Shown here piece by piece: positions 1 to 64,000 of a DNA stretch of 64,000 nt. Every line of letters begins with the position of its first letter. The first letter of the stretch is position 1. A program made the translations under genes and the position numbers. Location of the stretch: NCBI RefSeq assembly GCF_003171715.1, contig NZ_QGHL01000005.1:124001-188000 (forward strand). Reading direction: 5' to 3'. The stretch comes from Novosphingobium meiothermophilum. GTDB lineage: Bacteria > Pseudomonadota > Alphaproteobacteria > Sphingomonadales > Sphingomonadaceae. The notes under the pieces are model-generated. The model ran no database searches. It saw only the letters and a program-made list of their open reading frames with translations, and was not told the origin of the DNA.

Positions 1-2187
1 GAGATCATCGCCTCCAAGCCGATGGCCACCCAGCGCGATCTTTCGCTGGCCTATTCCCCCGGCGTGGCGGTTCCGGTCCGCGCCATCGCCGATGATCCCA
101 AGACCGCCTATGATTACACCGCCAAGGGCAATCTGGTGGCGGTCATCTCCAACGGCACGGCCATTCTCGGCCTCGGCAATCTCGGCGCGCTGGCCTCCAA
201 GCCGGTGATGGAAGGCAAGGCGGTGCTGTTCAAGCGCTTTGCCGATGTCGATTCGATCGATATCGAACTCGCCACCGAAGACCCCGATGCCTTCATCGAG
301 GCCGTGGCGCTGATGGAGCCGACCTTTGGCGGGATCAACCTTGAAGACATCAAGGCGCCCGAATGCTTCATCATCGAACAGGCCCTGAAAGAGCGCCTGA
401 AGATCCCGATCATGCACGATGACCAGCACGGCACGGCGATCATTTCCGCCGCCGGGCTGCTCAATGCCTGCCATCTGACGGGGCGCAAGCTCGAAGACGT
501 GAAGGTCGTGGTCAACGGCGCGGGTGCGGCTGCCATCGCCTGCACCGCGCTCATCAAGGCCATGGGCGTGCGCCACAACAATGTCATCATGTGCGACCGG
601 CAGGGCGTGATCTATCGCGGCCGCGAGACCGGCATGGACCAGTGGAAGAGCGCGCATGCCGTCGATACTTCGGCGCGCAGCCTCGAAGATGCGCTTGTCG
701 GCGCAGACATCTTCCTCGGCCTTTCGGCGGCGGGCGCGCTCAAGCCCGAATGGGTCACGAAGATGGCGCCCCAGCCGATCATCTTCGCCATGGCCAACCC
801 CGATCCGGAAATCACCCCGCCCGCGGCCAAGGCCGTGCGCCCGGACTGCATCGTTGCCACCGGCCGTTCGGACTATCCGAACCAGGTCAACAACGTGCTT
901 GGCTTCCCCTTCATCTTCCGCGGCGCGCTTGATGTTCAGGCAACGACCATCAACGAGGAAATGAAGATCGCCGCCGCCGAGGCCATTGCCAAGCTGGCGC
1001 GCGAGCCTGTGCCCGAAGAAGTGGCCGCGGCCTATGGCATGAACCACACCTTCGGCCTCGATTACATCATCCCCGCCCCGTTCGATCCGCGCCTGATGGA
1101 AGTCGTCTCCTCGGCCGTGGCACAGGCGGCGATGGATTCAGGCGTCGCCCAGCGCCCGATCGAGGACATGGACGCCTACCGCACCAGCCTCAAGGCGCGG
1201 CTCAATCCCACCACCTCGGTGCTCACCAACGTCTTCGCGCAGGCAAGGGAAAACCCCAAGCGCGTGGTCTTTGCCGAGGCCGAAAACGAAGTGGTGCTTC
1301 GCGCCGCCATCCAGTTCAAGGATTTCGGCTATGGCACCCCGGTGCTGGTCGGCCGCACCCAGCCCGTGCTCGATCTGCTGGCCGAACTGGGCGTCAGCGA
1401 TCCCGATTCCTACGAGATCCACAATTCCGCGGTATCGCCGCTTGTGCCCGAAATGGTCGCCTATCTTTACGAGCGACTCCAGCGGCGCGGCTATCTTGAG
1501 CGCGACGTGCGGCGCATGGTCAATCAGGATCGCAACGTCTTTGCCTCGCTGCTCGTGGCGCTTGGCCATGGCGATGCGCTCATCACCGGGATGACGCGCA
1601 CTTTCGCCCAGTCGATGAAGGAAGTGCGCCGGGTGCTTGATCCCAAGCCCGGCCACCTGCCCTTCGGCATCCACCTGATGGTGGCAAAGAACTACACCGT
1701 GTTCCTTGCCGACACGACCGTGAACGAGCGGCCCTCTGCCGAAGACCTTGCCCAGATCGCGCGCGAAACCGCCGCCGTCGCCCGGCGCATGGGGCATGAA
1801 CCGCGCGTGGCCTTCCTTTCCTACTCGACCTTCGGCAATCCCTATGGCCGCTGGCTCGATTCGATCCGGGGCGCGGTGGCCATTCTCGATGCCGAGAACC
1901 CCGGCTTCGAATACGAAGGCGAAATGGCGCCCGATGCCGCGCTCAACCCCAAGGTCATGGCGAACTACCCGTTCAGCCGCCTTTCGGGTCCGGCCAATGT
2001 GCTCATCATGCCCGGCCTGCAATCGGCGAACATCTCGGCCAAGCTGCTGCGCGAACTGGCGGGCAATGCCGTGATCGGCCCCATGCTGATCGGCATGGAA
2101 AAACCGGTCCAGATCGCGCCCATGACCTCGCTTGCGCCCGACATCATGACGCTGGCCGTGCTCGCGGCGGCGGGCATCGTGGGGTGA
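1..2187 (+). CDS. maeB: NADP-dependent malic enzyme with phosphotransacetylase-like tail (5' truncated)
   Basis: Oxidatively decarboxylates malate to pyruvate with NADP in the cytoplasm. The reading frame is open from base 1, and residues before the first Met (EIIASKP) match the family, so the true start lies left of the window. The N-terminal half holds the malic and NAD-binding domains: an SPGVAVP segment, the HDDQHGTA metal/substrate motif and a VNGAGAAAIAC nucleotide loop. From about residue 400 a second domain (KRVVFAEAENE, later NYPFSRLSGPANVLIMPGLQ) is the phosphate acetyl/butyryltransferase fold typical of the roughly 750-residue MaeB class. In this family that domain is generally regulatory (acetyl-CoA sensing). 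The gene stands alone, and 29 bp downstream an unrelated low-GC gene begins. Confidence 0.95.
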   Translation, partial: EIIASKPMATQRDLSLAYSPGVAVPVRAIADDPKTAYDYTAKGNLVAVISNGTAILGLGNLGALASKPVMEGKAVLFKRFADVDSIDIELATEDPDAFIEAVALMEPTFGGINLEDIKAPECFIIEQALKERLKIPIMHDDQHGTAIISAAGLLNACHLTGRKLEDVKVVVNGAGAAAIACTALIKAMGVRHNNVIMCDRQGVIYRGRETGMDQWKSAHAVDTSARSLEDALVGADIFLGLSAAGALKPEWVTKMAPQPIIFAMANPDPEITPPAAKAVRPDCIVATGRSDYPNQVNNVLGFPFIFRGALDVQATTINEEMKIAAAEAIAKLAREPVPEEVAAAYGMNHTFGLDYIIPAPFDPRLMEVVSSAVAQAAMDSGVAQRPIEDMDAYRTSLKARLNPTTSVLTNVFAQARENPKRVVFAEAENEVVLRAAIQFKDFGYGTPVLVGRTQPVLDLLAELGVSDPDSYEIHNSAVSPLVPEMVAYLYERLQRRGYLERDVRRMVNQDRNVFASLLVALGHGDALITGMTRTFAQSMKEVRRVLDPKPGHLPFGIHLMVAKNYTVFLADTTVNERPSAEDLAQIARETAAVARRMGHEPRVAFLSYSTFGNPYGRWLDSIRGAVAILDAENPGFEYEGEMAPDAALNPKVMANYPFSRLSGPANVLIMPGLQSANISAKLLRELAGNAVIGPMLIGMEKPVQIAPMTSLAPDIMTLAVLAAAGIVG

Positions 2188-2216
2188 TGGCTAAGCGTGC
2201 AATTGAGAATTGAGCC

Positions 2217-3005
2217 ATGAAACTGAATCGACAGCAGATTCACGAGAAAGCACTGCAAGTGCTGGAGGAGAATCCGCAAGGCATTCGCTGGGTGGACTTA
2301 CTGCGAGCTGTGAAAGCACAGTCGCCTGAGACACCACACAACAGTGTTCATGGTGGCATTCACAATCTGCTGACGACTCGAACGAACGAAATCGTCAAGG
2401 TAGCGCGAGGAACTTATCAGCTCGCAAAGTTTGTTGACGCCGACAATGCGCTCGCAAGTGCTAAAGACGCCGAAACGGTTGCCATCCCGGTCATTTCTGA
2501 CGCTCCCGGTTCGGAGCCGCTGACCGAACAAGATTTTTACGCCAGCTTTGCTGAGTGGTTGGAGGAAAATGACGAAGCGACTGTTGCGTCAGCATTGGGT
2601 GGCGCAAGTCTCGGCGGCAAATGGGGCACACCAGATGTAATTGGCGTGCTTAAGCCGCGCGCGCAGGATATCTTCAAGTTTGAGCCGCAAATTGTCACGG
2701 CGGAAATCAAAGCTGTGCCAGGACAGCCTGTCGTTGCCTTTGGCCAAGCAGTCGCCTACAGACTGTTCTCACATAAAAGCTATATTGTCGTTCCCAATTC
2801 AACCTCTGGCGACGACATGAGTCGCCTGAAATCGTTATGCAGTATACATGGTGTTGGGTTGGTCACCTTTACGCTGAACAAGGAACAGCCCGACTACGCA
2901 GTAGTCGTCTTGCCGACCAACGCAACTCCGGACATGTTTTATGTCAACAGTATGCTTGAGCGACTGAAGGCAAGCGAGCCGAGGCTGTTAAACAGGCTAT
3001 TCTAA
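2217..3005 (+). CDS. Winged-helix (HARE-like) plus PD-(D/E)XK nuclease-like protein
   Basis: A 262-residue protein not assigned to a named family. Residues 1-72 look like a winged-helix HARE-type domain (IHEKALQVLEE, HNSVHGGIHNLL, ARGTYQLA). After a linker, residues 105-232 carry PD at 139-140, EIK at 163-165 and a QAVAYRL helix at 177-183, the layout of PD-(D/E)XK restriction-endonuclease folds. The stretch SYIVVPN behind it fits the usual core strand. Base composition and codon use are clearly more AT-rich than in maeB and thiSG on either side, which suggests recent acquisition. It starts 29 bp after maeB and ends 10 bp before the convergent thiSG. No methyltransferase partner is adjacent. 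Possible roles are DNA defence or a DNA-binding regulator with a dead nuclease fold; these cannot be separated by reading. Confidence 0.7.
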   Translation: MKLNRQQIHEKALQVLEENPQGIRWVDLLRAVKAQSPETPHNSVHGGIHNLLTTRTNEIVKVARGTYQLAKFVDADNALASAKDAETVAIPVISDAPGSEPLTEQDFYASFAEWLEENDEATVASALGGASLGGKWGTPDVIGVLKPRAQDIFKFEPQIVTAEIKAVPGQPVVAFGQAVAYRLFSHKSYIVVPNSTSGDDMSRLKSLCSIHGVGLVTFTLNKEQPDYAVVVLPTNATPDMFYVNSMLERLKASEPRLLNRLF

Positions 3006-3015
3006 TACCTACCCC

Positions 3016-4023
3016 TCAGATCAACCCCGCCAGCGGGCTGCTCGGATCGGCATACTTGCGCGTCGGCATCCGGCCCGCAAGGTAGGCATGGCGCCCGGCC
3101 TCTACTGCCAGCTTCATTGCGCGGGCCATGCGGACCGGGTCTTTCGCCTCGGCAATGGCGGTGTTCATCAGCACGCCGTCGCAGCCCAGTTCCATCGCCA
3201 CGGCCGCTTCGGATGCGGTGCCCACGCCCGCATCGACCAAGACCGGCACTTTCGCGCCTTCCACGATCAGCCGCACCGTCACCTTGTTCTGGATGCCAAG
3301 GCCCGATCCGATCGGCGCGCCCAGCGGCATCACCGCCACCGCGCCTGCGTCCTCAAGCTGCTTGGCCGCGATCGGATCGTCCACGCAATAGACCATCGGC
3401 AGGAAGCCTTCCTTGGCCAGCACTTCGGTGGCGCGGATGGTTTCGACCATGTTGGGATAGAGCGTGCGCGCCTCGCCCAGCACTTCCAGCTTCACCAGAT
3501 CCCAGCCGCCCGCCTCGCGCGCCAGCCGCAGCGTGCGGATGGCATCCTCGGCGGTAAAGCAGCCGGCCGTGTTCGGCAGGTAGGTGATCTTCTTCGGGTC
3601 GATATAGTCGGTCAGCATCGGCGCCTTGGGGTCCGAAACATTCACCCGGCGCACCGCAACGGTGACGATTTCCGCACCCGAAGCCTCGACCGCAGCCGCG
3701 TTCTGCTCGAAGTCCCGGTATTTGCCCGTGCCCACGATCAGGCGCGAACGGAAGGTGCGGCCCGCAACAGTCCAGGTGTCATTCAGGGTATCGTTGCCAT
3801 GCGTCACGTCCACTTGTCCTCCACCCACGAAATGCACGATTTCCAGCACGTCCCCGTCGGCAATGGCCACGTTGGCCAGTGTGGAGCGCGGCACGATCTC
3901 GCCATTGCGTTCCACCGCCACCTTGGCAGGGTCGAGTTCAAGGCTGCGCACCAGATCGGCGACAGAGCCGGGCGCGGCGCGGCGCGGCTCGCCATTGACG
4001 GTAAGAGAGAGGATCGCGGTCAT
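3016..4023 (-). CDS. thiSG: ThiS-ThiG fusion: sulfur carrier plus thiazole synthase
   Basis: Makes the thiazole phosphate half of thiamine from 1-deoxyxylulose 5-phosphate, dehydroglycine and carrier-bound sulfur. Residues 1-69 are a ThiS ubiquitin-like fold ([24 protein letters not shown]). A short linker leads to ThiG ([21 protein letters not shown], the Schiff-base lysine region [18 protein letters not shown]-type phosphate loop region). In stand-alone ThiS the terminal Gly-Gly is thiocarboxylated; here Gly67-Gly69 is internal, so sulfur transfer must work differently or need cleavage. I chose the ATG at 4023 because ThiS begins right there; an in-frame ATG at 4047 would add eight residues, and neither has a strong ribosome site. 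No other thi gene is adjacent. Confidence 0.92.
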
Positions 4024-4075
4024 GCGCGCCGCTTTAGCGATGCGCATGGCAGGTGCAAGTGTGCGAAAGGTGCGC

Positions 4076-4453
4076 TCAGGGGCAAACGCCGCGGCGCATG
4101 TTGATGATGTGGGCCGCCGCCACCAGCGTCACGCCGATCACCGTCAGCGCCACTTCGGCACTGCCATGGCCGGCGGCCACCGCGCCGCCCATCATTGCCA
4201 GCCCCGCGCCGCCGATGGCCAGCGGCAGCATCCGCCCATGACGCAGCGCGCCCAGCCCGATGGTCGCCGCACCGATCACCAGCGCCAGCGCCAGTCCCCA
4301 GCGGTGCCAGTCAGGATCGAGCAGCACCCCGCCGCCGATGCCGAACATGCCCACCAGAAACACGCCCGCCAGACAGTGCAGCAGGCACAGCCCCGAAAGG
4401 AGCACGCCGAACCGGTCGAGCCGGGCACGCAGGGCGGGAAGGATCGTGTTCAC
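4076..4453 (-). CDS. MerC-domain inner-membrane protein
   Basis: 125 residues with about four hydrophobic segments, resembling the MerC family. The first helix carries Cys23 and Cys27 in a CLLHC arrangement that could bind a soft metal. True MerC proteins import Hg(II), but no merR, merA or other mer gene is present, so a mercury role is not supported; housekeeping metal handling is more likely. A Zur/Fur-like palindromic sequence lies 14 bp upstream of the start codon (4467-4483), which would fit zinc-responsive control. The gene is divergent from ctaA, separated by 136 bp. Confidence 0.65.
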
Positions 4454-4466
4454 TGCACTCCCATAT

Positions 4467-4483
4467 ATGTTACATTATTACAT
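4467..4483 (-). promoter_or_regulatory. Candidate Zur/Fur-family operator upstream of the MerC-domain gene
   Basis: The AT-rich ATGTTACATTATTACAT stands out in otherwise GC-rich DNA. Outer arms ATGT/ACAT are inverted, and the overall pattern recalls alphaproteobacterial Zur boxes (ATGTTA-N-TAACAT type), though the inner positions are imperfect. It sits 14 bp before the 4453 start, a repressor-like position. The assignment to Zur rather than Fur or another regulator is inference. Confidence 0.35.
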
Positions 4484-4589
4484 TGCGCAAGCCGGTGCCA
4501 CGATGCGGCGCCACCATGTCCGAACGTCCGTGCGCCCACGGCCGACAATCTCTCTTGCGATTTTGCGGGGGCAGGAGCAGGGCAACGCC

Positions 4590-5723
4590 ATGACTGCCCA
4601 ACCCGTCGCCGGACCAGCCCCCGTCGCACCCAGCCGGCACGATTCCGGCACCGCCCCCGGCCCTGCCGGTATTTCCGCCGCCATGCGTGCCAACGCGCTT
4701 TCGCTTGCCCGCTGGCTGTTCGTCGTGGCCCTGATGGTCGTCGCCATCGTGGCGGTCGGCGGGATCACCCGGCTGACCGAATCGGGGGTTTCGATCACCG
4801 AATGGAAACCCGTTACCGGAACCCTCCCGCCGCTCACGCAGGCCCAGTGGCAGGCAGAGTTCGACGCCTATCGCGCCACGCCGCAATACCAGCTCATCAA
4901 TGGTCCTGCGGGCATGACGCTCGAAACCTACAAGTTCATCTTCTTCTGGGAATGGGTCCACCGTCTGATCGCACGGGTCATCGGGCTGGTCTTCGCGCTG
5001 CCGCTGGCGTGGTTCTGGATCAAGGGGCGCATTCCGCAAGGTTACAAGCCGCGCCTTCTGGCCCTGCTGGCGCTTGGGGCGCTGCAAGGCACGGTTGGCT
5101 GGTGGATGGTCAAGTCGGGCATCGTGAATGACGTGAAAGTCAGCCACTTCCGCCTGGCCGCGCACCTGCTGGTCGCGCTGTTCACGCTTGGCGGCCTTGT
5201 CTGGACCGCGCTTGATCTCGTGGCCCTTTCCAAGGGCAGGCCCCGCGCGCGGCTGCATGGTCTGGGCCTTGCGGCGCTGGCCATGCTGGCGCTGCAACTG
5301 TTCTACGGCGCGCTGGTGGCCGGGATGCGCGCGGGCACTTCGGCTGGCGCGGGCTGGTTCAGCGCGGATGCCTGGCCGCTCATGCAGGGCCGCTTCTATC
5401 CGGCTGGGGTGGACTGGGCGCAGGGCGCCGGCCACGCCTTGCTCTCCGATCCGTTCCTTGTCCACTTCATCCATCGCTGGTGGGCCTGGGCCGTGGTCGC
5501 GGTGCTGGTCATAGTCGCCCGCCGCCTGCGCAAGAGCCACCGCGCCGCCTCGGTCGTCCTGCACTCGGTGTTCGGAACGCAGGTGCTGCTCGGCATCTTC
5601 ACCGTTTACAGCGGCGTTGCCCTCTGGCTTGGCGTCATGCACCAGCTCGTCGGCGCGCTGCTGGTGGCCGCAACCGTCTGGTGCGCGCACCTGCTCGGCA
5701 GCGGGAATGCCCGGCCGTCATGA
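4590..5723 (+). CDS. ctaA: Heme A synthase (COX15/CtaA type)
   Basis: Oxidises the C8 methyl of heme O to the formyl group of heme A for aa3-type cytochrome oxidase, in the inner membrane. The 377-residue protein has eight hydrophobic helices. Conserved heme-ligand histidines lie in EWVHRLIAR, SHFRLAAHLL, FIHRWWAW and MHQLVGALL. The family entrance GGITRLTESGVSITEWKPVTG is clear. I chose the ATG at 4590: it follows an AGGAG at 4573-4577, whereas the open frame upstream overlaps the divergent MerC gene. The stop overlaps the cutA start by 4 bp (ATGA), so the two are probably co-translated. Confidence 0.95.
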   Translation: MTAQPVAGPAPVAPSRHDSGTAPGPAGISAAMRANALSLARWLFVVALMVVAIVAVGGITRLTESGVSITEWKPVTGTLPPLTQAQWQAEFDAYRATPQYQLINGPAGMTLETYKFIFFWEWVHRLIARVIGLVFALPLAWFWIKGRIPQGYKPRLLALLALGALQGTVGWWMVKSGIVNDVKVSHFRLAAHLLVALFTLGGLVWTALDLVALSKGRPRARLHGLGLAALAMLALQLFYGALVAGMRAGTSAGAGWFSADAWPLMQGRFYPAGVDWAQGAGHALLSDPFLVHFIHRWWAWAVVAVLVIVARRLRKSHRAASVVLHSVFGTQVLLGIFTVYSGVALWLGVMHQLVGALLVAATVWCAHLLGSGNARPS

Positions 5724-6046
5724 CCGCCGCGCTGATCTGGTGTCCCTTCGGCAGCATGGAAAGCGCCGAGGCCGCCGCCGGAACGCTGCTCGAAGAACGC
5801 CTGATCGCCTGCGCCAATATCCTGCCTGCCGTCCGCTCGCTCTACCGCTGGCAGGGCGAGCGGGGCGAAGGCACCGAGGTTGGCGTCCTGTTCAAGACCC
5901 GTGCCGATCTGCTCGATGCCGCCGTTGCCCGTCTGGAAGTGCTCCACCCCTACGATTCGCCAGCCATTGCCGGGTGGCGCTGCGATGGCGCGGGCGCGGC
6001 CACGCTGGCATGGCTGGAGGCCGATTGCGGCCCTGCGCAAACCTGA
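5720..6046 (+). CDS. cutA: CutA1 divalent-ion tolerance protein
   Basis: A 108-residue member of the small trimeric CutA1 family linked to divalent cation tolerance; the precise function is unresolved across the family. Typical elements are the start [28 protein letters not shown], shortened here as [12 protein letters not shown], then the central SLYRWQG and the C-terminal HPYDSPAI motif. Start ATG at 5720 overlaps the ctaA stop codon by 4 bp, indicating translational coupling. A hydrophilic leader and the rplM promoter region follow. Confidence 0.92.
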
Positions 6047-6185
6047 CGGTATTATTTTACCTCCTCGTAAAACCGCGAGTTTGCTTGACTCTGGCGGCCA
6101 TCTGCAACAAAGGCGCGCTTCCTTCGTCGTGATGCAAGCGGATTGTCGCCCGGATCGACGCACTGATATTCAGGGAACCGTAGCC

Positions 6186-6665
6186 ATGAAGGCTCTCAGC
6201 AAGGTCACCCGGTCGATCAAGCCGGCCGAGGTGGAAAAGAAGTGGCATCTGATCGATGCCGAAGGCATGGTCGTCGGCCGTCTCGCCGTCATCATCGCCA
6301 ACCATCTGCGCGGCAAGCACAAGCCCAGCTTCACCCCGCACGTCGATTGCGGCGATCATGTCGTCGTCATCAACGCCGACAAGGTGAAGTTCACCGGCAA
6401 CAAGCTGAAGAACAAGACCTACTACAAGCACACCGGTTATGCCGGCGGCATCAAGGAAGTCACCGCGGACAAGGTCCTTGGCGGCCGCTTCCCGGAGCGC
6501 GTGCTTGAAAAGGCCGTGGAACGCATGATCCCGCGCGGTCCGCTTGGCCGTGCGCAGATGCGCGCCCTTCACCTCTATGCCGGTGCCGAACACCCGCATG
6601 GCGGAACCCAGCCGGTGCCGCTCGACGTCGCCTCGATGAACCGCAAGAACAAGGTGGGTGCATAA
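6186..6665 (+). CDS. rplM: 50S ribosomal protein L13 (uL13)
   Basis: Early-assembly large-subunit protein, 159 residues, slightly longer than the roughly 142-residue E. coli form because of an extended C-terminus. Recognisable segments are [41 protein letters not shown] and [12 protein letters not shown]. The ATG at 6186 begins the family-typical MKALSKVT; longer frames upstream run into cutA. rpsI starts 2 bp after its stop, the universal L13-S9 pair. The 140-bp gap before it holds a TTGACT (6085-6090) that could be a -35 box, but no convincing -10 was seen. Confidence 0.97.
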
Positions 6666-6667
6666 TC

Positions 6668-7204
6668 ATGGCCGAAACCGAAAACACCGTCTCCAGCCTG
6701 GCCGACCTCAAGGATCTGACCGCTGGCGCAGCCGCTGCCGCTCCGGCTGCCGGCGATGAAGCCCCTGTCGTGCGCACCGGCCCCGCTGCCGTCCTGCGCG
6801 AACGCGAAGTCGATGCGCAGGGGCGTTCCTACGCCACCGGCCGCCGCAAGGACGCCGTGGCCCGCGTGTGGCTCAAGCCCGGTTCGGGCAAGATCACCGT
6901 CAACGGCCGCGATCAGGAAGTCTATTTCGCTCGTCCGACGCTGCGTCTCGTCATCAACCAGCCCTTCGCCGTCGCCGGGCGCGAAGGTCAGTATGACATC
7001 GTCTGCACCGTGAAGGGCGGCGGCCTTTCGGGCCAGGCCGGCGCGGTCAAGCACGGCATCGCACAGGCCCTGTCGAAGTTCGAACCTGCCCTGCGCAGCG
7101 CGGTCAAGGCCGCCGGCTTCCTTACCCGCGACCCCCGCGTGGTCGAGCGCAAGAAGTACGGCCGCGCCAAGGCCCGCCGCAGCTTCCAGTTCTCGAAGCG
7201 CTGA
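6668..7204 (+). CDS. rpsI: 30S ribosomal protein S9 (uS9)
   Basis: Small-subunit protein whose C-terminal tail reaches the P-site tRNA. The conserved body begins at [20 protein letters not shown] and ends with the canonical SFQFSKR tail. An Ala-rich N-terminal extension of about 55 residues ([16 protein letters not shown]) precedes the core, as in many alphaproteobacteria. It is the second gene of the rplM-rpsI operon, 2 bp after rplM, and is followed by a strong intrinsic terminator at 7239-7269. Confidence 0.97.
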
Positions 7205-7238
7205 TCCGCGCTCCGGCAATTGCTGGAAGGAAAAATCG

Positions 7239-7269
7239 GGGGCTGGTCTTGCGGACCGGCCCCTTTTTT
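7239..7269 (+). terminator. Intrinsic terminator of rplM-rpsI
   Basis: A 10-bp stem (GGGGCTGGTC paired with GACCGGCCCC, one G-U pair) with a 5-nt loop TTGCG is followed directly by six T residues. It lies 35 bp past the rpsI stop. Confidence 0.92.
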
Positions 7270-7320
7270 CATGCGGCCATGCCTTGCCGCAGGGCGCCCG
7301 ATGCAGCACATCCTCGCACA

Positions 7321-8028
7321 ATGCGCGCCCCCGCCCCCAAGATGATTGCCCGCAAAGTGATTGGCCCCTTGATGATTGCCGGATGGCCCCGTGCCGCCTT
7401 CGGGGCGGCAATGGGCATCGCGCTGGCCGCGCTCATGGGGCATGTCCTTCCCGCCAGCGCCCACCAGCCATGGATCATGGCTCCGGTCGGCGCCTCGGCC
7501 GTGCTGGTCTTTGCGGTGCCCGCCAGCCCGCTGGCGCAGCCCTGGCCCGTGATTGGCGGCAGTCTCGTCTCCGTCATGGTGGGCATGGCTGTCGGCTGGC
7601 TCTGCGCGCAGGCGAATATCGCTGCCCCGCTTGCTGTCAGTCTCGCCGTGGGCCTCGCCATTGGCGCAATGGCGCTTGCCCGCTGCACCCATCCACCCGG
7701 CGGGGCGGCGGCCATTCTCGGCGCTCTGGCGGGCCATGCCCCCGGCGCGCACTTGCCCGGCCCGCTTCTTCCGCTGGCCCTCAATGTTGCGGGGATCGTG
7801 CTGATCGGCTGGCTTTACAACGGGTTGACCGGGCACCGCTGGCCCCATCTGGCCATCGCGCCGCCCCCGCCCGCCCCCTCGCGCGCCGTCACCTATGACC
7901 GCGCCGATCTTGATGCCGTTCTGGACGAGTGGGACGAGACGCTTGATGTCTCTGCCGACGATCTCGACGCATTGTTCCGCGCTGTCGAACGCCGCGTCCT
8001 GCGCCGCTGGGCAGACGACCACAAGTAG
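7321..8028 (+). CDS. HPP family integral membrane protein
   Basis: An inner-membrane protein of the HPP family, named after the motif seen here as CTHPPGGAAAILGAL. Four hydrophobic segments are evident (around AAMGIALAALMGHVL, WIMAPVGASAVLVFAVP, GLAIGAMALA and LALNVAGIVLIGWLY), followed by a hydrophilic C-terminal tail of about 60 residues. Some plant and cyanobacterial relatives transport nitrite; the role here is unknown. I chose the ATG at 7321; ATG at 7342 is equally possible. Longer frames start inside the rpsI terminator. It ends 3 bp before the convergent SRAP gene. Confidence 0.85.
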   Translation: MRAPAPKMIARKVIGPLMIAGWPRAAFGAAMGIALAALMGHVLPASAHQPWIMAPVGASAVLVFAVPASPLAQPWPVIGGSLVSVMVGMAVGWLCAQANIAAPLAVSLAVGLAIGAMALARCTHPPGGAAAILGALAGHAPGAHLPGPLLPLALNVAGIVLIGWLYNGLTGHRWPHLAIAPPPPAPSRAVTYDRADLDAVLDEWDETLDVSADDLDALFRAVERRVLRRWADDHK

Positions 8029-8031
8029 CCG

Positions 8032-8664
8032 TCACAGGAGCCGGGGCTGCGCGGGCGGCGCCGCTTGCCGTTCATCCGCGATCTCGATCATTGCTGCCTC
8101 CGCGAAGGGGCGCTGCATGGCCTCGGCGCGCTCGGCATCGGCGGTCAGCCATGCCATCGCCGCCTCGCCCGAAGCAAGGATCACCGGCATCGCCTTGGGA
8201 TGGACCCGCCCCACCAGCGCGTTGGCCGGACAGGTCAGGAAGGCAAAGCGCGGCCCATCGGCTGTCTGCCGCCACAGTCCGGCAAAGGCAAACAGCGGCT
8301 GGTCTTTCAGCGCGAACCAGTGCGGCCGCTTGCGCCGCGTTTGCGGGTCGATACTGGCCGACCATTCGCAGAACGCCGTCACCGGCACCACGCAGCGCCG
8401 CGCCGGGTCTTCCAGCGCCGCGCGCCACATCGGCGATTGCAGGTTGCGCACGTTGATGACCGGCCTTTGCCCGGCAACCGGCGGCGGCCAGCCCCACTGC
8501 ATCGGCCCCAGCCGGTATTGCCCGCCGCGCGCGATCAGCACCGGCGCCGTGCTGCCGGGCCAGATCTCGGAAAAGGCGGGCAGATCATCCGGCGCCTTTC
8601 CGAGGGGTGCAAACATCCGTGCGATGGCTTGAACCCTGCCGGTCATGCGATACAAGTTGCACAT
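8032..8664 (-). CDS. SOS response-associated peptidase (SRAP/YedK/HMCES)
   Basis: A DNA-protein crosslinking protein that shields abasic sites in single-stranded DNA. The ATG at 8664 gives MCNLYRMT, putting the catalytic Cys at position 2 as the chemistry demands; a longer frame to 8718 would bury it and is rejected. Other family residues are present: the N-x-R pair in VINVRNLQ, the glutamate in TAFCEW and the histidine in HPKAMPVIL. Length 210 residues is normal. Divergent from the aldolase-family gene with 28 bp between start codons, so their promoters must overlap each other's 5' ends. Confidence 0.93.
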   Translation of the reverse strand: MCNLYRMTGRVQAIARMFAPLGKAPDDLPAFSEIWPGSTAPVLIARGGQYRLGPMQWGWPPPVAGQRPVINVRNLQSPMWRAALEDPARRCVVPVTAFCEWSASIDPQTRRKRPHWFALKDQPLFAFAGLWRQTADGPRFAFLTCPANALVGRVHPKAMPVILASGEAAMAWLTADAERAEAMQRPFAEAAMIEIADERQAAPPAQPRLL

Positions 8665-8692
8665 AACAACCAGATATGCCCCGGAGAGCGCA

Positions 8693-9460
8693 ATGGCCAC
8701 CCACATCAGGCCCAACATCGAATGCAGCGAGGCGGAATGGCATGCCCGGCAGGAACTGGCCGCGTGCTACCGCATCTACGACCATCTCGGCTGGTCGGAA
8801 TCGATCTACAATCACATCTCGCTGCGCGTTCCGGGCGAGGAGGGTGCATTTCTCATCAATCCCTTCGGGATGCTCTATTCCGAAGTCACCGCCTCGAACC
8901 TCGTCAAGATCGACATCGATGGCAACAAGCTGGATGACAGCCCATGGCCGGTCAATCCCGCGGGCTTTACCCAGCATTCCTATTTTCACCGGCACCTGCC
9001 CTGGGCGCACGCGATCGCCCATGTCCACACGACCGAGACGATGGCGGTGTGCAGCCTCGAAGAAGGGCTGATGCCGATCAATTTCTATGCCTGCAATTTC
9101 GCGGGCCAGCTTGCCTATCACGATTTCGAGGGCGTCACCGTGCGCGCCGAGGAGGGCGAGCGCCTGCTGAAGAACCTTGGCAGCAAGCGCATTCTGATGC
9201 TGCGCAATCACGGCCCGGTGGTGCTGGCGGAAAATCTCCAGCAGATGTTCCTGATGCAGTGGAGCCTTCAGCGCGCCTGCGAGATCCAGATGGCCACACT
9301 GGCCATGGGGCGCCCCGTCATCCGCGTGCCAGATGAGGTCATCGCCGTGCATCAGCGTGACATTTCCACCGTCAACCGCGAGACGGGGGCCGCGGGCGTT
9401 GCCGATTTTGCGGCATGGACCCGCCGGATCGACCGGATCGACCGGAGCTGGCGCGATTGA
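8693..9460 (+). CDS. Class II aldolase/adducin family protein
   Basis: A 255-residue zinc-dependent class II aldolase/adducin fold. The N-terminal GWSESIYNHISLRVPG segment, the metal-binding HAIAHVHTTE pair of histidines and the late LRNHGPVVL histidine give the expected three-His site. The fold serves ribulose/fuculose phosphate aldolases and decarboxylases; the substrate cannot be read here, and eukaryotic adducins share the domain. Start ATG 8693 follows GGAGAG at 8683-8688; an in-frame ATG at 8645 would overlap the divergent SRAP gene. The next gene starts 46 bp downstream. Confidence 0.9.
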   Translation: MATHIRPNIECSEAEWHARQELAACYRIYDHLGWSESIYNHISLRVPGEEGAFLINPFGMLYSEVTASNLVKIDIDGNKLDDSPWPVNPAGFTQHSYFHRHLPWAHAIAHVHTTETMAVCSLEEGLMPINFYACNFAGQLAYHDFEGVTVRAEEGERLLKNLGSKRILMLRNHGPVVLAENLQQMFLMQWSLQRACEIQMATLAMGRPVIRVPDEVIAVHQRDISTVNRETGAAGVADFAAWTRRIDRIDRSWRD

Positions 9461-9506
9461 GCGGAGCGGATTGATCCGGCTCCCCAAGGCGGGCTAAGCG
9501 AACGCC

Positions 9507-10016
9507 ATGGCCCGCCTCACCGTCAACAGCCAGCCCGTGCAGTATCGTCTTGAGGACGATACGCCGCTGCTCTGGGCGCTGCGCGATGCATCGAACCTGA
9601 CCGGCACCAAATACGGCTGCGGCACCGGCGAATGCGGGGCATGCATGGTGATCGTCGATGGTCAGGCCATGCCAAGCTGCACGCTCCTGCTGGGCGAGGC
9701 CGAAGGGCGGAGCATCACCACCATCGAAGGGCTTTCGGCAGACCGGTCGCATCCGGTGCAACAGGCGATGGTGGCCGAACAGGCCATCCAGTGTGGTTTT
9801 TGCACGCCGGGCATCGTCATGGCCGCCGCCGCACTGCTGGCGGTCAACGCCAGCCCGGCCGATGAAGACATCGCGCGCGCCATCACCAATATCTGTCGCT
9901 GCGGGGTCTATCCGCGCCTGATCCGCGCCATCCAGCGCGCGGCCCGCGTGATGCGCGGCGAGGAAACGCTGAACGCCGCGCCGCCGCCCGCCATCGTCGC
10001 GCCTTCGGCGGGCTGA
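9507..10016 (+). CDS. Isoquinoline 1-oxidoreductase-type [2Fe-2S] small subunit, orphan
   Basis: Small iron-sulfur subunit of the xanthine-oxidase-type molybdenum hydroxylases. The ferredoxin-like cluster is bound by Cys38, Cys43, Cys46 and Cys58 (YGCGTGECGAC), and the proximal helical cluster by Cys96, Cys99, Cys130 and Cys132 (CGFC and ICRC). Length 169 is normal for IorA. In IorAB-type enzymes a large molybdopterin subunit is normally encoded immediately downstream, but here a TonB receptor on the other strand follows after 88 bp. The partner must be elsewhere or lost. No signal peptide is seen. Confidence 0.9.
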   Translation: MARLTVNSQPVQYRLEDDTPLLWALRDASNLTGTKYGCGTGECGACMVIVDGQAMPSCTLLLGEAEGRSITTIEGLSADRSHPVQQAMVAEQAIQCGFCTPGIVMAAAALLAVNASPADEDIARAITNICRCGVYPRLIRAIQRAARVMRGEETLNAAPPPAIVAPSAG

Positions 10017-10055
10017 ACGGCGGGCCGCCTCAAGCGCGGGCTTGCATCACGGGTT

Positions 10056-10096
10056 GGCGCCCTCCTGCTGCGGGAGGGACGGAGCAGAAGGGCGCC
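10056..10096. terminator. Hairpin between convergent genes, possible bidirectional terminator
   Basis: An 8-bp perfect inverted repeat GGCGCCCT/AGGGCGCC encloses a competing inner stem CCCTCC/GGAGGG. It lies between the stop codons of the iron-sulfur subunit gene and the TonB receptor gene. There is no T-run, so intrinsic termination is uncertain. Confidence 0.4.
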
Positions 10097-10104
10097 GGGG
10101 GGTA

Positions 10105-12222
10105 TCAGAACTTCACGCGCACCGTCAGGCGGGCGTTGAGCGGCTCGCCCGTCGAGATGTTGTTGTCGGTGTGCGCGGCGGGGAAATAGTCGGTATCGGT
10201 CAGGTTCTCGACATTGAGCTGCACCGATACGCGCTGCGAAAGCTCATAGAACACGGCCGCATCGATCCGGGTGAAGGCAGGCAGCGTCACCCCGTTGCTG
10301 ATCGTGGCAAAGCTCTTCGACTGGTGCGTCACGCCAAGGCCAAGGCCCAGCCGGTCCGTCACGTCATAGCGTGTCCATGCCGATGCCTGATGGCGCGGCA
10401 ACTGCGCCAGCCTGCGCCCGGCCGGCGCGGCAGTGGTGGCCGAAAGCACCTCGCCGTCCTGAAGCGTGTAGCCAAGGCTTACCTGCCAGTCGGGCAGGAT
10501 GCGCCCGGCCAGCGAAAGCTCGATGCCTTTGGCGCGGGTCTTGCCCGAAAGTTCCGGCAGACCGGTAACGGGATTGTTGAAGCGTGAATTGTCGCGGTCG
10601 AGCTGATAGACCGCCGCGGTAAAGGCAAGGCCGGGGTTCACGTCCCACTTCACCCCTGCCTCGATGTTCTCGAACTGCTCAGGGGCGAGCGTCGCCTGCG
10701 TGGGATCAAGCGCGCCGAACTGGTCGCCCGATTGCGGCAGGAAAGTGCGCGTGAAGCTGCCATAGAAGCTGACGTTCTCCTGCGGCTTCAGGATCACGCC
10801 AAGGCGCGGCGACCACTTGCCGTCGGTGCGCGATGCCGTCACCCCGTTGATCGCGTTGCGCCCGGTGATGCGGAATTCGTCATAACGCACGCCTGCCACC
10901 ACCTGAAGGAACGGCGCCAGCTCTACCTGATCCTGGATATAGACCGAAATCGTGCGCACATCGGTGCGAGTGTTGTTGGTCAGCGGGCCATAGGTCAGCG
11001 CCGGAACGCTCAGCCGCCGTGCCAGCGTCACGCTGCCGTTGTTGGTGCTGCGGCGCGTGGCGTGGGTATCCTGATCGGCAAACTCGGCGCCTGCCAGCAG
11101 GGTGTGCCCGATCCCGCCGGTGCGGCCGGTCCAGACCAGATTCGCCTGCCCGATCCAGCTTGCGCGCACGGTGCCGCTTTCATACCCGGCAAGCGCCACG
11201 GTGTTGGTGGCGGTGTTCACCGCCCCGCTGGGGAAGATATTGCCATAAAGCTTGTCGGTATGGCTGTATTGGCCCAGCACATTGAAGCTGAGGTTTTCGG
11301 CCAGTTCATGATCCAGCCGGGCCTGTGCGATATGGGCCTTGACCGTGGCGATGTTGGTGTCGGTCCGCCCGAAGAAGGTATCGTCATATCCTGTCAGCGG
11401 CCTGCCGCCCAGCGAAGGCACGCCGCGATCGGTAATGCGCCGGTCATCGTCATAGACATAGGAAAGCTCGATGCGGGTGGCTGCGCCGGGCTGGAAGGCA
11501 AGGGTCGGGTTGACGCCGATGAAGCGCCCCTCGAAATCCTGCCGGTGATTGTCGAACTCCTCGTAGGTAGCGTTGATCCGCGCGCCCACCGTTTCGCCCA
11601 GCGGCTGGTTGAAGTCCGCCGCCAGCGCGAAAGCGCCGAAGGTGTCGGCATTGGCGCTGGCCTGCGCCCTTGTGCGGTTGAGATCCGGCGTCTTGCTCAC
11701 GCGGTTGATGACCCCGCCGCCGCCGCCCCGCCCGAACAGCAGCGCGTTCGCTCCCTTGAGCACTTCCACTCGCTCGATGTTGTAGAGCGAGCGGTAATAC
11801 TGCGTGTCGTCGCGCAGCCCGTCGAGATAGAAGTCGGCGGTGGTGTTCTGCCCGCGGATGGTGATCTGATCGCGGTGGCCTTCGCCCTGCCCCAGAACCA
11901 CCCCCGGCACATAGCGCAACGCGTCGCCAAGCTGGGTGATGCCCTGATCGTCAAGCTGCTCGCGGGTCAGCACGGTGATCGTCTGCGGCACGTCCAGCAG
12001 CGGGGTCGGCGTCTTGACCGCGTTGGCATCGACCGGGCGATAGCCATCGGCCGTGCCGGTCACGACGATCACCGTTCCCGCCGCATCTGCTTCAAGCGCC
12101 GCGTCAGCAGGCACCACCGCTTCATCGGCATGGGCAGCCGACGATGCAATGACGGAGCACGTGGCAAGCGCGGTTCCGGCAAGGATGGTCCGGGCAAACA
12201 TGATTCGGGCAAGGCGGCTCAC
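10105..12222 (-). CDS. TonB-dependent siderophore receptor (catecholate/Fiu-like)
   Basis: Outer-membrane gated porin that imports ferric siderophore using TonB energy. The 705-residue precursor has a signal peptide of about 32 residues ending AAHA. The plug domain includes VPQTITVLTREQLDDQGI, RYVPGVVLGQGEGHRDQITIRGQ, DGLRDDTQYYRSLYNIERVEVLKG and a poly-Gly loop (FGRGGGGGVINR), as in Fiu-like receptors. The 22-strand barrel ends in a terminal aromatic (LTVRVKF). Two Fur-box-like sequences lie upstream (12242-12256 and 12300-12314), so iron repression is expected. No siderophore synthesis genes are in the window; this suggests use of foreign siderophores. Confidence 0.93.
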   Translation of the reverse strand: MSRLARIMFARTILAGTALATCSVIASSAAHADEAVVPADAALEADAAGTVIVVTGTADGYRPVDANAVKTPTPLLDVPQTITVLTREQLDDQGITQLGDALRYVPGVVLGQGEGHRDQITIRGQNTTADFYLDGLRDDTQYYRSLYNIERVEVLKGANALLFGRGGGGGVINRVSKTPDLNRTRAQASANADTFGAFALAADFNQPLGETVGARINATYEEFDNHRQDFEGRFIGVNPTLAFQPGAATRIELSYVYDDDRRITDRGVPSLGGRPLTGYDDTFFGRTDTNIATVKAHIAQARLDHELAENLSFNVLGQYSHTDKLYGNIFPSGAVNTATNTVALAGYESGTVRASWIGQANLVWTGRTGGIGHTLLAGAEFADQDTHATRRSTNNGSVTLARRLSVPALTYGPLTNNTRTDVRTISVYIQDQVELAPFLQVVAGVRYDEFRITGRNAINGVTASRTDGKWSPRLGVILKPQENVSFYGSFTRTFLPQSGDQFGALDPTQATLAPEQFENIEAGVKWDVNPGLAFTAAVYQLDRDNSRFNNPVTGLPELSGKTRAKGIELSLAGRILPDWQVSLGYTLQDGEVLSATTAAPAGRRLAQLPRHQASAWTRYDVTDRLGLGLGVTHQSKSFATISNGVTLPAFTRIDAAVFYELSQRVSVQLNVENLTDTDYFPAAHTDNNISTGEPLNARLTVRVKF

Positions 12223-12241
12223 TTCTGTCCCCTTCAGCTAT

Positions 12242-12314
12242 CGATAATCATTCGCAAGAACGCCCTATTGCGACTCACTCGCACTGGCAAGCAGTTTTTT
12301 GCAAATTATTCTCA
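12242..12314 (-). promoter_or_regulatory. Two Fur boxes upstream of the TonB receptor
   Basis: Read on the minus strand, 12314-12300 is TGAGAATAATTTGCA and 12256-12242 is TGCGAATGATTATCG; both match the 15-bp palindromic Fur pattern of 7-1-7 type. They lie 78-92 and 20-34 bp before the start codon, bracketing the likely promoter. This is the normal layout for an iron-repressed receptor. Confidence 0.7.
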
Positions 12315-12429
12315 ATTCCATTGATCCCGGTCAAAATATGGGACTTGCCGCCGGATCGGATTTGCGCCTGCTGCACGCGCGGCTATGACCGGCAGGCGAA
12401 AAGCATCGCAAAGCGCGCAGGAGACATCG

Positions 12430-12771
12430 ATGAAGGCAACGATCTGGCACAACCCGGCTTGCGGCACCTCGCGCAATACGCTGGCGATGCTTCAGGAAGC
12501 GGGTGCGGACGTGACGGTGATCGAATACCTGAAAAACCCGCCGGGCGCGGAAAAGCTGGCACAGCTTTATCGCGATGCGGGGATCACCCCGCAGCAGGGC
12601 CTGCGTCTGCGCGGAACCGATGCCGAAGCGCGCGGCCTGCCGCAGGCCGATGATGCCACGGTGCTGGCCGCGATGGCCGCCGAACCCAGGCTGATCGAAC
12701 GCCCGCTGGTGGAAACCGAAAAGGGCGTGCGCCTGTGCCGGCCCAGGGAAAAGCTGCTTGAAATCCTCTGA
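12430..12771 (+). CDS. arsC: Arsenate reductase, glutaredoxin-coupled ArsC type
   Basis: Reduces arsenate to arsenite with glutathione/glutaredoxin in the cytoplasm. The 113-residue protein opens with the catalytic loop HNPACGTSRNTL (Cys in position expected for plasmid R773-type ArsC). It continues with VIEYLKNPP and the phosphate-site region LIERPLVETEKGVRLCRP. Start ATG 12430 has AGGAG at 12419-12423. No arsR, arsB or acr3 gene is adjacent, so it is a stand-alone copy; YffB/Spx-like relatives share the fold. Confidence 0.9.
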   Translation: MKATIWHNPACGTSRNTLAMLQEAGADVTVIEYLKNPPGAEKLAQLYRDAGITPQQGLRLRGTDAEARGLPQADDATVLAAMAAEPRLIERPLVETEKGVRLCRPREKLLEIL

Positions 12772-12832
12772 TCCGTCACCCGGTCAAGCCGCAAGGCCCG
12801 CCGCAGCAAGCGCCGCCAGAAAGCAGGCGATG

Positions 12833-12961
12833 TCAGAGAGGAAGCGCGCGCCCGGCAAGGATCAGCGCGGCGGCGCAGCCCAGCACGATCATCCGGCGCG
12901 CCAGTTCAAGCAGCGCTTCGGCAGGGTGTGCGGTCTGGATCAGGGCGATTGCGCGGGCCAT
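12833..12961 (-). CDS. Possible 42-residue single-helix membrane protein
   Basis: A short open frame between arsC and the carboxypeptidase gene, too short for length-limited calling. It reads MARAIALIQTAHPAEALLEL then a basic turn ARRM and a hydrophobic stretch of about 14 residues (IVLGCAAALILAG). No good ribosome site precedes it and no family is recognised. It may be noise in GC-rich DNA. Confidence 0.25.
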   Translation of the reverse strand: MARAIALIQTAHPAEALLELARRMIVLGCAAALILAGRALPL

Positions 12962-13005
12962 GCGCCAGACATGCGCCCCGATCCCTTAACAACCGGTAAA
13001 GCGCC

Positions 13006-14136
13006 TCAGCCCTCAAGCCATTCCAGCAGTGCCGCAAGGCATTCGCGCGCCAGCAGCTTCGATCGCTCCGGGCTCCAGCCCTGTTCCTTGCAGGGCAGAT
13101 CGTCATTGTCCTTGAAAGGCATTTCCAGCGTCATCGCCACGCAGCCGAAACGCTGCGCCACCTGATTGGTCGACATCGCCAGATTGGCCCGCCCCGGCGC
13201 CGCGACCGGATAGCCTCGCCGCGTCTGGAAATCGGGCGTGCGGCGTTCGAGAATGCGGCGGTAACGTTCATAGCCCGCCCCCAGTTCGTCAGTCCACGAA
13301 GGGATACCCTCGAACCCGGCAAGGAAAACGTGCGGGATTGCCTCGTCCCCGTGCACGTCCATGGCAAAGTCCACGCCGGTTTCGTCCATGGCATTGCGGA
13401 TCGCCAGCACTTCGGGGGATCGCTCTGCGCTCGGCGCGTGCCATTCGCGGTTGAGGTTCACGCCAACCGCATTGGTGCGCAGGTGCCCGCGGCAGGAACC
13501 GTCGGGATTCGCGTTGGGCACCACGTGGAACCGGCACAGCTGGCGCAGGCGGCGTGCATGCGGATCGGCCGGATCGGTCAGCATCTCCAGCGCGCCTTCC
13601 ATCCACCATTCGGCCATGCTCTCGCCGGGATGCTGGCGGGCATAGAGCCAGACCTGCTTCGGCCCCTCGCCCATTTCGAGGCAGTCGATCGGCTGGCCTT
13701 CGATGCTCGTGCCAAGGCAGCGATAGTCCACCCCCGCCTGGGCAGCGGTCTGCGCCACCAGATCGTGATGCCGCTCCATCGAATAGGGCGCGAAATAGGC
13801 AAACCAGCAGGTGCCGGCCTCTGGCCTGTGGCGAATGGTCAGCGTGCCGCCGTCTTCCGCCGGGTCATACGCGGTGTCCGTGCGCTCCCAGTATTCGCGG
13901 TCCTGCGAACAGACCGCGCGATAGCCCGGCCAGCCGTCCGGATAGGCCGATGCCCCAAGCCCCGTGATCTTCAGTTCCAGCGCACGTCCGGCCGCCCCGT
14001 CCACGCGGAAATGAAACCACTGGAAGAAATCCGAATCGCGGTCCTTGCGGATCGCCAGACGCGCACTGGCACCCGCAATTTCCAGCACCTCGATATTGCC
14101 CGAATCGAAGGCGGCGTTGATTGCAATGTCGCTCAT
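13006..14136 (-). CDS. M14-family zinc carboxypeptidase, cytosolic CCP-like
   Basis: A 376-residue protein with an N-terminal beta domain (about 1-125, similar to the pre-domain of cytosolic carboxypeptidases) and a C-terminal M14 peptidase domain. Zinc ligands are visible in HPGES (His169, Glu172) and DVHGDE (His262), with the substrate-binding NLNREW at 227-232 and the late catalytic glutamate in MTLEMPFK. No signal peptide, so it is cytoplasmic. The start ATG at 14136 overlaps the stop of the upstream DUF4136-like gene (ATGA); an upstream in-frame extension to 14268 lies inside that gene and is rejected. Confidence 0.9.
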
Positions 14137-14726
14137 TTGACCGAGACAGTCTCGCCCGAAGTGCCGGGAAAACCCGCGAACAGCGCATGGGCCATGCGCG
14201 GCGCGGCTTCGGCAATGGCGGCTTCCTTCGCCTTGGCCTTCTCGCGGTTCTCCGCCCGCCCTTCCCACAGCGATTCGCCGGTCCGGCGATCGCGGATGCG
14301 CACCGACAGGCGCGTGACGACATATTCCTTCGCCCCGCCGCCAAGGTTGAAGCCAAGGCCCATGCCCACACCGCTGCCAAAGCCGCCGGTCGTGCCGCCC
14401 ACGCCCACGCTCACCGGGCCGCGGGTGCCTTCGCGCTTGAACACCTCGCGCTCGACAAAGACTTCGGCAACCACATCGGTGGCCCCCGGTGTCGCCACGC
14501 CAAAGCCCTGCGCGGAAAGCTCCTTCTGCACCGCCGCCAGCCAGACCTTGCTTTCAAGGCTGGCCGGATCGCTCCCCGGCGCGGCTTCGACCGTGGCCGC
14601 CACGCCTTTCAGCCGGGCAAGCGTTTCGGGGGTATGAAACCGGGTCACTTCGACCGGCGCTGCCCTCGCCAGCACCGGCGCGGCAACAAGCGCGCAAAAA
14701 GCAAGGGCGGCAGCAATACGTTTCAT
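14133..14726 (-). CDS. Exported DUF4136-like protein
   Basis: 197 residues with a signal peptide ([22 protein letters not shown]). The mature part resembles DUF4136 proteins: [11 protein letters not shown] near the start, a Gly-rich turn ([16 protein letters not shown]), and a C-terminal [19 protein letters not shown]. The function is unknown; relatives are periplasmic or lipid-anchored, but no lipobox cysteine is present here. The ATG at 14726 starts the signal peptide; a longer frame to 14816 overlaps the next gene. It is followed by the carboxypeptidase through a 4-bp overlap, and preceded by a paralogue. Confidence 0.75.
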
Positions 14727-14799
14727 CTTCAGGCTTCCTGTTGTCTGCACGCAAACGTGGGACGACTTGCCCGCCGCTGCAATGGCATTTTGCACACCC

Positions 14800-15513
14800 T
14801 CAGCCCGCCGGGCCATCTGCGCCCGCGTTCACGACCTGCGCATCGGCAAAGCGCGCAAACATGGCCGAGGCCAGCCGCGCCGCCACGGCACCGTTGTCCA
14901 GCCCTTCGTCGCCTTCGCGGGTCTGCGCTTCGGCATGGCCTTCCCACAGCACGCGGTTGCTTGCCCGGTCGCGTATGCGCACGTCCAGCCGGGTGGCCAC
15001 GATGGCGCGCGCCGGTTTGGAAAGATCGACGTTGAGCGCCATGGCCTGATAGCTGCCCCGGTTGGAAACCCCCACTTCCATCGCGCCCGAAACCGGCTTG
15101 CGCTTCGGCTCTTCGGGCACGACGACACTGTGGCTTATGCCGATCTGGGCAATCTGCCCGCCTTCGGCGCCGCTCGTTGCGGTATCGTATCCCAGCTTCG
15201 CCAGTTCATCGACGACAGCCGCCTCATAGACCGGCAGCTTCCATTCCGCCTCGGAACCCGCTGCCGCCGCCACGGTGATCGCGCCCTTGCCCAGAAGCGG
15301 CGCGGCATCGGCAGCCTGAAAGGCGCTGACTTCCACCGCGCGGGAAGGCTGAACCGCGCGCCTGCGCTCGATTCGCGGATCATCGTCGCCTCGCTCCCAT
15401 CCGCGCGCGCCGCCAGGAAAGGGTTGGGCCTGCACTGCCACGGCGGCCGCCGTGGAAAGGGCAGTGGCAAGGCCGCCCGCCAGCAGAATCGGCAAAATCG
15501 GCTTCACGTTCAT
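14800..15513 (-). CDS. Exported DUF4136-like protein, paralogue of the downstream gene
   Basis: 237 residues beginning with a signal peptide (MNVKPILPILLAGGLATALS). Like the gene 73 bp downstream it has a VEVSAFQA segment, a Gly/Ser-rich middle and the C-terminal signature LDVRIRDRASNRVLWEGHAEA, so the two arose by duplication. A ribosome site AGGATAA precedes the ATG. The arrangement suggests one transcript: this gene, its paralogue, then the M14 carboxypeptidase. The function is unknown. Confidence 0.75.
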   Translation of the reverse strand: MNVKPILPILLAGGLATALSTAAAVAVQAQPFPGGARGWERGDDDPRIERRRAVQPSRAVEVSAFQAADAAPLLGKGAITVAAAAGSEAEWKLPVYEAAVVDELAKLGYDTATSGAEGGQIAQIGISHSVVVPEEPKRKPVSGAMEVGVSNRGSYQAMALNVDLSKPARAIVATRLDVRIRDRASNRVLWEGHAEAQTREGDEGLDNGAVAARLASAMFARFADAQVVNAGADGPAG

Positions 15514-15612
15514 CGGGTATTATCCTGTCCGGCGTTAGGTGCCCCATCACGCGGCTAGCCTCCGGCGGCTGTCGCATGGCTGAACATGAAAGAGGTCGGG
15601 AATCAGGCACCG

Positions 15613-16623
15613 ATGACCACACCCAAAGTTCCCGTCCTCGTGACCGGCGGCGCCGGGTATATCGGCAGCCACGCCGTGCTTGCCCTGCGCGATGCGGGCT
15701 GGCCGGTCGTGGTGATCGACAATCTTGTCACCGGCTTCCGCTTTGCCGTCCCGGCCGATGTTCCCTTCCATGAAGGCGACATCGAGGATCAGGCGCTCAT
15801 CGCGCGGATAGCGGCCGAACACCGGATCGGCGCGGTCATGCACTTTGCCGGATCGGTGGTGGTGCCCGAATCGGTAGAGAACCCGCTGAAATACTATCAC
15901 AACAACACCGCCAAGAGCCGCGCCCTGATCGAGGCCGTGGTGCGCGCAGGCATCGGCCACTTCATCTTCTCATCCACCGCCGCCACTTATGGCACGCCGG
16001 ATGTCTCACCTGTGGCCGAAGACTGCCCGCAGCGCCCGATCAACCCCTATGGCATGTCCAAGCTGATGACCGAGGCGATGCTGGCCGATGTCGCCGCCGC
16101 CCATCCGCTCAACCATGCTGCGCTGCGCTATTTCAACGTGGCCGGGGCCGATCCCGCGGGCCGCACCGGCCAATCGACCGCAGGCGCCACGCACCTTATC
16201 AAGGTCGCGGTCGAGGCGGCTCTGGGCAAGCGCGCCTCGGTGGGCGTGTTCGGCACCGACTTTCCCACGCCCGATGGCACCGGCGTGCGCGACTATATCC
16301 ACGTCTCCGATCTGGCCGCCGCCCATGTCCTTGCGCTTGAAGCGCTGATCGCCTCCCCGCGCGAATCGCTGGTCCTGAACTGCGGCTACGGGCGCGGCTT
16401 CTCGGTGCGCGAGGTGCTCGATGCGGTGGACCGGGTGGCAGGCGTCAGAATCGTGCGCGAAGAGCAGGGCCGCCGCGCGGGCGATCCCGCGCAGCTCATT
16501 TCCGACAACCGGCGGATCATGGCGCGCCTGCCATGGCGGCCGCGCCATGCCGATCTCGATGTGATCGTCGGCCATGCCCTCGCATGGGAGCGAAAGCTCG
16601 ATGAAATGCGCGCCAGCGGTTGA
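15613..16623 (+). CDS. galE: UDP-glucose 4-epimerase
   Basis: Interconverts UDP-glucose and UDP-galactose for surface polysaccharides. The 336-residue protein opens with the NAD-binding VLVTGGAGYIGSH. The Ser/Tyr/Lys catalytic set is SSTAATYG and YGMSK, with SVENPLKYYHNN, RYFNVAGADP and RDYIHVSDLA following. I take the ATG at 15613; an ATG at 15586 would add nine residues and cannot be excluded because neither has a well-placed ribosome site. Divergent from the DUF4136-like gene. ugd (34320) supplies UDP-glucuronate from the same pool. Confidence 0.93.
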   Translation: MTTPKVPVLVTGGAGYIGSHAVLALRDAGWPVVVIDNLVTGFRFAVPADVPFHEGDIEDQALIARIAAEHRIGAVMHFAGSVVVPESVENPLKYYHNNTAKSRALIEAVVRAGIGHFIFSSTAATYGTPDVSPVAEDCPQRPINPYGMSKLMTEAMLADVAAAHPLNHAALRYFNVAGADPAGRTGQSTAGATHLIKVAVEAALGKRASVGVFGTDFPTPDGTGVRDYIHVSDLAAAHVLALEALIASPRESLVLNCGYGRGFSVREVLDAVDRVAGVRIVREEQGRRAGDPAQLISDNRRIMARLPWRPRHADLDVIVGHALAWERKLDEMRASG

Positions 16624-16696
16624 CTTGGCCCGCCCACCCCACTAACGGCCACGCTTCAGTTTTCAGCCCGGTCAGCTTCGGGCAAAGGGATTCGAC

Positions 16697-16822
16697 ATGA
16701 AGATTCGCAACAGCCTGAAGTCGCTCAAGGACCGCCACCGGGACAACCGCGTGATCCGCCGCCGTGGCCGCGTCTATGTGATCAACAAGACCCAGAAGCG
16801 CTTCAAGGCGCGCCAGGGCTAA
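16697..16822 (+). CDS. rpmJ: 50S ribosomal protein L36, cysteine-free type
   Basis: 41 residues: [19 protein letters not shown], then [20 protein letters not shown] and QG. This is the long L36 form without the four zinc ligands of classical L36 (C-minus type, sometimes ykgO), standard in alphaproteobacteria. The ribosome site AAAGGGA (16685-16691) is well placed before ATG 16697. It is too short for ordinary length cut-offs. A 45-nt inverted repeat follows at 16842-16886. Confidence 0.95.
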
Positions 16823-16841
16823 TCAGACCCGCTGATTTACA

Positions 16842-16886
16842 GGTTTCGGTGCAGTCGCGCGACGGCGTAAGGCTGCACCGGAAACC
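16842..16886. repeat. Long inverted repeat downstream of rpmJ
   Basis: GGTTTCGGTGCAG pairs with CTGCACCGGAAACC across an 18-nt loop; one extra G is bulged. There is no T-run. It lies 20 bp after the rpmJ stop and may stabilise the message end or act in rho-dependent termination. Confidence 0.5.
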
Positions 16887-17001
16887 GGCAGGCTGACGCC
16901 AGCAGCCCCGCTGCCCCCGCCCCAACGCGGGGGCACAGTCGTTTATGGCGCCCGTTTATGGCACCGCCCTTCCTTGATGGATCGGCCGCGATGAGGCAGA
17001 A

Positions 17002-17610
17002 ATGATGGTCAAGGCAGTCGTCTGGGACATCGGCCGCGTGCTCATCCAGTTCGATCTTGCCGGCATCTACGCCGAAGCCATTCCCGATCCCGCCGAGCGC
17101 ACCCGCTTCGTGGCAGAGGTCGTCACCGAAGAATGGCATTCGCAGCACGATGAGGGCGTCCCCTTCGCCGAAATGGTGGCGGCCCGCACGGCCGAGTTTC
17201 CCCAGCACGCTGCGCATATCGCGCTCTATGCCAGCAACTGGCTGGCCAGCCTTCCCGGTCCCGTGCCCGGCACGCCCGAACTGGTCGAACGCCTCGCCGC
17301 ACGGGGCGTGCCGCAATATGCCATCACCAATTTCGGCGCGGATTCGTGGGCCCTGTTCCGCCCCACCTTTCCCGTGCTGGATCACATGCGGGATATCGTG
17401 ATTTCCGCTGTCGAGCGGCTCACCAAACCCGATCCGGCGATCTTCCGCCTTGCCGCGCGCCGGTTCGGCCGCACGCCGGAAACCATGCTGTTCATTGATG
17501 ATAATCCCGCCAACATAGCCTCCGCACAGGCGCTGGGCTGGCAGGTCCACCACTTCACCGGGGATTGGCGCGCGCTTGAGGCGCAGCTTCAGGCGCTGGG
17601 CCTGCTATAG
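17002..17610 (+). CDS. HAD-family phosphatase (YihX-like)
   Basis: Haloacid-dehalogenase-like hydrolase, 202 residues. Motif I is VVWDIGRVLIQFD, with Gly in place of the second Asp, as in YihX-type phosphatases (which keep DxG). Motif II is in AITNF, the lysine in LTKPDPAIF, and motif IV FIDDNPANI. A helical cap lies between motifs I and II. The substrate is unknown; YihX acts on glucose 1-phosphate. The start is a double ATG at 17002. The 3' end overlaps the convergent glutathione transferase gene by 6 bp. Confidence 0.85.
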   Translation: MMVKAVVWDIGRVLIQFDLAGIYAEAIPDPAERTRFVAEVVTEEWHSQHDEGVPFAEMVAARTAEFPQHAAHIALYASNWLASLPGPVPGTPELVERLAARGVPQYAITNFGADSWALFRPTFPVLDHMRDIVISAVERLTKPDPAIFRLAARRFGRTPETMLFIDDNPANIASAQALGWQVHHFTGDWRALEAQLQALGLL

Positions 17611-18279
17611 CGCGGGAAAGATCACTGGCGCGTCGCCTTCGCGCCAGGGGGCGAACCGGCCCATCACGGCGCCAAACAGCGCCGATGCCAGATGTTCCTC
17701 CAGCCAGCGCTGCAAATGCGGCAGGGGCAGGCTGGCAAACCATGCCGGATCGACCGCGGCGAACTGGCGCACGAAGGGCATGATCGCCATGTCGGCCAGA
17801 CCGCGCACCGCTCCGCAAAGCTGCCCCGCACCGAACTTACCCGCCCCAAGCTGATCTTGCCGTGCCAGCCGCGTGTCCAGATCGCGCAGAAAACCCAGTG
17901 CGCGCTCGCGGTGCGCCACCGCCTCGGCGCTTGCCTGAGCATAGCCAAAGCGTTCAGGATACTTGTAGCGATCAAGGTCATGCTTGAATGCGCCATCATT
18001 GCGTTCGATCAGCGCCGGATCGTCGCGCTCCAGCCAGCCTTCGGGGTCATGGCGGCCCAGCGCCCAGCGCATCACGTCAAGGCTTTCCGCAATCACCTGC
18101 CCGCCGGGCAGAACCAGGACCGGCACTGTCCCCTTGGGGGATGCGGCCAGCATGGCTTCGGGCTTTGCCGCGAGCTTCACCTCGCGCAAGGCCACGCGGC
18201 ATCCGCTGGCCGCAATCGCCAGCCGCGCCCGCATGGCATAGGGGCAGCGGCGAAAGCTGTAGAGCACCGGCAGCGTCAT
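17605..18279 (-). CDS. Glutathione S-transferase family protein (glutaredoxin 2-like)
   Basis: 224 residues: an N-terminal thioredoxin fold beginning VLYSFRRCPYAMRARLA, with CPYA as the active-site motif, the cis-Pro loop GTVPVLVL, and the glutathione-binding ESLDVMRW. An all-helical C-terminal domain follows. The CPYA motif and length point to the Grx2/omega-like group, able to do thiol-disulfide exchange. It is the last gene of a minus-strand series pepN-pgeF-this gene with gaps of 24 and 21 bp. It overlaps the convergent HAD gene by 6 bp. Confidence 0.88.
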   Translation of the reverse strand: MTLPVLYSFRRCPYAMRARLAIAASGCRVALREVKLAAKPEAMLAASPKGTVPVLVLPGGQVIAESLDVMRWALGRHDPEGWLERDDPALIERNDGAFKHDLDRYKYPERFGYAQASAEAVAHRERALGFLRDLDTRLARQDQLGAGKFGAGQLCGAVRGLADMAIMPFVRQFAAVDPAWFASLPLPHLQRWLEEHLASALFGAVMGRFAPWREGDAPVIFPAL

Positions 18280-18300
18280 GGCCTTCGGTTCACCCAGCCA

Positions 18301-19062
18301 TCAGGCAGGCAGCCCGATAAGGGAAATCTGCCGCCCGTATCCCGGCTCGCTGCGATGGGTGGCGCGGCGGAACGAATAGAACCGCGTCTCCTGCGCATAA
18401 GTGTCCTCGCCCAGCAGCCCCACACGCACCAGACCCGCATCGCGCAGCCGCGATGCGACATAGCCTTCCAGGTCGAACCAGCCGTGCCCTTCGCGCCCGG
18501 CGCGAAAGAAGCGTTCGTTTTCAGGGTTCTGCTCCACGAACCGTGCTTCGAAGGCGGCATCCACCTCGTAGCTTTTCTGCGCAATGCACGGACCGACCAC
18601 CGCGGCAATGCGCGCGCGGCTGGCGCCCAGCGCTTCCATCGCCGCAATCGCGGTATCGGTCACACCGCCAATCGCGCCCTTCCACCCCGCATGGGCTGCG
18701 CCCACCACTCCGGCATCCGCATCGCACAGCAGCACCGGGGCGCAATCGGCCGTCAGCACGCCAAGCACGATTCCCCGCCGGTCCGTGACCAGCGCATCGG
18801 CCTGGGGACGATCCGCATCGGCCCACGGCTCGCGCACCGTCACCACGTCGGCCGAATGGATCTGGTAGCAGGTCTGCAAGGTGCCGCCCGCAAGCACGGC
18901 TTCCACCGCACGGCGGCGGTTTTCGGCGGTCAGGGCCGGATCGTCCTCGCTGTAACTCACGTTCAGCCCGGCCAGATCGCCGGTGCTCACCCCGCCCCGG
19001 CGGCCAAGGAACCCGTGCGCGGCGCCGCCTAGCAGCGGATGGGTCAGCTTCTCGACGCTCAC
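18301..19062 (-). CDS. pgeF: Peptidoglycan editing factor PgeF (YfiH/laccase domain)
   Basis: 253 residues of the Cu-oxidase_4/DUF152 family. In E. coli PgeF removes L-Ser wrongly incorporated at peptide position 2 of cell-wall precursors. Metal-site residues are seen in the QIHSADVV histidine, the TADCAPVLL cysteine and the AAHAGWKG histidine; FLGRRGGVSTG and VGPCIAQKSYEV are family hallmarks. It lies between pepN and the glutathione transferase gene on one likely transcript. Older databases call this polyphenol oxidase or laccase. Confidence 0.92.
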   Translation of the reverse strand: MSVEKLTHPLLGGAAHGFLGRRGGVSTGDLAGLNVSYSEDDPALTAENRRRAVEAVLAGGTLQTCYQIHSADVVTVREPWADADRPQADALVTDRRGIVLGVLTADCAPVLLCDADAGVVGAAHAGWKGAIGGVTDTAIAAMEALGASRARIAAVVGPCIAQKSYEVDAAFEARFVEQNPENERFFRAGREGHGWFDLEGYVASRLRDAGLVRVGLLGEDTYAQETRFYSFRRATHRSEPGYGRQISLIGLPA

Positions 19063-19086
19063 GCCCGCGCCCTCACGCCCGCGCCC

Positions 19087-21696
19087 TCACGCTTCAAGGC
19101 TCTTCGTCACCTGCTCGCGCACATCGCGCGAAAGGCCGGGGGCTGCGGCAATGCGTTCAAGTTCTGCCCGCATCAAGGCGGCGCGGGCCTCGTCCACCTT
19201 CTTCCACCGCCCCAATGGCGGCACGAAACGCGCGGCGACATTGCCGTTGATGGGATCGAGCTTCAGGATCAGATCGGCAATCAGGCGGTAGCCCTCGCCC
19301 CCTTCCTTATGAAACGCCTGCGCATTGGCGGCAAAGGCCATCCACAGCGCGCGCACGCGGTTGGGGTTGGTCAGCGTGAAATCGGGATGCTGCGCCAGCG
19401 CCTTCACGTGGCTTGTCACATCGGGATGGAGCGAACCGGCCTGAAGCGAAAACCACTTGTCGATCACCAGCATGTTGCCGGCAAAGCGCATGTGGAAATC
19501 CGCCAGCGCCGCTTCCCGTTCGGCACGGTCCAGCCCGCACAGCACCATCAGCGCGCCCTGCCGGTCGGTCATGTTGGTGGCGCTGTCGTATTGCACGCGG
19601 GCGCGGCGCGCGGCTTCGGCCGGATCGGCCGCCGCCAGATAGACCAGTGCTTGCGTCTTGCACTTGCGCGCGCCGCGCGCCTCGGCCTCAAGGCTGTATG
19701 GCACCGCGCTGCACCGGTCATGCAGGGCCAGCCACTTGTCCTTCAGCGTCTCGCCCAGCCAGCGCTTCAGCGCCTCGCGCTCGGCAAAGATGCGGGTTGG
19801 GTCGGGCCGGCTCAGCTGTTCGGCCAGATAAGCCTCTCCGGGCAGGATCAGCAGTTCGCCGCGCATCAGGTCATCCAGCGCCGCATCATCGAGGATCGCC
19901 CCCATCGCCGCGCCAATCGCCGCCTGCGATGCTTCGCGATCGGTCAGCGTTCCTGCCACCGCACCCACCAGATGCCGCACCACAAGCTGCTGCATCGCCT
20001 CGTAGCGGGCGAACGGATCATCGTCATGCAGCGCAAGGAACACCAGATCCTCGCCGGTCACCGGGGCCTCGATCTCGACCGGCGCGGAGAAGCCGCGGTT
20101 GATCGAAATGACCGGCGGCGCATCGAACCCCTCAAAGGTGAAGGTCTGCTCCGCCTCGGTCAGCACCAGCAGTTCCTCGCCGCGATGGCTGCCGGTCGCG
20201 CGGTCGAACAGCGCCGTGCGCAGCGGGATCACCATGGGCTGCTTCAAAGGCTGTCCGGGGGTGGGCGGACATGCCTGTTTGATCGTCAAAGCTACCCGAT
20301 TGCCCTCGAAAGCTGCCGAAACGCTCACGCGCGGAGTTCCGGCCTGTTCATACCAGCGCCGGAACTGGCCAAGGTCCAGCCCCGCGCCATCTTCCACAGC
20401 CTTTACAAAGTCTTCGCAGGTCGCCGCCTCGCCATCATGCCGCTCAAAGTAGAGGCTCGTGCCCTTGAGGAACCGCTCCATTCCCGCCATGACCGTCATC
20501 ATGCGGATCACCTCGGCCCCTTTGTTATAGACAGTCGCGGTATAGAAGTTGCTGATTTCCTGATAGGAATCGGGCCGTATGGGATGCGCCAGCGGCCCCG
20601 AATCCTCAGGAAACTGCGCCGCCCGCAAGATCCGCACATCCTCGATCCGCTTGACCGGCGCAGACCCGCGATCGGCGCTGAACTGCTGATCCCTGAGGAC
20701 GGTGAAACCCTCTTTCAGCGAAAGCTGGAACCAGTCGCGGCAGGTCACGCGGTTGCCCGACCAGTTGTGGAAGTATTCGTGCGCCACCACGCCTTCTATG
20801 GCATCGTAATCGGCATCGGTGGCGGTTTCAGGATCAGCCAGAATATACCGCGTATTGAAGATGTTGAGGCCCTTGTTCTCCATCGCCCCGGCGTTGAAAT
20901 CGCTTACCGCGACGATGTTGAAATCATCGAGGTCATACTCGCGGCCATAGACATCCTCGTCCCACTTCATCGAGGCGATCAGCGAGCGCATGGCGTGATC
21001 GGTGCGCGTCTCGTCACCGGGGCGGACCCAGATCGCCAGATTTACCTTGCGTCCCGACCGGGTGACAAAGCTGTCGCGGTTGGCCACCAGATCGCCCGCC
21101 ACCAGCGCGAAGAGATAGGATGGCTTGGGCCAGGGATCATGCCACTCGGCCCAGTGCGTGCCATCGCCATCGTCTGCCGCAGCCACGGGATTGCCGTTCG
21201 ACAGGAGGACCGGAAACCGCGCCTTGTCCGCACGCATCCGCACCGAATAGACCGAAAGAACATCGGGCCGGTCGGGGAAGAAGGTGATGCGCCGGAAACC
21301 TTCCGCCTCGCACTGGGTGCACAGCAGCCCGCCCGATGCATAAAGCCCGGAAAGCTGGGTGTTCGCGGCCGGGTCGATCAGCGTCTCGATGCCCACCTCG
21401 TGCGCATCGGCCGGAAGGTCGATCACCAGATCGGCCCCGTCCATCCGCCATGAATTGCACGGCTTTCCATCAACCGTCACCGCCCTTGCCTCGATCGCAT
21501 CGCCATTGAGCCGCAGTGGCGCCGCCCCGGTGCCCTGCGGATTGCGGCGGACCTTCAGCGTCGAAAGAACCCGCGTGTCCGTGAGCGAAAGCGCGAAGTC
21601 GAGCGCGATTTCGGGGACCAGCCATTCGGGCGGGCGATAGTCCGCGCGGTGGATGACGACAGGGGCGGAAACGGGCGTGCCGGAAAGATCGTTCAT
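19087..21696 (-). CDS. pepN: Aminopeptidase N (M1 family)
   Basis: Cytoplasmic zinc aminopeptidase of broad specificity, 869 residues. The exopeptidase motif GAMEN is at 270-274, and the zinc motif HEYFH at 306-310 with the third ligand Glu329 in SLKEGF. The C-terminal DUF3458-type beta-sandwich and helical bowl (QPLKQPMVIPLRTALFD onward) show it is the E. coli PepN subtype. I chose ATG 21696 (MNDLSGTP); twelve more residues to 21732 are possible. It is divergent from the epimerase-like gene, 56 bp apart, and probably leads the pgeF/GST transcript. Confidence 0.96.
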   Translation of the reverse strand: MNDLSGTPVSAPVVIHRADYRPPEWLVPEIALDFALSLTDTRVLSTLKVRRNPQGTGAAPLRLNGDAIEARAVTVDGKPCNSWRMDGADLVIDLPADAHEVGIETLIDPAANTQLSGLYASGGLLCTQCEAEGFRRITFFPDRPDVLSVYSVRMRADKARFPVLLSNGNPVAAADDGDGTHWAEWHDPWPKPSYLFALVAGDLVANRDSFVTRSGRKVNLAIWVRPGDETRTDHAMRSLIASMKWDEDVYGREYDLDDFNIVAVSDFNAGAMENKGLNIFNTRYILADPETATDADYDAIEGVVAHEYFHNWSGNRVTCRDWFQLSLKEGFTVLRDQQFSADRGSAPVKRIEDVRILRAAQFPEDSGPLAHPIRPDSYQEISNFYTATVYNKGAEVIRMMTVMAGMERFLKGTSLYFERHDGEAATCEDFVKAVEDGAGLDLGQFRRWYEQAGTPRVSVSAAFEGNRVALTIKQACPPTPGQPLKQPMVIPLRTALFDRATGSHRGEELLVLTEAEQTFTFEGFDAPPVISINRGFSAPVEIEAPVTGEDLVFLALHDDDPFARYEAMQQLVVRHLVGAVAGTLTDREASQAAIGAAMGAILDDAALDDLMRGELLILPGEAYLAEQLSRPDPTRIFAEREALKRWLGETLKDKWLALHDRCSAVPYSLEAEARGARKCKTQALVYLAAADPAEAARRARVQYDSATNMTDRQGALMVLCGLDRAEREAALADFHMRFAGNMLVIDKWFSLQAGSLHPDVTSHVKALAQHPDFTLTNPNRVRALWMAFAANAQAFHKEGGEGYRLIADLILKLDPINGNVAARFVPPLGRWKKVDEARAALMRAELERIAAAPGLSRDVREQVTKSLEA

Positions 21697-21752
21697 GCCG
21701 ACGAACTTAGGAAGTGGTGCGCGCGGCGGCAATCGCGGTTATCAGGGTTTCC

Positions 21753-22547
21753 ATGGGAAACATGCTGATCTTCGGAATGGGCTATACCGCGCAGGTGCTG
21801 GCCGCGCGCCTCGGCGCGGCGGGCTGGACGGTGAACGGCACCGGCAGGGCAGGCAACATCGCCTTTGACGACAGCGCAGGCGTGGCCGCTGCGCTTGCGC
21901 AGGCAACGCACGTGCTCTCCTCGGTCCCGCCCCTGCGGGAGGGCGGCGATCCTGTGCTGCAAGCCTATGGCGCGGCGCTGGCGGCAGCGCCGCTGCGCTG
22001 GATCGGTTATCTTTCCTCGACCGGCGTCTATGGCGATGCTGGCGGCGCATGGGTGGACGAAAGCGCACCGGTGGGCACCGGGCGGCGTTCCGCGCGCACC
22101 GAGGCCGATCTGGCCTGGCAGGCCCTGTCGGACCAAGTGCGCGTCTTGCGCCTGCCCGGCATCTATGGTCCGGGCCGCAGCGCGCTCGACCGCGTGGCAG
22201 AAGGCCGCGCGCACCGCATCGCCATTGCCGGACAGGTGTTCAGCCGCGTCCACGTGGACGACATCGCCAGCGGCGTGATCGCGAGCTTTGCCGGACCGGC
22301 TGGGGTCTATAATCTGGCCGACGACCTGCCGTGCAGCCAGAACGAAGTGATCGCGGAAGCCGCGCGCCTGCTGGGAGTGGCGCCGCCGCCCATGCAAACG
22401 CTTGAAGAGGCGAACCTTTCGCCCATGGCGCTGGCCTTCTATGCCGAGAACCGACGTGTCGCCAATGGCAAGGCCCGCCGCGTTCTCGGCTGGAGCCCGG
22501 CCTATCCCACCTACCGCGAAGGGCTGCGCGCGCTACGCCGCGCGTGA
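21753..22547 (+). CDS. NAD-dependent epimerase/dehydratase-like protein (YeeZ-like)
   Basis: 264 residues, atypical short-chain dehydrogenase fold. The nucleotide loop is MLIFGMGYTAQVLAARL (GxGYxA rather than GxxGxxG), as in YeeZ-like proteins. Downstream are YLSSTGVYGD, RLPGIYGPGR and FSRVHVDDIA, which align with extended SDR epimerases. The reaction is unknown. Starts at 21753, 21762 and 21714 are all in frame; 21753 was taken as the first that keeps the Rossmann strand near the terminus. The 3' end overlaps the convergent EamA gene by 15 bp. Confidence 0.8.
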   Translation: MGNMLIFGMGYTAQVLAARLGAAGWTVNGTGRAGNIAFDDSAGVAAALAQATHVLSSVPPLREGGDPVLQAYGAALAAAPLRWIGYLSSTGVYGDAGGAWVDESAPVGTGRRSARTEADLAWQALSDQVRVLRLPGIYGPGRSALDRVAEGRAHRIAIAGQVFSRVHVDDIASGVIASFAGPAGVYNLADDLPCSQNEVIAEAARLLGVAPPPMQTLEEANLSPMALAFYAENRRVANGKARRVLGWSPAYPTYREGLRALRRA

Positions 22548-23450
22548 TCGCAGGGCCATGACCAGCCCGATCAGTGCCAGCACCGATCCGGCCACGGCCA
22601 GCACCGACCAGCGATAGCCTTCGAACAGGGTGGACAGCAGCATCGCCACCACCGGAACCAGAACCCCGTTATAGGCACCGCGCCCCGCGCCCAGCCGCTG
22701 GAGCAGGCGGAAGTAGAGCGGGAAGGTGACAACCGACCCCACGATGCCGAGATACAGCACCCCGAAGACATAACCCGGCCGCAGGTCGAACTGCGGCGGC
22801 CCTTCCACCGCAAGGGCAAACAGGCCGTCCATCACCGCGCCCAGCAGCATCGCCACCGCCAGAAGCGGCACCATCGGCACACTGCGGGCGCGCGGCGCCG
22901 CCTGAAGCACATTGGCGCACGAGGCGCTGCACAGCGCCGCCGTGGTCAGCGCGATCCCGGTCAGCACCTGGCCTTCGGGCGGGGCCATGCGGTATTCGTG
23001 CAGCAGCAGCAGCGCAATGCCCGCCCCGGCCACCGCCGATCCCGCCAGAAAGCCGCGCGTAACCGGCTGCTTCAGCACGATCCACGCCAGCAGCGCATTG
23101 GGCACCAGCAGCAGCGCAAAGAACACCGCAACGATGCCCGATGTAAGATGATGTTCGGCCCGATAGACGAACTGGAAGTTCATCACGAACTGGGCGAGGC
23201 CCAGCAGAAATGCCGTTTCCAGCCCCTTCCTGCCGATCATCAGCGATTCGCGCCGCAGCAGCGCAAGCGCGGCCATTCCCGCTGCGGCCGCGGCAAAGCG
23301 CCACGTGACCGACCAGCTTGGCGGAACGCTGCCGATCTGGTCCTTGATGACCAGCCAGGTCGACCCCCAGATCAGCGCGACAAGGAAGAACGGCCCGGCA
23401 ATGCTCCACTGCCAGAACCGCGCCTGACCGGGCAGTTCCTGCCCGGTCAT
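22533..23450 (-). CDS. EamA/DMT-superfamily transporter
   Basis: 305 residues with ten predicted hydrophobic helices in two EamA repeats. The first opens with PFFLVALIWGSTWLVIKDQIG and the second around GQVLTGIALTTAALCSA. Members export amino acids, sugars or metabolites from the cytoplasm; the substrate is not readable. Its ATG overlaps the stop of the upstream threonine aldolase gene by 4 bp, so the two are translationally coupled, which hints at export of an amino acid related to that reaction (inference). Confidence 0.88.
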   Translation of the reverse strand: MTGQELPGQARFWQWSIAGPFFLVALIWGSTWLVIKDQIGSVPPSWSVTWRFAAAAAGMAALALLRRESLMIGRKGLETAFLLGLAQFVMNFQFVYRAEHHLTSGIVAVFFALLLVPNALLAWIVLKQPVTRGFLAGSAVAGAGIALLLLHEYRMAPPEGQVLTGIALTTAALCSASCANVLQAAPRARSVPMVPLLAVAMLLGAVMDGLFALAVEGPPQFDLRPGYVFGVLYLGIVGSVVTFPLYFRLLQRLGAGRGAYNGVLVPVVAMLLSTLFEGYRWSVLAVAGSVLALIGLVMALRSRAA

Positions 23451-24463
23451 AGTGCGGCAATCGCGCGCGCGAGGGCGGCAACATCAGCCGGATCGCTGTT
23501 CCATGCCGTAACCAGCCGCACCGCGCCGGGCGCACCTGCGGGGGCGGTCCAGTCGTAGAAATCGAAGCCTTGCGCGCGCAGGGTGGCCTGTTCGACCGGC
23601 GAGAGCACCACGAAGACCTCGTTGGCTTCGACCGGATGGAACAGCCGATCCTTGCAGGCGGCCGCAATTTCCTGCGCGGCGGCATTGGCAGCACGGGCAT
23701 TTTCAAGCCACAGGCCATCTTCGATCATGGCCAGAACCTGCGCCGCCAGATAGCGCCCTTTCGATTGCAGGTGCCCCGCCCGCTTGCGCCGGTAGCGGAC
23801 CACATCGGCCAGTACCATGTCGAAGAACACCAGCGCCTCGGCGTTCATCCCGCCGTTCTTGACGCAGCCGAATGTCAGGACATCGACGCCCGCCTCGGCA
23901 CTCACCTCGGCAGGATGACAGCCAAGGTGCGCCACCGCATTGGCAAAGCGCGCGCCGTCCATGTGCAGGCCCAGCCCGCGCCCCTGCGCCAGCGAGCCGA
24001 TGCGCGCCACCTCATCGGGCGAATAGACGCGGCCATATTCGGTGGCCTGCGTGATCGTGATAGCGTGCGGCTGAACCTGATGCACGTCGTTGCGAATCGG
24101 GTCGATCACGGCGCGTATGCTTTCCGGCGTGAGCTTCGCGCCTTCGCCTTCGGCCAGCATCAGCTTTGCCCCGTGCGTGTAGAAGCCCGGCGCGCCGCCT
24201 TCGTCCATTTCTACATGGGCTTCGCGGTGACAGACCACGCCGCCATGGGGCGGAACCATCGCCGCCAGGGCAAGGCAATTGGCCGCCGTGCCCGTTGCCA
24301 CCCACAGCGCGGTGCATTCGGTGCCGAACAGCACGGAAAACGCCTCGTCCATGCGGCGGGAAAGCGCATCGCCATCATAACCGGCGTCGGGCGCGTCGGC
24401 GGCACGCATTGCGTCCCACACGCGGGGGTGGACGGCAGCGGCATTGTCGGAGAAGAACTGCAT
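23447..24463 (-). CDS. ltaE: Low-specificity L-threonine aldolase family (PLP)
   Basis: PLP enzyme of fold type I, 338 residues. It cleaves threonine or allo-threonine, or related beta-hydroxy amino acids, to glycine and an aldehyde. FFSDNAAAVHPRV opens the protein as in the family. Then come WVATGTAANCLAL (phosphate-binding), GLGLHMDGARFANA (Asp contacting the PLP nitrogen) and the Schiff-base lysine in LTFGCVKNGG. The latter deviates from the common FSKGLGAP, placing it in the alphaproteobacterial beta-eliminating-lyase-like subgroup. Coupled to the downstream EamA transporter. Confidence 0.88.
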   Translation of the reverse strand: MQFFSDNAAAVHPRVWDAMRAADAPDAGYDGDALSRRMDEAFSVLFGTECTALWVATGTAANCLALAAMVPPHGGVVCHREAHVEMDEGGAPGFYTHGAKLMLAEGEGAKLTPESIRAVIDPIRNDVHQVQPHAITITQATEYGRVYSPDEVARIGSLAQGRGLGLHMDGARFANAVAHLGCHPAEVSAEAGVDVLTFGCVKNGGMNAEALVFFDMVLADVVRYRRKRAGHLQSKGRYLAAQVLAMIEDGLWLENARAANAAAQEIAAACKDRLFHPVEANEVFVVLSPVEQATLRAQGFDFYDWTAPAGAPGAVRLVTAWNSDPADVAALARAIAAL

Positions 24464-24557
24464 GATGCTGCCGCCATGATGGCGACAGCGGCCCCGGTCA
24501 AGCAGCCCCGGACGAAAGGGGTGGGCCGGGCTGTTCTATCACGCGCGGAGCAAGGCC

Positions 24558-24848
24558 ATGGCCGATGTCACGATTACCCACCACGATCAGGGCACATGCG
24601 GGGAATACCATGCCCATGTCGCCGGGGCCGCCGCGATCGGCCGCCTGACCTACCAGCGCAGCGGCGATGTGGTGGTGGCCGACCATACGCTGGTTCCGGC
24701 CGAGATCGGCGGGCGCGGCGTGGCCGGTGAACTGGTGCGGGCGCTGGTTGCCGATGCGCGCGCAAAGGGCTTCAGAATCGTGCCGCAGTGCAGCTATGTG
24801 GAGGCTGCCTTCCGCCGTCATCCCGAATGGGCAGACCTGCGGGCATAG
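24558..24848 (+). CDS. YjdJ-type GCN5-related N-acetyltransferase-like protein
   Basis: 96-residue minimal GNAT fold of the YjdJ/Gtn-type: AAIGRLTYQRSGDVVVADHTLV, abbreviated AIGRLTYQ, the acetyl-CoA loop EIGGRGVAGELVRALVADA shortened as GGRGVAGELV, and the C-terminal PQCSYVEAAFRRHPEW. Such small GNATs lack much of the usual N-terminus; the substrate is unknown. It is a lone gene divergent from ltaE and convergent with the CZB gene. Confidence 0.88.
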   Translation: MADVTITHHDQGTCGEYHAHVAGAAAIGRLTYQRSGDVVVADHTLVPAEIGGRGVAGELVRALVADARAKGFRIVPQCSYVEAAFRRHPEWADLRA

Positions 24849-24874
24849 CGCGGCACGAACCCGTCCGGCCGCGC

Positions 24875-25255
24875 TCAGGCAGGTTGCAGCAGTTCGCCCT
24901 TCCACTTCAGCAAGGCACGCACCAGCTTTTCCGAGGTTTCGCTGAACGGACCGGCCATTGCTGCATCGGCCGCCGCCTGATCGCCCGCCAGCGCCAGTTG
25001 CAGCACGCGGCCTGCCTCGCGGTGGAACTCGGCATGGACACGGCTGACCACGCGGTGCGGCACGCCGCCCTTGTGCGCAGAATCAAACGCGGGATCGTGC
25101 AACCACTTGCCAAACTTGCAGTTGCAGTCGCCCGATGCCTCATACGGCGTGATATCGCAGGTGCCCGTACGGATCGCCCCGCGCAGACGCATCTTCCAGA
25201 GCCCGTGCGCCCCGATGGCTTCATCAATCTGGCTGACCAGTGCCATATTTGACAT
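24875..25255 (-). CDS. Stand-alone CZB (chemoreceptor zinc-binding) domain protein
   Basis: 126 residues that consist of one CZB domain. The zinc ligands expected for this 3-His/1-Cys fold are visible: His17 in AHGLW, Cys46 in CKFGKWL, and His74 and His78 in HAEFH. In chemoreceptors and diguanylate cyclases CZB senses zinc or hypochlorite; here it has no receptor or output domain attached, so it would have to act by protein contact. No chemotaxis gene is nearby. Upstream lies tRNA-Thr. Confidence 0.85.
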   Translation of the reverse strand: MSNMALVSQIDEAIGAHGLWKMRLRGAIRTGTCDITPYEASGDCNCKFGKWLHDPAFDSAHKGGVPHRVVSRVHAEFHREAGRVLQLALAGDQAAADAAMAGPFSETSEKLVRALLKWKGELLQPA

Positions 25256-25381
25256 GACATTGCCTTCCCGTTTTCAGAAAGGGCTGCCGATAAGGTGTCA
25301 ACGGCAAAAGCTTTGCCCATCCCGGCTACGCGCGAATGCGTAGGCGCGGTGCTTGCGAAGTGTGGGAGGGGAAAAGGGAAA

Positions 25382-25456
<75 letters not shown>

Positions 25457-25599
25457 ACACCATTTCCATCGCGCCACCGCGGTCCGGCGAACCGGCGGGG
25501 TGGGCAGGGGCGCGCTATTGGCCGTGAGCACCGGGTTTGTCAAGCGACTGTTCCGGCAGGCCTTGCGAGAGGTGCAGGTTCACGGCATTCAGCGGCGCA

Positions 25600-25791
25600 A
25601 TGACCGACCCGAAAGTCCCGATGACCCGCGAAGAGCGCCTTGCCGCGCGCTTGCGCGAAAACCTCAAGCGCAGGAAGGCGCAGGCCCGCGCGCTGGAAGG
25701 CGGCGCACAGCCGCAGAGCGAATCGCCGGATTCCTTGCTCACTTCCGTGCCGGTTTCTGGGACAAGCGGGCTTTCCAAGCCTGCCACCTGA
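25600..25791 (+). CDS. Small conserved basic protein
   Basis: 63 residues: MTDPKVPMTREERLAARLRE followed by NLKRRKAQARALEGG and a Ser/Pro-rich tail. The charged amphipathic helix TREERLAARLRENLKRRKAQ is, from memory, a pattern common in sphingomonad small proteins of unknown role. ATG 25600 was taken because the conserved part begins there; a frame to 25537 exists but runs toward the tRNA. gpmA starts 43 bp later on the same strand. Confidence 0.6.
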   Translation: MTDPKVPMTREERLAARLRENLKRRKAQARALEGGAQPQSESPDSLLTSVPVSGTSGLSKPAT

Positions 25792-25834
25792 CGCTAGGGC
25801 GCGGTTTCTTTTCAATCAGTCACAGGATGCCCCG

Positions 25835-26521
25835 ATGCCCCGCCTGATCCTGATTCGCCACGGCCAGTCGCAGTGGAACCTCGAAAACCGCTTCACCGGC
25901 TGGTGGGACGTTGACGTGACCGAGAAGGGCGCGGCCGAAGCCGTGGCCGCCGGTGAACTTCTGCGCGACAAGGGCATGGTGCCAACGGTGGCGTTCACTT
26001 CGCTCCAGACCCGTGCGATCAAGACGCTGCATCTGGTGCTCGAAGTCATGGGGCGTCTGTGGATCCCCGAAGACAAGGACTGGCGGCTCAATGAACGGCA
26101 CTATGGCGGGCTGACCGGGCTGGACAAGTCCGAGACGGCTGCCCGCCATGGCGACGAACAGGTGAAGATCTGGCGCCGCAGCTTCGATGTGCCGCCGCCG
26201 CCGATGGAAGCGGGAAGCGCCTTCGATCTGTCGGCCGATCCGCGCTATGCCGGCATCGCGGTGCCCGCCACCGAAAGCCTGAAGGACACGATCGCCCGCG
26301 CCCTGCCCTGCTGGGAGGAAAAGATCGCCCCCGCCCTGCGCGCCGGCGAGACGGTGATCGTTTCGGCTCACGGCAATTCCCTGCGCGCGCTGATCAAGCA
26401 TCTTTCGGGCATTTCCGACGAGGACATCACCAGCCTCGAAATCCCCACCGGCCAGCCGATCATCTATGAACTGGACGATGATCTGGCCGAGGTGGAACGC
26501 TATTACCTGTCGGAGCGCTGA
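25835..26521 (+). CDS. gpmA: 2,3-bisphosphoglycerate-dependent phosphoglycerate mutase
   Basis: Interconverts 3- and 2-phosphoglycerate in glycolysis via a phosphohistidine. LIRHGQSQWN carries the catalytic histidine (His9); ENRFTGWWDVDVTEKG, NERHYGGLTGLDKSE and the second histidine in VSAHGNSLRAL are all typical of dPGM. The length of 228 is usual. ATG 25835 follows CACAGGAT and starts the protein as MPRLILIRHG. purE follows 30 bp later, so it may share a transcript with the purine genes. Confidence 0.96.
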   Translation: MPRLILIRHGQSQWNLENRFTGWWDVDVTEKGAAEAVAAGELLRDKGMVPTVAFTSLQTRAIKTLHLVLEVMGRLWIPEDKDWRLNERHYGGLTGLDKSETAARHGDEQVKIWRRSFDVPPPPMEAGSAFDLSADPRYAGIAVPATESLKDTIARALPCWEEKIAPALRAGETVIVSAHGNSLRALIKHLSGISDEDITSLEIPTGQPIIYELDDDLAEVERYYLSER

Positions 26522-26551
26522 GCGACCGACAGCCTGAAAAGGGGCAAAAGG

Positions 26552-29557
<3,006 letters not shown>

Positions 29558-29601
29558 CCCCACTTCCCCAATCTGCGCAATTGCTCTAGTGCGCAGCCGT
29601 C

Positions 29602-32463
29602 ATGACCGAGCAACGCGACTATCGTCCCACCGTCTTCCTGCCGAAGACCGATTTCCCCATGAAGGCCGGCCTGCCCCAGAAGGAGCCGGTGATCCTTCAG
29701 CGCTGGGAGGACGAGGGCATTTACCGGAAGGTGCGCGAGGCCCGAAAGGGGCGCGAGAAGTTCATCCTGCATGACGGCCCGCCCTATGCCAATGGCGACA
29801 TGCACATTGGCCATGCGCTGAACCATATCCTGAAGGACATGGTCTGCCGCACCCAGACGCTGCTGGGCAAGGACGCGCCCTATGTGCCCGGCTGGGATTG
29901 CCACGGCCTGCCGATCGAATGGAAGGTCGAGGAAGAATACCGCAAGAAAAAGAAGAACAAGGACGAGGTTCCGCCCAAGGAATTCCGCGCCGAATGCCGC
30001 GCCTATGCCCAGAAGTGGGTCGACGTGCAGCGCGAGCAGTTGAAGCGCCTTGGCATCAATGGCGATTGGGACAATCCCTACCTGACGATGGACGCCCAGG
30101 CCGAAGGCACCATCGTGCGCGAACTGCTGAAGTTTGCAGAAAGCGGCCAACTCTATCGCGGCGCCAAGCCGGTCATGTGGTCGCCGGTCGAAAAGACCGC
30201 GCTGGCCGAAGCCGAGGTTGAATACGAGGACATCACCTCGACCCAGATCGACGTGGGCTTCGAGATCGTGGAATCGCCGATCCCCGAACTCGTTGGCGCC
30301 CATGCGGTGATCTGGACGACGACGCCCTGGACGATTCCGGTCAATCAGGCTTTGGCCTATGGGCCGGAGGTTGATTACACCTTTCTGACTGATGGTGATC
30401 GTAAAGTAATCGTCGCCACAGCTCTCACGTCCCAATTCATGGAGCGATCTGGGGACCAGTGGTCTCACGTGATGGGATCAACCGGTCCGTTCGTGTTTAA
30501 AGGCTCCACATTCGCCGGAACCATCTGCCGCCACCCGATGCACCATCTCGGTGGCTTTTTCGCCAAGCAGCGCCCCATGCTCCCCGGCGATTTCGTCACC
30601 ACCGACAGCGGCACGGGCCTTGTCCACATGGCGCCCGATCATGGCGAGGACGACTTTGCGCTGTGCAAGGCCCACGGGATCGAGCCGGTCTTTGCCGTCA
30701 CGGCCGATGGCAGGTATCGCGAGGACTGGGGCTGGCTCGGCGGACAAGGCTCGGTCATCAATCCCAAGTTCAACGCGCCAGATGGCCCGATCTGCGAGGC
30801 CCTGCGCGAGGCGGGCGGGCTGCTCGCGGCGAGCGCGGACTACAAGCATTCCTACCCGCATTCGTGGCGTTCGAAGGCCAAGGTGATCTATCGCTGCACG
30901 CCGCAGTGGTTCGTGCCGATGGATCGGCCCGTCGCGCACCTGCCGGTGATCGAGAGCGCGGAACAGCGCTGGGAGAACGAGGGCGGCGACCAGACGGTCG
31001 ACGAAGTGCCCGCTGCCGGCGCGCGTTCGCTGCGCGAGATTGCCTTGTCAGAGATCGGGCGGGTGCGCTTCGTCCCCGAAAAGGGCCGCAACCGCATCGG
31101 CGCGATGGTGGAAGGCCGCCCGGACTGGGTGCTTTCACGCCAGCGCGCGTGGGGCGTGCCGATCACGCTGTTCGTCGATCGCAGGACCGGCCAGTATCTG
31201 AACGATCCTGAGGTCAACGCGCGCATCGTTGCCGCCGTCATGGCCGATGGCGTCGATGCATGGGACGAGGAACGCGCGCAGGAGTATCTGGGCGCCAAAT
31301 ACCGGCTGGAAGATTACGAGCGCGTCACCGACATCCTGGATGTGTGGTTCGATTCCGGTTCCACCCATGCCTTCGTGCTCGAATCGGGGCGCTGGCCCGA
31401 TCTGCAATGGCCCGCAAACCTCTATCTCGAAGGATCGGACCAGCATCGCGGCTGGTTCCAGTCCTCGTTGCTGGAAAGCTGCGCCACGCGCGGTCGCGCG
31501 CCCTATGACGCCATCCTGACCCACGGCTTCACCATGGATGCCAAGGGCATGAAGATGTCGAAGTCGCTCGGCAACACGATCAGCCCGATCGACCTGATGC
31601 GCGATTATGGCGCGGACATCCTGCGGCTCTGGGCGCTGTCTGTCGATTTCACCGAGGACCACCGCATCGGCAAGGAAATCCTTGCAGGCGTTGCCGACCA
31701 GTATCGCAAGCTGCGCAATACCTACCGCTATCTGCTGGGCGCGCTCGACGGCTTTACCGAGGACGAGCGGCTGCCGGTAGGCGAGATGCCGGAGCTTGAG
31801 CGCTACATGCTCGGCCTCTTGGGCAAGCTCGATGCAACGCTGCGGCAGGCGGTCGATGCCTTCGACTATAACACCTATGTCCGCGCGCTGACCGATTTCT
31901 GCAACGAGGACCTGTCGGCCTTTTTCTTCGATATCCGCAAGGACTGCCTCTATTGCGACGCACCGGCCGATCCCAAGCGCCGCGCCTATCGCACCGTGCT
32001 GGATGTGCTGTTCCACGCGCTCGTGCGTTATGGCGCGCCGGTGCTGGTGTTCACGGCGGAAGAGGTCTGGCAATCGCGCTATCCGGGCAGCGAGAGCGTG
32101 CACCTGCTGGAATGGCCCGAAGTGCCCGCCGCCACCGTGGACGAGGAGCGCTGGAGCGCATTGCGCGCCCTGCGCCAGCGCGTGAACGAGGCCATCGAAC
32201 CGCTGCGCCGGGAAAAGGTGCTCGGCTCCGGCCTTGAGGCGGTCGTCACCGTGCCGGAAGGTGCGCCGGAGGCCGATCTGGCCGAACTGTTCATCACCGC
32301 GAAAGTCATCCGCGGGCAGGGCAGCGACGTGACCGTCGAACGCTCAACCGACCACAAGTGCGGCCGTTGCTGGCGCCTGCTTCCCGAAGTTGCGGAAGAT
32401 GGCGCGCTGTGCGGCCGGTGCGAGGACGTGGTGGCCCGGATCGACGCGGAATCGGCTGCCTGA
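29602..32463 (+). CDS. ileS: Isoleucyl-tRNA synthetase
   Basis: Class I aminoacyl-tRNA synthetase, 953 residues. HIGH motif at 68-71 (MHIGHALNH), the CP1 editing domain around residues 200-400, KMSKS at 651-655, an anticodon-binding helical domain and a C-terminal zinc finger (CGRCW...CGRC). This is the bacterial type. Codon use in 30370-30510, inside the editing domain, is noticeably less GC-rich than the rest of the gene (roughly 50-57 percent GC in two 60-base lines I counted), though the reading frame is intact. The lspA start overlaps the stop by one base (TGATG). Confidence 0.97.
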   Translation: MTEQRDYRPTVFLPKTDFPMKAGLPQKEPVILQRWEDEGIYRKVREARKGREKFILHDGPPYANGDMHIGHALNHILKDMVCRTQTLLGKDAPYVPGWDCHGLPIEWKVEEEYRKKKKNKDEVPPKEFRAECRAYAQKWVDVQREQLKRLGINGDWDNPYLTMDAQAEGTIVRELLKFAESGQLYRGAKPVMWSPVEKTALAEAEVEYEDITSTQIDVGFEIVESPIPELVGAHAVIWTTTPWTIPVNQALAYGPEVDYTFLTDGDRKVIVATALTSQFMERSGDQWSHVMGSTGPFVFKGSTFAGTICRHPMHHLGGFFAKQRPMLPGDFVTTDSGTGLVHMAPDHGEDDFALCKAHGIEPVFAVTADGRYREDWGWLGGQGSVINPKFNAPDGPICEALREAGGLLAASADYKHSYPHSWRSKAKVIYRCTPQWFVPMDRPVAHLPVIESAEQRWENEGGDQTVDEVPAAGARSLREIALSEIGRVRFVPEKGRNRIGAMVEGRPDWVLSRQRAWGVPITLFVDRRTGQYLNDPEVNARIVAAVMADGVDAWDEERAQEYLGAKYRLEDYERVTDILDVWFDSGSTHAFVLESGRWPDLQWPANLYLEGSDQHRGWFQSSLLESCATRGRAPYDAILTHGFTMDAKGMKMSKSLGNTISPIDLMRDYGADILRLWALSVDFTEDHRIGKEILAGVADQYRKLRNTYRYLLGALDGFTEDERLPVGEMPELERYMLGLLGKLDATLRQAVDAFDYNTYVRALTDFCNEDLSAFFFDIRKDCLYCDAPADPKRRAYRTVLDVLFHALVRYGAPVLVFTAEEVWQSRYPGSESVHLLEWPEVPAATVDEERWSALRALRQRVNEAIEPLRREKVLGSGLEAVVTVPEGAPEADLAELFITAKVIRGQGSDVTVERSTDHKCGRCWRLLPEVAEDGALCGRCEDVVARIDAESAA

Positions 32464-32981
32464 TGCTCACTCGCCTGCGCATTCAGGGTCTTGGGCTTGC
32501 GCTGCTGGTGGCACTGATCGACCGCAGCGTGAAGGCGCTGATGATCGGCCCGCTGGCGCTGCGCGAACGCGGGCTGATCGAACTCCTGCCCTTCTTCGAC
32601 CTGCGCTATGCCGAAAACCTTGGCGTTTCCTTCGGCATGTTCAGCGCCACATCGCCGCAAATGCGGCTGGGGCTGATCGCGATAACGGCGCTGATCGCCA
32701 CGGGGGTTCTGATCTGGCTGCTGCGCGAGACCGCGCGGGCGGAGATCTTCGGCCTTGCCCTGATTCTGGGCGGAGCGCTGGGCAATATCTATGACCGGGT
32801 CGTGTTCGGCTATGTCATCGACTATGCCGATCTCAACATCGGGGAATGGCGGCCGTTCCAGATCTTCAACCTTGCCGATGCGGCGATCACCTTCGGCGTC
32901 CTGATACTGCTTGCCCGCTCGTTCAAATCGGGCGAAAAGCCTGATGAAACCGGCGACGATACCGCCACGGAGAATGCATGA
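32463..32981 (+). CDS. lspA: Lipoprotein signal peptidase (signal peptidase II)
   Basis: Inner-membrane aspartyl protease that cleaves prolipoprotein signal peptides. 172 residues, four hydrophobic helices; the catalytic aspartates lie in NIYDRVVFGYVIDY and IFNLADAAITFG, and RYAENLGVSFGMF is the conserved second motif. The ATG at 32463 overlaps the ileS stop by one base. The stop overlaps the next gene, itself a lipoprotein, by 4 bp. Confidence 0.95.
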   Translation: MLTRLRIQGLGLALLVALIDRSVKALMIGPLALRERGLIELLPFFDLRYAENLGVSFGMFSATSPQMRLGLIAITALIATGVLIWLLRETARAEIFGLALILGGALGNIYDRVVFGYVIDYADLNIGEWRPFQIFNLADAAITFGVLILLARSFKSGEKPDETGDDTATENA

Positions 32982-33394
32982 TGCGTAAAGCCGCTGCCCT
33001 TGTTCTGGTTCTCTGCGGGGCAACCCTCGTTTCCGCCTGCGGTAGCAGCGGCGGGCTGCTCAACCGTGGTCGTCCGGATGAAATGGCCGTCACCCGCGCC
33101 GCGCCGCTGGTAGTGCCGCCCGATTTCGCGCTGACGCCTCCCAGCCCCGGTGCGCCGCGCCCGCAGGATTCTGACGCAGGCAAGCAGACGCTGGAAACCC
33201 TGTTCGGCGGCCCTTCCGCGCGGTCGAGCATTGAGACCGATGCCATCAACCGCTCCGGCACGGCTGCTGCCTCGATCCGCTCCACCGTGGGCGATCCGGG
33301 CACGCAGACCGTGGCAAAGGGGCAGGTTTTGCGCGATATTCTGGCCGCCCCCGAAGGCGACGGGCAGGCCGCATCGGCCAGTATTCCCGGCTGA
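32978..33394 (+). CDS. DUF3035-type lipoprotein
   Basis: 138 residues with a lipoprotein signal peptide; the lipobox VSAC puts the acylated cysteine at position 21. The mature part has the DUF3035 signature RPDEMAV...APLVVPPDFALTPP, common behind lspA in sphingomonads. The function is unknown. It is coupled to lspA by an ATGA overlap. The end of the gene, including its stop codon, lies in an 18-bp tandem duplication (33381-33416). Confidence 0.88.
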   Translation: MMRKAAALVLVLCGATLVSACGSSGGLLNRGRPDEMAVTRAAPLVVPPDFALTPPSPGAPRPQDSDAGKQTLETLFGGPSARSSIETDAINRSGTAAASIRSTVGDPGTQTVAKGQVLRDILAAPEGDGQAASASIPG

Positions 33395-33416
33395 TCTGGT
33401 ATTCCCGGCTGATCTG
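33381..33416. repeat. 18-bp perfect tandem duplication over a stop codon
   Basis: GTATTCCCGGCTGATCTG occurs twice in direct succession. The first copy encodes the last residues (S)IPG and stop of the DUF3035 lipoprotein; the second lies just past the stop. Confidence 0.9.
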
Positions 33417-33450
33417 GCAGCTTTGCAGTTGCCATCTCACAGAAGATTAG

Positions 33451-33477
33451 CAAAGGCCCCGCTTCGGCGGGGCTTTG
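33451..33477. terminator. Bidirectional terminator between the lspA operon and ung
   Basis: GCCCCGC-TTCG-GCGGGGC, a 7-bp stem with a stable UUCG tetraloop, flanked by AAA on the left and TTT on the right. It lies 57 bp after the lipoprotein stop and directly before the ung stop (minus strand). Confidence 0.75.
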
Positions 33478-34161
33478 TTACAGCCGCCAGTCGATTGCTC
33501 CGCGCCCGTGTTCTTCCAGAAAGGCATTGGCGCGGCTGAAATGGCGGCAGCCGAAGAACCCGTTATGCGCCGAAAGCGGGCTGGGGTGTGCGGCCTTGAG
33601 CACAAGGTGCGGGCCATCGGCAAGGCCAGGAACGCGCGCCGCCTTCTTCTGGGCATGGCTTCCCCACAGCATGAACACCGCAGGTTCCGGGCGCGCCGCC
33701 ACGGCGGCAATGGCGGCATCGGTGAACAGTTCCCATCCCTTGCCCTGATGCGACCCGGCACTCGCCGCCTCGACCGTCAGCGCATTGTTGAGCAGGAGCA
33801 CCCCCTGTTCGGCCCAGCGCGCAAGGTGCCCGTGGCCTGCGCGCGGCAGGCCGAGATCGGCTTCAAGCTCCTTGTAGATGTTCACCAGGCTCGGCGGGAT
33901 CTTCACGCCCTGCTGCACCGAAAAGGCGAGACCATGCGCCTGCCCCGGCCCATGATAGGGGTCCTGCCCCAGAATGACCACGCGCACCGCATCAAGCGGG
34001 GTCAGTTCCAGCGCGGCCAGCCGCTGCCCGCGCGGCGGATAGATGACCTTGCCCGCCCGCTCCTCGGCCTGAAGGAAACCACCCAGCGCGCGCAAGGGCG
34101 GCGATTGCAGAACGGGTTCCAGCGCGGCGCGCCAGCTTTCGGGAAGTGCGTTTGCGGTCAT
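33478..34161 (-). CDS. ung: Uracil-DNA glycosylase (family 1)
   Basis: Excises uracil from DNA. 227 residues from the ATG at 34161 ([10 protein letters not shown]). The catalytic water-activating GQDPYHG is at 65-71 (Asp67), the uracil-binding LLLNNALTV follows, and the His loop is [14 protein letters not shown] longer frame to 34302 adds a non-conserved segment and is rejected. It shares a bidirectional terminator with the lspA operon. Confidence 0.96.
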
Positions 34162-34319
34162 GCCATCGTCGCTTAATTGCGGCAGTCTATCCGGGCAAGC
34201 GGACAAGACGAGGCAGTGCAGGCCGAAGTGCGCTTGTGCAGCATGAGTAACTTCCCCTATGCTGCTTGTGCGAAATGGCCGCGTAATGGCGCGGCGGATC
34301 ACTTACGGATGGTGTGCGA

Positions 34320-35624
34320 ATGAAGATCGCGATGGTTGGCTCGGGCTATGTCGGGCTGGTTTCGGGTGCCTGCTTTGCCGATTTCGGCCACGACGTGGTC
34401 TGCATCGACAAGGACGAAGGCAAGATCAACCGCCTGCTTGAAGGCGTGATGCCGATCTACGAGCCGGGCCTTGCCGAACTGGTCGCCGCCAATGTCAAGG
34501 CAGGCAGGCTGTCCTTCTCAACCGATCTGCCCAGCGCGATCGAAGGCGCACAGGCCGTGTTCATCGCGGTGGGCACGCCCTCGCGGCGGGGCGATGGCCA
34601 TGCCGATCTCAGCTATGTCTATGCGGTGGCTCAGGAACTGGCCGCCAATATCCGCACGCCCACGGTTGTCGTCACAAAGTCGACCGTTCCGGTGGGGACA
34701 GGCGACGAGGTTGAACGCATCATCCGCGAGAGCGGCACCGACGTGAAGTTCGCGGTTGTCTCAAACCCGGAGTTCCTGCGCGAAGGCGCAGCCATCGGTG
34801 ATTTCAAGCGTCCGGACCGCATCGTCATCGGCGCGGAAGAGGAATGGGCGCGGGCCGTGATGCAGGAAGTCTATCGCCCGCTGTTCCTCAACAAGGCGCC
34901 GATCCTGTTCACCTCGCGTCGCAGCAGCGAACTCATCAAGTATGCGGCCAATGCCTTCCTTGCCACCAAGATCACCTTCATCAACGAGATGGCCGATCTG
35001 TGCGAGAAGGTGGGAGGCGACGTGCAGGACGTGGCGCGCGGCATCGGCCTTGATAACCGCATAGGGTCCAAGTTCCTCCATGCGGGGCCGGGTTATGGCG
35101 GCTCGTGCTTCCCCAAGGATACGCTGGCCCTGCTCAAGACGGCCGAGGATTTCGGCAGCCCCGTGCGGCTGGTCGAAGCGGTGGTCAAGGTGAACGACAG
35201 CCGCAAGCGTGCCATGGGCCGCAAGGTGATCGAAGCGCTGGGCGGCGATGCGCGAGGCAAGCGCGTGGCGCTGCTTGGTCTCACGTTCAAGCCCAATACC
35301 GACGACATGCGCGATGCGCCCTCCATCGCGATCGTGCAGACCCTGCTCGATGCGGGTGCCGAAGTGGTGGCCTATGATCCCGAAGGCATGGAAGCGGCCG
35401 CCGCGATCATGCCTGAGGTGAAAATGGCGACAAGCGCCTATGCCGCGGTCGAGGGTGCCGATGCGGTGGCGCTTGTCACCGAATGGGATGCCTTCCGCGC
35501 GCTCGATCTGGCGCGGGTGAAGGCGCTGGTGAAGTCGCCGGTGCTGGTGGACCTGCGCAATGTCTATGACCCGGCCGAAGCGCGCGGTGCGGGCTTTGCC
35601 TATTCCAGCATTGGCCGGGTCTGA
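34320..35624 (+). CDS. ugd: UDP-glucose 6-dehydrogenase
   Basis: Oxidises UDP-glucose to UDP-glucuronate for polysaccharides. 434 residues: MKIAMVGSGYVGLVSGACFA with the NAD loop, VAVGTPSRRGDG-type region, central-domain SSELIKYAANAFLATKITFINE, the catalytic Cys263 in GPGYGGSCFPKD and LGLTFKPNTDDMRD. I use the ATG at 34320; a GTG two codons upstream is possible. A 44-nt hairpin (35638-35681) lies behind it. With galE it indicates active surface-sugar metabolism. Confidence 0.95.
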   Translation: MKIAMVGSGYVGLVSGACFADFGHDVVCIDKDEGKINRLLEGVMPIYEPGLAELVAANVKAGRLSFSTDLPSAIEGAQAVFIAVGTPSRRGDGHADLSYVYAVAQELAANIRTPTVVVTKSTVPVGTGDEVERIIRESGTDVKFAVVSNPEFLREGAAIGDFKRPDRIVIGAEEEWARAVMQEVYRPLFLNKAPILFTSRRSSELIKYAANAFLATKITFINEMADLCEKVGGDVQDVARGIGLDNRIGSKFLHAGPGYGGSCFPKDTLALLKTAEDFGSPVRLVEAVVKVNDSRKRAMGRKVIEALGGDARGKRVALLGLTFKPNTDDMRDAPSIAIVQTLLDAGAEVVAYDPEGMEAAAAIMPEVKMATSAYAAVEGADAVALVTEWDAFRALDLARVKALVKSPVLVDLRNVYDPAEARGAGFAYSSIGRV

Positions 35625-35637
35625 CAGGCAGCACAAT

Positions 35638-35681
35638 CGGGCACACGGGGCGCCGGACTGAATGCTTGCGGCCCGTGCCCG
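35638..35681. terminator. Hairpin downstream of ugd
   Basis: CGGGCAC and GTGCCCG form a 7-bp stem around a 30-nt loop that itself contains GGGGC/GCCC pairing options. There is no T-run, so it is only a possible terminator or mRNA-end structure. Confidence 0.3.
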
Positions 35682-35700
35682 GAACGCCTAAGCGACGGGG

Positions 35701-36318
35701 ATGGCCGTATTCCTTCATGAAGAAGACCTGCCCGAAGGCGTGCTTGCGCCCGGCCCGGTCGCCGTCGACACTGAAACCATGGGGCTGGTCACACCGCGCG
35801 ACCGTCTGTGCGTGGTCCAGATTTCCGACGGCGGCGGGGATGAACATCTCGTGCGCTTTTCGCCCGGCAGCACCTTTGCCGCGCCGAACCTCAAGGCGGT
35901 TCTGGCCGATCCCGCGCGGCTCAAACTCTTCCATTTCGCGCGGTTCGATCTGGCCGCGATCGAACATTACCTCGGCGTGATGGCAACGCCGGTCTTCTGC
36001 ACCAAGATCGCCTCGAAGCTGGTGCGCACCTACACTGATCGTCACGGTCTGAAGGAACTGGTGCGCGAACTGCTGGGCAAGGAGATTTCCAAGCAGCAGC
36101 AATCCAGCGACTGGGGCGGGCCGGTGCTGTCAGAAGCGCAGCAGGAATATGCCGCCTCGGACGTGCGCCACCTTCATGCCATGCACGCCATACTGGTCGA
36201 GCGGCTGGAGCGCGAGGGCCGCTCCGCCATGGCGCAGGCATGCTTCGATTTCCTGCCCACCCGCGCCCGGCTGGATCTGGCGGGCTGGGCCGAGCGCGAC
36301 ATCTTCAGCCACGAGTAA
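35701..36318 (+). CDS. rnd: Ribonuclease D-like 3'-5' exonuclease
   Basis: DEDDy exoribonuclease domain without the HRDC domains of E. coli RNase D; 205 residues, the short alphaproteobacterial form. Metal ligands: Asp and Glu in VDTETMGL, Asp in HFARFDLAAIE and the YAASDVRHLH segment with the catalytic Tyr and final Asp. It lies directly upstream of lptC-lptA (25 bp), a conserved alphaproteobacterial order. Confidence 0.92.
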   Translation: MAVFLHEEDLPEGVLAPGPVAVDTETMGLVTPRDRLCVVQISDGGGDEHLVRFSPGSTFAAPNLKAVLADPARLKLFHFARFDLAAIEHYLGVMATPVFCTKIASKLVRTYTDRHGLKELVRELLGKEISKQQQSSDWGGPVLSEAQQEYAASDVRHLHAMHAILVERLEREGRSAMAQACFDFLPTRARLDLAGWAERDIFSHE

Positions 36319-36343
36319 TCCCGCCGGAGGCAAGGCCGCAACC

Positions 36344-36988
36344 ATGACCGTGCAGGCTGATATCATCAGGATCAAGCGCCGGAGCTTTGCCGCTCCCGGC
36401 GGGTTCCATGATCGGCTCGTGCATGTTCTTGCCCGTGCGCTGCCTGTGGCCATCGGCGCGCTGCTGGCGGTGATGATCCTTGCCCCGCTGTCGCCGCGCG
36501 GCGAGATCAGCTTCCTGCTCGACCGGCGCAAGGTGGCGGTTGTCGATGACCGGATGCAGGTTTCCAGCGCCATGTATCGCGGCCAGGACAACGAAGGGCG
36601 CAACTTCTCGATCACTGCCGGATCGGCAGTGCAGCGCACCAAGGCCCGGCCGCTGATCGAACTGGAGCAGCTTACCGCGCGCATCATGCTGAACGATGGC
36701 CCCGCGCTGCTGACCGCGGCCAAGGGCAACTACGATTTCGGCAAGGAAATCGTCGATATTGCCGGGCCGATCAATTTCCAAACCTCCGACGGCTACCGGA
36801 TGACCGCCTCGAATGTGGACATCGACCTTGGCAGCAAGCGGCTGAAAAGCCGCGGACCGGTCGAAGGCCGCATCCCGGCCGGGACGTTCTCGGCCGACCG
36901 CATCAGCGCCGATCTTTCCGAGCGCACCGTTACCCTTGATGGCAACGCCCGCCTGCGCATGGTGCCGGGCCAGATGAAGATGCCCTGA
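36344..36988 (+). CDS. lptC: LPS transport protein LptC
   Basis: Bitopic inner-membrane protein that hands lipopolysaccharide from LptBFG to LptA. 214 residues: one transmembrane helix at about 29-48 (VLARALPVAIGALLAVMILA) and a periplasmic beta-jellyroll (YRGQDNEGRNFSITAGSAVQ, LTAAKGNYDF, GKRLKSRGP-like strand). ATG 36344 has GGAGG 13 bp upstream. The stop overlaps the lptA start by one base. Confidence 0.88.
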   Translation: MTVQADIIRIKRRSFAAPGGFHDRLVHVLARALPVAIGALLAVMILAPLSPRGEISFLLDRRKVAVVDDRMQVSSAMYRGQDNEGRNFSITAGSAVQRTKARPLIELEQLTARIMLNDGPALLTAAKGNYDFGKEIVDIAGPINFQTSDGYRMTASNVDIDLGSKRLKSRGPVEGRIPAGTFSADRISADLSERTVTLDGNARLRMVPGQMKMP

Positions 36989-37554
36989 TGATGAGCGAGA
37001 CGCCCATGACCAAGATGCCGATGCTCCAAGCCGTGCGATCCGCCCGGCCGCTGCGCTGGGTCGCCATCGGCTTTGCCGGATCGGCAGCCCTTGTGGCGGG
37101 CGCACAGCACCTCTCGGCACAAGGCATCGCCAGCCACGACAGCAAGGCCCCCGTGAACTACGCCGCCGATCGGATCGAGGTGCAGGACAAGGCCAAGCGC
37201 GTTGTGCTTTCAGGCCATGTCGACATCAGCCAGGCTGACCTGCGAATGCAGGCAGCACGAACCACGGTGGCCTATACCGACAACGGCGAGATCCAGATCG
37301 ACCGGATCGATGCCACAGGCGGTGTCCGGATTGACCGCGGCACCGAACAGGCGCGGGGCGATGTGGCGGTCTATGATTTCGGGCGCAAGGTCATCACCAT
37401 GACTGGCAACGTGGCGCTGCGCCGCAATGGCGACACGCTCAACGGAGGGCGGCTGGTGATCGATCTCGATTCGGGCCTTTCCAGCATCGATGGCAAGAGC
37501 AGTGGCTCAGGCCGGGTTTCCGGCACGTTTCAGGTTCGGGGCAACAAGAACTGA
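36988..37554 (+). CDS. lptA: LPS transport periplasmic protein LptA
   Basis: Periplasmic bridge protein of the Lpt machine. 188 residues: a hydrophobic leader (WVAIGFAGSAALVAGAQHLSAQG) and an OstA-type beta-taco with repeated strands (APVNYAADRIEVQDKAKRVVL, abbreviated YAADRIEVQDK; GHVDISQADLRMQA; TGNVALRRNGDTLNGGRLVID). It overlaps lptC by one base. lptB and rpoN, usually next, are absent here: the convergent hypothetical gene follows after 41 bp. Confidence 0.9.
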   Translation: MMSETPMTKMPMLQAVRSARPLRWVAIGFAGSAALVAGAQHLSAQGIASHDSKAPVNYAADRIEVQDKAKRVVLSGHVDISQADLRMQAARTTVAYTDNGEIQIDRIDATGGVRIDRGTEQARGDVAVYDFGRKVITMTGNVALRRNGDTLNGGRLVIDLDSGLSSIDGKSSGSGRVSGTFQVRGNKN

Positions 37555-37595
37555 ACGACCGGCCCACTCGCCAGCAGGCGGGATGCGCGGCGCCA

Positions 37596-38303
37596 TCAGC
37601 GCCGTCTGGCGGTGCACCTGTCCAGGAGGGCAGCCTCGGCCGCATGTCCTTTGGCGATGAATGCGCGCTTTGCCGCCTGCGCGGCGGCGCAATCGGGGCG
37701 AGCACCGGCGTTCTGCGCCATCGTGATCGTCTCGGCCAAGGCGGGCGTGAGATCGCCCGCAGCCTGGCGCAGGAATGCCTTGGTCCAGTTCCCGCCTGCG
37801 GCCATGGCTGCGGCAAGAGCCTGACGGCCCTCCGGCGTTGCCACCAGCCTCGCCGTCATGTCCCTGAGCGGCGCCTGATCTTCCTGCACGCCAAACAGCG
37901 CCGCCAGACGGCGTGCCGCCTCGGCCTCGTCTCCGGCGGCAAGCGCAATGTCGAACATGGCCTGCTGCGCGATGGGATCGCGCCAGCCGCGCTGGGCCGC
38001 GCGCTGGACCAGCAATGCGCTGCCTTGCCGGTCGCCGTTGCGCTCGCTGGCGATGGCCAGCAGGGTGAGGTGCTCGGCTGGCAGAGGGCTGCGCGACACC
38101 AGCGTGCGGGCATCGGCAAGCGCGGCTTCGGGAGCAGCGCTGCGCACAGTCGCAATCGTTAGCCGTTCCTGCGCAAAGCTGCGGAAGACCGGCGGCACCA
38201 GCGAGGCCAGCGCGGGCTGACGACGCGATGCCCGGTCAAGTTGCGCCCCGGTTGCAATCACGGCCAACAGGCCAATCAGCGCCAGCCATACGATGCGCTT
38301 CAT
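37596..38303 (-). CDS. Membrane-anchored TPR-like protein of unknown function
   Basis: 235 residues: an N-terminal hydrophobic segment (MKRIVWLALIGLLAVIATGA) anchors an alpha-helical, alanine-rich body with degenerate tetratricopeptide-like repeats (HLTLLAIASERNGDRQGSALLVQRA, shortened LLAIASERNGDRQGS; AMFDIALAAGDEAEAARRLAALF). No catalytic motif is visible. The ATG at 38303 overlaps the stop of the O-antigen ligase gene by 4 bp, so it probably works with that enzyme in surface glycan polymerisation or ligation (inference). Confidence 0.7.
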   Translation of the reverse strand: MKRIVWLALIGLLAVIATGAQLDRASRRQPALASLVPPVFRSFAQERLTIATVRSAAPEAALADARTLVSRSPLPAEHLTLLAIASERNGDRQGSALLVQRAAQRGWRDPIAQQAMFDIALAAGDEAEAARRLAALFGVQEDQAPLRDMTARLVATPEGRQALAAAMAAGGNWTKAFLRQAAGDLTPALAETITMAQNAGARPDCAAAQAAKRAFIAKGHAAEAALLDRCTARRR

Positions 38304-39634
38304 GCCGCTGCTCCTTGCGGTTCGGCCCGCTTGCGCGCGGATGCCAAGAGCAGCACGGCGAAGGCGGCAATGCACAGCATCGTCTGGTTGCGCAGCGGAT
38401 AATCGAGCAGCGATTGCAGGGCTATGGCCAGAAGAATGCCCGCGCCCGCAAGAGCGGACCAGCGCTGCGGCGTGCCTCTTGCCGCCCAGGCGACCCAGAG
38501 CACCCAGAGCGCCCACAAGGCCGCGAGGACAAGCCCGGCAGGACCGGCTTCGATGGCGAGTTCAAGATAATCGTTGTGCGCCCGTCCGGCGCGGCGCGGC
38601 GAAATGTTTTCCAGCGATTCGTCGAGCTGGAAAACTTCGTCAAAGGTGCCCATGCCCGCCCCCGCAGGCCAGTATCGCCCGACCGCATAGCGCGCATCCT
38701 CCCACATGGCGGGCCGCTGCTCGTCGCCCTTCTCGAAGCGCGCCAGCACGGTTTCGACACGTGTGCCGGGAAGCGAGACAATCGCGCCAAGACCCAGGAC
38801 AAGCGCGGCCAGCGTTGCCACCACGACCGCAAGCGGAGCGCCGCCTTGCTCGCCCGATCCACGGCGCTCAAGCCAGCCGACCAGCATCCGCAGGGCCATG
38901 AGGCCAGCCGGCAGTGCAAGCAGCACCAGCCCTGTGCGCGACTGGGTGAGCACGACACCTGTCACGATCAGCACCGCCGCTACCACTTGGGCAAACCACT
39001 TGGGCGAAAGCGGGCGTCTCGAAGGAAAGCTGCACAACACCAGAAGACAGGCCACAAGAAAGATCGCGGTTGAATTGCGATTGGCAAAGAAGCCGAACAA
39101 TACGCCGGGCATTTCGATTTCAGGATAGAGCAGCGCGAACTGATCCTGCCCCAGAACCTGAAGCGTGCCAAGCAGCACGCTGGCAACACCGGCAGCAACG
39201 ACAGCCAGTTTCCCCAGTTCCAGCCCCTGGCGGCCTTGCGCAAGACCGATGGCCAGAACCGCGAAGGGCGCGAGCAGCGCGATGAACGCCACCAAAGTGC
39301 GCGCGACATTCACCGTCAGCGGACGCCAGGCGCCAGCGCCTGCTGCGCCCACCGCCTCGGTGATGAGTGTGCGGCCTGGCAGAACGGTCCAGACATCTGG
39401 CGGAAGCGGGACCAGCTGCACCAGCGGCAGCAGCAGCGTCGCGATTGCGAGCAGCGCGAGAGGCCAGCCGGCATTTGCGCCAAAGCGCCAGAACGCAACC
39501 GGCATCAGCGCGGCTGCGGCAAGCGCTGCAAGCTGGACGACAAGATTGGAAAGCCCATAGGCGCTGCCACCGCCGCCGAACAGGCAGGCGAGGATAATCA
39601 GCGCAGCAAGCATGACGCCGGGTTGTTTCAGCAT
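38300..39634 (-). CDS. O-antigen ligase/polymerase family (Wzy_C) protein
   Basis: 444 residues with about eleven hydrophobic helices and a large periplasmic loop, the Wzy_C (PF04932) layout. The signature region is GAGMGTFDEVFQ...HNDYLELAIEAGPAGLVLAAL, with the catalytic-type histidine in HNDYLEL. Members transfer O-antigen to lipid A core, polymerise glycans or glycosylate pilin; these cannot be told apart here. It is coupled to a TPR-like gene downstream. Confidence 0.88.
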   Translation of the reverse strand: MLKQPGVMLAALIILACLFGGGGSAYGLSNLVVQLAALAAAALMPVAFWRFGANAGWPLALLAIATLLLPLVQLVPLPPDVWTVLPGRTLITEAVGAAGAGAWRPLTVNVARTLVAFIALLAPFAVLAIGLAQGRQGLELGKLAVVAAGVASVLLGTLQVLGQDQFALLYPEIEMPGVLFGFFANRNSTAIFLVACLLVLCSFPSRRPLSPKWFAQVVAAVLIVTGVVLTQSRTGLVLLALPAGLMALRMLVGWLERRGSGEQGGAPLAVVVATLAALVLGLGAIVSLPGTRVETVLARFEKGDEQRPAMWEDARYAVGRYWPAGAGMGTFDEVFQLDESLENISPRRAGRAHNDYLELAIEAGPAGLVLAALWALWVLWVAWAARGTPQRWSALAGAGILLAIALQSLLDYPLRNQTMLCIAAFAVLLLASARKRAEPQGAAA

Positions 39635-39716
39635 GGAAGGGTGATTGAACCGAAGCGCGCGCAGGTCAAGCGCTTAGCGCATGGGCACGGCGCACCGCAC
39701 CCGCAGCGCAGGCATG

Positions 39717-39751
39717 AAAAAACCCGGCCGCCCTGAAGGCAACCGGGTTTT
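39717..39751 (-). terminator. Intrinsic terminator of the small exported protein gene
   Basis: AAAACCCGG/CCGGGTTTT form a stem around a GC-rich loop; on the minus strand the stem is followed by a run of six T. It is 20 bp after the stop at 39771. Confidence 0.85.
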
Positions 39752-39770
39752 CAATTCTGCAAGCCAGAAT

Positions 39771-40025
39771 TCAGGCGCCCGACGACTTCGTCTCCAGAGC
39801 GCGCGACAGGCCGTAAGCCGCAGCACCGCCGGCGAGCAGGATCAGGATCCATGCAGCGCCCTTGAGGTCGTTTTCGGCTTCAACCGAAGTCGACGCACGG
39901 CTGGCGGAATAGCTGGCTGCCGGATACGTGGCCGAGCTGCTGGCACGAGTACCAGCTTCAGCGACAACCGGTGCGGCCATAAGGACCGAAGCGGCCAGCG
40001 CCGATGCAATGCGCGCAATCTTCAT
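39771..40025 (-). CDS. Small exported protein with C-terminal membrane helix
   Basis: 84 residues: signal peptide (MKIARIASALAASVLMAAPVVA), a Ser/Thr/Ala-rich mature segment of about 25 residues, and a C-terminal helix WILILLAGGAAAYGLS. ATG 40025 has AGGAG seven bases upstream on its strand, better than a TTG at 40031. It has its own strong terminator, and the upstream gap carries a perfect inverted repeat, so it is an independent, probably well-expressed unit. No family is recognised with certainty. Confidence 0.75.
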   Translation of the reverse strand: MKIARIASALAASVLMAAPVVAEAGTRASSSATYPAASYSASRASTSVEAENDLKGAAWILILLAGGAAAYGLSRALETKSSGA

Positions 40026-40434
40026 GCTCAATCTCCTAAGCAGTATCGCTTCCGTGTACCGCCCTCTCGATGCTTCGCTTACCGCAACGCAAAATGATTC
40101 GCAACCTAAACTGCGTAATTTCCCTTACGCAATATACGTATGGTTGTATCGCGGAACTCAACGGAAGTTAAGGACGCGAACGGGGCAGAAAACGCCCTGA
40201 AATCGGCGCCTGACTCACGCGCTGGCTGGATCACAAGGCCGCAAATCTTGGAAATATGCGCCTCGCGGCGACTGGGCCGGTCAGTTCGTGCCCGCCCGAT
40301 GCCAACGCCCGTTGCGACATGGCATGAACCAAGGTTTCTCTTGACAGGTCAGGCTGGTGCCCGCGCGCCATGCTGCATTGCAGAAGTGCAGGCAGTGCAC
40401 CTTTCTGCCCGCGCAAGCCCCCCATCGCGGCCCG
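40026..40434. other. Intergenic region upstream of the small exported protein gene
   Basis: 409 bp without a supportable gene. The left third is AT-rich and holds the inverted repeat at 40112-40131 and an ATATACGTAT near 40132, plausibly promoter and operator for the gene ending at 40025. The right part is ordinary GC-rich sequence next to the stop of the nucleotidyltransferase gene. Confidence 0.6.
40112..40131. promoter_or_regulatory. Perfect 7-bp inverted repeat, candidate operator
   Basis: TGCGTAATTTCCCTTACGCA: arms TGCGTAA/TTACGCA around a 6-bp spacer, about 87 bp upstream of the 40025 start. The symmetry and AT-rich setting suggest a dimeric repressor or activator site; the regulator is unknown. 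Confidence 0.45.
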
Positions 40435-41679
40435 TCATGAACTGCCGCGCAGCCAGCGCAGCGTCGAGACTTCCTGCATCAGGGCGTCCTGATCCACCCT
40501 TGCGCGCCGGGCAGCAAGATAGGCGCGCCCCCGCTGCACCAGCCAGACAGGATAGGCCAGCCAGCGCAAGGGATTGTCACCGCTCACGCGCATCATGCCC
40601 GCAAGGATCAGCGGGGTGGGGGTGACGGCCGCCCGCAGCGCCGCCTTCCAGCCGGGCGCGCGCCCCTTTCGCATGATGAGCCCGCGCATCATGAAAGCAT
40701 GTTCGAACTGGCTTTCATCGCGCAGCATGGCGGCGCGGCTGGCCGCAAGGTGCGCGGCAAGATCGGGCGCGGGATCGCGCAGGGCCGGGGGCACCCAGCT
40801 TGCGCCGTAGGACAGCGCAAGCATCGCGATCAGCCGCAATGCGCGCTCCAGTCCCATCTGCCTTGCCTGATCGATAAGCACCTCCCAGTCGACCGGACCC
40901 TTCATGGCCGCAAAATGCAGGTCCGCCAGCGTGATCGGACCATTCTCGAACAGGTGATGCAGCGTGGCGTGTTCCACCAGATGCAGCAGGTTGGCATGCA
41001 TCGACGGAACCCGCACCGCCGTTCCCGCCACCACGATCTCCTCGGCATGCTCATGGACCATGCGCACCAGTTGCGGTTCCTCGGCCCAGTCGCGCGCATT
41101 CAGGCGGTGGTGGATTTCGAGCGAGATGCCGCGCTGCAAGTCGGTCAGTTCGGGAAGCTGATGGCCGAACTCGATCCCGTAGAACGCCGACCACTCGGCC
41201 ACTTCGTAGATCCCGCTTTCGATCATCGCCTGCTGCGCATGTTCGGCGCGGTCTGCTGGCACCAGCAGATCCAGATCGCGCAGCCTGCGCAGCTGCGGCT
41301 CCGGATAGTCGTTGAAGGCAAGCCGGGCGCCCTTCAGCGCAATCGGTGAAATCCCCTGGGCCTCCAGAAACCTGACAGCTTCGGACAGCCCGATCATGTG
41401 ACCAAAGCTCGACATGGCCGCGCTGCGCGCCTCATCGTCGAGCGCCTCGCGCGCCGGTGCGGGCACAAGCGTCTCTGCCCCGGCACGCCGCACGGCGCGG
41501 TCAACCAGCAGGCCCACCCGCTTCGAAATGGCCCGATCGACCAGTTGCGCCCAGCCTTGCGCGGCCAGAGCCTCGAAATCGGGGCCAAAGTCGGCGTCAG
41601 GCGCTGCGCACAGGCGCGCCAGCAGTGCGCCGATGCGATCCTGCTCGCTGCCATAGGCCATCGGATCACAGTCCTGCAC
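40435..41679 (-). CDS. Lasso-cluster nucleotidyltransferase family protein (PF14907-like)
   Basis: 414 residues of the nucleotidyltransferase family that recurs in lasso peptide clusters (pseudomycoidin PsmN is the characterised type, implicated in attaching hexose to a phosphorylated peptide; from memory). The core is PIALKGARLAFNDYPEPQLRRLRDLDLLVP: ALKG, then the paired metal-binding aspartates in RDLDLLV. It continues with EIHHRLN and HLVEHATLHHL. The C-terminal 130 residues are helical and basic. The start GTG at 41679 lies 3 bp past the ABC gene stop; ATG at 41661 is an alternative. It is the last gene of the minus-strand B2-ABC-NTase operon. Confidence 0.8.
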   Translation of the reverse strand: MQDCDPMAYGSEQDRIGALLARLCAAPDADFGPDFEALAAQGWAQLVDRAISKRVGLLVDRAVRRAGAETLVPAPAREALDDEARSAAMSSFGHMIGLSEAVRFLEAQGISPIALKGARLAFNDYPEPQLRRLRDLDLLVPADRAEHAQQAMIESGIYEVAEWSAFYGIEFGHQLPELTDLQRGISLEIHHRLNARDWAEEPQLVRMVHEHAEEIVVAGTAVRVPSMHANLLHLVEHATLHHLFENGPITLADLHFAAMKGPVDWEVLIDQARQMGLERALRLIAMLALSYGASWVPPALRDPAPDLAAHLAASRAAMLRDESQFEHAFMMRGLIMRKGRAPGWKAALRAAVTPTPLILAGMMRVSGDNPLRWLAYPVWLVQRGRAYLAARRARVDQDALMQEVSTLRWLRGSS

Positions 41680-41682
41680 GGA

Positions 41683-43428
41683 TCACCCCACATCCCCCGC
41701 GGCAGGCTGCGCCGCCGCTGGCGCTGGATCATCGAGAATCCTGCCATCGGCCAGCCGCACGTGATGATCGGCCACGGCTTCAAGCGCCCCGCCATGCGCA
41801 ATCACCAGAATGGTGCAACGATCGCGCAGGCGCCGGATCGTGCGCGCGATCGCCGCGTCGTTCTCGCGGTCGAGCGCGTTGGCGGCTTCGTCAAGAATCA
41901 GGAGTTCCGGCACATGAAGCATCGCGCGCGCAAGGATGAGGCGCTGCCGTTCCCCGCCGGAAAGCTGGTGGCCGTGTTCCCCGACCATCGTATCAAGCCC
42001 CTGCGGCAGGCGCGCAACGAAATCGGCCGATGCCTCGGCCAAGGCCTCATGGAGGGCGGCATCATCGGCATCAGGCCGCGCCCAAAGCAGGTTTTCGCGG
42101 ATCGTGCCGCTGAAGAGCACCGGCACCTGCTGCACGTAGGTCACGCGCGAACGCCATGCGCGCCGCTGCCCGAACGGCAAGGCCTGCCCGTCGATCACCA
42201 GTTCGCCGGCATCGGGCGTCAGTAGCCCGCCGATAACGTCGGCCAGCGTGCTCTTGCCCGCGCCGGACGGACCGCTGAGTGCGGTAATGCGATGAACCGG
42301 CAGGACAATGCTGACCCGGTCGAGAGCGGGCCGGTCGCGCCCCTCGAAACGCACGGTGACATCGCTAAGCGCAATTGCCCTGCGCACGGGTGGCAAGACG
42401 ACGGCCGCATCGGCATCGGGTTCACGCGCCGCTTCGGCGCGCGCGATCATCGCGCTCGCCGCCTCCACCGCGGGGCGCGCGTAGGCAATGTCCTGCATGC
42501 AGCCCTGAAGGGCAAGCAGCAGCGGCAGGGCGCGCGCGAACAGCACAATCATCGGCAGCATGGCCAGAACATCCACGTGCCAGACCTCCAGAGCCAGCCA
42601 GACCACGATCGCCAGCAGCACCGCATTGCCCACCTGCAACGCAAGCTGGCCAAGCTGGTTGTCGCGGTTATAGCGCCTTTCGGTATCGTGCAGGGCCGCC
42701 AGTTCGCGCTGGAGGCGCGCCTCGGTCTGCCGCTCGGCGCCGAAGCTCTTGATGACGCGCAGCGCGGCCAGCCCCTCGCTCAGCTCGGCGTGGATGCGGC
42801 TGTAAACATGGTCGAGCGCCTCTCCCAGACGCCGGGCACGTCGCCGCATCCCCCTGTAGGCAAGGATCACCAGTGCGCCGCAAACCAGGGCCCCGGCCGT
42901 GATCTGCGGCGAGATCGCAAGCGATGCCAGCCCCACCCCGGCAAGCGTGACAAGCGCGATTGCGCCGGACAGCACCCGCTCGACGCCATAGCCCACGCGG
43001 TCGATCGTGGTGATGAGCAGATTGGCGCTTTCGGTCTGTCGCATTCCCGAAAGAACGCGCCAGTCGCAATGCAGCAGGGCACGCCATGCCCTGAGGCGCA
43101 GCCCGTCGATCAGGCGGCGCTGCACCGCCAGCGCCACCAGCGTGCGGGCAAGGTTGAGCAGCCCCCGCAGCGCGATCAGCAGCACGAACACCACCAGCAT
43201 GATCGCCAGCGCCCGGCTGCCGCGCAGGGCATCGGGGCCGCCCAGATAGCCTGCCATGCCGGAAAGGATGCCGGGCAGCGCGGCGGTGCCGGTCATCACC
43301 GCGAGAATGGGCACGAGCAGGACAAGACCGATGCTCTCGGTCGCCGCCGAAGCCAGCGACAGGACCACCAGCAACACCGCGCGGCGCGGTTCGATCTGGC
43401 TGGCGACAATGGCGAAGGGGTGGTTCAG
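41683..43428 (-). CDS. Lasso peptide ABC exporter (TMD-NBD)
   Basis: 581-residue half-transporter that would export the mature peptide (D protein). The membrane domain occupies about residues 1-310 with six helices. The nucleotide-binding domain has Walker A SGPSGAGKSTL, Q-loop YVQQVPVLFSGTIRENLL, signature LSGGERQRLILARA and Walker B LLILDEAANALD; the H-loop is VIAHGG. No peptidase C39 domain, consistent with a separate B2 protease. The only in-frame ATG (43641) lies 216 bp inside the B2 gene. I therefore take CTG at 43428, which overlaps the B2 stop as CTGA and has AGAGGA seven bases upstream. Confidence 0.88.
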   Translation of the reverse strand: MNHPFAIVASQIEPRRAVLLVVLSLASAATESIGLVLLVPILAVMTGTAALPGILSGMAGYLGGPDALRGSRALAIMLVVFVLLIALRGLLNLARTLVALAVQRRLIDGLRLRAWRALLHCDWRVLSGMRQTESANLLITTIDRVGYGVERVLSGAIALVTLAGVGLASLAISPQITAGALVCGALVILAYRGMRRRARRLGEALDHVYSRIHAELSEGLAALRVIKSFGAERQTEARLQRELAALHDTERRYNRDNQLGQLALQVGNAVLLAIVVWLALEVWHVDVLAMLPMIVLFARALPLLLALQGCMQDIAYARPAVEAASAMIARAEAAREPDADAAVVLPPVRRAIALSDVTVRFEGRDRPALDRVSIVLPVHRITALSGPSGAGKSTLADVIGGLLTPDAGELVIDGQALPFGQRRAWRSRVTYVQQVPVLFSGTIRENLLWARPDADDAALHEALAEASADFVARLPQGLDTMVGEHGHQLSGGERQRLILARAMLHVPELLILDEAANALDRENDAAIARTIRRLRDRCTILVIAHGGALEAVADHHVRLADGRILDDPAPAAAQPAAGDVG

Positions 43429-44015
43429 CGCCCTGTCCTCTGCTTGTCGGAGCTTGTCCTCTGTTTTGCGGGAAAGGCGGGAAAGGCCGCAAAATCCGCA
43501 ATGTCCCCGCCCGTCACGATGGTTTCCCCCACGGCCAGCCAGGCATGGGCCAGCAGGCCATCGCCGTCCTCGCGCTTCATGCCGATGCTGATCCGCGCCG
43601 TGATGCCGTGACCGGCAAGCCAGCGACGCGCTGCAAGGCACTGCACCAGACAGTCCGACCGCCAGGGCACGCGCGGCGCGACAATGGCAATGGCACGGCT
43701 CACCCGTTCGATCACCGTCAGGGCATCGGCATCGGGCGCGGGCGCATCTGTGCCAGCGGGATCGGGGCGGTCAGGTATCTGCAATTGCTGCGCCGTGCGG
43801 CGGGCAAGCCTGATGCGGGCCAGTGCCAGTTCGCCAAGCGCGCGCAAGAGATCGCCGGACGCGCGCGGCCCGATTGTCCAGAGCCGGGGCAGCTCGCCCA
43901 TGGCCCGCGCCAGCGGCACCTTGACCTGCCGAGGCCTCTGCAATTTCGGGCGTGACGTTTCATCGGAGGCGGGCATCGGCATGGCAATCGCTGCAAAGTG
44001 GCCTTCTGCTGTCAT
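43425..44015 (-). CDS. Lasso peptide biosynthesis B2 protein (leader peptidase)
   Basis: 196 residues. The C-terminal half (about 98-175) is the transglutaminase-like cysteine protease fold of lasso B2 proteins: VPWRSDCLVQCLAARRWL with catalytic Cys122, then LLAHAWLAVGE with His157, and Asp171 near the end. It cuts the precursor leader when B1 presents it. The extended N-terminal part is helical and poorly conserved. The C-terminus ends in a small duplication (KQRTSSDKQRTGR), whose DNA supplies AGAGGA twice, the second serving the ABC gene. It is divergent from the cyclase gene. Confidence 0.85.
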   Translation of the reverse strand: MTAEGHFAAIAMPMPASDETSRPKLQRPRQVKVPLARAMGELPRLWTIGPRASGDLLRALGELALARIRLARRTAQQLQIPDRPDPAGTDAPAPDADALTVIERVSRAIAIVAPRVPWRSDCLVQCLAARRWLAGHGITARISIGMKREDGDGLLAHAWLAVGETIVTGGDIADFAAFPAFPAKQRTSSDKQRTGR

Positions 44016-44217
44016 TGGCCTTCACGGTCCGCGGCGCCATCCTCCGAAAAACCGCGCCGAACCTGAGCCTTGCTAATCCCGCCGGGGTAGTGAATCAATA
44101 GCCGTGCGATTTCCTTCATCAACGGTGCTGGTGCAAGCGGCCAGCACCTCGATGCGGGAGCGTGCATTTCTCGAAGGCCACGCGCCATTATTGCAGCATT
44201 TCGGAGTTCCCAGGAAA

Positions 44218-46101
44218 TTGAGCGGGTTTGCTGCAATCGTGCGTTTTGATGGCCAGCCGGTCGATCCTGCCGCGCTGGAGCGGATGACCGGCGCAATGGC
44301 CTATCGCGCCGAGGATGGCATCCGTCACCTGCACACGGCACCGATGGGCATGGGCCACTGCGCCTTTCGCACCACGCCGGAAGCGGCCGAGGCTGTCCAG
44401 CCGCTGCGCGACGCGGACGGGCGGCTGGCCATCGTCATGGACGGCTGGCTGGCCAACCCGGATGAACTGCGCGCCGAACTGCTGGCTAAAGGCGCACCCC
44501 CGCGCTGGCCGTCCGATGCCGAACTCGTGCTGCAGGCTTACCGCGTCTGGGGCGAGGACTGCGTCGATCGCATCGAGGGTGAATATGCCTGCGTGATCCA
44601 TGATGCGGCCTTGGCCCGCGTGTTCTGCGCCAAGGACCACGCCGGGATGCGCCCGCTGTTCCATCACTGGGACGGCCGCAGGCTGCTCGTGGCAAGCGAC
44701 GTGGCCGCCGTGCTTGCCGCGCAGGATTTTGCGCAAAGGCTGAACGAGGATCGCATGGCGCAATATCTCGCCAGCGATTTCCAGACGCTCGACGAAACCG
44801 TCTGGGCCGGAGTGATGCGCCTCCCGCTTGCCTCGTGCATGACAGTGGATGCAAGCGGGCCGAAAGTGCGGCAATACTGGTCGCTCTCATCGGGAGAACG
44901 CATCCGCTACCGGCGCGATGAAGACTATTTCGCCCATTACCGCGAAGTGCTGATGGACTGCGTGCGCCGCGCCTCGCGCAGCCAGCTTCCCATCGCCTGC
45001 GAGGTCAGCGGCGGGCACGATTCCTCCGCCATTTTCGCGCTGGCACGCCGCCTGAAGGAAGCCGGGCAGTTGCAGGCACCCGATGCGCTGGGGTTCACCT
45101 ACAGAGGCATACCCGGCACCATATCGGACGAGATCGCCTATGCCCGCGATGTCGGGCGCTTCCTCGGCGTGCCCATCCATGAAGCCGAGCCGACCCTCCC
45201 GGACATATCCTGGTTCATCAACCAGATCTCCCGCGACCGGGATATTCCTTTATTCCCCAATGGTCAGTCTGCCAGCGCCCAGATGGCACTGATTCGCACG
45301 CATGGCTGCCGCGTGGTGCTCGATGGCGAAGGTGGCGACGAGTTCGTCGGCGCGAGCGACCATTTCATTCACGCCGCCCTGCGCGATGGCCAGTGGGGCC
45401 TGCTTGCGCGCGAACTGCGCATCAAGGCCCGCAAGCATGGTGCGCGTCATGCAGCGCAGCGCCTGTTCCGATTCGGTCTGCGCCAGTTCCTGCCTGCCCC
45501 GCTGAACACGCTGGTGCGCGCCTGGCGCGGCTACCAGCCCGCATCGCAGCATGGCACGCTCGAAGGGCGCGACTGGCTGGCGCCAGCGGTGCATGATCGT
45601 CTTGCCAGCCGTCAGGAAACGCTATGGCGGGAGGATACCATCTGGCGGATGCGCGATCCCTGGCGTCGCCGCCTGTGGCGCGAACTCAACGATCCTTTCT
45701 TCGAGGTCATGCGCGACAATGGCGCAAGGCTTTCGGCGCACCTTGGGGTGGAACTGCGCTCGCCGATGTACACGCGGCGCTTCATCGCCTTCATCGCGGC
45801 CATGCCGCCCACGCTCACGATTCGCGAAGGCGAAGGCAAATACATCCACCTCAAAGCGCTGGAGCACGATCTTCCCCGCTCGGTGCTTGACCGACGCGAC
45901 AAGTGCGATTTCGGCTTCACGTTCGAGCACCAGTTGCAGCGCCTTGCACCGCTGTTTCAGCAGACCATACCCGATGCGGCGCCCGCAGAAATAGACGCCG
46001 AAGGGTTGGCGCGGCTCTATCTAAAGTTCCTGAATGACGGCTCTTATAAGTGGGAGCTTTGGAACCTTTTCGGATGGTTTCACTTGCGCCAGCAAGCATA
46101 G
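44218..46101 (+). CDS. Lasso peptide cyclase, asparagine-synthetase-like (C protein)
   Basis: Adenylates the side-chain acid of the core and closes the macrolactam. The N-terminal Ntn-hydrolase-like domain (about 1-190) begins SGFAAIVRFDG; the glutaminase Cys2 is replaced by Ser, so it cannot use glutamine. The ATP-pyrophosphatase domain has CEVSGGHDSSAIFALA (SGGxDSS P-loop) and LDGEGGDEFVG. The frame is open from 44104, but only the TTG at 44218 places the protein start at the family position; it gives 627 residues. The next gene downstream is the precursor, after 522 bp. Confidence 0.87.
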   Translation: MSGFAAIVRFDGQPVDPAALERMTGAMAYRAEDGIRHLHTAPMGMGHCAFRTTPEAAEAVQPLRDADGRLAIVMDGWLANPDELRAELLAKGAPPRWPSDAELVLQAYRVWGEDCVDRIEGEYACVIHDAALARVFCAKDHAGMRPLFHHWDGRRLLVASDVAAVLAAQDFAQRLNEDRMAQYLASDFQTLDETVWAGVMRLPLASCMTVDASGPKVRQYWSLSSGERIRYRRDEDYFAHYREVLMDCVRRASRSQLPIACEVSGGHDSSAIFALARRLKEAGQLQAPDALGFTYRGIPGTISDEIAYARDVGRFLGVPIHEAEPTLPDISWFINQISRDRDIPLFPNGQSASAQMALIRTHGCRVVLDGEGGDEFVGASDHFIHAALRDGQWGLLARELRIKARKHGARHAAQRLFRFGLRQFLPAPLNTLVRAWRGYQPASQHGTLEGRDWLAPAVHDRLASRQETLWREDTIWRMRDPWRRRLWRELNDPFFEVMRDNGARLSAHLGVELRSPMYTRRFIAFIAAMPPTLTIREGEGKYIHLKALEHDLPRSVLDRRDKCDFGFTFEHQLQRLAPLFQQTIPDAAPAEIDAEGLARLYLKFLNDGSYKWELWNLFGWFHLRQQA

Positions 46102-46623
46102 TGCCGATCGACTTGGCTCTGCGCCGCGGCGCTGGCCCAGTCTTTCACAGTTTCCCGCGTTTTGATGCACGCGGACTGCGGTCCCGCAAAAACACCTTCG
46201 ACGCGCCGAGAAGCAAAAGCATTTCAGATACTTCGCATGGGCGAATCACTTCATGCTGCTGTTTCTCGCAGGCACGAATGCCGCGCGTGATTCCCAAAAT
46301 TAACTATTTTCAGCAACCAGATACTCACCCTCATGGCCTTGCACGTGCGTGCAACACCCCATGGGCCTGTGGTGAAAGATGCAAGGCAGTTGCGCCGAAA
46401 TCTGCAATTTTCGTCATGTTTTTCATGATTTTGCGGAAATTTCGTCGCGCTTGATAGCGCCGGAGCAGGAACTTGTGCAGCGCAAAAAGGTCTTGCTGCG
46501 CAGTTATTCCTCGTTTATTGCTCCATTTACGAGTTAATTTTTACCGCAGTAATTAACCTTCGTTAATCGGCTCGCTGATCAGACGTTGGGAAAATTCTTG
46601 CAGATCCTGATGGAGATCGAACT
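46102..46623 (+). promoter_or_regulatory. Long AT-rich leader/promoter region of the lasso precursor
   Basis: 522 bp without a supportable gene, distinctly AT-richer than the flanks toward its right end. It contains the palindrome ATTAAC-CTTC-GTTAAT at 46552-46567, which is also a TTAA-N6-TTAA pair (one base short of CtrA spacing), 57 bp before the precursor start, and a TTGCTG-N17-TATTGC promoter-like pair upstream of it. GGAG at 46612-46615 is the precursor ribosome site. No second precursor-like frame was found on either strand. Confidence 0.5.
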
Positions 46624-46764
46624 ATGGGTACCCAAACGCCAAACACCCGCACCACCACCCGCCGCGCTTACTCGCGCCCGACCCTGGTTGTTTTTGGTTC
46701 GGTCCGCGAATTGACCGGGGCAATGACAGGTATGGGCGCAGACATGATGGCGATGTTGGTCTAA
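46624..46764 (+). CDS. Lasso peptide precursor (A peptide), methionine-rich core
   Basis: 46 residues, below usual length cut-offs. The leader contains Tyr16-x-x-Pro19, Leu21, Gly25 and Thr31, matching the YxxPxLxxxGxxxxxT pattern bound by lasso B1 proteins. By the Thr(-2) rule cleavage falls after Gly32, giving the core AMTGMGADMMAMLV. Ala1 is acceptable as the ring amine (as in paeninodin). Asp8 is the only acid in the core, so the ring has 8 residues and the tail 6 (cutting after Thr31 would give a Gly1-Asp9 ring). Five of 14 core residues are Met. GGAG lies 8 bp before ATG. Neighbours supply every expected lasso enzyme. Confidence 0.82.
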   Translation: MGTQTPNTRTTTRRAYSRPTLVVFGSVRELTGAMTGMGADMMAMLV

Positions 46765-46815
46765 CCTGATTGACGGTGTTGGCTGTTTAATTGATTTTTC
46801 AGATAAAGGCTCGCT

Positions 46816-47940
46816 GTGGCCAACACGCTTTCCGAGCATCATGGCTATTTGGTTGATGCGCGTCGTACGAAGCTTTACAGGCTGGCGATAGGCAAACTAA
46901 ATGTTGACGGCGAAACCGTAGCTGACCTCGGCTGCGGTTTCGGTGTTCTGGGAATGATGTGCCTGCGCGCGGGCGCGAGCCACGTTTGGGGCATTGATGC
47001 CACGGACGCGACCGACATAGCCCGCGAGACAGCCGAGCGCAGCGGACTGGCTGACCGCTATACCTGCATCCGGGCCGAAACATTCCGCGCTGACTTGCCC
47101 GAACGGGTTGATGTTCTCATCTGCGATCATGTCGGCTATTTCGGCATTGATTACGGCATCCTCCACCTGATGGCCGATGCGCGAGAGCGCTTCCTGAAGC
47201 CCGGTGGGCGGATCATCCCCGAAAGGATCAATCTTTTTCTGGCCGGTGTGCGTTCCGACGCATGCCGTGAAAAGCTTGATCCGTGGGAAACGCCGGATAT
47301 TCCTGCCGACTACAATTGGCTGCGAAGTTATGCGGTCAATACAAAGCACGCAGTCGATCTCGTGCCAACCGACATCGCAACCGCGCCCGTCCCCGTGGCC
47401 GAACTTGTCTTGGGCGAAAACCACGGCGAATCGCTGGCTTTCAAGGCCACGCTTGCAATCGAGGAAGACGGCACGCTCGACGGCATAGCAGGCTGGTTTG
47501 ACTGTCACCTTGCAGCCGGCGTCAGGATGACCAACTCCCCGCTGGCGCGCGATGCCATTGGCCGCCACCAGATCTTTCTAGGCTTTGACAAGCCCCTGCC
47601 GGTGAAGGCGGGCGATGCTGTCGAGGTTTCGGTGCGCATCAACCATATCAACGGCATTCTTGCATGGACGGTGCGCGATCCGGCAACCGGCCGGTTGCAA
47701 CGCTATTCCAACTGGGCCGCAATGCCCATGTCCGCAGGTGCGCGCCTGAAGCCCGGCACGGCGCCACGTTCGCTCAATGACAAGGCACGCAACCTTGGCG
47801 TGGTGCTTGGCTATATCGATGGCGAGCGCAGCACCGACGAGATTGAGCAGGCGGTGCTGCGCGATCATCCCACGCTTTTGCCCAGCGCGCTTGAGATTTC
47901 CCGCTTCGTCAAGGACGTGCTGGCGGACTACGCCACATGA
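46816..47940 (+). CDS. PRMT-like SAM-dependent methyltransferase of the lasso cluster
   Basis: 374 residues. The Rossmann part has motif I VADLGCGFGVLG (35-46) and the acidic end of strand 2 in GIDATD. The layout (helix-rich start, Rossmann fold, then KPGGRIIPERINLFLAGV and a beta-barrel) is that of protein arginine methyltransferases. But the double-E loop is degenerate: CDHVGYFGIDYG (103-114) where PRMTs have two glutamates, so arginine may not be the target. The last 55 residues (GYIDGERSTDEIEQAVL) resemble the helical half of PqqD. The GTG start has AAAGG 6 bp upstream; it lies 51 bp after the precursor and overlaps the kinase gene by 4 bp. Confidence 0.8.
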   Translation: MANTLSEHHGYLVDARRTKLYRLAIGKLNVDGETVADLGCGFGVLGMMCLRAGASHVWGIDATDATDIARETAERSGLADRYTCIRAETFRADLPERVDVLICDHVGYFGIDYGILHLMADARERFLKPGGRIIPERINLFLAGVRSDACREKLDPWETPDIPADYNWLRSYAVNTKHAVDLVPTDIATAPVPVAELVLGENHGESLAFKATLAIEEDGTLDGIAGWFDCHLAAGVRMTNSPLARDAIGRHQIFLGFDKPLPVKAGDAVEVSVRINHINGILAWTVRDPATGRLQRYSNWAAMPMSAGARLKPGTAPRSLNDKARNLGVVLGYIDGERSTDEIEQAVLRDHPTLLPSALEISRFVKDVLADYAT

Positions 47941-48836
47941 CCTTCGATCTCGTGTGGCGTCCGGCGCGGGACATGCCGGCCCTGGCCACCGCGCCGTTCG
48001 ATGTCTGGCGCGAGGATGACGGCTCCGCCTCCACCGAGTTCCATCGCATCCCGGAAGGCTTCCTGCTGCGGTTTCTCGACGGCGGCGACTATGCAATCGA
48101 CCTTGCGTCACAGACCGTCACCTGCACGCCCCTGCCGGATGTCCCGGAAGAATATGTGCGCAACATATTCACCAACCAGGTCCAGCCGATGCTGTCGACC
48201 TATCTGGGCACGACCGTGCTTCACGCAAGCTGCGTGGTGATCGATGGCGGGGCCTATGGTTTTCTTGGTCGCAGCGGGCGCGGCAAATCGACCCTTGCCG
48301 CCGCCTTTGCCCGCAATGGCCACGCCTTCCTCACCGACGATGGCATGGTCCTCGATCGTAGCGAGGACACTTTGCGCATCCAGCCCTACCTGCCCTCGAT
48401 CCGCCTTCTGCCCGACAGCCAGGAAGCGCTGCTGGGCAAGGAGCAGTTGCCGGACTGCGAGGATGACTGGCCCGCCAAGGTGCGCGTGCCAGCGGATGAA
48501 CGCATCCCCCATTGCGTCACGCCTGCCCCCTTGCGCGCGATCTATGTGCTGGAAGAACCGGCAGCCGATGAGCCCGTCATCACCCCGCTTGCCGAGATCG
48601 AGACGATCTCGGCGCTGCTCCAGCATTCATTCCTGCTCGATTCGCACGACAGGCTGCGCGTGGCGAAACATTTCAGAACCATGGCCGAGCTTGCCCGTGC
48701 GATCCCGGTCTTTACGCTTGACTATCCGCGCAATTACGCCCGACTTCCCGGCGTGATCGCGGCAATCGCCGATCACGCGCGGACCATCGGCGCCAGAACA
48801 GAAGCCAGAAAAGAAGGAACCTTGCCATGCAACTGA
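47937..48836 (+). CDS. HPr-kinase-like lasso peptide kinase
   Basis: 299 residues related to HPr kinase/phosphorylase and to lasso kinases such as PadeK of the paeninodin cluster, which phosphorylates the C-terminal Ser of its precursor. LHASCVVIDGGAYGFLGRSG, then RGKSTLAAAFARNG gives the P-loop GRSGRGKST (111-119); His96 and the acids in LTDDG (132-136) fit the metal/phosphate site. The predicted core here ends in Val and has no Ser, so the substrate is unclear. ATGA overlap with the methyltransferase, 10-bp overlap with the PqqD-like gene: clearly one operon. Confidence 0.83.
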   Translation: MTFDLVWRPARDMPALATAPFDVWREDDGSASTEFHRIPEGFLLRFLDGGDYAIDLASQTVTCTPLPDVPEEYVRNIFTNQVQPMLSTYLGTTVLHASCVVIDGGAYGFLGRSGRGKSTLAAAFARNGHAFLTDDGMVLDRSEDTLRIQPYLPSIRLLPDSQEALLGKEQLPDCEDDWPAKVRVPADERIPHCVTPAPLRAIYVLEEPAADEPVITPLAEIETISALLQHSFLLDSHDRLRVAKHFRTMAELARAIPVFTLDYPRNYARLPGVIAAIADHARTIGARTEARKEGTLPCN

Positions 48837-49099
48837 CCGATGCCTTCACGCTTTCGGAAGATGTCGTGGCCCGTGAAGTGGGCGAGGAAACCATGCTGCT
48901 CGATCTGGCCAGCGGCACCTATTTCGGCCTCAATCCGGTGGGCGGGCGATTCTGGCAACTGCTGGAAGAAGGACGCAGCGCAGCAGAGGCGCGCGATTGC
49001 CTGCTGGAAGAGTTCGATGTCGACCCCACCACGCTTGATGCCGACCTTGGCGACCTGCTGGACCAGCTCGCACAGCGTGGCCTGATCGCGGCCGGGTGA
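48827..49099 (+). CDS. PqqD-like lasso B1 protein (RiPP recognition element)
   Basis: 90 residues with the PqqD/RRE fold: ETMLLDLASGTYFGLNPVGG, then FWQLLEEGRSAAEARDCLLE and the C-terminal DLGDLLDQLAQRGLI helix. B1 proteins bind the leader YxxP segment by strand addition and deliver the precursor to B2 and C. It is the last gene of the plus-strand cluster, overlapping the kinase gene by 10 bp; a separate promoter for katG follows. Confidence 0.87.
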   Translation: MQLTDAFTLSEDVVAREVGEETMLLDLASGTYFGLNPVGGRFWQLLEEGRSAAEARDCLLEEFDVDPTTLDADLGDLLDQLAQRGLIAAG

Positions 49100-49139
49100 T
49101 CGGAATGCTGCGCCGCAATATCGAGCGCAACACTGATTT

Positions 49140-49168
49140 TTGACGCTATCAGCAATTTTCTCGATAAC
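49140..49168 (+). promoter_or_regulatory. Candidate sigma-70 promoter of katG
   Basis: TTGACG, 17-bp spacer, GATAAC, about 100 bp upstream of the katG start in an AT-rich gap. The spacer contains TATC matched by GATA in the -10 box; an OxyR site is possible but not convincing. Confidence 0.5.
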
Positions 49169-49266
49169 TGTAATCAGGCAAACCCGTTGGCCTCATGCGG
49201 GGGCGTGACATATCCCTTTGATTGGCACCGCTTATCGGCGGAAGACAACAGGAGGAGAGCTGCCCC

Positions 49267-51498
49267 ATGACCTTCAGGAAAATCGCGCTGGCCGCACTGC
49301 TGGCCGCCGGATCGACACTCGCCCTTGCCGGACCCGCTCAGGCCGAACCTGCCACGATGGCAGCGGGCGGACAGCCCTCCGCCAAGGAATGGTGGCCCAA
49401 GACCGTCGATCTGAGCGCGCTGCGCCAGAACGAGGCGACTGCCGCCAATCCCTATGGCCCGGACTACAACTACGCCAAGGAGTTCGCCACGCTCGATCTC
49501 GATGCGGTGAAGGAGGACATCCGCAAGGTCCTCACCACCTCGCAGCCGTGGTGGCCGGCTGACTACGGCCACTACGGCCCGTTCTTCATCCGCATGGCCT
49601 GGCACAGCGCGGGCACCTATCGCACCGGCGACGGGCGCGGTGGTTCGGATGGCGGCGAAATGCGCTTCGAGCCGCTCAATTCCTGGCCCGACAACGTCAG
49701 CCTCGACAAGGCCCGCCGCCTCGTCTGGCCGATCAAGCAGAAGTATGGCCGCAAGCTCTCGTGGGGTGATCTGATGATCCTTGCCGGGAACGTCGCCATG
49801 GAGGACATGGGCTTCAAGACGCTCGGCTTTGCGGGGGGGCGCATTGATGCCTGGCAGCCCGATCTGGTGTTCTGGGGACCGGAAACCAAGCTGCTGGACG
49901 ACAAGCGCCGCGACGAGAAGGGCAACCTCAAGGGACCGCTCGGCGCCACGCAGATGGGTCTTATCTACGTGAACCCCGAAGGCCCCAACGGCAATCCCGA
50001 TCCGCTGGCCGCCGCCGCCGACATCCGCCGCGCCTTTGGTGCGATGGCCATGAACGACGAGGAAACCGCAGCGCTCATCGCGGGCGGGCACACGTTCGGC
50101 AAGGCCCACGGCGCGCACAAGCCGGAAGAGTGCGTCGGCGCCGATCCGGGCGAGGCCACGATCGAGCAGCAGGGCCTTGGCTGGGCCAACAAGTGCGGCA
50201 AGGGCAACGCCGAAGATACTGTTTCCAGCGGGCTTGAGGGCGCCTGGTCGGCCAATCCGATTGCCTTCACCACCCAGTATCTCGACAACCTCTATGGTTT
50301 CGAATGGGTCAAGACCAAGAGCCCGGCTGGCGCAACCCAGTGGATCCCCAAGGATCCTGCCGCCGCCAACCTCGTGCCCGATGCGCACCGTCCGGATGTG
50401 CGTCACGCACCGATCATGTTCACCACCGACATCGCGCTGCGTGAAGATCCCGGCTTCCGCAAGATCACGCAGGCCTGGCGCAAGAACCCGCAGGCCTTTG
50501 CCGATGCCTTTGCCCGCGCATGGTTCAAGCTGACCCACCGCGACATGGGGCCGCAGGCACGTTATCTCGGCAAGGACGTGCCGAAGGTGACGATGACCTG
50601 GCAGGATCCGCTGCCCGTGGCGACCTATGCGCCGGTCGATGCCGCAGATATCGCCTCGCTCAAGGGCAGCATCCTGTCTTCGGGCCTGACCACGGCGGAA
50701 CTGGTGCGCACGGCATGGGCCTCGGCATCCTCGTTCCGCGCCACCGACATGCGCGGCGGCGCAAACGGTGCGCGCTTGCGGCTGGCCCCGCAAAAGGACT
50801 GGGCAGTGAACAACCCGGCCGAAGTCGCCAAGGTTACGGCGAAGCTCGATGCCATCCGCACTGCCTTCAACAAGCAGGCCAAGGGCGGCAAGCAGGTGAG
50901 CCTTGCGGACCTGATCGTGCTGGGCGGCAATGCCGCGATCGAGCAGGCCGCCAGAGCCGCCGGACATGACGTGACCGTGCCGTTCACGCCGGGCCGTGTC
51001 GACGCCACGCAGGCGCAGACCGATGTCGAATCATTCAACCACCTCGAACCCAAGGCAGACGGCTTCCGCAATTACCATTCGGCAGCATCCTACTATGCCC
51101 CGATCGAGGCCCTGATCGACAAGGCCGACATGCTGAACCTGACCGTGCCGGAAATGACCGTGCTGGTCGGCGGGATGCGCGCGCTGGGCGCCAACGCGGG
51201 CGATTCGAAGGCGGGCGTGCTTACCAGCCGCCCCGGAACGCTCAGCAACGACTTCTTCGTCAACCTGCTGTCGATGGACAACGTGTGGGCGAAATCGGCA
51301 ACGCCTGGCCTCTATGAAGGCAAGGACCGCGCAACCGGTGCGATGAAGTGGACGGCAACCCCGGTCGATCTCGTCTTCGGTTCGAACTCGGAACTGCGCG
51401 CCGTGTCGGAAGTCTATGCCTCGGACGATGCGAAGGACAAGTTCGTGGCCGACTTCATCGCGGCCTGGAACAAGGTGATGAACGCCGACCGCTTCTGA
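49267..51498 (+). CDS. katG: Catalase-peroxidase with signal peptide
   Basis: Bifunctional heme catalase-peroxidase, 743 residues. An N-terminal signal peptide ([24 protein letters not shown]) makes it a periplasmic form. Distal heme residues Arg-Trp-His are in [11 protein letters not shown]; the proximal His is in [10 protein letters not shown]. The Met-Tyr-Trp adduct needed for catalase activity is available: the Trp above, Tyr in [11 protein letters not shown] and Met in MAMNDEE. The inactive C-terminal duplicate domain is complete. ATG 49267 has AGGAGG 11 bp upstream. It follows the lasso cluster on the same strand but has its own promoter and terminator. Confidence 0.96.
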
Positions 51499-51525
51499 GG
51501 AGCCATCGGCACCACCGGCAAAAGG

Positions 51526-51559
51526 GGCGGCGGCGGGATCATCCCGCCGCCGCCTTTTT
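51526..51559 (+). terminator. Strong intrinsic terminator of katG
   Basis: A perfect 13-bp stem GGCGGCGGCGGGA/TCCCGCCGCCGCC with a 3-nt loop, then TTTTT. It sits 27 bp after the katG stop and directly abuts the end of the convergent transporter gene. Confidence 0.95.
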
Positions 51560-51561
51560 GC

Positions 51562-52548
51562 TCATGCGCCTTCGCGGTCGGGCGCAGTTGCGCCGAGGCG
51601 GGGGGCGATCACCGCGCAGGCCATCAGCTGCAACTGGTGAAAGACCATGATCGGCAGCAGCACGATGCCCACCGATGCCGCCGGAAAGAGCACACCTGCC
51701 ATCGGCACGCCCGTTGCAAGGCTCTTCTTCGATCCGCAGAACAGCAGCACGATGGCCTCAGCGCGAGAAAAGCCCAGTCTGCGTCCCAGCCACCACGTCA
51801 GGCCCAGAACGATGGCCAGAAGCACCGCGCACAAGGCCACGAGCACAAGCAGACTGATCGGCGCCACCTTCTGCCACAGCCCTTCCACGATCGCGGCACC
51901 GAACGCAGCATAGACCACCAGCAGGATCGATCCACGATCCACCTTGCCCAGCCATGCCTTGTGCCGTGCCACAAAATCGCCGATCCACGGGCGCAGAAAG
52001 TGCCCGGCAAGGAAGGGCAGGAGCAGTTGCAGCAGGATGGTCTGCGCCGCGCCCCACGAAAAGCCCCCCATCGTTCCGCCCATCAGCAGCGCGACCAGCG
52101 CGGGCGTCAGGAAGATCCCGGCAAGGTTGGAGAACGATGCAGCACATACCGCAGCTGCCACATCGCCGCGCGCAATGGCGGTGAACGCAATCGAGGACTG
52201 CACCGTGGATGGCAGCAGCGTGAGGAACAGCATCCCGGCGGCAAATTCGCCCGGCAGAAACGGTAGTGCGCCGAACGCGAGGCCCAGCAGCGGAAACAGC
52301 GCGAAGGTCGTCAGCAGGACCGCCAGATGCAGGTGCCACTTGCGCGCACCCGCCACGATCGCCTCGCGCGAGAGCCGCGCTCCGTGCAGGAAGAACAGCA
52401 GCACGATGCCCGCATCGGCAAGCCCGGCCACCACCGGCGCCCAGCCCCCGCGTGCGGGCAGGACGGTCGCCAGCGCCACGGTGGCCATCAGCAAGAGCAG
52501 GAAAGGGTCAAGAAGGGCGGAGACGCGCCGGATCATGAGATCAGCCAT
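51562..52548 (-). CDS. Bile acid:sodium symporter family (SBF-like) transporter
   Basis: 328 residues, about ten hydrophobic helices in the SBF-like/YfeH pattern: DAGIVLLFFLHGARLSREAI, LLPSTVQSSIAFTAIARGD, SNLAGIFLTPALVALLMGG and the C-terminal FCGSKKSLATGVPMA. The substrate is unknown; characterised eukaryotic relatives affect calcium and bacterial ones take up organic anions. The ATG at 52548 begins MADLMIRRV; the longer frame to 52695 crosses the tRNA remnant and is rejected. It is the last chromosomal gene before the integrative element. Confidence 0.85.
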   Translation of the reverse strand: MADLMIRRVSALLDPFLLLLMATVALATVLPARGGWAPVVAGLADAGIVLLFFLHGARLSREAIVAGARKWHLHLAVLLTTFALFPLLGLAFGALPFLPGEFAAGMLFLTLLPSTVQSSIAFTAIARGDVAAAVCAASFSNLAGIFLTPALVALLMGGTMGGFSWGAAQTILLQLLLPFLAGHFLRPWIGDFVARHKAWLGKVDRGSILLVVYAAFGAAIVEGLWQKVAPISLLVLVALCAVLLAIVLGLTWWLGRRLGFSRAEAIVLLFCGSKKSLATGVPMAGVLFPAASVGIVLLPIMVFHQLQLMACAVIAPRLGATAPDREGA

Positions 52549-52612
52549 TTGCCTTTGCGATGCGCGGGAAAAACACTGCCGCAAGAAGGGCAGCAATGCC
52601 CCGTCCGGCGAG

Positions 52613-52660
52613 TGGCGCACCCGACAGGATTCGAACCTGTGGCCTTTGCCTTCGGAGGGC
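52613..52660 (-). pseudogene. 3' fragment of tRNA-Arg(CCG), left attachment site
   Basis: On the minus strand: GCC, anticodon loop CTCCGAA (anticodon CCG), GGC, variable loop, T-arm ACAGG-TTCGAAT-CCTGT, acceptor strand CGGGTGC, discriminator G and CCA. Similarity to a tRNA stops inside the anticodon stem; the 5' half is missing and unrelated AT-rich sequence begins. This is the displaced 3' end left by an integrase that rebuilds the tRNA at the other junction. Confidence 0.85.
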
Positions 52661-52665
52661 TTCCA

Positions 52666-52687
52666 GATTCCATATCTATATGGAATC
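52666..52687. repeat. Perfect 10-bp palindrome beside the attachment site
   Basis: GATTCCATAT-CT-ATATGGAATC begins 5 bp beyond the tRNA fragment. Two related direct repeats (TGTGAACT near 52714 and 52764) and a second inverted repeat CACCGG/CCGGTG at 52778-52794 follow. These look like integrase arm or directionality-factor sites. Confidence 0.5.
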
Positions 52688-52832
52688 ATTGGCATTTTCC
52701 TTAACGTCTTTTTGTGAACTTTGACGGATTTCTGCGGTTTTTGATGGAACCTTTCAGACGTTCTGTGAACTCATGTGCACCGGAATTGCCGGTGGCTCAT
52801 GATGTATCTCAAATGGCCACCACTGGGTAGCG

Positions 52833-53039
52833 TCATTTATCTACAGGCTGCAGCTCGGCAGGTCGATTTGCGCTCGGCACCCGCAGTTCCAGCGGGAAAG
52901 CCTGGTCAGCAACGATCCTGTGAAACAACAACCGCACTGCATCAGAAGTCGACAGGCCCATCGCGCTCAGCGCTTCTATCGCCTGCGCTTTCAGTTCAGC
53001 ATCCAATCGGACATGCAGCATCGAAGTGTGGGTTGCCAT
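52833..53039 (-). CDS. RelB/DinJ-family antitoxin, apparently orphan
   Basis: 68 residues: MLHVRLDAELKAQAIEALSA followed by MGLSTSDAVRLLFHRIV, the ribbon-helix-helix pattern of RelB/DinJ, with a short C-terminal tail (LELRVPSANRP) that would cover a toxin. RelE/YafQ-type toxin genes normally follow on the same strand, but between its stop and the attachment site there is only about 170 bp of non-coding sequence. Either the toxin was lost or the protein acts alone as a repressor. Confidence 0.75.
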   Translation of the reverse strand: MATHTSMLHVRLDAELKAQAIEALSAMGLSTSDAVRLLFHRIVADQAFPLELRVPSANRPAELQPVDK

Positions 53040-53249
53040 CTCGGTCTCCTGATCATCTATCTATAGCCGATACTGCCCGATTGCGGAACAGGGCTACGGT
53101 AGATCGGTTCGGTGTTGCCGCAATCCAGCGCCTCAAGTGTGATGGTCTGGCCGACTGTCCCCCGCTGCTCGGGTCCCGCCGATCGAGACATAGTCGTTGC
53201 GTTTATTTCGAATATTCGATATGCAGTTGGTACCCTGCGGAGAGAAACC

Positions 53250-53708
53250 ATGACATTGCCAGCGAGCGCCTTGCCTTTCGGCAACAGGCTTCCATCGGCC
53301 GACGATAGGCAGATTGCCAATCAGCTGCGTCGTATTCTGGCAGCTCAGAAGGCTGGCGAGGCAACGCTGCGCGTGCCTGATCCCGAAACAAAAAGGCCGC
53401 TGGAGATCACTCTGACACCGGCCGTGTCCGATCTGTTCCTGGAGCTGCTGCGTCACATCGGCAGTGGTGACGCTGTCACCCTGGTACCGATTCAGCAAAT
53501 GCTTACGACGCAGCAGGCCGCTGACCTTCTCAACGTATCACGCCCCTATTTGATCAAGCTGATCGAAAGGGGGGACATCCCACACAGCACTGTGGGACGC
53601 CACCGCCGCCTCAAGGCTGAGGATGTGTTTGCCTACAAAGTAGCTCGTGACAAGGCGCGCTCTGACGCGCTGGACGAATTGGTCGCCAACGACGCGGACC
53701 TTTACTGA
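53250..53708 (+). CDS. Excisionase-type HTH protein, likely antitoxin of the PIN pair
   Basis: 152 residues. The C-terminal half has a MerR/excisionase-like winged HTH: MLTTQQAADLLNVSRPYLIK, then LIERGDIPHSTVGRHRRLKAEDVFAYK. The N-terminal half (RILAAQKAGEATLRVPDPET) is the strand-rich part common to antitoxins of this class. It starts with ATG 53250 after AGAGAAA; a longer frame from 53112 lacks conservation signs. The PIN-domain gene begins 12 bp later, so the two are a toxin-antitoxin operon. Confidence 0.78.
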   Translation: MTLPASALPFGNRLPSADDRQIANQLRRILAAQKAGEATLRVPDPETKRPLEITLTPAVSDLFLELLRHIGSGDAVTLVPIQQMLTTQQAADLLNVSRPYLIKLIERGDIPHSTVGRHRRLKAEDVFAYKVARDKARSDALDELVANDADLY

Positions 53709-53720
53709 CCGCTGACGGGG

Positions 53721-54311
53721 ATGTTCGCTAACCGCTACACTGCGCTGGTTGACGCATGCTCGCTGGTAAGCGCGCCGCGCCGTGACTTGCTCCTGAGCCT
53801 TGCAGAGGCCGAATTCTTCAGAGTTCGCTGGTCCGCTCGTATTCTCGATGAGACGAAGGCGGCGCTGCAGAAAATTCTTGCAGAGCGAGGCTTTGAAGAA
53901 ACAGTCGTCAGAGCTGGTCGCATTATCGGCGCGATGGAGAGCGCCTTTCCTGAGGCGTTGGTGAACCCTTGTGGGGAGCCCCTAGACCTGACCATACGAT
54001 TGCCAGATCCGAATGATGAGCATGTGATCAAAGCCGCAGTACAAACGCAGGCTCAGGCGATCGTCACCGAGAACATTCGAGACTTTCCGTCGGACATTCT
54101 GGCGCCCATGGGCATCGAGGCACGGACTGCCGATGATTTCATCGCCGACACAATCGAGCTTGATGAAGGCAGGGCCGTGGCCGCGATTAGAAAACTGCGC
54201 CTGCGGATGCAACGTCCCGAAATGTCGGCCGAAGCTTACCTTCGGTCTTTGGAGGCCCACGGGCTTCTCGTTACGGCGTCCGTCCTGAGCCCCCACATCG
54301 ACTCGATCTGA
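53721..54311 (+). CDS. PIN-domain ribonuclease toxin
   Basis: 196 residues. The PIN-type metal site is formed by Asp11 in ALVDACSL, Glu44 in ARILDETKAAL, and acids in LPDPNDEHVI (96-100) and ENIRDFP (Asp121). The last 60 residues are a helical extension seen in this PIN subgroup. As a toxin it would cleave RNA when not bound by the HTH partner 12 bp upstream. Convergent with the integrase gene, 47 bp apart. Confidence 0.8.
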   Translation: MFANRYTALVDACSLVSAPRRDLLLSLAEAEFFRVRWSARILDETKAALQKILAERGFEETVVRAGRIIGAMESAFPEALVNPCGEPLDLTIRLPDPNDEHVIKAAVQTQAQAIVTENIRDFPSDILAPMGIEARTADDFIADTIELDEGRAVAAIRKLRLRMQRPEMSAEAYLRSLEAHGLLVTASVLSPHIDSI

Positions 54312-54358
54312 CCCACAAATTCTACCCATTTTTGACCTGCTCGCGGGTGGACGACACC

Positions 54359-55432
54359 TCAGGCGATCTGCAAGGCCAATGCCTGAAGATCGCTGTGGTC
54401 AGCGTGGGTGTAGACCCGATCCTGTGTCTCGGCGGTCATGGCCAGGAATGCGTCGACCTGGTGGCTGTGCATCCCCATGTTCCGCAGCTCCGTGACCCTC
54501 GTGTGGCGAAGCGTGTGCGGGGTGACATCCTTGAAGCCGCATCGCTCAACCGTGGCACGAAAGCCCTTCACGACCGAATTGACGCGTCGCGTGTGGTCGA
54601 GCTTCTGGTGGAACACGAACTCGGGAACGGTCTCGTAGGCTTCGTACCGCTGCAAAAGATAGGCTCGCAGTGGCGGTGCCATCGGTGTTACCGCGCGCGG
54701 CTTGTGGTCGACGATCAGTTCACCGCGATCGGGCAGACGGTAGTCAATCACGTTACGGTCGAAATCGATGTTCGACCAACGCAGGTCCATGATCGCGCCG
54801 CTGCGCGCGCCGGTGTAGTAGGCGATCATCAGAAACAGCTGGAGTGGCTCGGCAGCGCGATATTCCTTGGCTGCCTCGGCGAACAGCTGATCGAACTCGT
54901 GCCGCTTCAGCCAGCGCTTCCGCGGTGCTCCATCGCGTGGAAGCTTCGGGAAAACGATGGCGTGCACCTTGTGGTTGACGGCCGCCGCCTTGACGGCAGC
55001 CCTGAGGTCGCTCAGCTCACGTCGGATTGTCGCGCGCGATCGACCGGGCTTCTTGGCGCTCCGGACGTTCGCCTTCTCGTAGTCCAGCACGGCGTCAGGA
55101 GTAATCGCATCGAGACACGCATCCTTCCAGAACTCGAGAATGTGCTGCATCGACGAGAAGAACCTGTCTCCGCGACCAGTTTTTGAAAGGCGCGCGTGAT
55201 GGGCATCGAGAACGTCTGCGATCTTGACCCGATAGGGTGGCAACGCCCGGCTGCTCTTCGATAGGCGCCGATCCCTCAGGAATTCCTCGAGGACCTCCTG
55301 CGCTTCTTCGCTGTCTCGAGTGTTTGTTGATACGTCCTTCTGCTGGCCGGTGGCGGGGTCGATGTAGCGGACGTAGAAATTGGGCTTACCGCTCCGGCGG
55401 ACGAGTCTGGGGCCGATGGATTGTCTTGGCAC
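54359..55432 (-). CDS. Tyrosine recombinase (integrase) of the element
   Basis: 357 residues: an N-terminal arm/core-binding part (about 1-165) and a catalytic domain with Arg210 (YYTGARSGAIMDL), HTLRH (306-310) and the nucleophile Tyr341 in RVYTHAD. The second box-II His/Trp position is not obvious (FLAMTAETQDRVY). It would catalyse recombination at tRNA-Arg. Its first 157 bp overlap, in another frame, the end of an HTH gene on the same strand. The integrase lies 1.7 kb from the attachment site, behind the toxin-antitoxin genes. Confidence 0.9.
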   Translation of the reverse strand: MPRQSIGPRLVRRSGKPNFYVRYIDPATGQQKDVSTNTRDSEEAQEVLEEFLRDRRLSKSSRALPPYRVKIADVLDAHHARLSKTGRGDRFFSSMQHILEFWKDACLDAITPDAVLDYEKANVRSAKKPGRSRATIRRELSDLRAAVKAAAVNHKVHAIVFPKLPRDGAPRKRWLKRHEFDQLFAEAAKEYRAAEPLQLFLMIAYYTGARSGAIMDLRWSNIDFDRNVIDYRLPDRGELIVDHKPRAVTPMAPPLRAYLLQRYEAYETVPEFVFHQKLDHTRRVNSVVKGFRATVERCGFKDVTPHTLRHTRVTELRNMGMHSHQVDAFLAMTAETQDRVYTHADHSDLQALALQIA

Positions 55433-55629
55433 GGCGGCACCTCGAAGGTCTCACAAAATTCGACAATAGCATCCGATGGCAACAAGATCAGGCCACCTGC
55501 ACGAACGTAGCGCAGCATGCGCGCCTTGATCATGCGACGAATTCGTCCTTCTGGCCATCCTGACTGCTCTGCCAGTTCTTTGGGGCTCAACATGCTTTTG
55601 CCTGATGGCGGCTTTCTTGTCGTAGACAT
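55276..55629 (-). CDS. Small HTH (excisionase/AlpA-like) protein overlapping the integrase
   Basis: 117 residues; MLSPKELAEQSGWPEGRIRR, then MIKARMLRYVRAGGLILLPS is a MerR-like DNA-binding domain of the excisionase type. The tail (about 70-117) is Ser/Pro-rich and ends in basic residues (AKKRRRSSRNS). The tail is encoded in the stretch shared with the integrase start, which could mean that only the first part is functional. It probably acts as directionality factor or integrase regulator. Confidence 0.65.
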   Translation of the reverse strand: MSTTRKPPSGKSMLSPKELAEQSGWPEGRIRRMIKARMLRYVRAGGLILLPSDAIVEFCETFEVPPCQDNPSAPDSSAGAVSPISTSATSTPPPASRRTYQQTLETAKKRRRSSRNS

Positions 55630-56085
55630 GATGCAGATCCAACCTCCGTCATCGAAGCGTGGGTGTTGGTTCTGGTGTATTGTCAGGAGACACGGGCCGG
55701 AAGCTTTGGCTCAAGTGAGTGCCGAATTTTGGCGACTTTTTGCGATTCCTGCAGCGTTTTCGCGTTCGGATCCCGCCTTCCCGATCTGCGTGGTCATGAA
55801 TCCAGAACCAGGTGGTTATGAATTTCGAACCAGGTGGTATCAAAAATCAGACCACCCTGGCTCAGATTCAATACCACCCCTCAGCGAATCAGTAGGTTTG
55901 CCATGGGCGCTCTTGGCAAAGGCGAACCACTCACAAGCGAAACCGTTCTTGCAGTGTGGCGCTATCAGTTATCCTCTGGCTGAGGCCGACATCCGACCCC
56001 TCCTTGCAGATTGAGGTTATGGGGCGTGACACAGTGCTACTGCTGTCTTAGATATTGGAAATCGCCAGCAATTCAGGGGCATTGC
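55630..56085. other. AT-richer intergenic region with nested repeats
   Basis: 456 bp without a supportable gene between the HTH gene and the restriction operon. GAACCAGGTGGT occurs at 55805-55816 and 55827-55838 (22-bp period), with a matching inverted ACCACCCTGG at 55851-55860 and ATACCACC just beyond. TGTC-AGGA-GACA near 55680 is another small palindrome. The pattern could be the eroded end of an insertion sequence or an operator array for the operon that starts at 56086. Confidence 0.5.
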
Positions 56086-58149
56086 GTGAAAGCAGCTGAG
56101 ACTAGAGTGGATCGGTTTCTCGCAAGTAGCGAGACCGCCTTTGCGATCCCGGTTTACCAGCGCAATTATGATTGGACCCGCGTCCAGTGCCAGCAGCTTT
56201 TCAGTGACATCCTGACCGTAGGTACAGACGAGACCGTTTCGGGGCACTTCATTGGAAGCATCGTCTACGTTCATGACGACGTCTACACGGTGTCAGGTCT
56301 GCGCGAACTCACAGTAATTGACGGCCAGCAGCGCCTTACAACGCTAACCCTGATACTTGTCGCGCTCTATCGTTTCGCGATAGCCACGGGCCGCGATCAG
56401 CAGGCCCAGCGCATCTACAAGACTTACCTGATCAATGAGTTCGCGGATGAGGCTGAGAAGCTGAAGCTGAAGCCCACGGACAATAACAAGGCCGCCCTTC
56501 GCCAGATCATGGATCCCAAGGAGGGGGCGAAGGTCTCGGGCTATTCGCGGCTGCTGGAAAACTTCCGCTTCTTTGAAAGCCGGATCAGCGAGGGCAACTT
56601 CGACACGGTTCTGAAGGGTCTGACGAAGCTCATATTCGTTGAAATTGCGCTGGAACGGGGGAAGGACAACCCTCAGCGCATCTTCGAAAGCCTCAACTCG
56701 ACTGGCTTGGAGCTGTCACAAGCCGACCTCATTCGGAATTACATTCTTATGGGGCTGCCCCGCCGTGAGCAGGAGCAGATTTTTCGGAAGTTCTGGGAGC
56801 CTATCGAAGCGAACGCCCGCAACCTTGAGGTCAACGACAGCCGCGTTTCCGATTTCATCCGCGACTTCCTTACGCTCAAGCAAAAGGAAATACCGAACAA
56901 AGGCGCGGTGTACGAGAAGTTCAAAGAACGTTTCCCCTTCCCCAGCTCACAAGAGCTTACTGGCGCTCTCGATGAAATTCTTGAACTGTCCTACGTTTAC
57001 GCAAAGCTTCTGAACCCAAAGATAGAAACTGATGCGACCATTTCGCGTGAGTTGGACTATATCAAGACGCTTGAGATCAACGTTGCCTACCCTTTTCTGA
57101 TGCCAGTCTACCGTGATTATTCGAAGAACATCATCACAAGGGACCAGTTCACAGCGATCTTGCGGCTTGTACAAAGCTATGTCTGGCGGAGATTCATTCT
57201 CAGCCTGCCGACCAACGCTCTGAACAAGATATTCATGAGCTTGTACGAGCGGGTCGATCCCGCCGACTACGTCGCGTCGATCGAGCGATCGTTGATGCAG
57301 CGCACCGGCACCCAGCGCTTCCCCCGTGATGCCGAAGTCATCGCGATGCTGAAAGAGAAGGACCTTTACAGCACCAAGAGCAGGACCCGGACTTACTTTT
57401 TCGAGCGTCTGGAAAACCACAACAACCGTGAACCTGTCGACGTCACGACCCCCGACATCACCATCGAGCATATATTCCCACAGAATCCCGACCCCGCATG
57501 GCAAAGCGGGCTGGAGGCGGACGAATATGTGCTGCTCAGTGAGAAGTACCTCAACACGGCAGGCAATCTCACGCTTTCCGGCAACAACGGGCGCCTCGGG
57601 AACAAAACCTTCGCCGAGAAGCGTGACATGAATGATGGGGGTGGGGAGCAGGGCTATCGCTTCAGCCGTCTCTGGTTGAACCGCGACCTTCAGGCTCTCG
57701 ACCGCTGGGGGGTTCCTGAGGTTGAAGCGCGTGCCGAGCGCATAGCAAAACGGTTCCTCGACGTCTGGCCGGCACCAAATGTAGACACCGCGATGGATGT
57801 TGAAGGCGATGAGATCAGCATCTTCGACGCCGAGGAGCCCCGCCACAAGCGCCTCGACTACGCCGTGTTCCTCGGAAGCCGGTTGGAGGTGACGCAGGTC
57901 GCCAAGCTCTATGCGCAGGTGTTCGAGCAATTGCTGCTCCTCCAGCCTGAGGCATTCCATGGCACGCGCCTGGGGGAGAGGGTTCAACTGACCGCCAACC
58001 CGGGCGAACTGCGGCAGGCCGTGCCAGTTGCCGAGGGCTATTTCATTGAAGGGAACATCGACTCGAAAAACAAGTTTGAGCGCATGAAGGTCGCCCTGAC
58101 CGAGCTTGGGCTTGAGGAAGAATTGTCCGTTCGGTTTGCTTCGGCATAG
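56086..58149 (+). CDS. DUF262/DUF1524 (GmrSD-type) nuclease-like protein
   Basis: 687 residues. N-terminal DUF262 (ParB-like NTP-binding) has IPVYQRNYDW (21-30) and DGQQRLTTL (79-87). C-terminal DUF1524 is an HNH-type nuclease: DITIEHIFPQ with His462, then NTAGNLTLSGNNGRLGN. A further 100-residue domain (LDYAVFLGSRLEVTQVAKLY) follows. GmrSD enzymes cut modified phage DNA using NTP; the same architecture occurs in BREX BrxU and SspE. I chose GTG 56086, preceded by AGGGG, because the conserved region starts there; the frame extends to 56011. It overlaps the next gene by one base. Confidence 0.85.
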   Translation: MKAAETRVDRFLASSETAFAIPVYQRNYDWTRVQCQQLFSDILTVGTDETVSGHFIGSIVYVHDDVYTVSGLRELTVIDGQQRLTTLTLILVALYRFAIATGRDQQAQRIYKTYLINEFADEAEKLKLKPTDNNKAALRQIMDPKEGAKVSGYSRLLENFRFFESRISEGNFDTVLKGLTKLIFVEIALERGKDNPQRIFESLNSTGLELSQADLIRNYILMGLPRREQEQIFRKFWEPIEANARNLEVNDSRVSDFIRDFLTLKQKEIPNKGAVYEKFKERFPFPSSQELTGALDEILELSYVYAKLLNPKIETDATISRELDYIKTLEINVAYPFLMPVYRDYSKNIITRDQFTAILRLVQSYVWRRFILSLPTNALNKIFMSLYERVDPADYVASIERSLMQRTGTQRFPRDAEVIAMLKEKDLYSTKSRTRTYFFERLENHNNREPVDVTTPDITIEHIFPQNPDPAWQSGLEADEYVLLSEKYLNTAGNLTLSGNNGRLGNKTFAEKRDMNDGGGEQGYRFSRLWLNRDLQALDRWGVPEVEARAERIAKRFLDVWPAPNVDTAMDVEGDEISIFDAEEPRHKRLDYAVFLGSRLEVTQVAKLYAQVFEQLLLLQPEAFHGTRLGERVQLTANPGELRQAVPVAEGYFIEGNIDSKNKFERMKVALTELGLEEELSVRFASA

Positions 58150-59129
58150 TGGTCATTGCTCGGCAGGCACCATCCATGATCGAAGCAGAGACCCCTGGAT
58201 TGATCGCGGCACCGGGCGACAAGCCACTGCCATTTGCTGACCAGCGGGCAGCCGCAGGAATGTCAATTGCGGACGCGGCGCGGGAATTCGGGGTGTCGCT
58301 TGCCACCATCGCAGAATGGGACCACGGTATGGCGACACCCCCCGGCCATGTGCTGCGCTCGCTTGAAATGATCGGGCGCTTTTGCGCAGAGGGCCGGGAA
58401 GTCTCCGCCTTTCAGGCGCCCCAACCATCGACTGTGCCTATGCCTATTCCGAAAGCCATCCCCAGCCCCATGTCCGCCAGCAGCGACCTCATAAAATCCA
58501 AGCAGCGCGTGGCTGATCATGGTGAGGTGTTCACGCCGCCTTGGCTGGTGGAGAAGATGCTCGATCTGGTGAAGGGCGAGACTGAGCGGATCGACTCCCG
58601 TTTCCTCGAACCCGCCTGTGGCAGTGGCAATTTCCTCGTCCCGATCCTCCAGCGCAAGCTGGCGGCGGTGGAAGCGCGCTATGGCAAGATCGATTTCGAG
58701 AAACGCCACTATGCGCTCGTGGCCCTCGCCAGCCTCTACGGGATCGAGCTGCTGGCCGACAACCTCGCCGAATGCCGGGCGAACATGCTCAATGTCTTCG
58801 CGCAGTATCTTGGGCTGACCGAGGACGATGACCTTTTCCGCACCGCCAGCCACTTCCTTTCGACCAACCTCATCCACGGCGATGCGATGACCATGAAGGA
58901 TGCGGACGGCGGGCCGATTACCGTCGTGGAGTGGAGCTATATCGGGAAGGGCAAGTTCAACCGCCGCGACTTCCGGCTCGACGTGCTCACCGGCATGGCC
59001 AGTCTGCGCGAGGAGCGCTCGCTGTTTGCCGGGCTAGGCAATCACGAAATCTTCAAGCCGACCAAGAGCTACCCGCCAATGACGGTGCGCGAGCTGGCGG
59101 CGCTGGACCGTGGGGAGGTGCAGGGATGA
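58149..59129 (+). CDS. HTH-N6-adenine methyltransferase-like protein lacking NPPY
   Basis: 326 residues. Residues 33-78 form a Cro-like helix-turn-helix (GMSIADAAREFGVSLATIAE). From 118 on it is an N6-MTase domain: VADHGEVFTPPWLVEKMLDL, then the SAM-binding EPACGSGNFL (154-163) and GIELLADNLAECR. The sequence stops about where motif IV would come: no [DNS]PP[YF] is present. The start GTG 58149 overlaps the previous stop; ATG 58176 is possible. The last 4 bp overlap the next methyltransferase gene, which has NPPY but a weak motif I, so the two may form one enzyme. Confidence 0.78.
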   Translation: MVIARQAPSMIEAETPGLIAAPGDKPLPFADQRAAAGMSIADAAREFGVSLATIAEWDHGMATPPGHVLRSLEMIGRFCAEGREVSAFQAPQPSTVPMPIPKAIPSPMSASSDLIKSKQRVADHGEVFTPPWLVEKMLDLVKGETERIDSRFLEPACGSGNFLVPILQRKLAAVEARYGKIDFEKRHYALVALASLYGIELLADNLAECRANMLNVFAQYLGLTEDDDLFRTASHFLSTNLIHGDAMTMKDADGGPITVVEWSYIGKGKFNRRDFRLDVLTGMASLREERSLFAGLGNHEIFKPTKSYPPMTVRELAALDRGEVQG

Positions 59130-60718
59130 ACGAGCAGGTGGCCTTCACCCTCAAGGGCCGCAATCCGGACGTGCTGAGCTGCATCGCCAACCTGTCGAAC
59201 GACGAGGTCTTCACCCCGCCCGAGTTCGCCAATCGGATGCTGGACACGCTGGAGCGGGCTTGGGCTGCCAGCAACGGCGGGGCGAGCATCTGGGCGGACA
59301 AAACCGTTACCTTCCTTGATCCCTTCACCAAGTCGGGTGTGTTCCTGCGCGAGATTGCCACCCGGTTGATCAAAGGGCTGGAAGCGGAGATTCCGGACTT
59401 GCAGGAGAGGGTTGACCACATCCTGACCAAGCAGGTGTTCGGCATCGCCGTCACGCAGATAACGGCGCTACTGGCGCGGCGGAGCCTCTATTGTTCGAAA
59501 CACGCGACGGGCGAGCATTCGGTTGCAAAGAGCTTTACGAGCGATGATGGGAACATCTGGTTTGAACGGACCGAGCACACTTGGGTCGGCAACAAATGTC
59601 GCTTCTGTGGTGCACCCAAAGCAATATTCGACCGATCATCTGATTTTGAGTCTTACGCTTACGCTTTCATCCACTGTGAAGACATCAAGGGCCGGCTTGG
59701 CGAGCTATTCGGAGGCGAAATGCAGTTTGACGTGATTATTGGGAACCCTCCCTATCAGTTGGCTGGAGGGGGCGGAGGAACCAATGACTCGCCGATTTAC
59801 CAGTTTTTCGTCGAGCAGGCAGTGGCACTCGACCCACGCTACTTGAGCATGGTCATCCCTTCGAGATGGATGGCTGGCGGACGGGGCATGGACGACTTTC
59901 GTAAGACGATGTTGGCCGATCGCCGCCTCAGGGACCTTGTGGATTACCCTAACTCGGCTGAGGTTTTTCCGGGCGTCGATCTCAAGAGCGGTGTCTGCTA
60001 TTTTTTGTGGGATCGGGATCACAAGGGAGCATGCTCGACGACGCTGATCCGCAGCACCGAAGTGGTCGGCCCTATTGAACGCAACCTCGACGAATTTGAT
60101 GTGCTTATCAGAGACTCGAGAGCTGCAGCAATCCTCAATAAGGTTCTCAGCTTCAAAGAGCCGTCCTTCGAAGATATGCTGACAGGCGACACGCCATTCG
60201 GACTGGCAACAAATTTCACCTCCTTCGAATTGCGTGCACCAGTGGAGGGGGAGGTCAAGGTTTATGCCAGCTCAAACTCTGGTCGGCGCAGTGGTGCCAT
60301 GCCCCGAGCCCATATCACAAAGAATACGCACCTGATTGACACGTGGAAGGTGCTCGCACCGAAGGCAGGGCCGGGGAATAGTGGCGGACACGTGTTGCCT
60401 GATGCAGTGCTTGGTCGACCGACCGTAGCCGAACCAAATTCAGTTTGCACGCAGACTTGGATTGTAGCTGGCCCGCTAGAATCCCAAGAGCAAGCTGAAG
60501 TTGTTGCGAGATATTTGCAGACGTCTTTCTTAAGGTTCCTCGTTTCACTCAGAAAAGTAAGCCAAGATGCTATGAAGGGGGTGTATCGCTGGGTCCCGCA
60601 ACAAGATTGGAGTCGAGATTGGTCGGACAAGAATCTCTACAAAAAGTATGGCATAACGGATGAAGAGGTTCTGTATATTGACAGCATGATCCGTCCGATG
60701 GATGGTATTCTTGTCTAA
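59126..60718 (+). CDS. Eco57I-like DNA methyltransferase/specificity protein
   Basis: 530 residues. DEVFTPPEFANRML opens it like the preceding protein. Motif I is FLDPFTKSGVFLREI (63-77), lacking the first Gly of DPxxGSGxF. Motif IV is NPPY at 207-210 (DVIIGNPPYQL). Between them lies a small Cys/His cluster (Cys123, Cys158, Cys161). After residue 330 comes a probable target-recognition region ending in RWVPQQDWSRDW, as in Eco57I-family proteins. ATG 59126 overlaps the upstream gene; the stop overlaps the helicase gene by 17 bp. AT-richer than its neighbours in its second half. Confidence 0.82.
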   Translation: MNEQVAFTLKGRNPDVLSCIANLSNDEVFTPPEFANRMLDTLERAWAASNGGASIWADKTVTFLDPFTKSGVFLREIATRLIKGLEAEIPDLQERVDHILTKQVFGIAVTQITALLARRSLYCSKHATGEHSVAKSFTSDDGNIWFERTEHTWVGNKCRFCGAPKAIFDRSSDFESYAYAFIHCEDIKGRLGELFGGEMQFDVIIGNPPYQLAGGGGGTNDSPIYQFFVEQAVALDPRYLSMVIPSRWMAGGRGMDDFRKTMLADRRLRDLVDYPNSAEVFPGVDLKSGVCYFLWDRDHKGACSTTLIRSTEVVGPIERNLDEFDVLIRDSRAAAILNKVLSFKEPSFEDMLTGDTPFGLATNFTSFELRAPVEGEVKVYASSNSGRRSGAMPRAHITKNTHLIDTWKVLAPKAGPGNSGGHVLPDAVLGRPTVAEPNSVCTQTWIVAGPLESQEQAEVVARYLQTSFLRFLVSLRKVSQDAMKGVYRWVPQQDWSRDWSDKNLYKKYGITDEEVLYIDSMIRPMDGILV

Positions 60719-63272
60719 ACCGACCATCGAAGAAATCCTGCTGCCCAAGCCCGAGGGCCGTCTGCGCATCTATGCGTGGACGCCCAATGATCCGCCACCT
60801 GCCTATGCAGGTCTGATCAAGGTAGGGCAGACCACGCAGGCCGACGTGAATGACCGCATCCGCCAGTCGCAGGGTCAGATGCAGCAGGCCTACACGCTCC
60901 ATGTCGACGAAGTTGCGGAGCGTGAGGACGGTTCCATCTTCCGCGACAGCGACGTTCGCCGCCGCCTGATCGAGATGGGTTTCGAAAACGTCACGATCGG
61001 CTCGTCGCGGGAATGGATGCGCTGCTCGCCGGCTGACGTTCGGGCGGCCATCGTTGAGCTGCAAAAGGGGCTGCGCTTCCAATCGGCCCGGCACGAAACC
61101 TTCCCGATGCGCCGCGAGCAGGCCGAGGCGGTGGAAGTCACCCACGACTACTACCAGTCCCGTTGGGCGGAAGACCCTAAGGCTGTCCCGCGCTTCCTCT
61201 GGAACGCCAAGATGCGCTTCGGCAAGACCTTCACCGGCTATCAACTGGCGAAGAAGCTGGATGCCAAGCGCGTGCTGGTTGTCACCTTCAAGCCCGCAGT
61301 CGAGGATGCGTGGGAGGCGGACCTCAAGAACCACGTCGATTTCGATGGCTGGCAGTACATCTCCCGCAATGCCGGCGGCAGCCCGCTCGATGTGCCCAAG
61401 GATACGCCGCTGGTCTATTTCGGCTCGTTCCAGGACCTGCTCGGCACGGATCGCTATGGCAACATCAAGGCCCGGAACGAGTGGATTCACGCGATCAACT
61501 GGGACCTCGTGATCTTCGACGAATACCACTTCGGCGCATGGCGCGATAACGCCAAGGAGCTGTTCGAAGGGGAGGATGCCGAGGTCGCGAAGAAGGAACT
61601 GGCCTACGCCTCCGGCCTGGAGACCGTGAACGAAGACCTCGAGGACAACGCAGAAGCCGAGGCTGAATTCCTCCCCATCACCACGCGCGCCTATCTCTAC
61701 CTCTCCGGCACACCGTTCAAGGCGCTGGCCACGGGTGAGTTCATCGAAGAGCAGATTTTCAACTGGACCTATACCGACGAACAGCGGGCCAAGGCGGAGT
61801 TCGCGGCGGAGCGTCCGGGCGAGCGCAATCCCTATGGCGCGCTACCGCAGATGCGGCTGCTGACCTACCAGATGCCCGATGAGCTGCTTGCGATCGCAAG
61901 CGGCGGCGAGTTCGACGAATTCGATCTTGGCGAGTTCTTCGCGGCATCCGGCAAGGGCGTGATGGCCACCTTCAAGCACAAGGATGAAGTGCAGAAGTGG
62001 CTCGACATCATCCGTGGTAGCTACGCGCCGCAGAATCTTGATGCCTTGAAGGCAGGTAGCAGGCCGCCGTTTCCGTATTCGGATGTAAGGCTGCTGCCCT
62101 ATCTCAACCACGCCTTCTGGTTTCTGCCGAGCGTCGCCGCCTGCGAGGCCATGAAGAACCTGCTGGAAGAGAAGCAGAACGTCTTCTGGAACAAGTACAC
62201 GGTGATCGTTGCCGCAGGGGCAAACGCAGGAATTGGCCTAAGCGCTCTTCCGCCGGTGCGCGACGCGATCGGATCGGGCCATGACACTCAGACAATCACC
62301 CTGTCATGCGGCAAGCTGACGACGGGTGTCACCGTGCCGCAGTGGTCGTCGATCCTGATGCTGCGCAACCTCAAGTCGCCCGAGACCTACTTTCAGGCCG
62401 CATTCCGGGTGCAGTCGCCGTGGTCGATCAAGAACCCTGACGGCGACGACCCGAACCGCGAGGACGTGCTGAAGCCCGTGTGCTTCGTGTTCGACTTCGC
62501 GCCCACGCGGGCGCTGCGGCAGATTTCGGAATATGGCATCGGCCTGTCGCCCGGCGAGCAGAACCCCGAGAAGGCGGTGGCTGACCTCGTCTCCTTCCTG
62601 CCGGTGCTCGCCTATGACGGCGCGAACATGGTGCAGATCGATGCCGGCGGCATCCTCGACATCGCGATGGCGGGCACCTCGGCAACCCTGCTGGCCCGCA
62701 AGTGGGAATCCGCGATGCTGGTCAACGTGGACAACGACACCCTGCGCCGGGTGCTCTCGAACGCGGAAGCGATGGCGGCTGTTGAGCGGATCGAAGGCTG
62801 GCGAGCGCTCGGCGACAACGTGATCGAGACGATCATCAACAAGAGCGAGAAGATCAAGGACCTCAAGAAGAAGGCCAAGGAAGCGGACCTCTCCGAGAAG
62901 CAGAAGAAGGAGCTGACCGCCGAGGAGAAGGAGTACAAATCGCTCCGCAAGAAGGTGCAGGAGAAGCTGATCAAGTTCGCGACGCGCATTCCGGCTTTCA
63001 TGTACCTGACCGATTTCCGCGAGAACACGCTGGTGGATGTGATCACCAAGATCGAACCAGACCTGTTCCGCACCGTGACCGGCCTGACGGTGGCCGACTT
63101 CAACCTGCTGGTCGATCTGAGGGTGTTCAACACCGAGCGGATGAACGCCGCTGTCTTCGCATTCCGCCGATATGAGGATGCCTCGCTGCGCTATACTGGT
63201 ATCGACAGCCACGAGGGGCTGATCCACATGGGTGGCTATAACACCGTGATCGCCAAGGAACCGGGGCAGTAG
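60702..63272 (+). CDS. GIY-YIG/SF2 helicase restriction protein
   Basis: 856 residues. The N-terminus (22-110) resembles the T5orf172/MUG113 branch of GIY-YIG nucleases: RIYAWTPND, YAGLIKVGQTT, an Arg in DRIRQS. The SF2 ATPase follows with MRFGKT (171-176, P-loop variant), DEYH (273-276) and YLSGTPFKAL (333-342), plus LTTGVTVPQWSSILMLRN in the second RecA domain. Residues about 714-757 form a highly charged coiled coil (KIKDLKKKAKEADLSEKQKK). It would be the translocating, cutting subunit of the system. The operon position and 17-bp overlap tie it to the methyltransferases. Confidence 0.83.
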   Translation: MVFLSKPTIEEILLPKPEGRLRIYAWTPNDPPPAYAGLIKVGQTTQADVNDRIRQSQGQMQQAYTLHVDEVAEREDGSIFRDSDVRRRLIEMGFENVTIGSSREWMRCSPADVRAAIVELQKGLRFQSARHETFPMRREQAEAVEVTHDYYQSRWAEDPKAVPRFLWNAKMRFGKTFTGYQLAKKLDAKRVLVVTFKPAVEDAWEADLKNHVDFDGWQYISRNAGGSPLDVPKDTPLVYFGSFQDLLGTDRYGNIKARNEWIHAINWDLVIFDEYHFGAWRDNAKELFEGEDAEVAKKELAYASGLETVNEDLEDNAEAEAEFLPITTRAYLYLSGTPFKALATGEFIEEQIFNWTYTDEQRAKAEFAAERPGERNPYGALPQMRLLTYQMPDELLAIASGGEFDEFDLGEFFAASGKGVMATFKHKDEVQKWLDIIRGSYAPQNLDALKAGSRPPFPYSDVRLLPYLNHAFWFLPSVAACEAMKNLLEEKQNVFWNKYTVIVAAGANAGIGLSALPPVRDAIGSGHDTQTITLSCGKLTTGVTVPQWSSILMLRNLKSPETYFQAAFRVQSPWSIKNPDGDDPNREDVLKPVCFVFDFAPTRALRQISEYGIGLSPGEQNPEKAVADLVSFLPVLAYDGANMVQIDAGGILDIAMAGTSATLLARKWESAMLVNVDNDTLRRVLSNAEAMAAVERIEGWRALGDNVIETIINKSEKIKDLKKKAKEADLSEKQKKELTAEEKEYKSLRKKVQEKLIKFATRIPAFMYLTDFRENTLVDVITKIEPDLFRTVTGLTVADFNLLVDLRVFNTERMNAAVFAFRRYEDASLRYTGIDSHEGLIHMGGYNTVIAKEPGQ

Positions 63273-63280
63273 GACTGAGC

Positions 63281-64000
63281 CTAGCTTATCCCAGAAATAC
63301 GCAGCCCGGGCAGACGATGTGATACCGCGTCCGACCCGGCATGTATCGCCAGCAGTTCGCGATCATCCAGCCACCACTCGCAGTCCTCGCCGCAGCCGGG
63401 GCATTGCTGTGTTCGATTGGCGATCTTCGAGACCCGCAACCGCTTGGGCCAGCATGCCGCATAATCCGCCGAATCGATCCACCTGTTCACATGTCCACAT
63501 GTGCAGTTGTGAACAATGACGACCCCCTCCCGTGCTGCCTCGCTGGCGAGCATCGAGGAGCGCCGGAAATCCAGCCAGGCAGTCAGTTCTTCGACGCCCA
63601 TGATGCGGCCTATATCAGGGCTGGTGTTCGCCAGTTCGTACCCGTCGCGCATGAGCCGTTGTCCCCAACGCAGTTCTGCCATCAGGCTTTGGGTGCGCGT
63701 CTGGGCAGTCTCGAGAATGGCAAGCCTCGGCAATCGGCCGATAGCAAACAACCCAGCGATGTGCCGATGGACCATTTGGGAGTCCGGGTTGAGTTTCTGC
63801 GACCTTCGGAAATGCCGGCGCAGTCGGCGCTCGATTTCGCAGCTCTGCCCGACATAGAACGGGATGCCATAGAACGGACCCTCTGCAAACTGCACGCCGG
63901 GCTCACCAGGATCGAGAAGGGCATAGACGACGTAAGGCGCGCCTTCCGCCTCGTGCCGTGCCTGGCGCTGCAGGGCCTTGAGGCGCTTTTCGATATCGAT
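63281..64000 (-). CDS. GIY-YIG domain protein with zinc-finger-like cysteines (5' truncated)
   Basis: The frame stays open to the window edge, so the start lies beyond 64000; 239 residues are visible. YVVYALLDP, YGIPFYVGQS and ERRLRRHF give the GIY-YIG nuclease core. C-terminally, CTCGHVNRW and CPGCGEDCEWW look like a treble-clef or rubredoxin-like zinc site. Convergent with the helicase gene (8 bp between stops), so it is a separate transcript of the element. It may be a nuclease or a DNA-end-binding accessory. Confidence 0.75.
   Translation of the reverse strand: MDIEKRLKALQRQARHEAEGAPYVVYALLDPGEPGVQFAEGPFYGIPFYVGQSCEIERRLRRHFRRSQKLNPDSQMVHRHIAGLFAIGRLPRLAILETAQTRTQSLMAELRWGQRLMRDGYELANTSPDIGRIMGVEELTAWLDFRRSSMLASEAAREGVVIVHNCTCGHVNRWIDSADYAACWPKRLRVSKIANRTQQCPGCGEDCEWWLDDRELLAIHAGSDAVSHRLPGLRISGIS

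Follow-up and report, generated by a model that had tools for sequence, protein, structure and literature searches.

What does a methyltransferase with the fold of protein arginine methyltransferases (PRMTs) do in a lasso peptide gene cluster? The question is raised by a locus in Novosphingobium meiothermophilum, within a 64,000-nucleotide stretch of contig NZ_QGHL01000005.1 (hereafter, the window). A preliminary description of this DNA had proposed a complete split-B lasso cluster at 40435-49099, and we found all eight genes on the strands claimed. The nucleotidyltransferase (NTase), ABC exporter, and B2 genes lie on the minus strand; the cyclase (C), precursor, methyltransferase (MT), kinase (K), and B1 genes lie on the plus strand.

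40435..41679, minus strand: NTase (PF14907, E 5.7e-43)
41683..43641, minus strand: ABC exporter, limits of the ORF (ABC_tran, 5.2e-29; ABC_membrane, 9.8e-15)
43425..44015, minus strand: B2 leader peptidase, transglutaminase-like (PF13471, 6.4e-22; NF033537, 6.1e-18, above cut-off)
44104..46101, plus strand: lasso cyclase C, asparagine-synthetase-like, start codon uncertain (PF00733, 4.2e-37)
46624..46764, plus strand: precursor gene (lasso leader model NF033521, 21.9 versus a cut-off of 19 bits)
46624..46719, plus strand: precursor leader, 32 residues, ending YSRPTLVVFGSVRELTG, with Thr at -2 (NF033521 above cut-off; leaders of relatives are similar)
46720..46764, plus strand: precursor core AMTGMGADMMAMLV and stop codon (read from the sequence and compared with relatives)
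46816..47940, plus strand: MT, PRMT-fold methyltransferase with a replaced double-E loop (generic methyltransferase models; PRMT_C, 30.4 versus 27 bits)
47937..48836, plus strand: K, HPr-kinase-like peptide kinase (HprK-related models, best E 8.9e-8)
48827..49099, plus strand: B1 leader-recognition protein, PqqD-like RRE (PF05402, 2.6e-19)

A split-B lasso cluster with three tailoring enzymes

Models PF13471, PF05402, PF00733, and PF14907 all matched the genes for which they had been suggested. The HPr kinase assignment held up in part: HprK-related models matched K, but every match was below its curated cut-off (HPr_kinase_C, 19.7 versus 33.3 bits required) and indicates homology only. The cyclase matched the lasso cyclase model NF033535 with an E value of 8.2e-93, yet under the curated cut-off. 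The genes had been described as mostly overlapping. MT and K do overlap, by 4 nt, as do K and B1, by 10 nt, but a 522-nt gap separates the cyclase from the precursor and a 51-nt gap the precursor from MT. Because the first GTG of the exporter ORF falls within B2, the true start of the exporter is probably internal, near 43425.

The B1, B2, and cyclase homologues are adjacent, and the B2 of the cluster is the sole B2 match in the genome. The nearest relatives are from Novosphingobium, in keeping with the proposal of a proteobacterial split-B cluster with an MT, a kinase, and an NTase. The cluster is not a chance assembly, since its gene set is found again in relatives. The lasso pathway looks functional. 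We give very little credence to the idea that the cluster is silent or in decay and yields no modified lasso peptide. Broken or incomplete clusters do occur among relatives (L183, L154, and L169), and a consensus scan of 46050-46850 found no sigma-70-like promoter (0 found, 0.6 expected in shuffles), but all eight frames in the window are open.

The isopeptidase and TonB receptor said to be missing are indeed not apparent. No isopeptidase reached the family cut-off anywhere in the genome (best match, 31.8 versus 400 bits), with comparable weak matches in 11 of 14 control genomes, and inspection by eye of the larger ORFs between 30 and 60 kb in the window showed no TonB receptor. The katG gene adjoining the cluster was rejected as a member, as none of 83 relative loci, compared over stretches of unequal length, had it. 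No tRNA marking the end of an island was found at 51000-56500.

The precursor is 46 residues long. Its leader has the YxxP motif and Thr at -2 (YSRP...ELTG) that lasso precursors require, and the lasso rule would place leader cleavage after Thr(-2)-Gly(-1). The predicted core, AMTGMGAD-MMAMLV, contains five Met among 14 residues. Lasso rings use Asp or Glu at core position 7-9, and the window core has Asp8; the predicted ring is A1-D8. For the lasso form of this core, the calculated monoisotopic mass is 1410.584; a single S-methyl sulfonium would make it a cation at 1425.607, two would place it at m/z 720.315, and a phosphate would contribute 79.966.

In the available text of PMC10368454, the bsf cluster of Bradymonas sediminis (BsfA/B1/B2/C/D/K/N) has in common with the window the split B1/B2, cyclase, exporter, kinase, and NTase. 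The penultimate leader residue is Ile in bsf and Thr in the window. A methyltransferase is not among the bsf genes named there, whereas the window has one.

Fold and active site of the methyltransferase

When the MT profile was compared with the PDB, the best matches were PRMTs (E 4.6e-38). An AF2 model of the MT (pLDDT 89.1) superimposed on PRMT1 (1or8) with a Z score of 31.8 over 294 residues (rmsd 2.4). The MT thus has the Rossmann and beta-barrel fold of PRMT1, CARM1, and PRMT6. It differs from these enzymes at the double-E and THW positions, and in being tied to lasso clusters. In PRMTs, the two Glu of the double-E loop bind the guanidinium group. Both are replaced in the window MT, by D104 and Y113; of 52 clade I MTs, 50 have D and Y at these positions and the other two are gapped, while 19 of 20 paralogue rows retain E/E. 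Where PRMTs have the THW loop, the aligned stretch of the window MT reads IGRHQ. The label "PRMT-like" therefore fits the fold but not the arginine-binding residues, which have been lost.

It seems very unlikely that the MT has kept arginine methyltransferase activity, directed at leader arginines or at some other protein. Both the fold and the presence of arginines in the leader are compatible with such an activity, but the replacement of both double-E Glu argues against it, as does the depletion, rather than enrichment, of Arg in the cores of MT clusters (see below).

Other dedicated lasso methyltransferases can be set beside the window MT. LasF and StspM, of lassomycin-type clusters, share SAM-dependent lasso methylation with the window but are C-terminal carboxyl O-methyltransferases, whereas the window MT has a PRMT fold and tracks core Met. 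The cellulonodin-2 and lihuanodin clusters also have a dedicated methyltransferase, which, in the portions of the sources available to us, is a PIMT homologue acting on the ring Asp of the threaded peptide; no PIMT family appeared among the Pfam matches of the window MT up to E 1. The earlier statement that a PRMT-like MT is unfamiliar from characterized lasso pathways agrees with the open-access lasso literature, as far as its available text goes, and a search of PMC for lasso peptides together with protein arginine methyltransferases returned nothing.

The last 50 residues of the MT resemble a PqqD-like RRE by eye, suggesting a fusion at the C terminus. Profile comparison did little to bear out this likeness: hhalign of 53 MT C termini against 83 B1 proteins gave a probability of only 7.8% (P 0.0045), and the C-terminal tail is missing from some MTs (L149, L151, L157, L174, and L181).

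The methyltransferase and core methionine in related clusters

Lasso clusters from several groups of Proteobacteria, and apparently also one from a cyanobacterium, contain relatives of the MT at 42-72% identity. At 21 named loci in this range, K was present in 21, C in 20, and B1 in 20. Of the 52 clade I loci with an MT ORF, 51 have it immediately upstream of K. The added MT is a widespread module and is not private to the window cluster. A phylum-wide search with the L045 kinase added no new relatives; the five of 398 genomes that matched at E 1e-20 all belong to the family of the window, and its own genome is one of them.

We used 84 of 97 loci, 76 of which are clade I. Ten loci were dropped as same-genome repeats (L126, L133, L159, L177, L196, L197, L199, L201, L202, and L205), L183 for a stop in its leader and a split kinase (its core also has no Met), and L182 and L169 because no precursor was found. 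The precursor pattern required YxxP, an [LIVM][TM] pair, and an acidic residue at core position 8-10, so we draw no conclusion from the presence of these features in relatives; Met and Arg in the core played no part in the pattern. The L051 and L091 precursors were added by hand.

Tail Met was present in 50 of 51 clade I cores with an intact MT but in only 1 of 25 without (76 clusters; the 25 comprise 24 with no MT and one with a deleted MT). Any core Met was found in 51/51 versus 3/25, and Lys or Arg in 19/51 versus 25/25. When all 20 residues were scanned over these 51 and 25 cores, tail Met ranked first (p 1.6e-17), although common ancestry inflates such Fisher p values, with 15 of the 25 MT-less rows forming one clade, and Phe, which has no reason to matter, reached p 1.6e-8 in the ring. 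Arg gave the strongest opposite trend (ring, 3/51 versus 20/25; tail, 11/51 versus 22/25). Leader Met showed a weak trend in the same direction as core Met (11/51 versus 1/25, p 0.09).

On a tree of C, K, and B1 (81 of 84 rows; a quick build with SH-aLRT only, in which L040 is a long branch), the MT changes nine times. Seven independent contrasts on supported branches gave means of 6.0 concordant, 0.1 opposed, and 0.9 without difference. The tree-aware association of MT and Met is only just significant (median p 0.031). The Arg/Lys contrast alone, with a mean of 3.6 of 7 pairs, was not significant (median p 0.125).

Individual clusters illustrate the pattern. The L154 MT is an open frame that lacks model positions 101-190, a deletion that includes the ICDHVGYFG loop, and the L154 core, GSGGTRGDGQLGQTRL, is Met-free and contains Arg. 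The related clusters L088 and L161 show a positional swap: GSGT-RFRD-GAVADSRF in L088, which has no MT, versus GSGT-LMMD-GTITMVRI in L161, which has one. Exceptions in clade I are L149, whose MT is intact and catalytic and whose core has Met in the ring only; L155, with two tail Met and no MT; and L180 and L184, with ring Met and no MT. The clade II locus L090 is also an exception, with an MT but without Met. Distant kinase clusters without an MT had Met in 0 of 10 recognizable cores.

Could the MT modify a different group, such as the C-terminal carboxylate, the ring Asp/Asn, the backbone, or the phosphate, with tail Met co-selected for recognition, tail packing, or another reason? We regard this as unlikely, though deserving serious consideration. 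The lasso methylations described in the available text of PMC9266682 and PMC13352647 are the C-terminal ester made by LasF/StspM and Asp methylation leading to aspartimide, and the pairing of MT with K (51/52) could mean that both act on one site. However, MT-less cores also have a ring Asp/Glu and a C terminus, so these groups do not track the MT while core Met does, and the MT has no PIMT match, a further point against this reading.

We judge it improbable that the Met-rich tail binds a soft metal (Cu) or responds to redox conditions, with the MT tuning or capping some thioethers or acting elsewhere. Met-rich copper sites feature dense Met runs, which MMAMLV in the window core and the 12 Met of the L172 core resemble. 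This idea does not account for the lack of Met in clusters whose MT is missing or deleted, or for the Arg or Lys seen in its place, and katG, near the window cluster, was at none of the 83 relative loci in the stretches fetched.

Predicted phosphorylation and a proposed pathway

The kinase of the window carries the H..G..G.GKS..DD motif, as does BsfK, for which the available text of PMC10368454 lists H-G-G-G-K-S-DD. Across loci, the strict pattern was found in 25 of 84, GKS alone in 8, and neither in 51. Since GKT and TED variants occur and some best ORFs have the wrong start, we claim the motif for the window only.

The cluster had been assigned to the paeninodin/pseudomycoidin group. The HPr-kinase-like kinase (by homology, below cut-offs) and the PF14907 NTase agree with this assignment, but the C-terminal Ser of that group is absent: the window core ends in Val. 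According to the available text of PMC9266682, pseudomycoidin and paeninodin clusters share the kinase with the window, and pseudomycoidin also the NTase; their kinases phosphorylate the C-terminal Ser, and no MT is described. Among 76 clade I cores, 5 end in Ser or Thr, and 71 carry one of these residues at position 2 or 3 of the ring. At more distant kinase loci (n = 34), all 10 recognizable cores end in Ser. BsfK phosphorylates core Ser3, also in the ring (PMC10368454, available text). Because a ring Ser/Thr at position 2 or 3 fits BsfK, Thr3 is the likelier phosphorylation site in the window core. By analogy with PsmN (PMC9266682, in part), the phosphorylated peptide probably receives a nucleotidyl or hexose group from the NTase.

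The best explanation of the locus, in which we place about as much belief as doubt, is a pathway in which core Met is the substrate of the MT and is probably converted to S-methylmethionine sulfonium. It builds on the gene content, the PRMT fold, the replaced arginine-binding loop, and the covariation of the MT with core Met and against Arg/Lys. That the MT and core Met come and go together across related clusters suggests that the MT acts on Met. In the order that seems probable to us, B1 would hold the leader. The kinase would phosphorylate a Ser or Thr of the ring (Thr3 in the window core), and the MT, using SAM, would methylate core Met, most likely on sulfur. B2 would cleave following ELTG, and the cyclase would link Ala1 to Asp8, the ring closing around the tail. 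The NTase would then decorate the phosphate and the ABC protein export the product. Methylated Met, being permanently cationic, may substitute for the Arg/Lys of MT-less sister clusters.

More tentatively, and at somewhat less than even confidence, we propose that a PRMT-fold enzyme became a peptide Met S-methyltransferase that places permanently cationic S-methylmethionine in ring and tail, and that lineages switch to Arg/Lys by losing the enzyme and swapping residues. A bolder extension is that the sulfonium later serves as a leaving group for further ring closure. We know of no PRMT-fold enzyme that methylates a thioether and, to our knowledge, S-methylmethionine would be without precedent as a modification of lasso peptides or of RiPPs in general; a search of the open-access (PMC) literature for RiPP methionine S-methylation to sulfonium found nothing. 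If true, the proposal would extend lasso chemistry to a fixed sulfonium charge and the PRMT fold to a reaction new to it, and would provide a natural system in which enzyme and substrate change together, including one active-site deletion. It would also give genome mining a rule to follow: a Met-rich core together with an MT of the window type.

A separate observation concerns the precursors. The open-access (PMC) literature searched contained nothing relevant on lasso peptides with S74 or endosialidase. In some relatives, L045 among them, the precursor is fused to a Peptidase_S74 domain; we counted 19 such copies with a pattern that demands Lys at +5, and the count is hence uninformative on that residue.

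The lasso cluster and its sister clusters

A complete split-B lasso peptide cluster occupies positions 40435-49099 of the window. The preliminary description had claimed such a cluster, with the nucleotidyltransferase, exporter and B2 on the minus strand and five genes on the plus strand, and had also noted that an isopeptidase was missing; both claims stood up in profile searches, which found no lasso isopeptidase over the family cut-off in the genome. The sole B2 match of the genome is the one in this cluster.

Genes of the cluster, with strand and profile match
NTase, nucleotidyltransferase; minus; PF14907, E 5.7e-43
ABC exporter; minus
B2, leader peptidase; minus; NF033537, over cut-off
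C, lasso cyclase; plus; PF00733, 4.2e-37
Precursor; plus; lasso leader NF033521, over cut-off
46816-47940, MT, PRMT-like methyltransferase; plus
47937-48836, K, HPr-kinase-like kinase; plus
B1, PqqD-like leader-recognition protein; plus; 2.6e-19

The precursor reads ...YSRPTLVVFGSVRELTG|AMTGMGADMMAMLV (leader|core). Given Thr at -2 and Asp at core position 8, the predicted ring has 8 residues and the tail 6.

Sister clusters that have or lack MT were sought through K, which matched in 134 of 397 genomes of the family at E 1e-6 and, at E 1e-25, in 21/40, 40/114 and 13/195 genomes of three genera. We fetched 120 regions, located genes by profiles and then read the precursors. After 13 of the 97 tabulated loci were dropped, 84 were used: 76 from the window's kinase clade (clade I) and eight rows from the more distant clade II.

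Two neighboring regions of the window were named by eye. A catalase-peroxidase gene with a likely signal peptide, katG (49222-51498), lies immediately past B1 and was not found in the fetched stretches of 83 relatives. At 54359-60718, DUF262-like and DNA methyltransferase-like genes come after an integrase-like gene, perhaps forming a defence island.

Fold, active site and genomic setting of the methyltransferase

A profile built from 20 MTs matched PRMTs in the PDB (6cu3, E 4.6e-38), and the AF2 model of MT (pLDDT 89.1) superimposed on PRMT1 (1or8) with Z 31.8 and rmsd 2.4 over 294 residues. In PRMTs, the double-E loop, with its two glutamates, and the THW loop hold the guanidinium. The stretch of MT that aligns with the double-E loop, CDHVGYFGFDYG, carries Asp in place of the first Glu and Tyr in place of the second. 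Of 52 clade I MTs, 50 have this Asp-Tyr pair and the other two are gapped there; in clade II, Asp is followed by Glu, Gln or Gly in 4, 2 and 1 of seven. Both glutamates are kept in 19 of 20 paralogue rows, with one gene counted twice (as L019 and L093). The THW region is likewise unconserved in MT. Thus, MT has a PRMT fold but not the residues by which PRMTs bind arginine.

Scanning the genome collection by pattern, which reaches close relatives only, gave 22 loci; we set aside L055 (a short match, 100 residues at 34%). The other 21, one of them (L036) at a contig end, have MTs of 42-72% identity; K is present in all 21, C and B1 in 20 each. By record title, hosts include Novosphingobium, Erythrobacter and relatives, Polaromonas, Caenimonas, Contendobacter, Competibacter, a Cyanobium and others, although many are metagenome bins and single host names are unsure. 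Within the family, 37 of 397 genomes matched MT at E 1e-8: ten, among them the window's own, were close (43-100% identity), two at 26-27% lay inside clade II lasso clusters, and 25 had a paralogue as best match (26-38%). The 18 of these 25 that were viewed with 1.5 kb of flank had no C, K or B1 there. Of the 52 clade I loci with an MT frame, 51 have it directly upstream of K. By its gene neighborhood, then, MT is part of predicted lasso pathways.

Two PRMT-like paralogues with intact double-E loops (L093:3895-4980 and L117:5429-6490) lie near HPr-kinase-like genes; the latter, from genome G155 among the remaining paralogue genomes, also has lasso genes ~5 kb away.

Covariation of the methyltransferase with core methionine

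Among the 76 clade I loci, tail Met occurred in 50 of 51 with intact MT versus 1 of 25 without (24 lacking any MT and one with a deleted MT). Any core Met was present in 51/51 versus 3/25, and core Lys or Arg in 19/51 versus 25/25; mean Met per core was 3.27 versus 0.16, and mean Lys plus Arg 0.51 versus 2.48. In a scan of all 20 residues, whose p values ignore descent, tail Met ranked first (p 1.6e-17), and Arg showed the strongest opposite trend (ring 6.6e-11, tail 3.9e-8). Leader Met showed only a weak trend (11/51 versus 1/25, p 0.09, again ignoring descent).

Descent matters for these p values: Phe in the ring also reached 1.6e-8, and 15 of the 25 MT-less rows form a single clade. Across a tree of 81 rows, there are nine changes in MT and ten in tail Met; seven independent contrasts gave ~6 concordant and 0.1 opposed changes (median p 0.031). 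Arg/Lys alone did not reach significance on the tree (median p 0.125). In L154 (MT at 4835-5680), the MT frame is open, but an in-frame deletion removes the active-site region (model positions 101-190, including the ICDHVGYFG loop), and the core has Arg and no Met. Related clusters also reveal an in-place swap: GSGT-RFRD-GAVADSRF without MT (L088) versus GSGT-LMMD-GTITMVRI with MT (L161). Exceptions are L149 (MT present, Met confined to the ring), L155 (no MT, yet two tail Met), L180 and L184 (no MT, one ring Met) and, in clade II, L090 (MT present, no Met). Although tree counts cannot tell gain from loss, loss of MT is the likelier direction, since MT is carried by seven of eight clade II rows and by basal clade I rows.

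The simplest reading is that MT would methylate core Met. We infer that it acts on the sulfur, giving S-methylmethionine, a fixed cation, which would account for the exchange of core Met with Arg/Lys and for the double-E glutamates being dispensable. Passages of three reviews (PMC9266682, PMC13352647, PMC11285071) name as lasso methylations the methyl esters at the C terminus (LasF, StspM) and aspartate methylation of the PIMT type. Among the matches listed from the open-access literature, there was neither a PRMT-type lasso methyltransferase nor Met methylation in a lasso peptide.

Two loci stand out: L172 (7561-7767), whose 34-residue core is the set's longest and contains 12 Met, repeated GMG-type runs among them, and L148 (961-1363), where two precursors without MT have Cys in the core and at -1 (LTC), possibly a disulfide lasso.

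Other predicted modifications and S74-fused precursors

K probably phosphorylates a ring Ser/Thr. Of 76 clade I cores, 71 have Ser/Thr at position 2 or 3 and five have it at the C terminus. BsfK is reported to phosphorylate Ser3, with B1 assisting (PMC10368454). By analogy with PsmN (PMC9266682), NTase would act on the peptide phosphate. Unlike the window's clade, 34 distant kinase loci without MT yielded ten recognizable cores, all ending in Ser (L092, L095, L097, L100, L103, L104, L122, L123, L125 and L142); a further L122 ORF listed as a core was taken as spurious.

In 20 of the 76 clade I clusters (16 that have an intact MT, four that do not), a pattern search finds a domain of ~75 residues past the core of the precursor; the window's own precursor has none.

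Clade I loci with an S74-fused precursor (C-terminal fusion)
L041, L043, L044, L045, L047, L051, L052, L053, L054, L086, L128, L129, L146, L147, L151, L152, L153, L156, L203, L204

All five domains tested matched PF13884 Peptidase_S74, the endosialidase-type intramolecular chaperone domain, over cut-off. The best PDB sequence matches were the MYRF ICA (E 3e-4) and a phage long tail fibre (E 4e-4); fold matches were weak (MYRF ICA, Z 4.3; intramolecular chaperone 3gud, Z 2.7), with model pLDDT 63 overall and 61-85 by block across the domain. In an alignment of eight, all have the Lys five residues past the first Ser, and one has Cys instead of that Ser. In endosialidase these two residues cut the chain, so self-cleavage may free and thus set the C terminus of the core. 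Among the matches listed from the open-access literature, there was no S74-fused lasso precursor. The L052 cluster has two precursors (8273-8500 and 8559-8975), one S74-fused and one not, with core Met in both.
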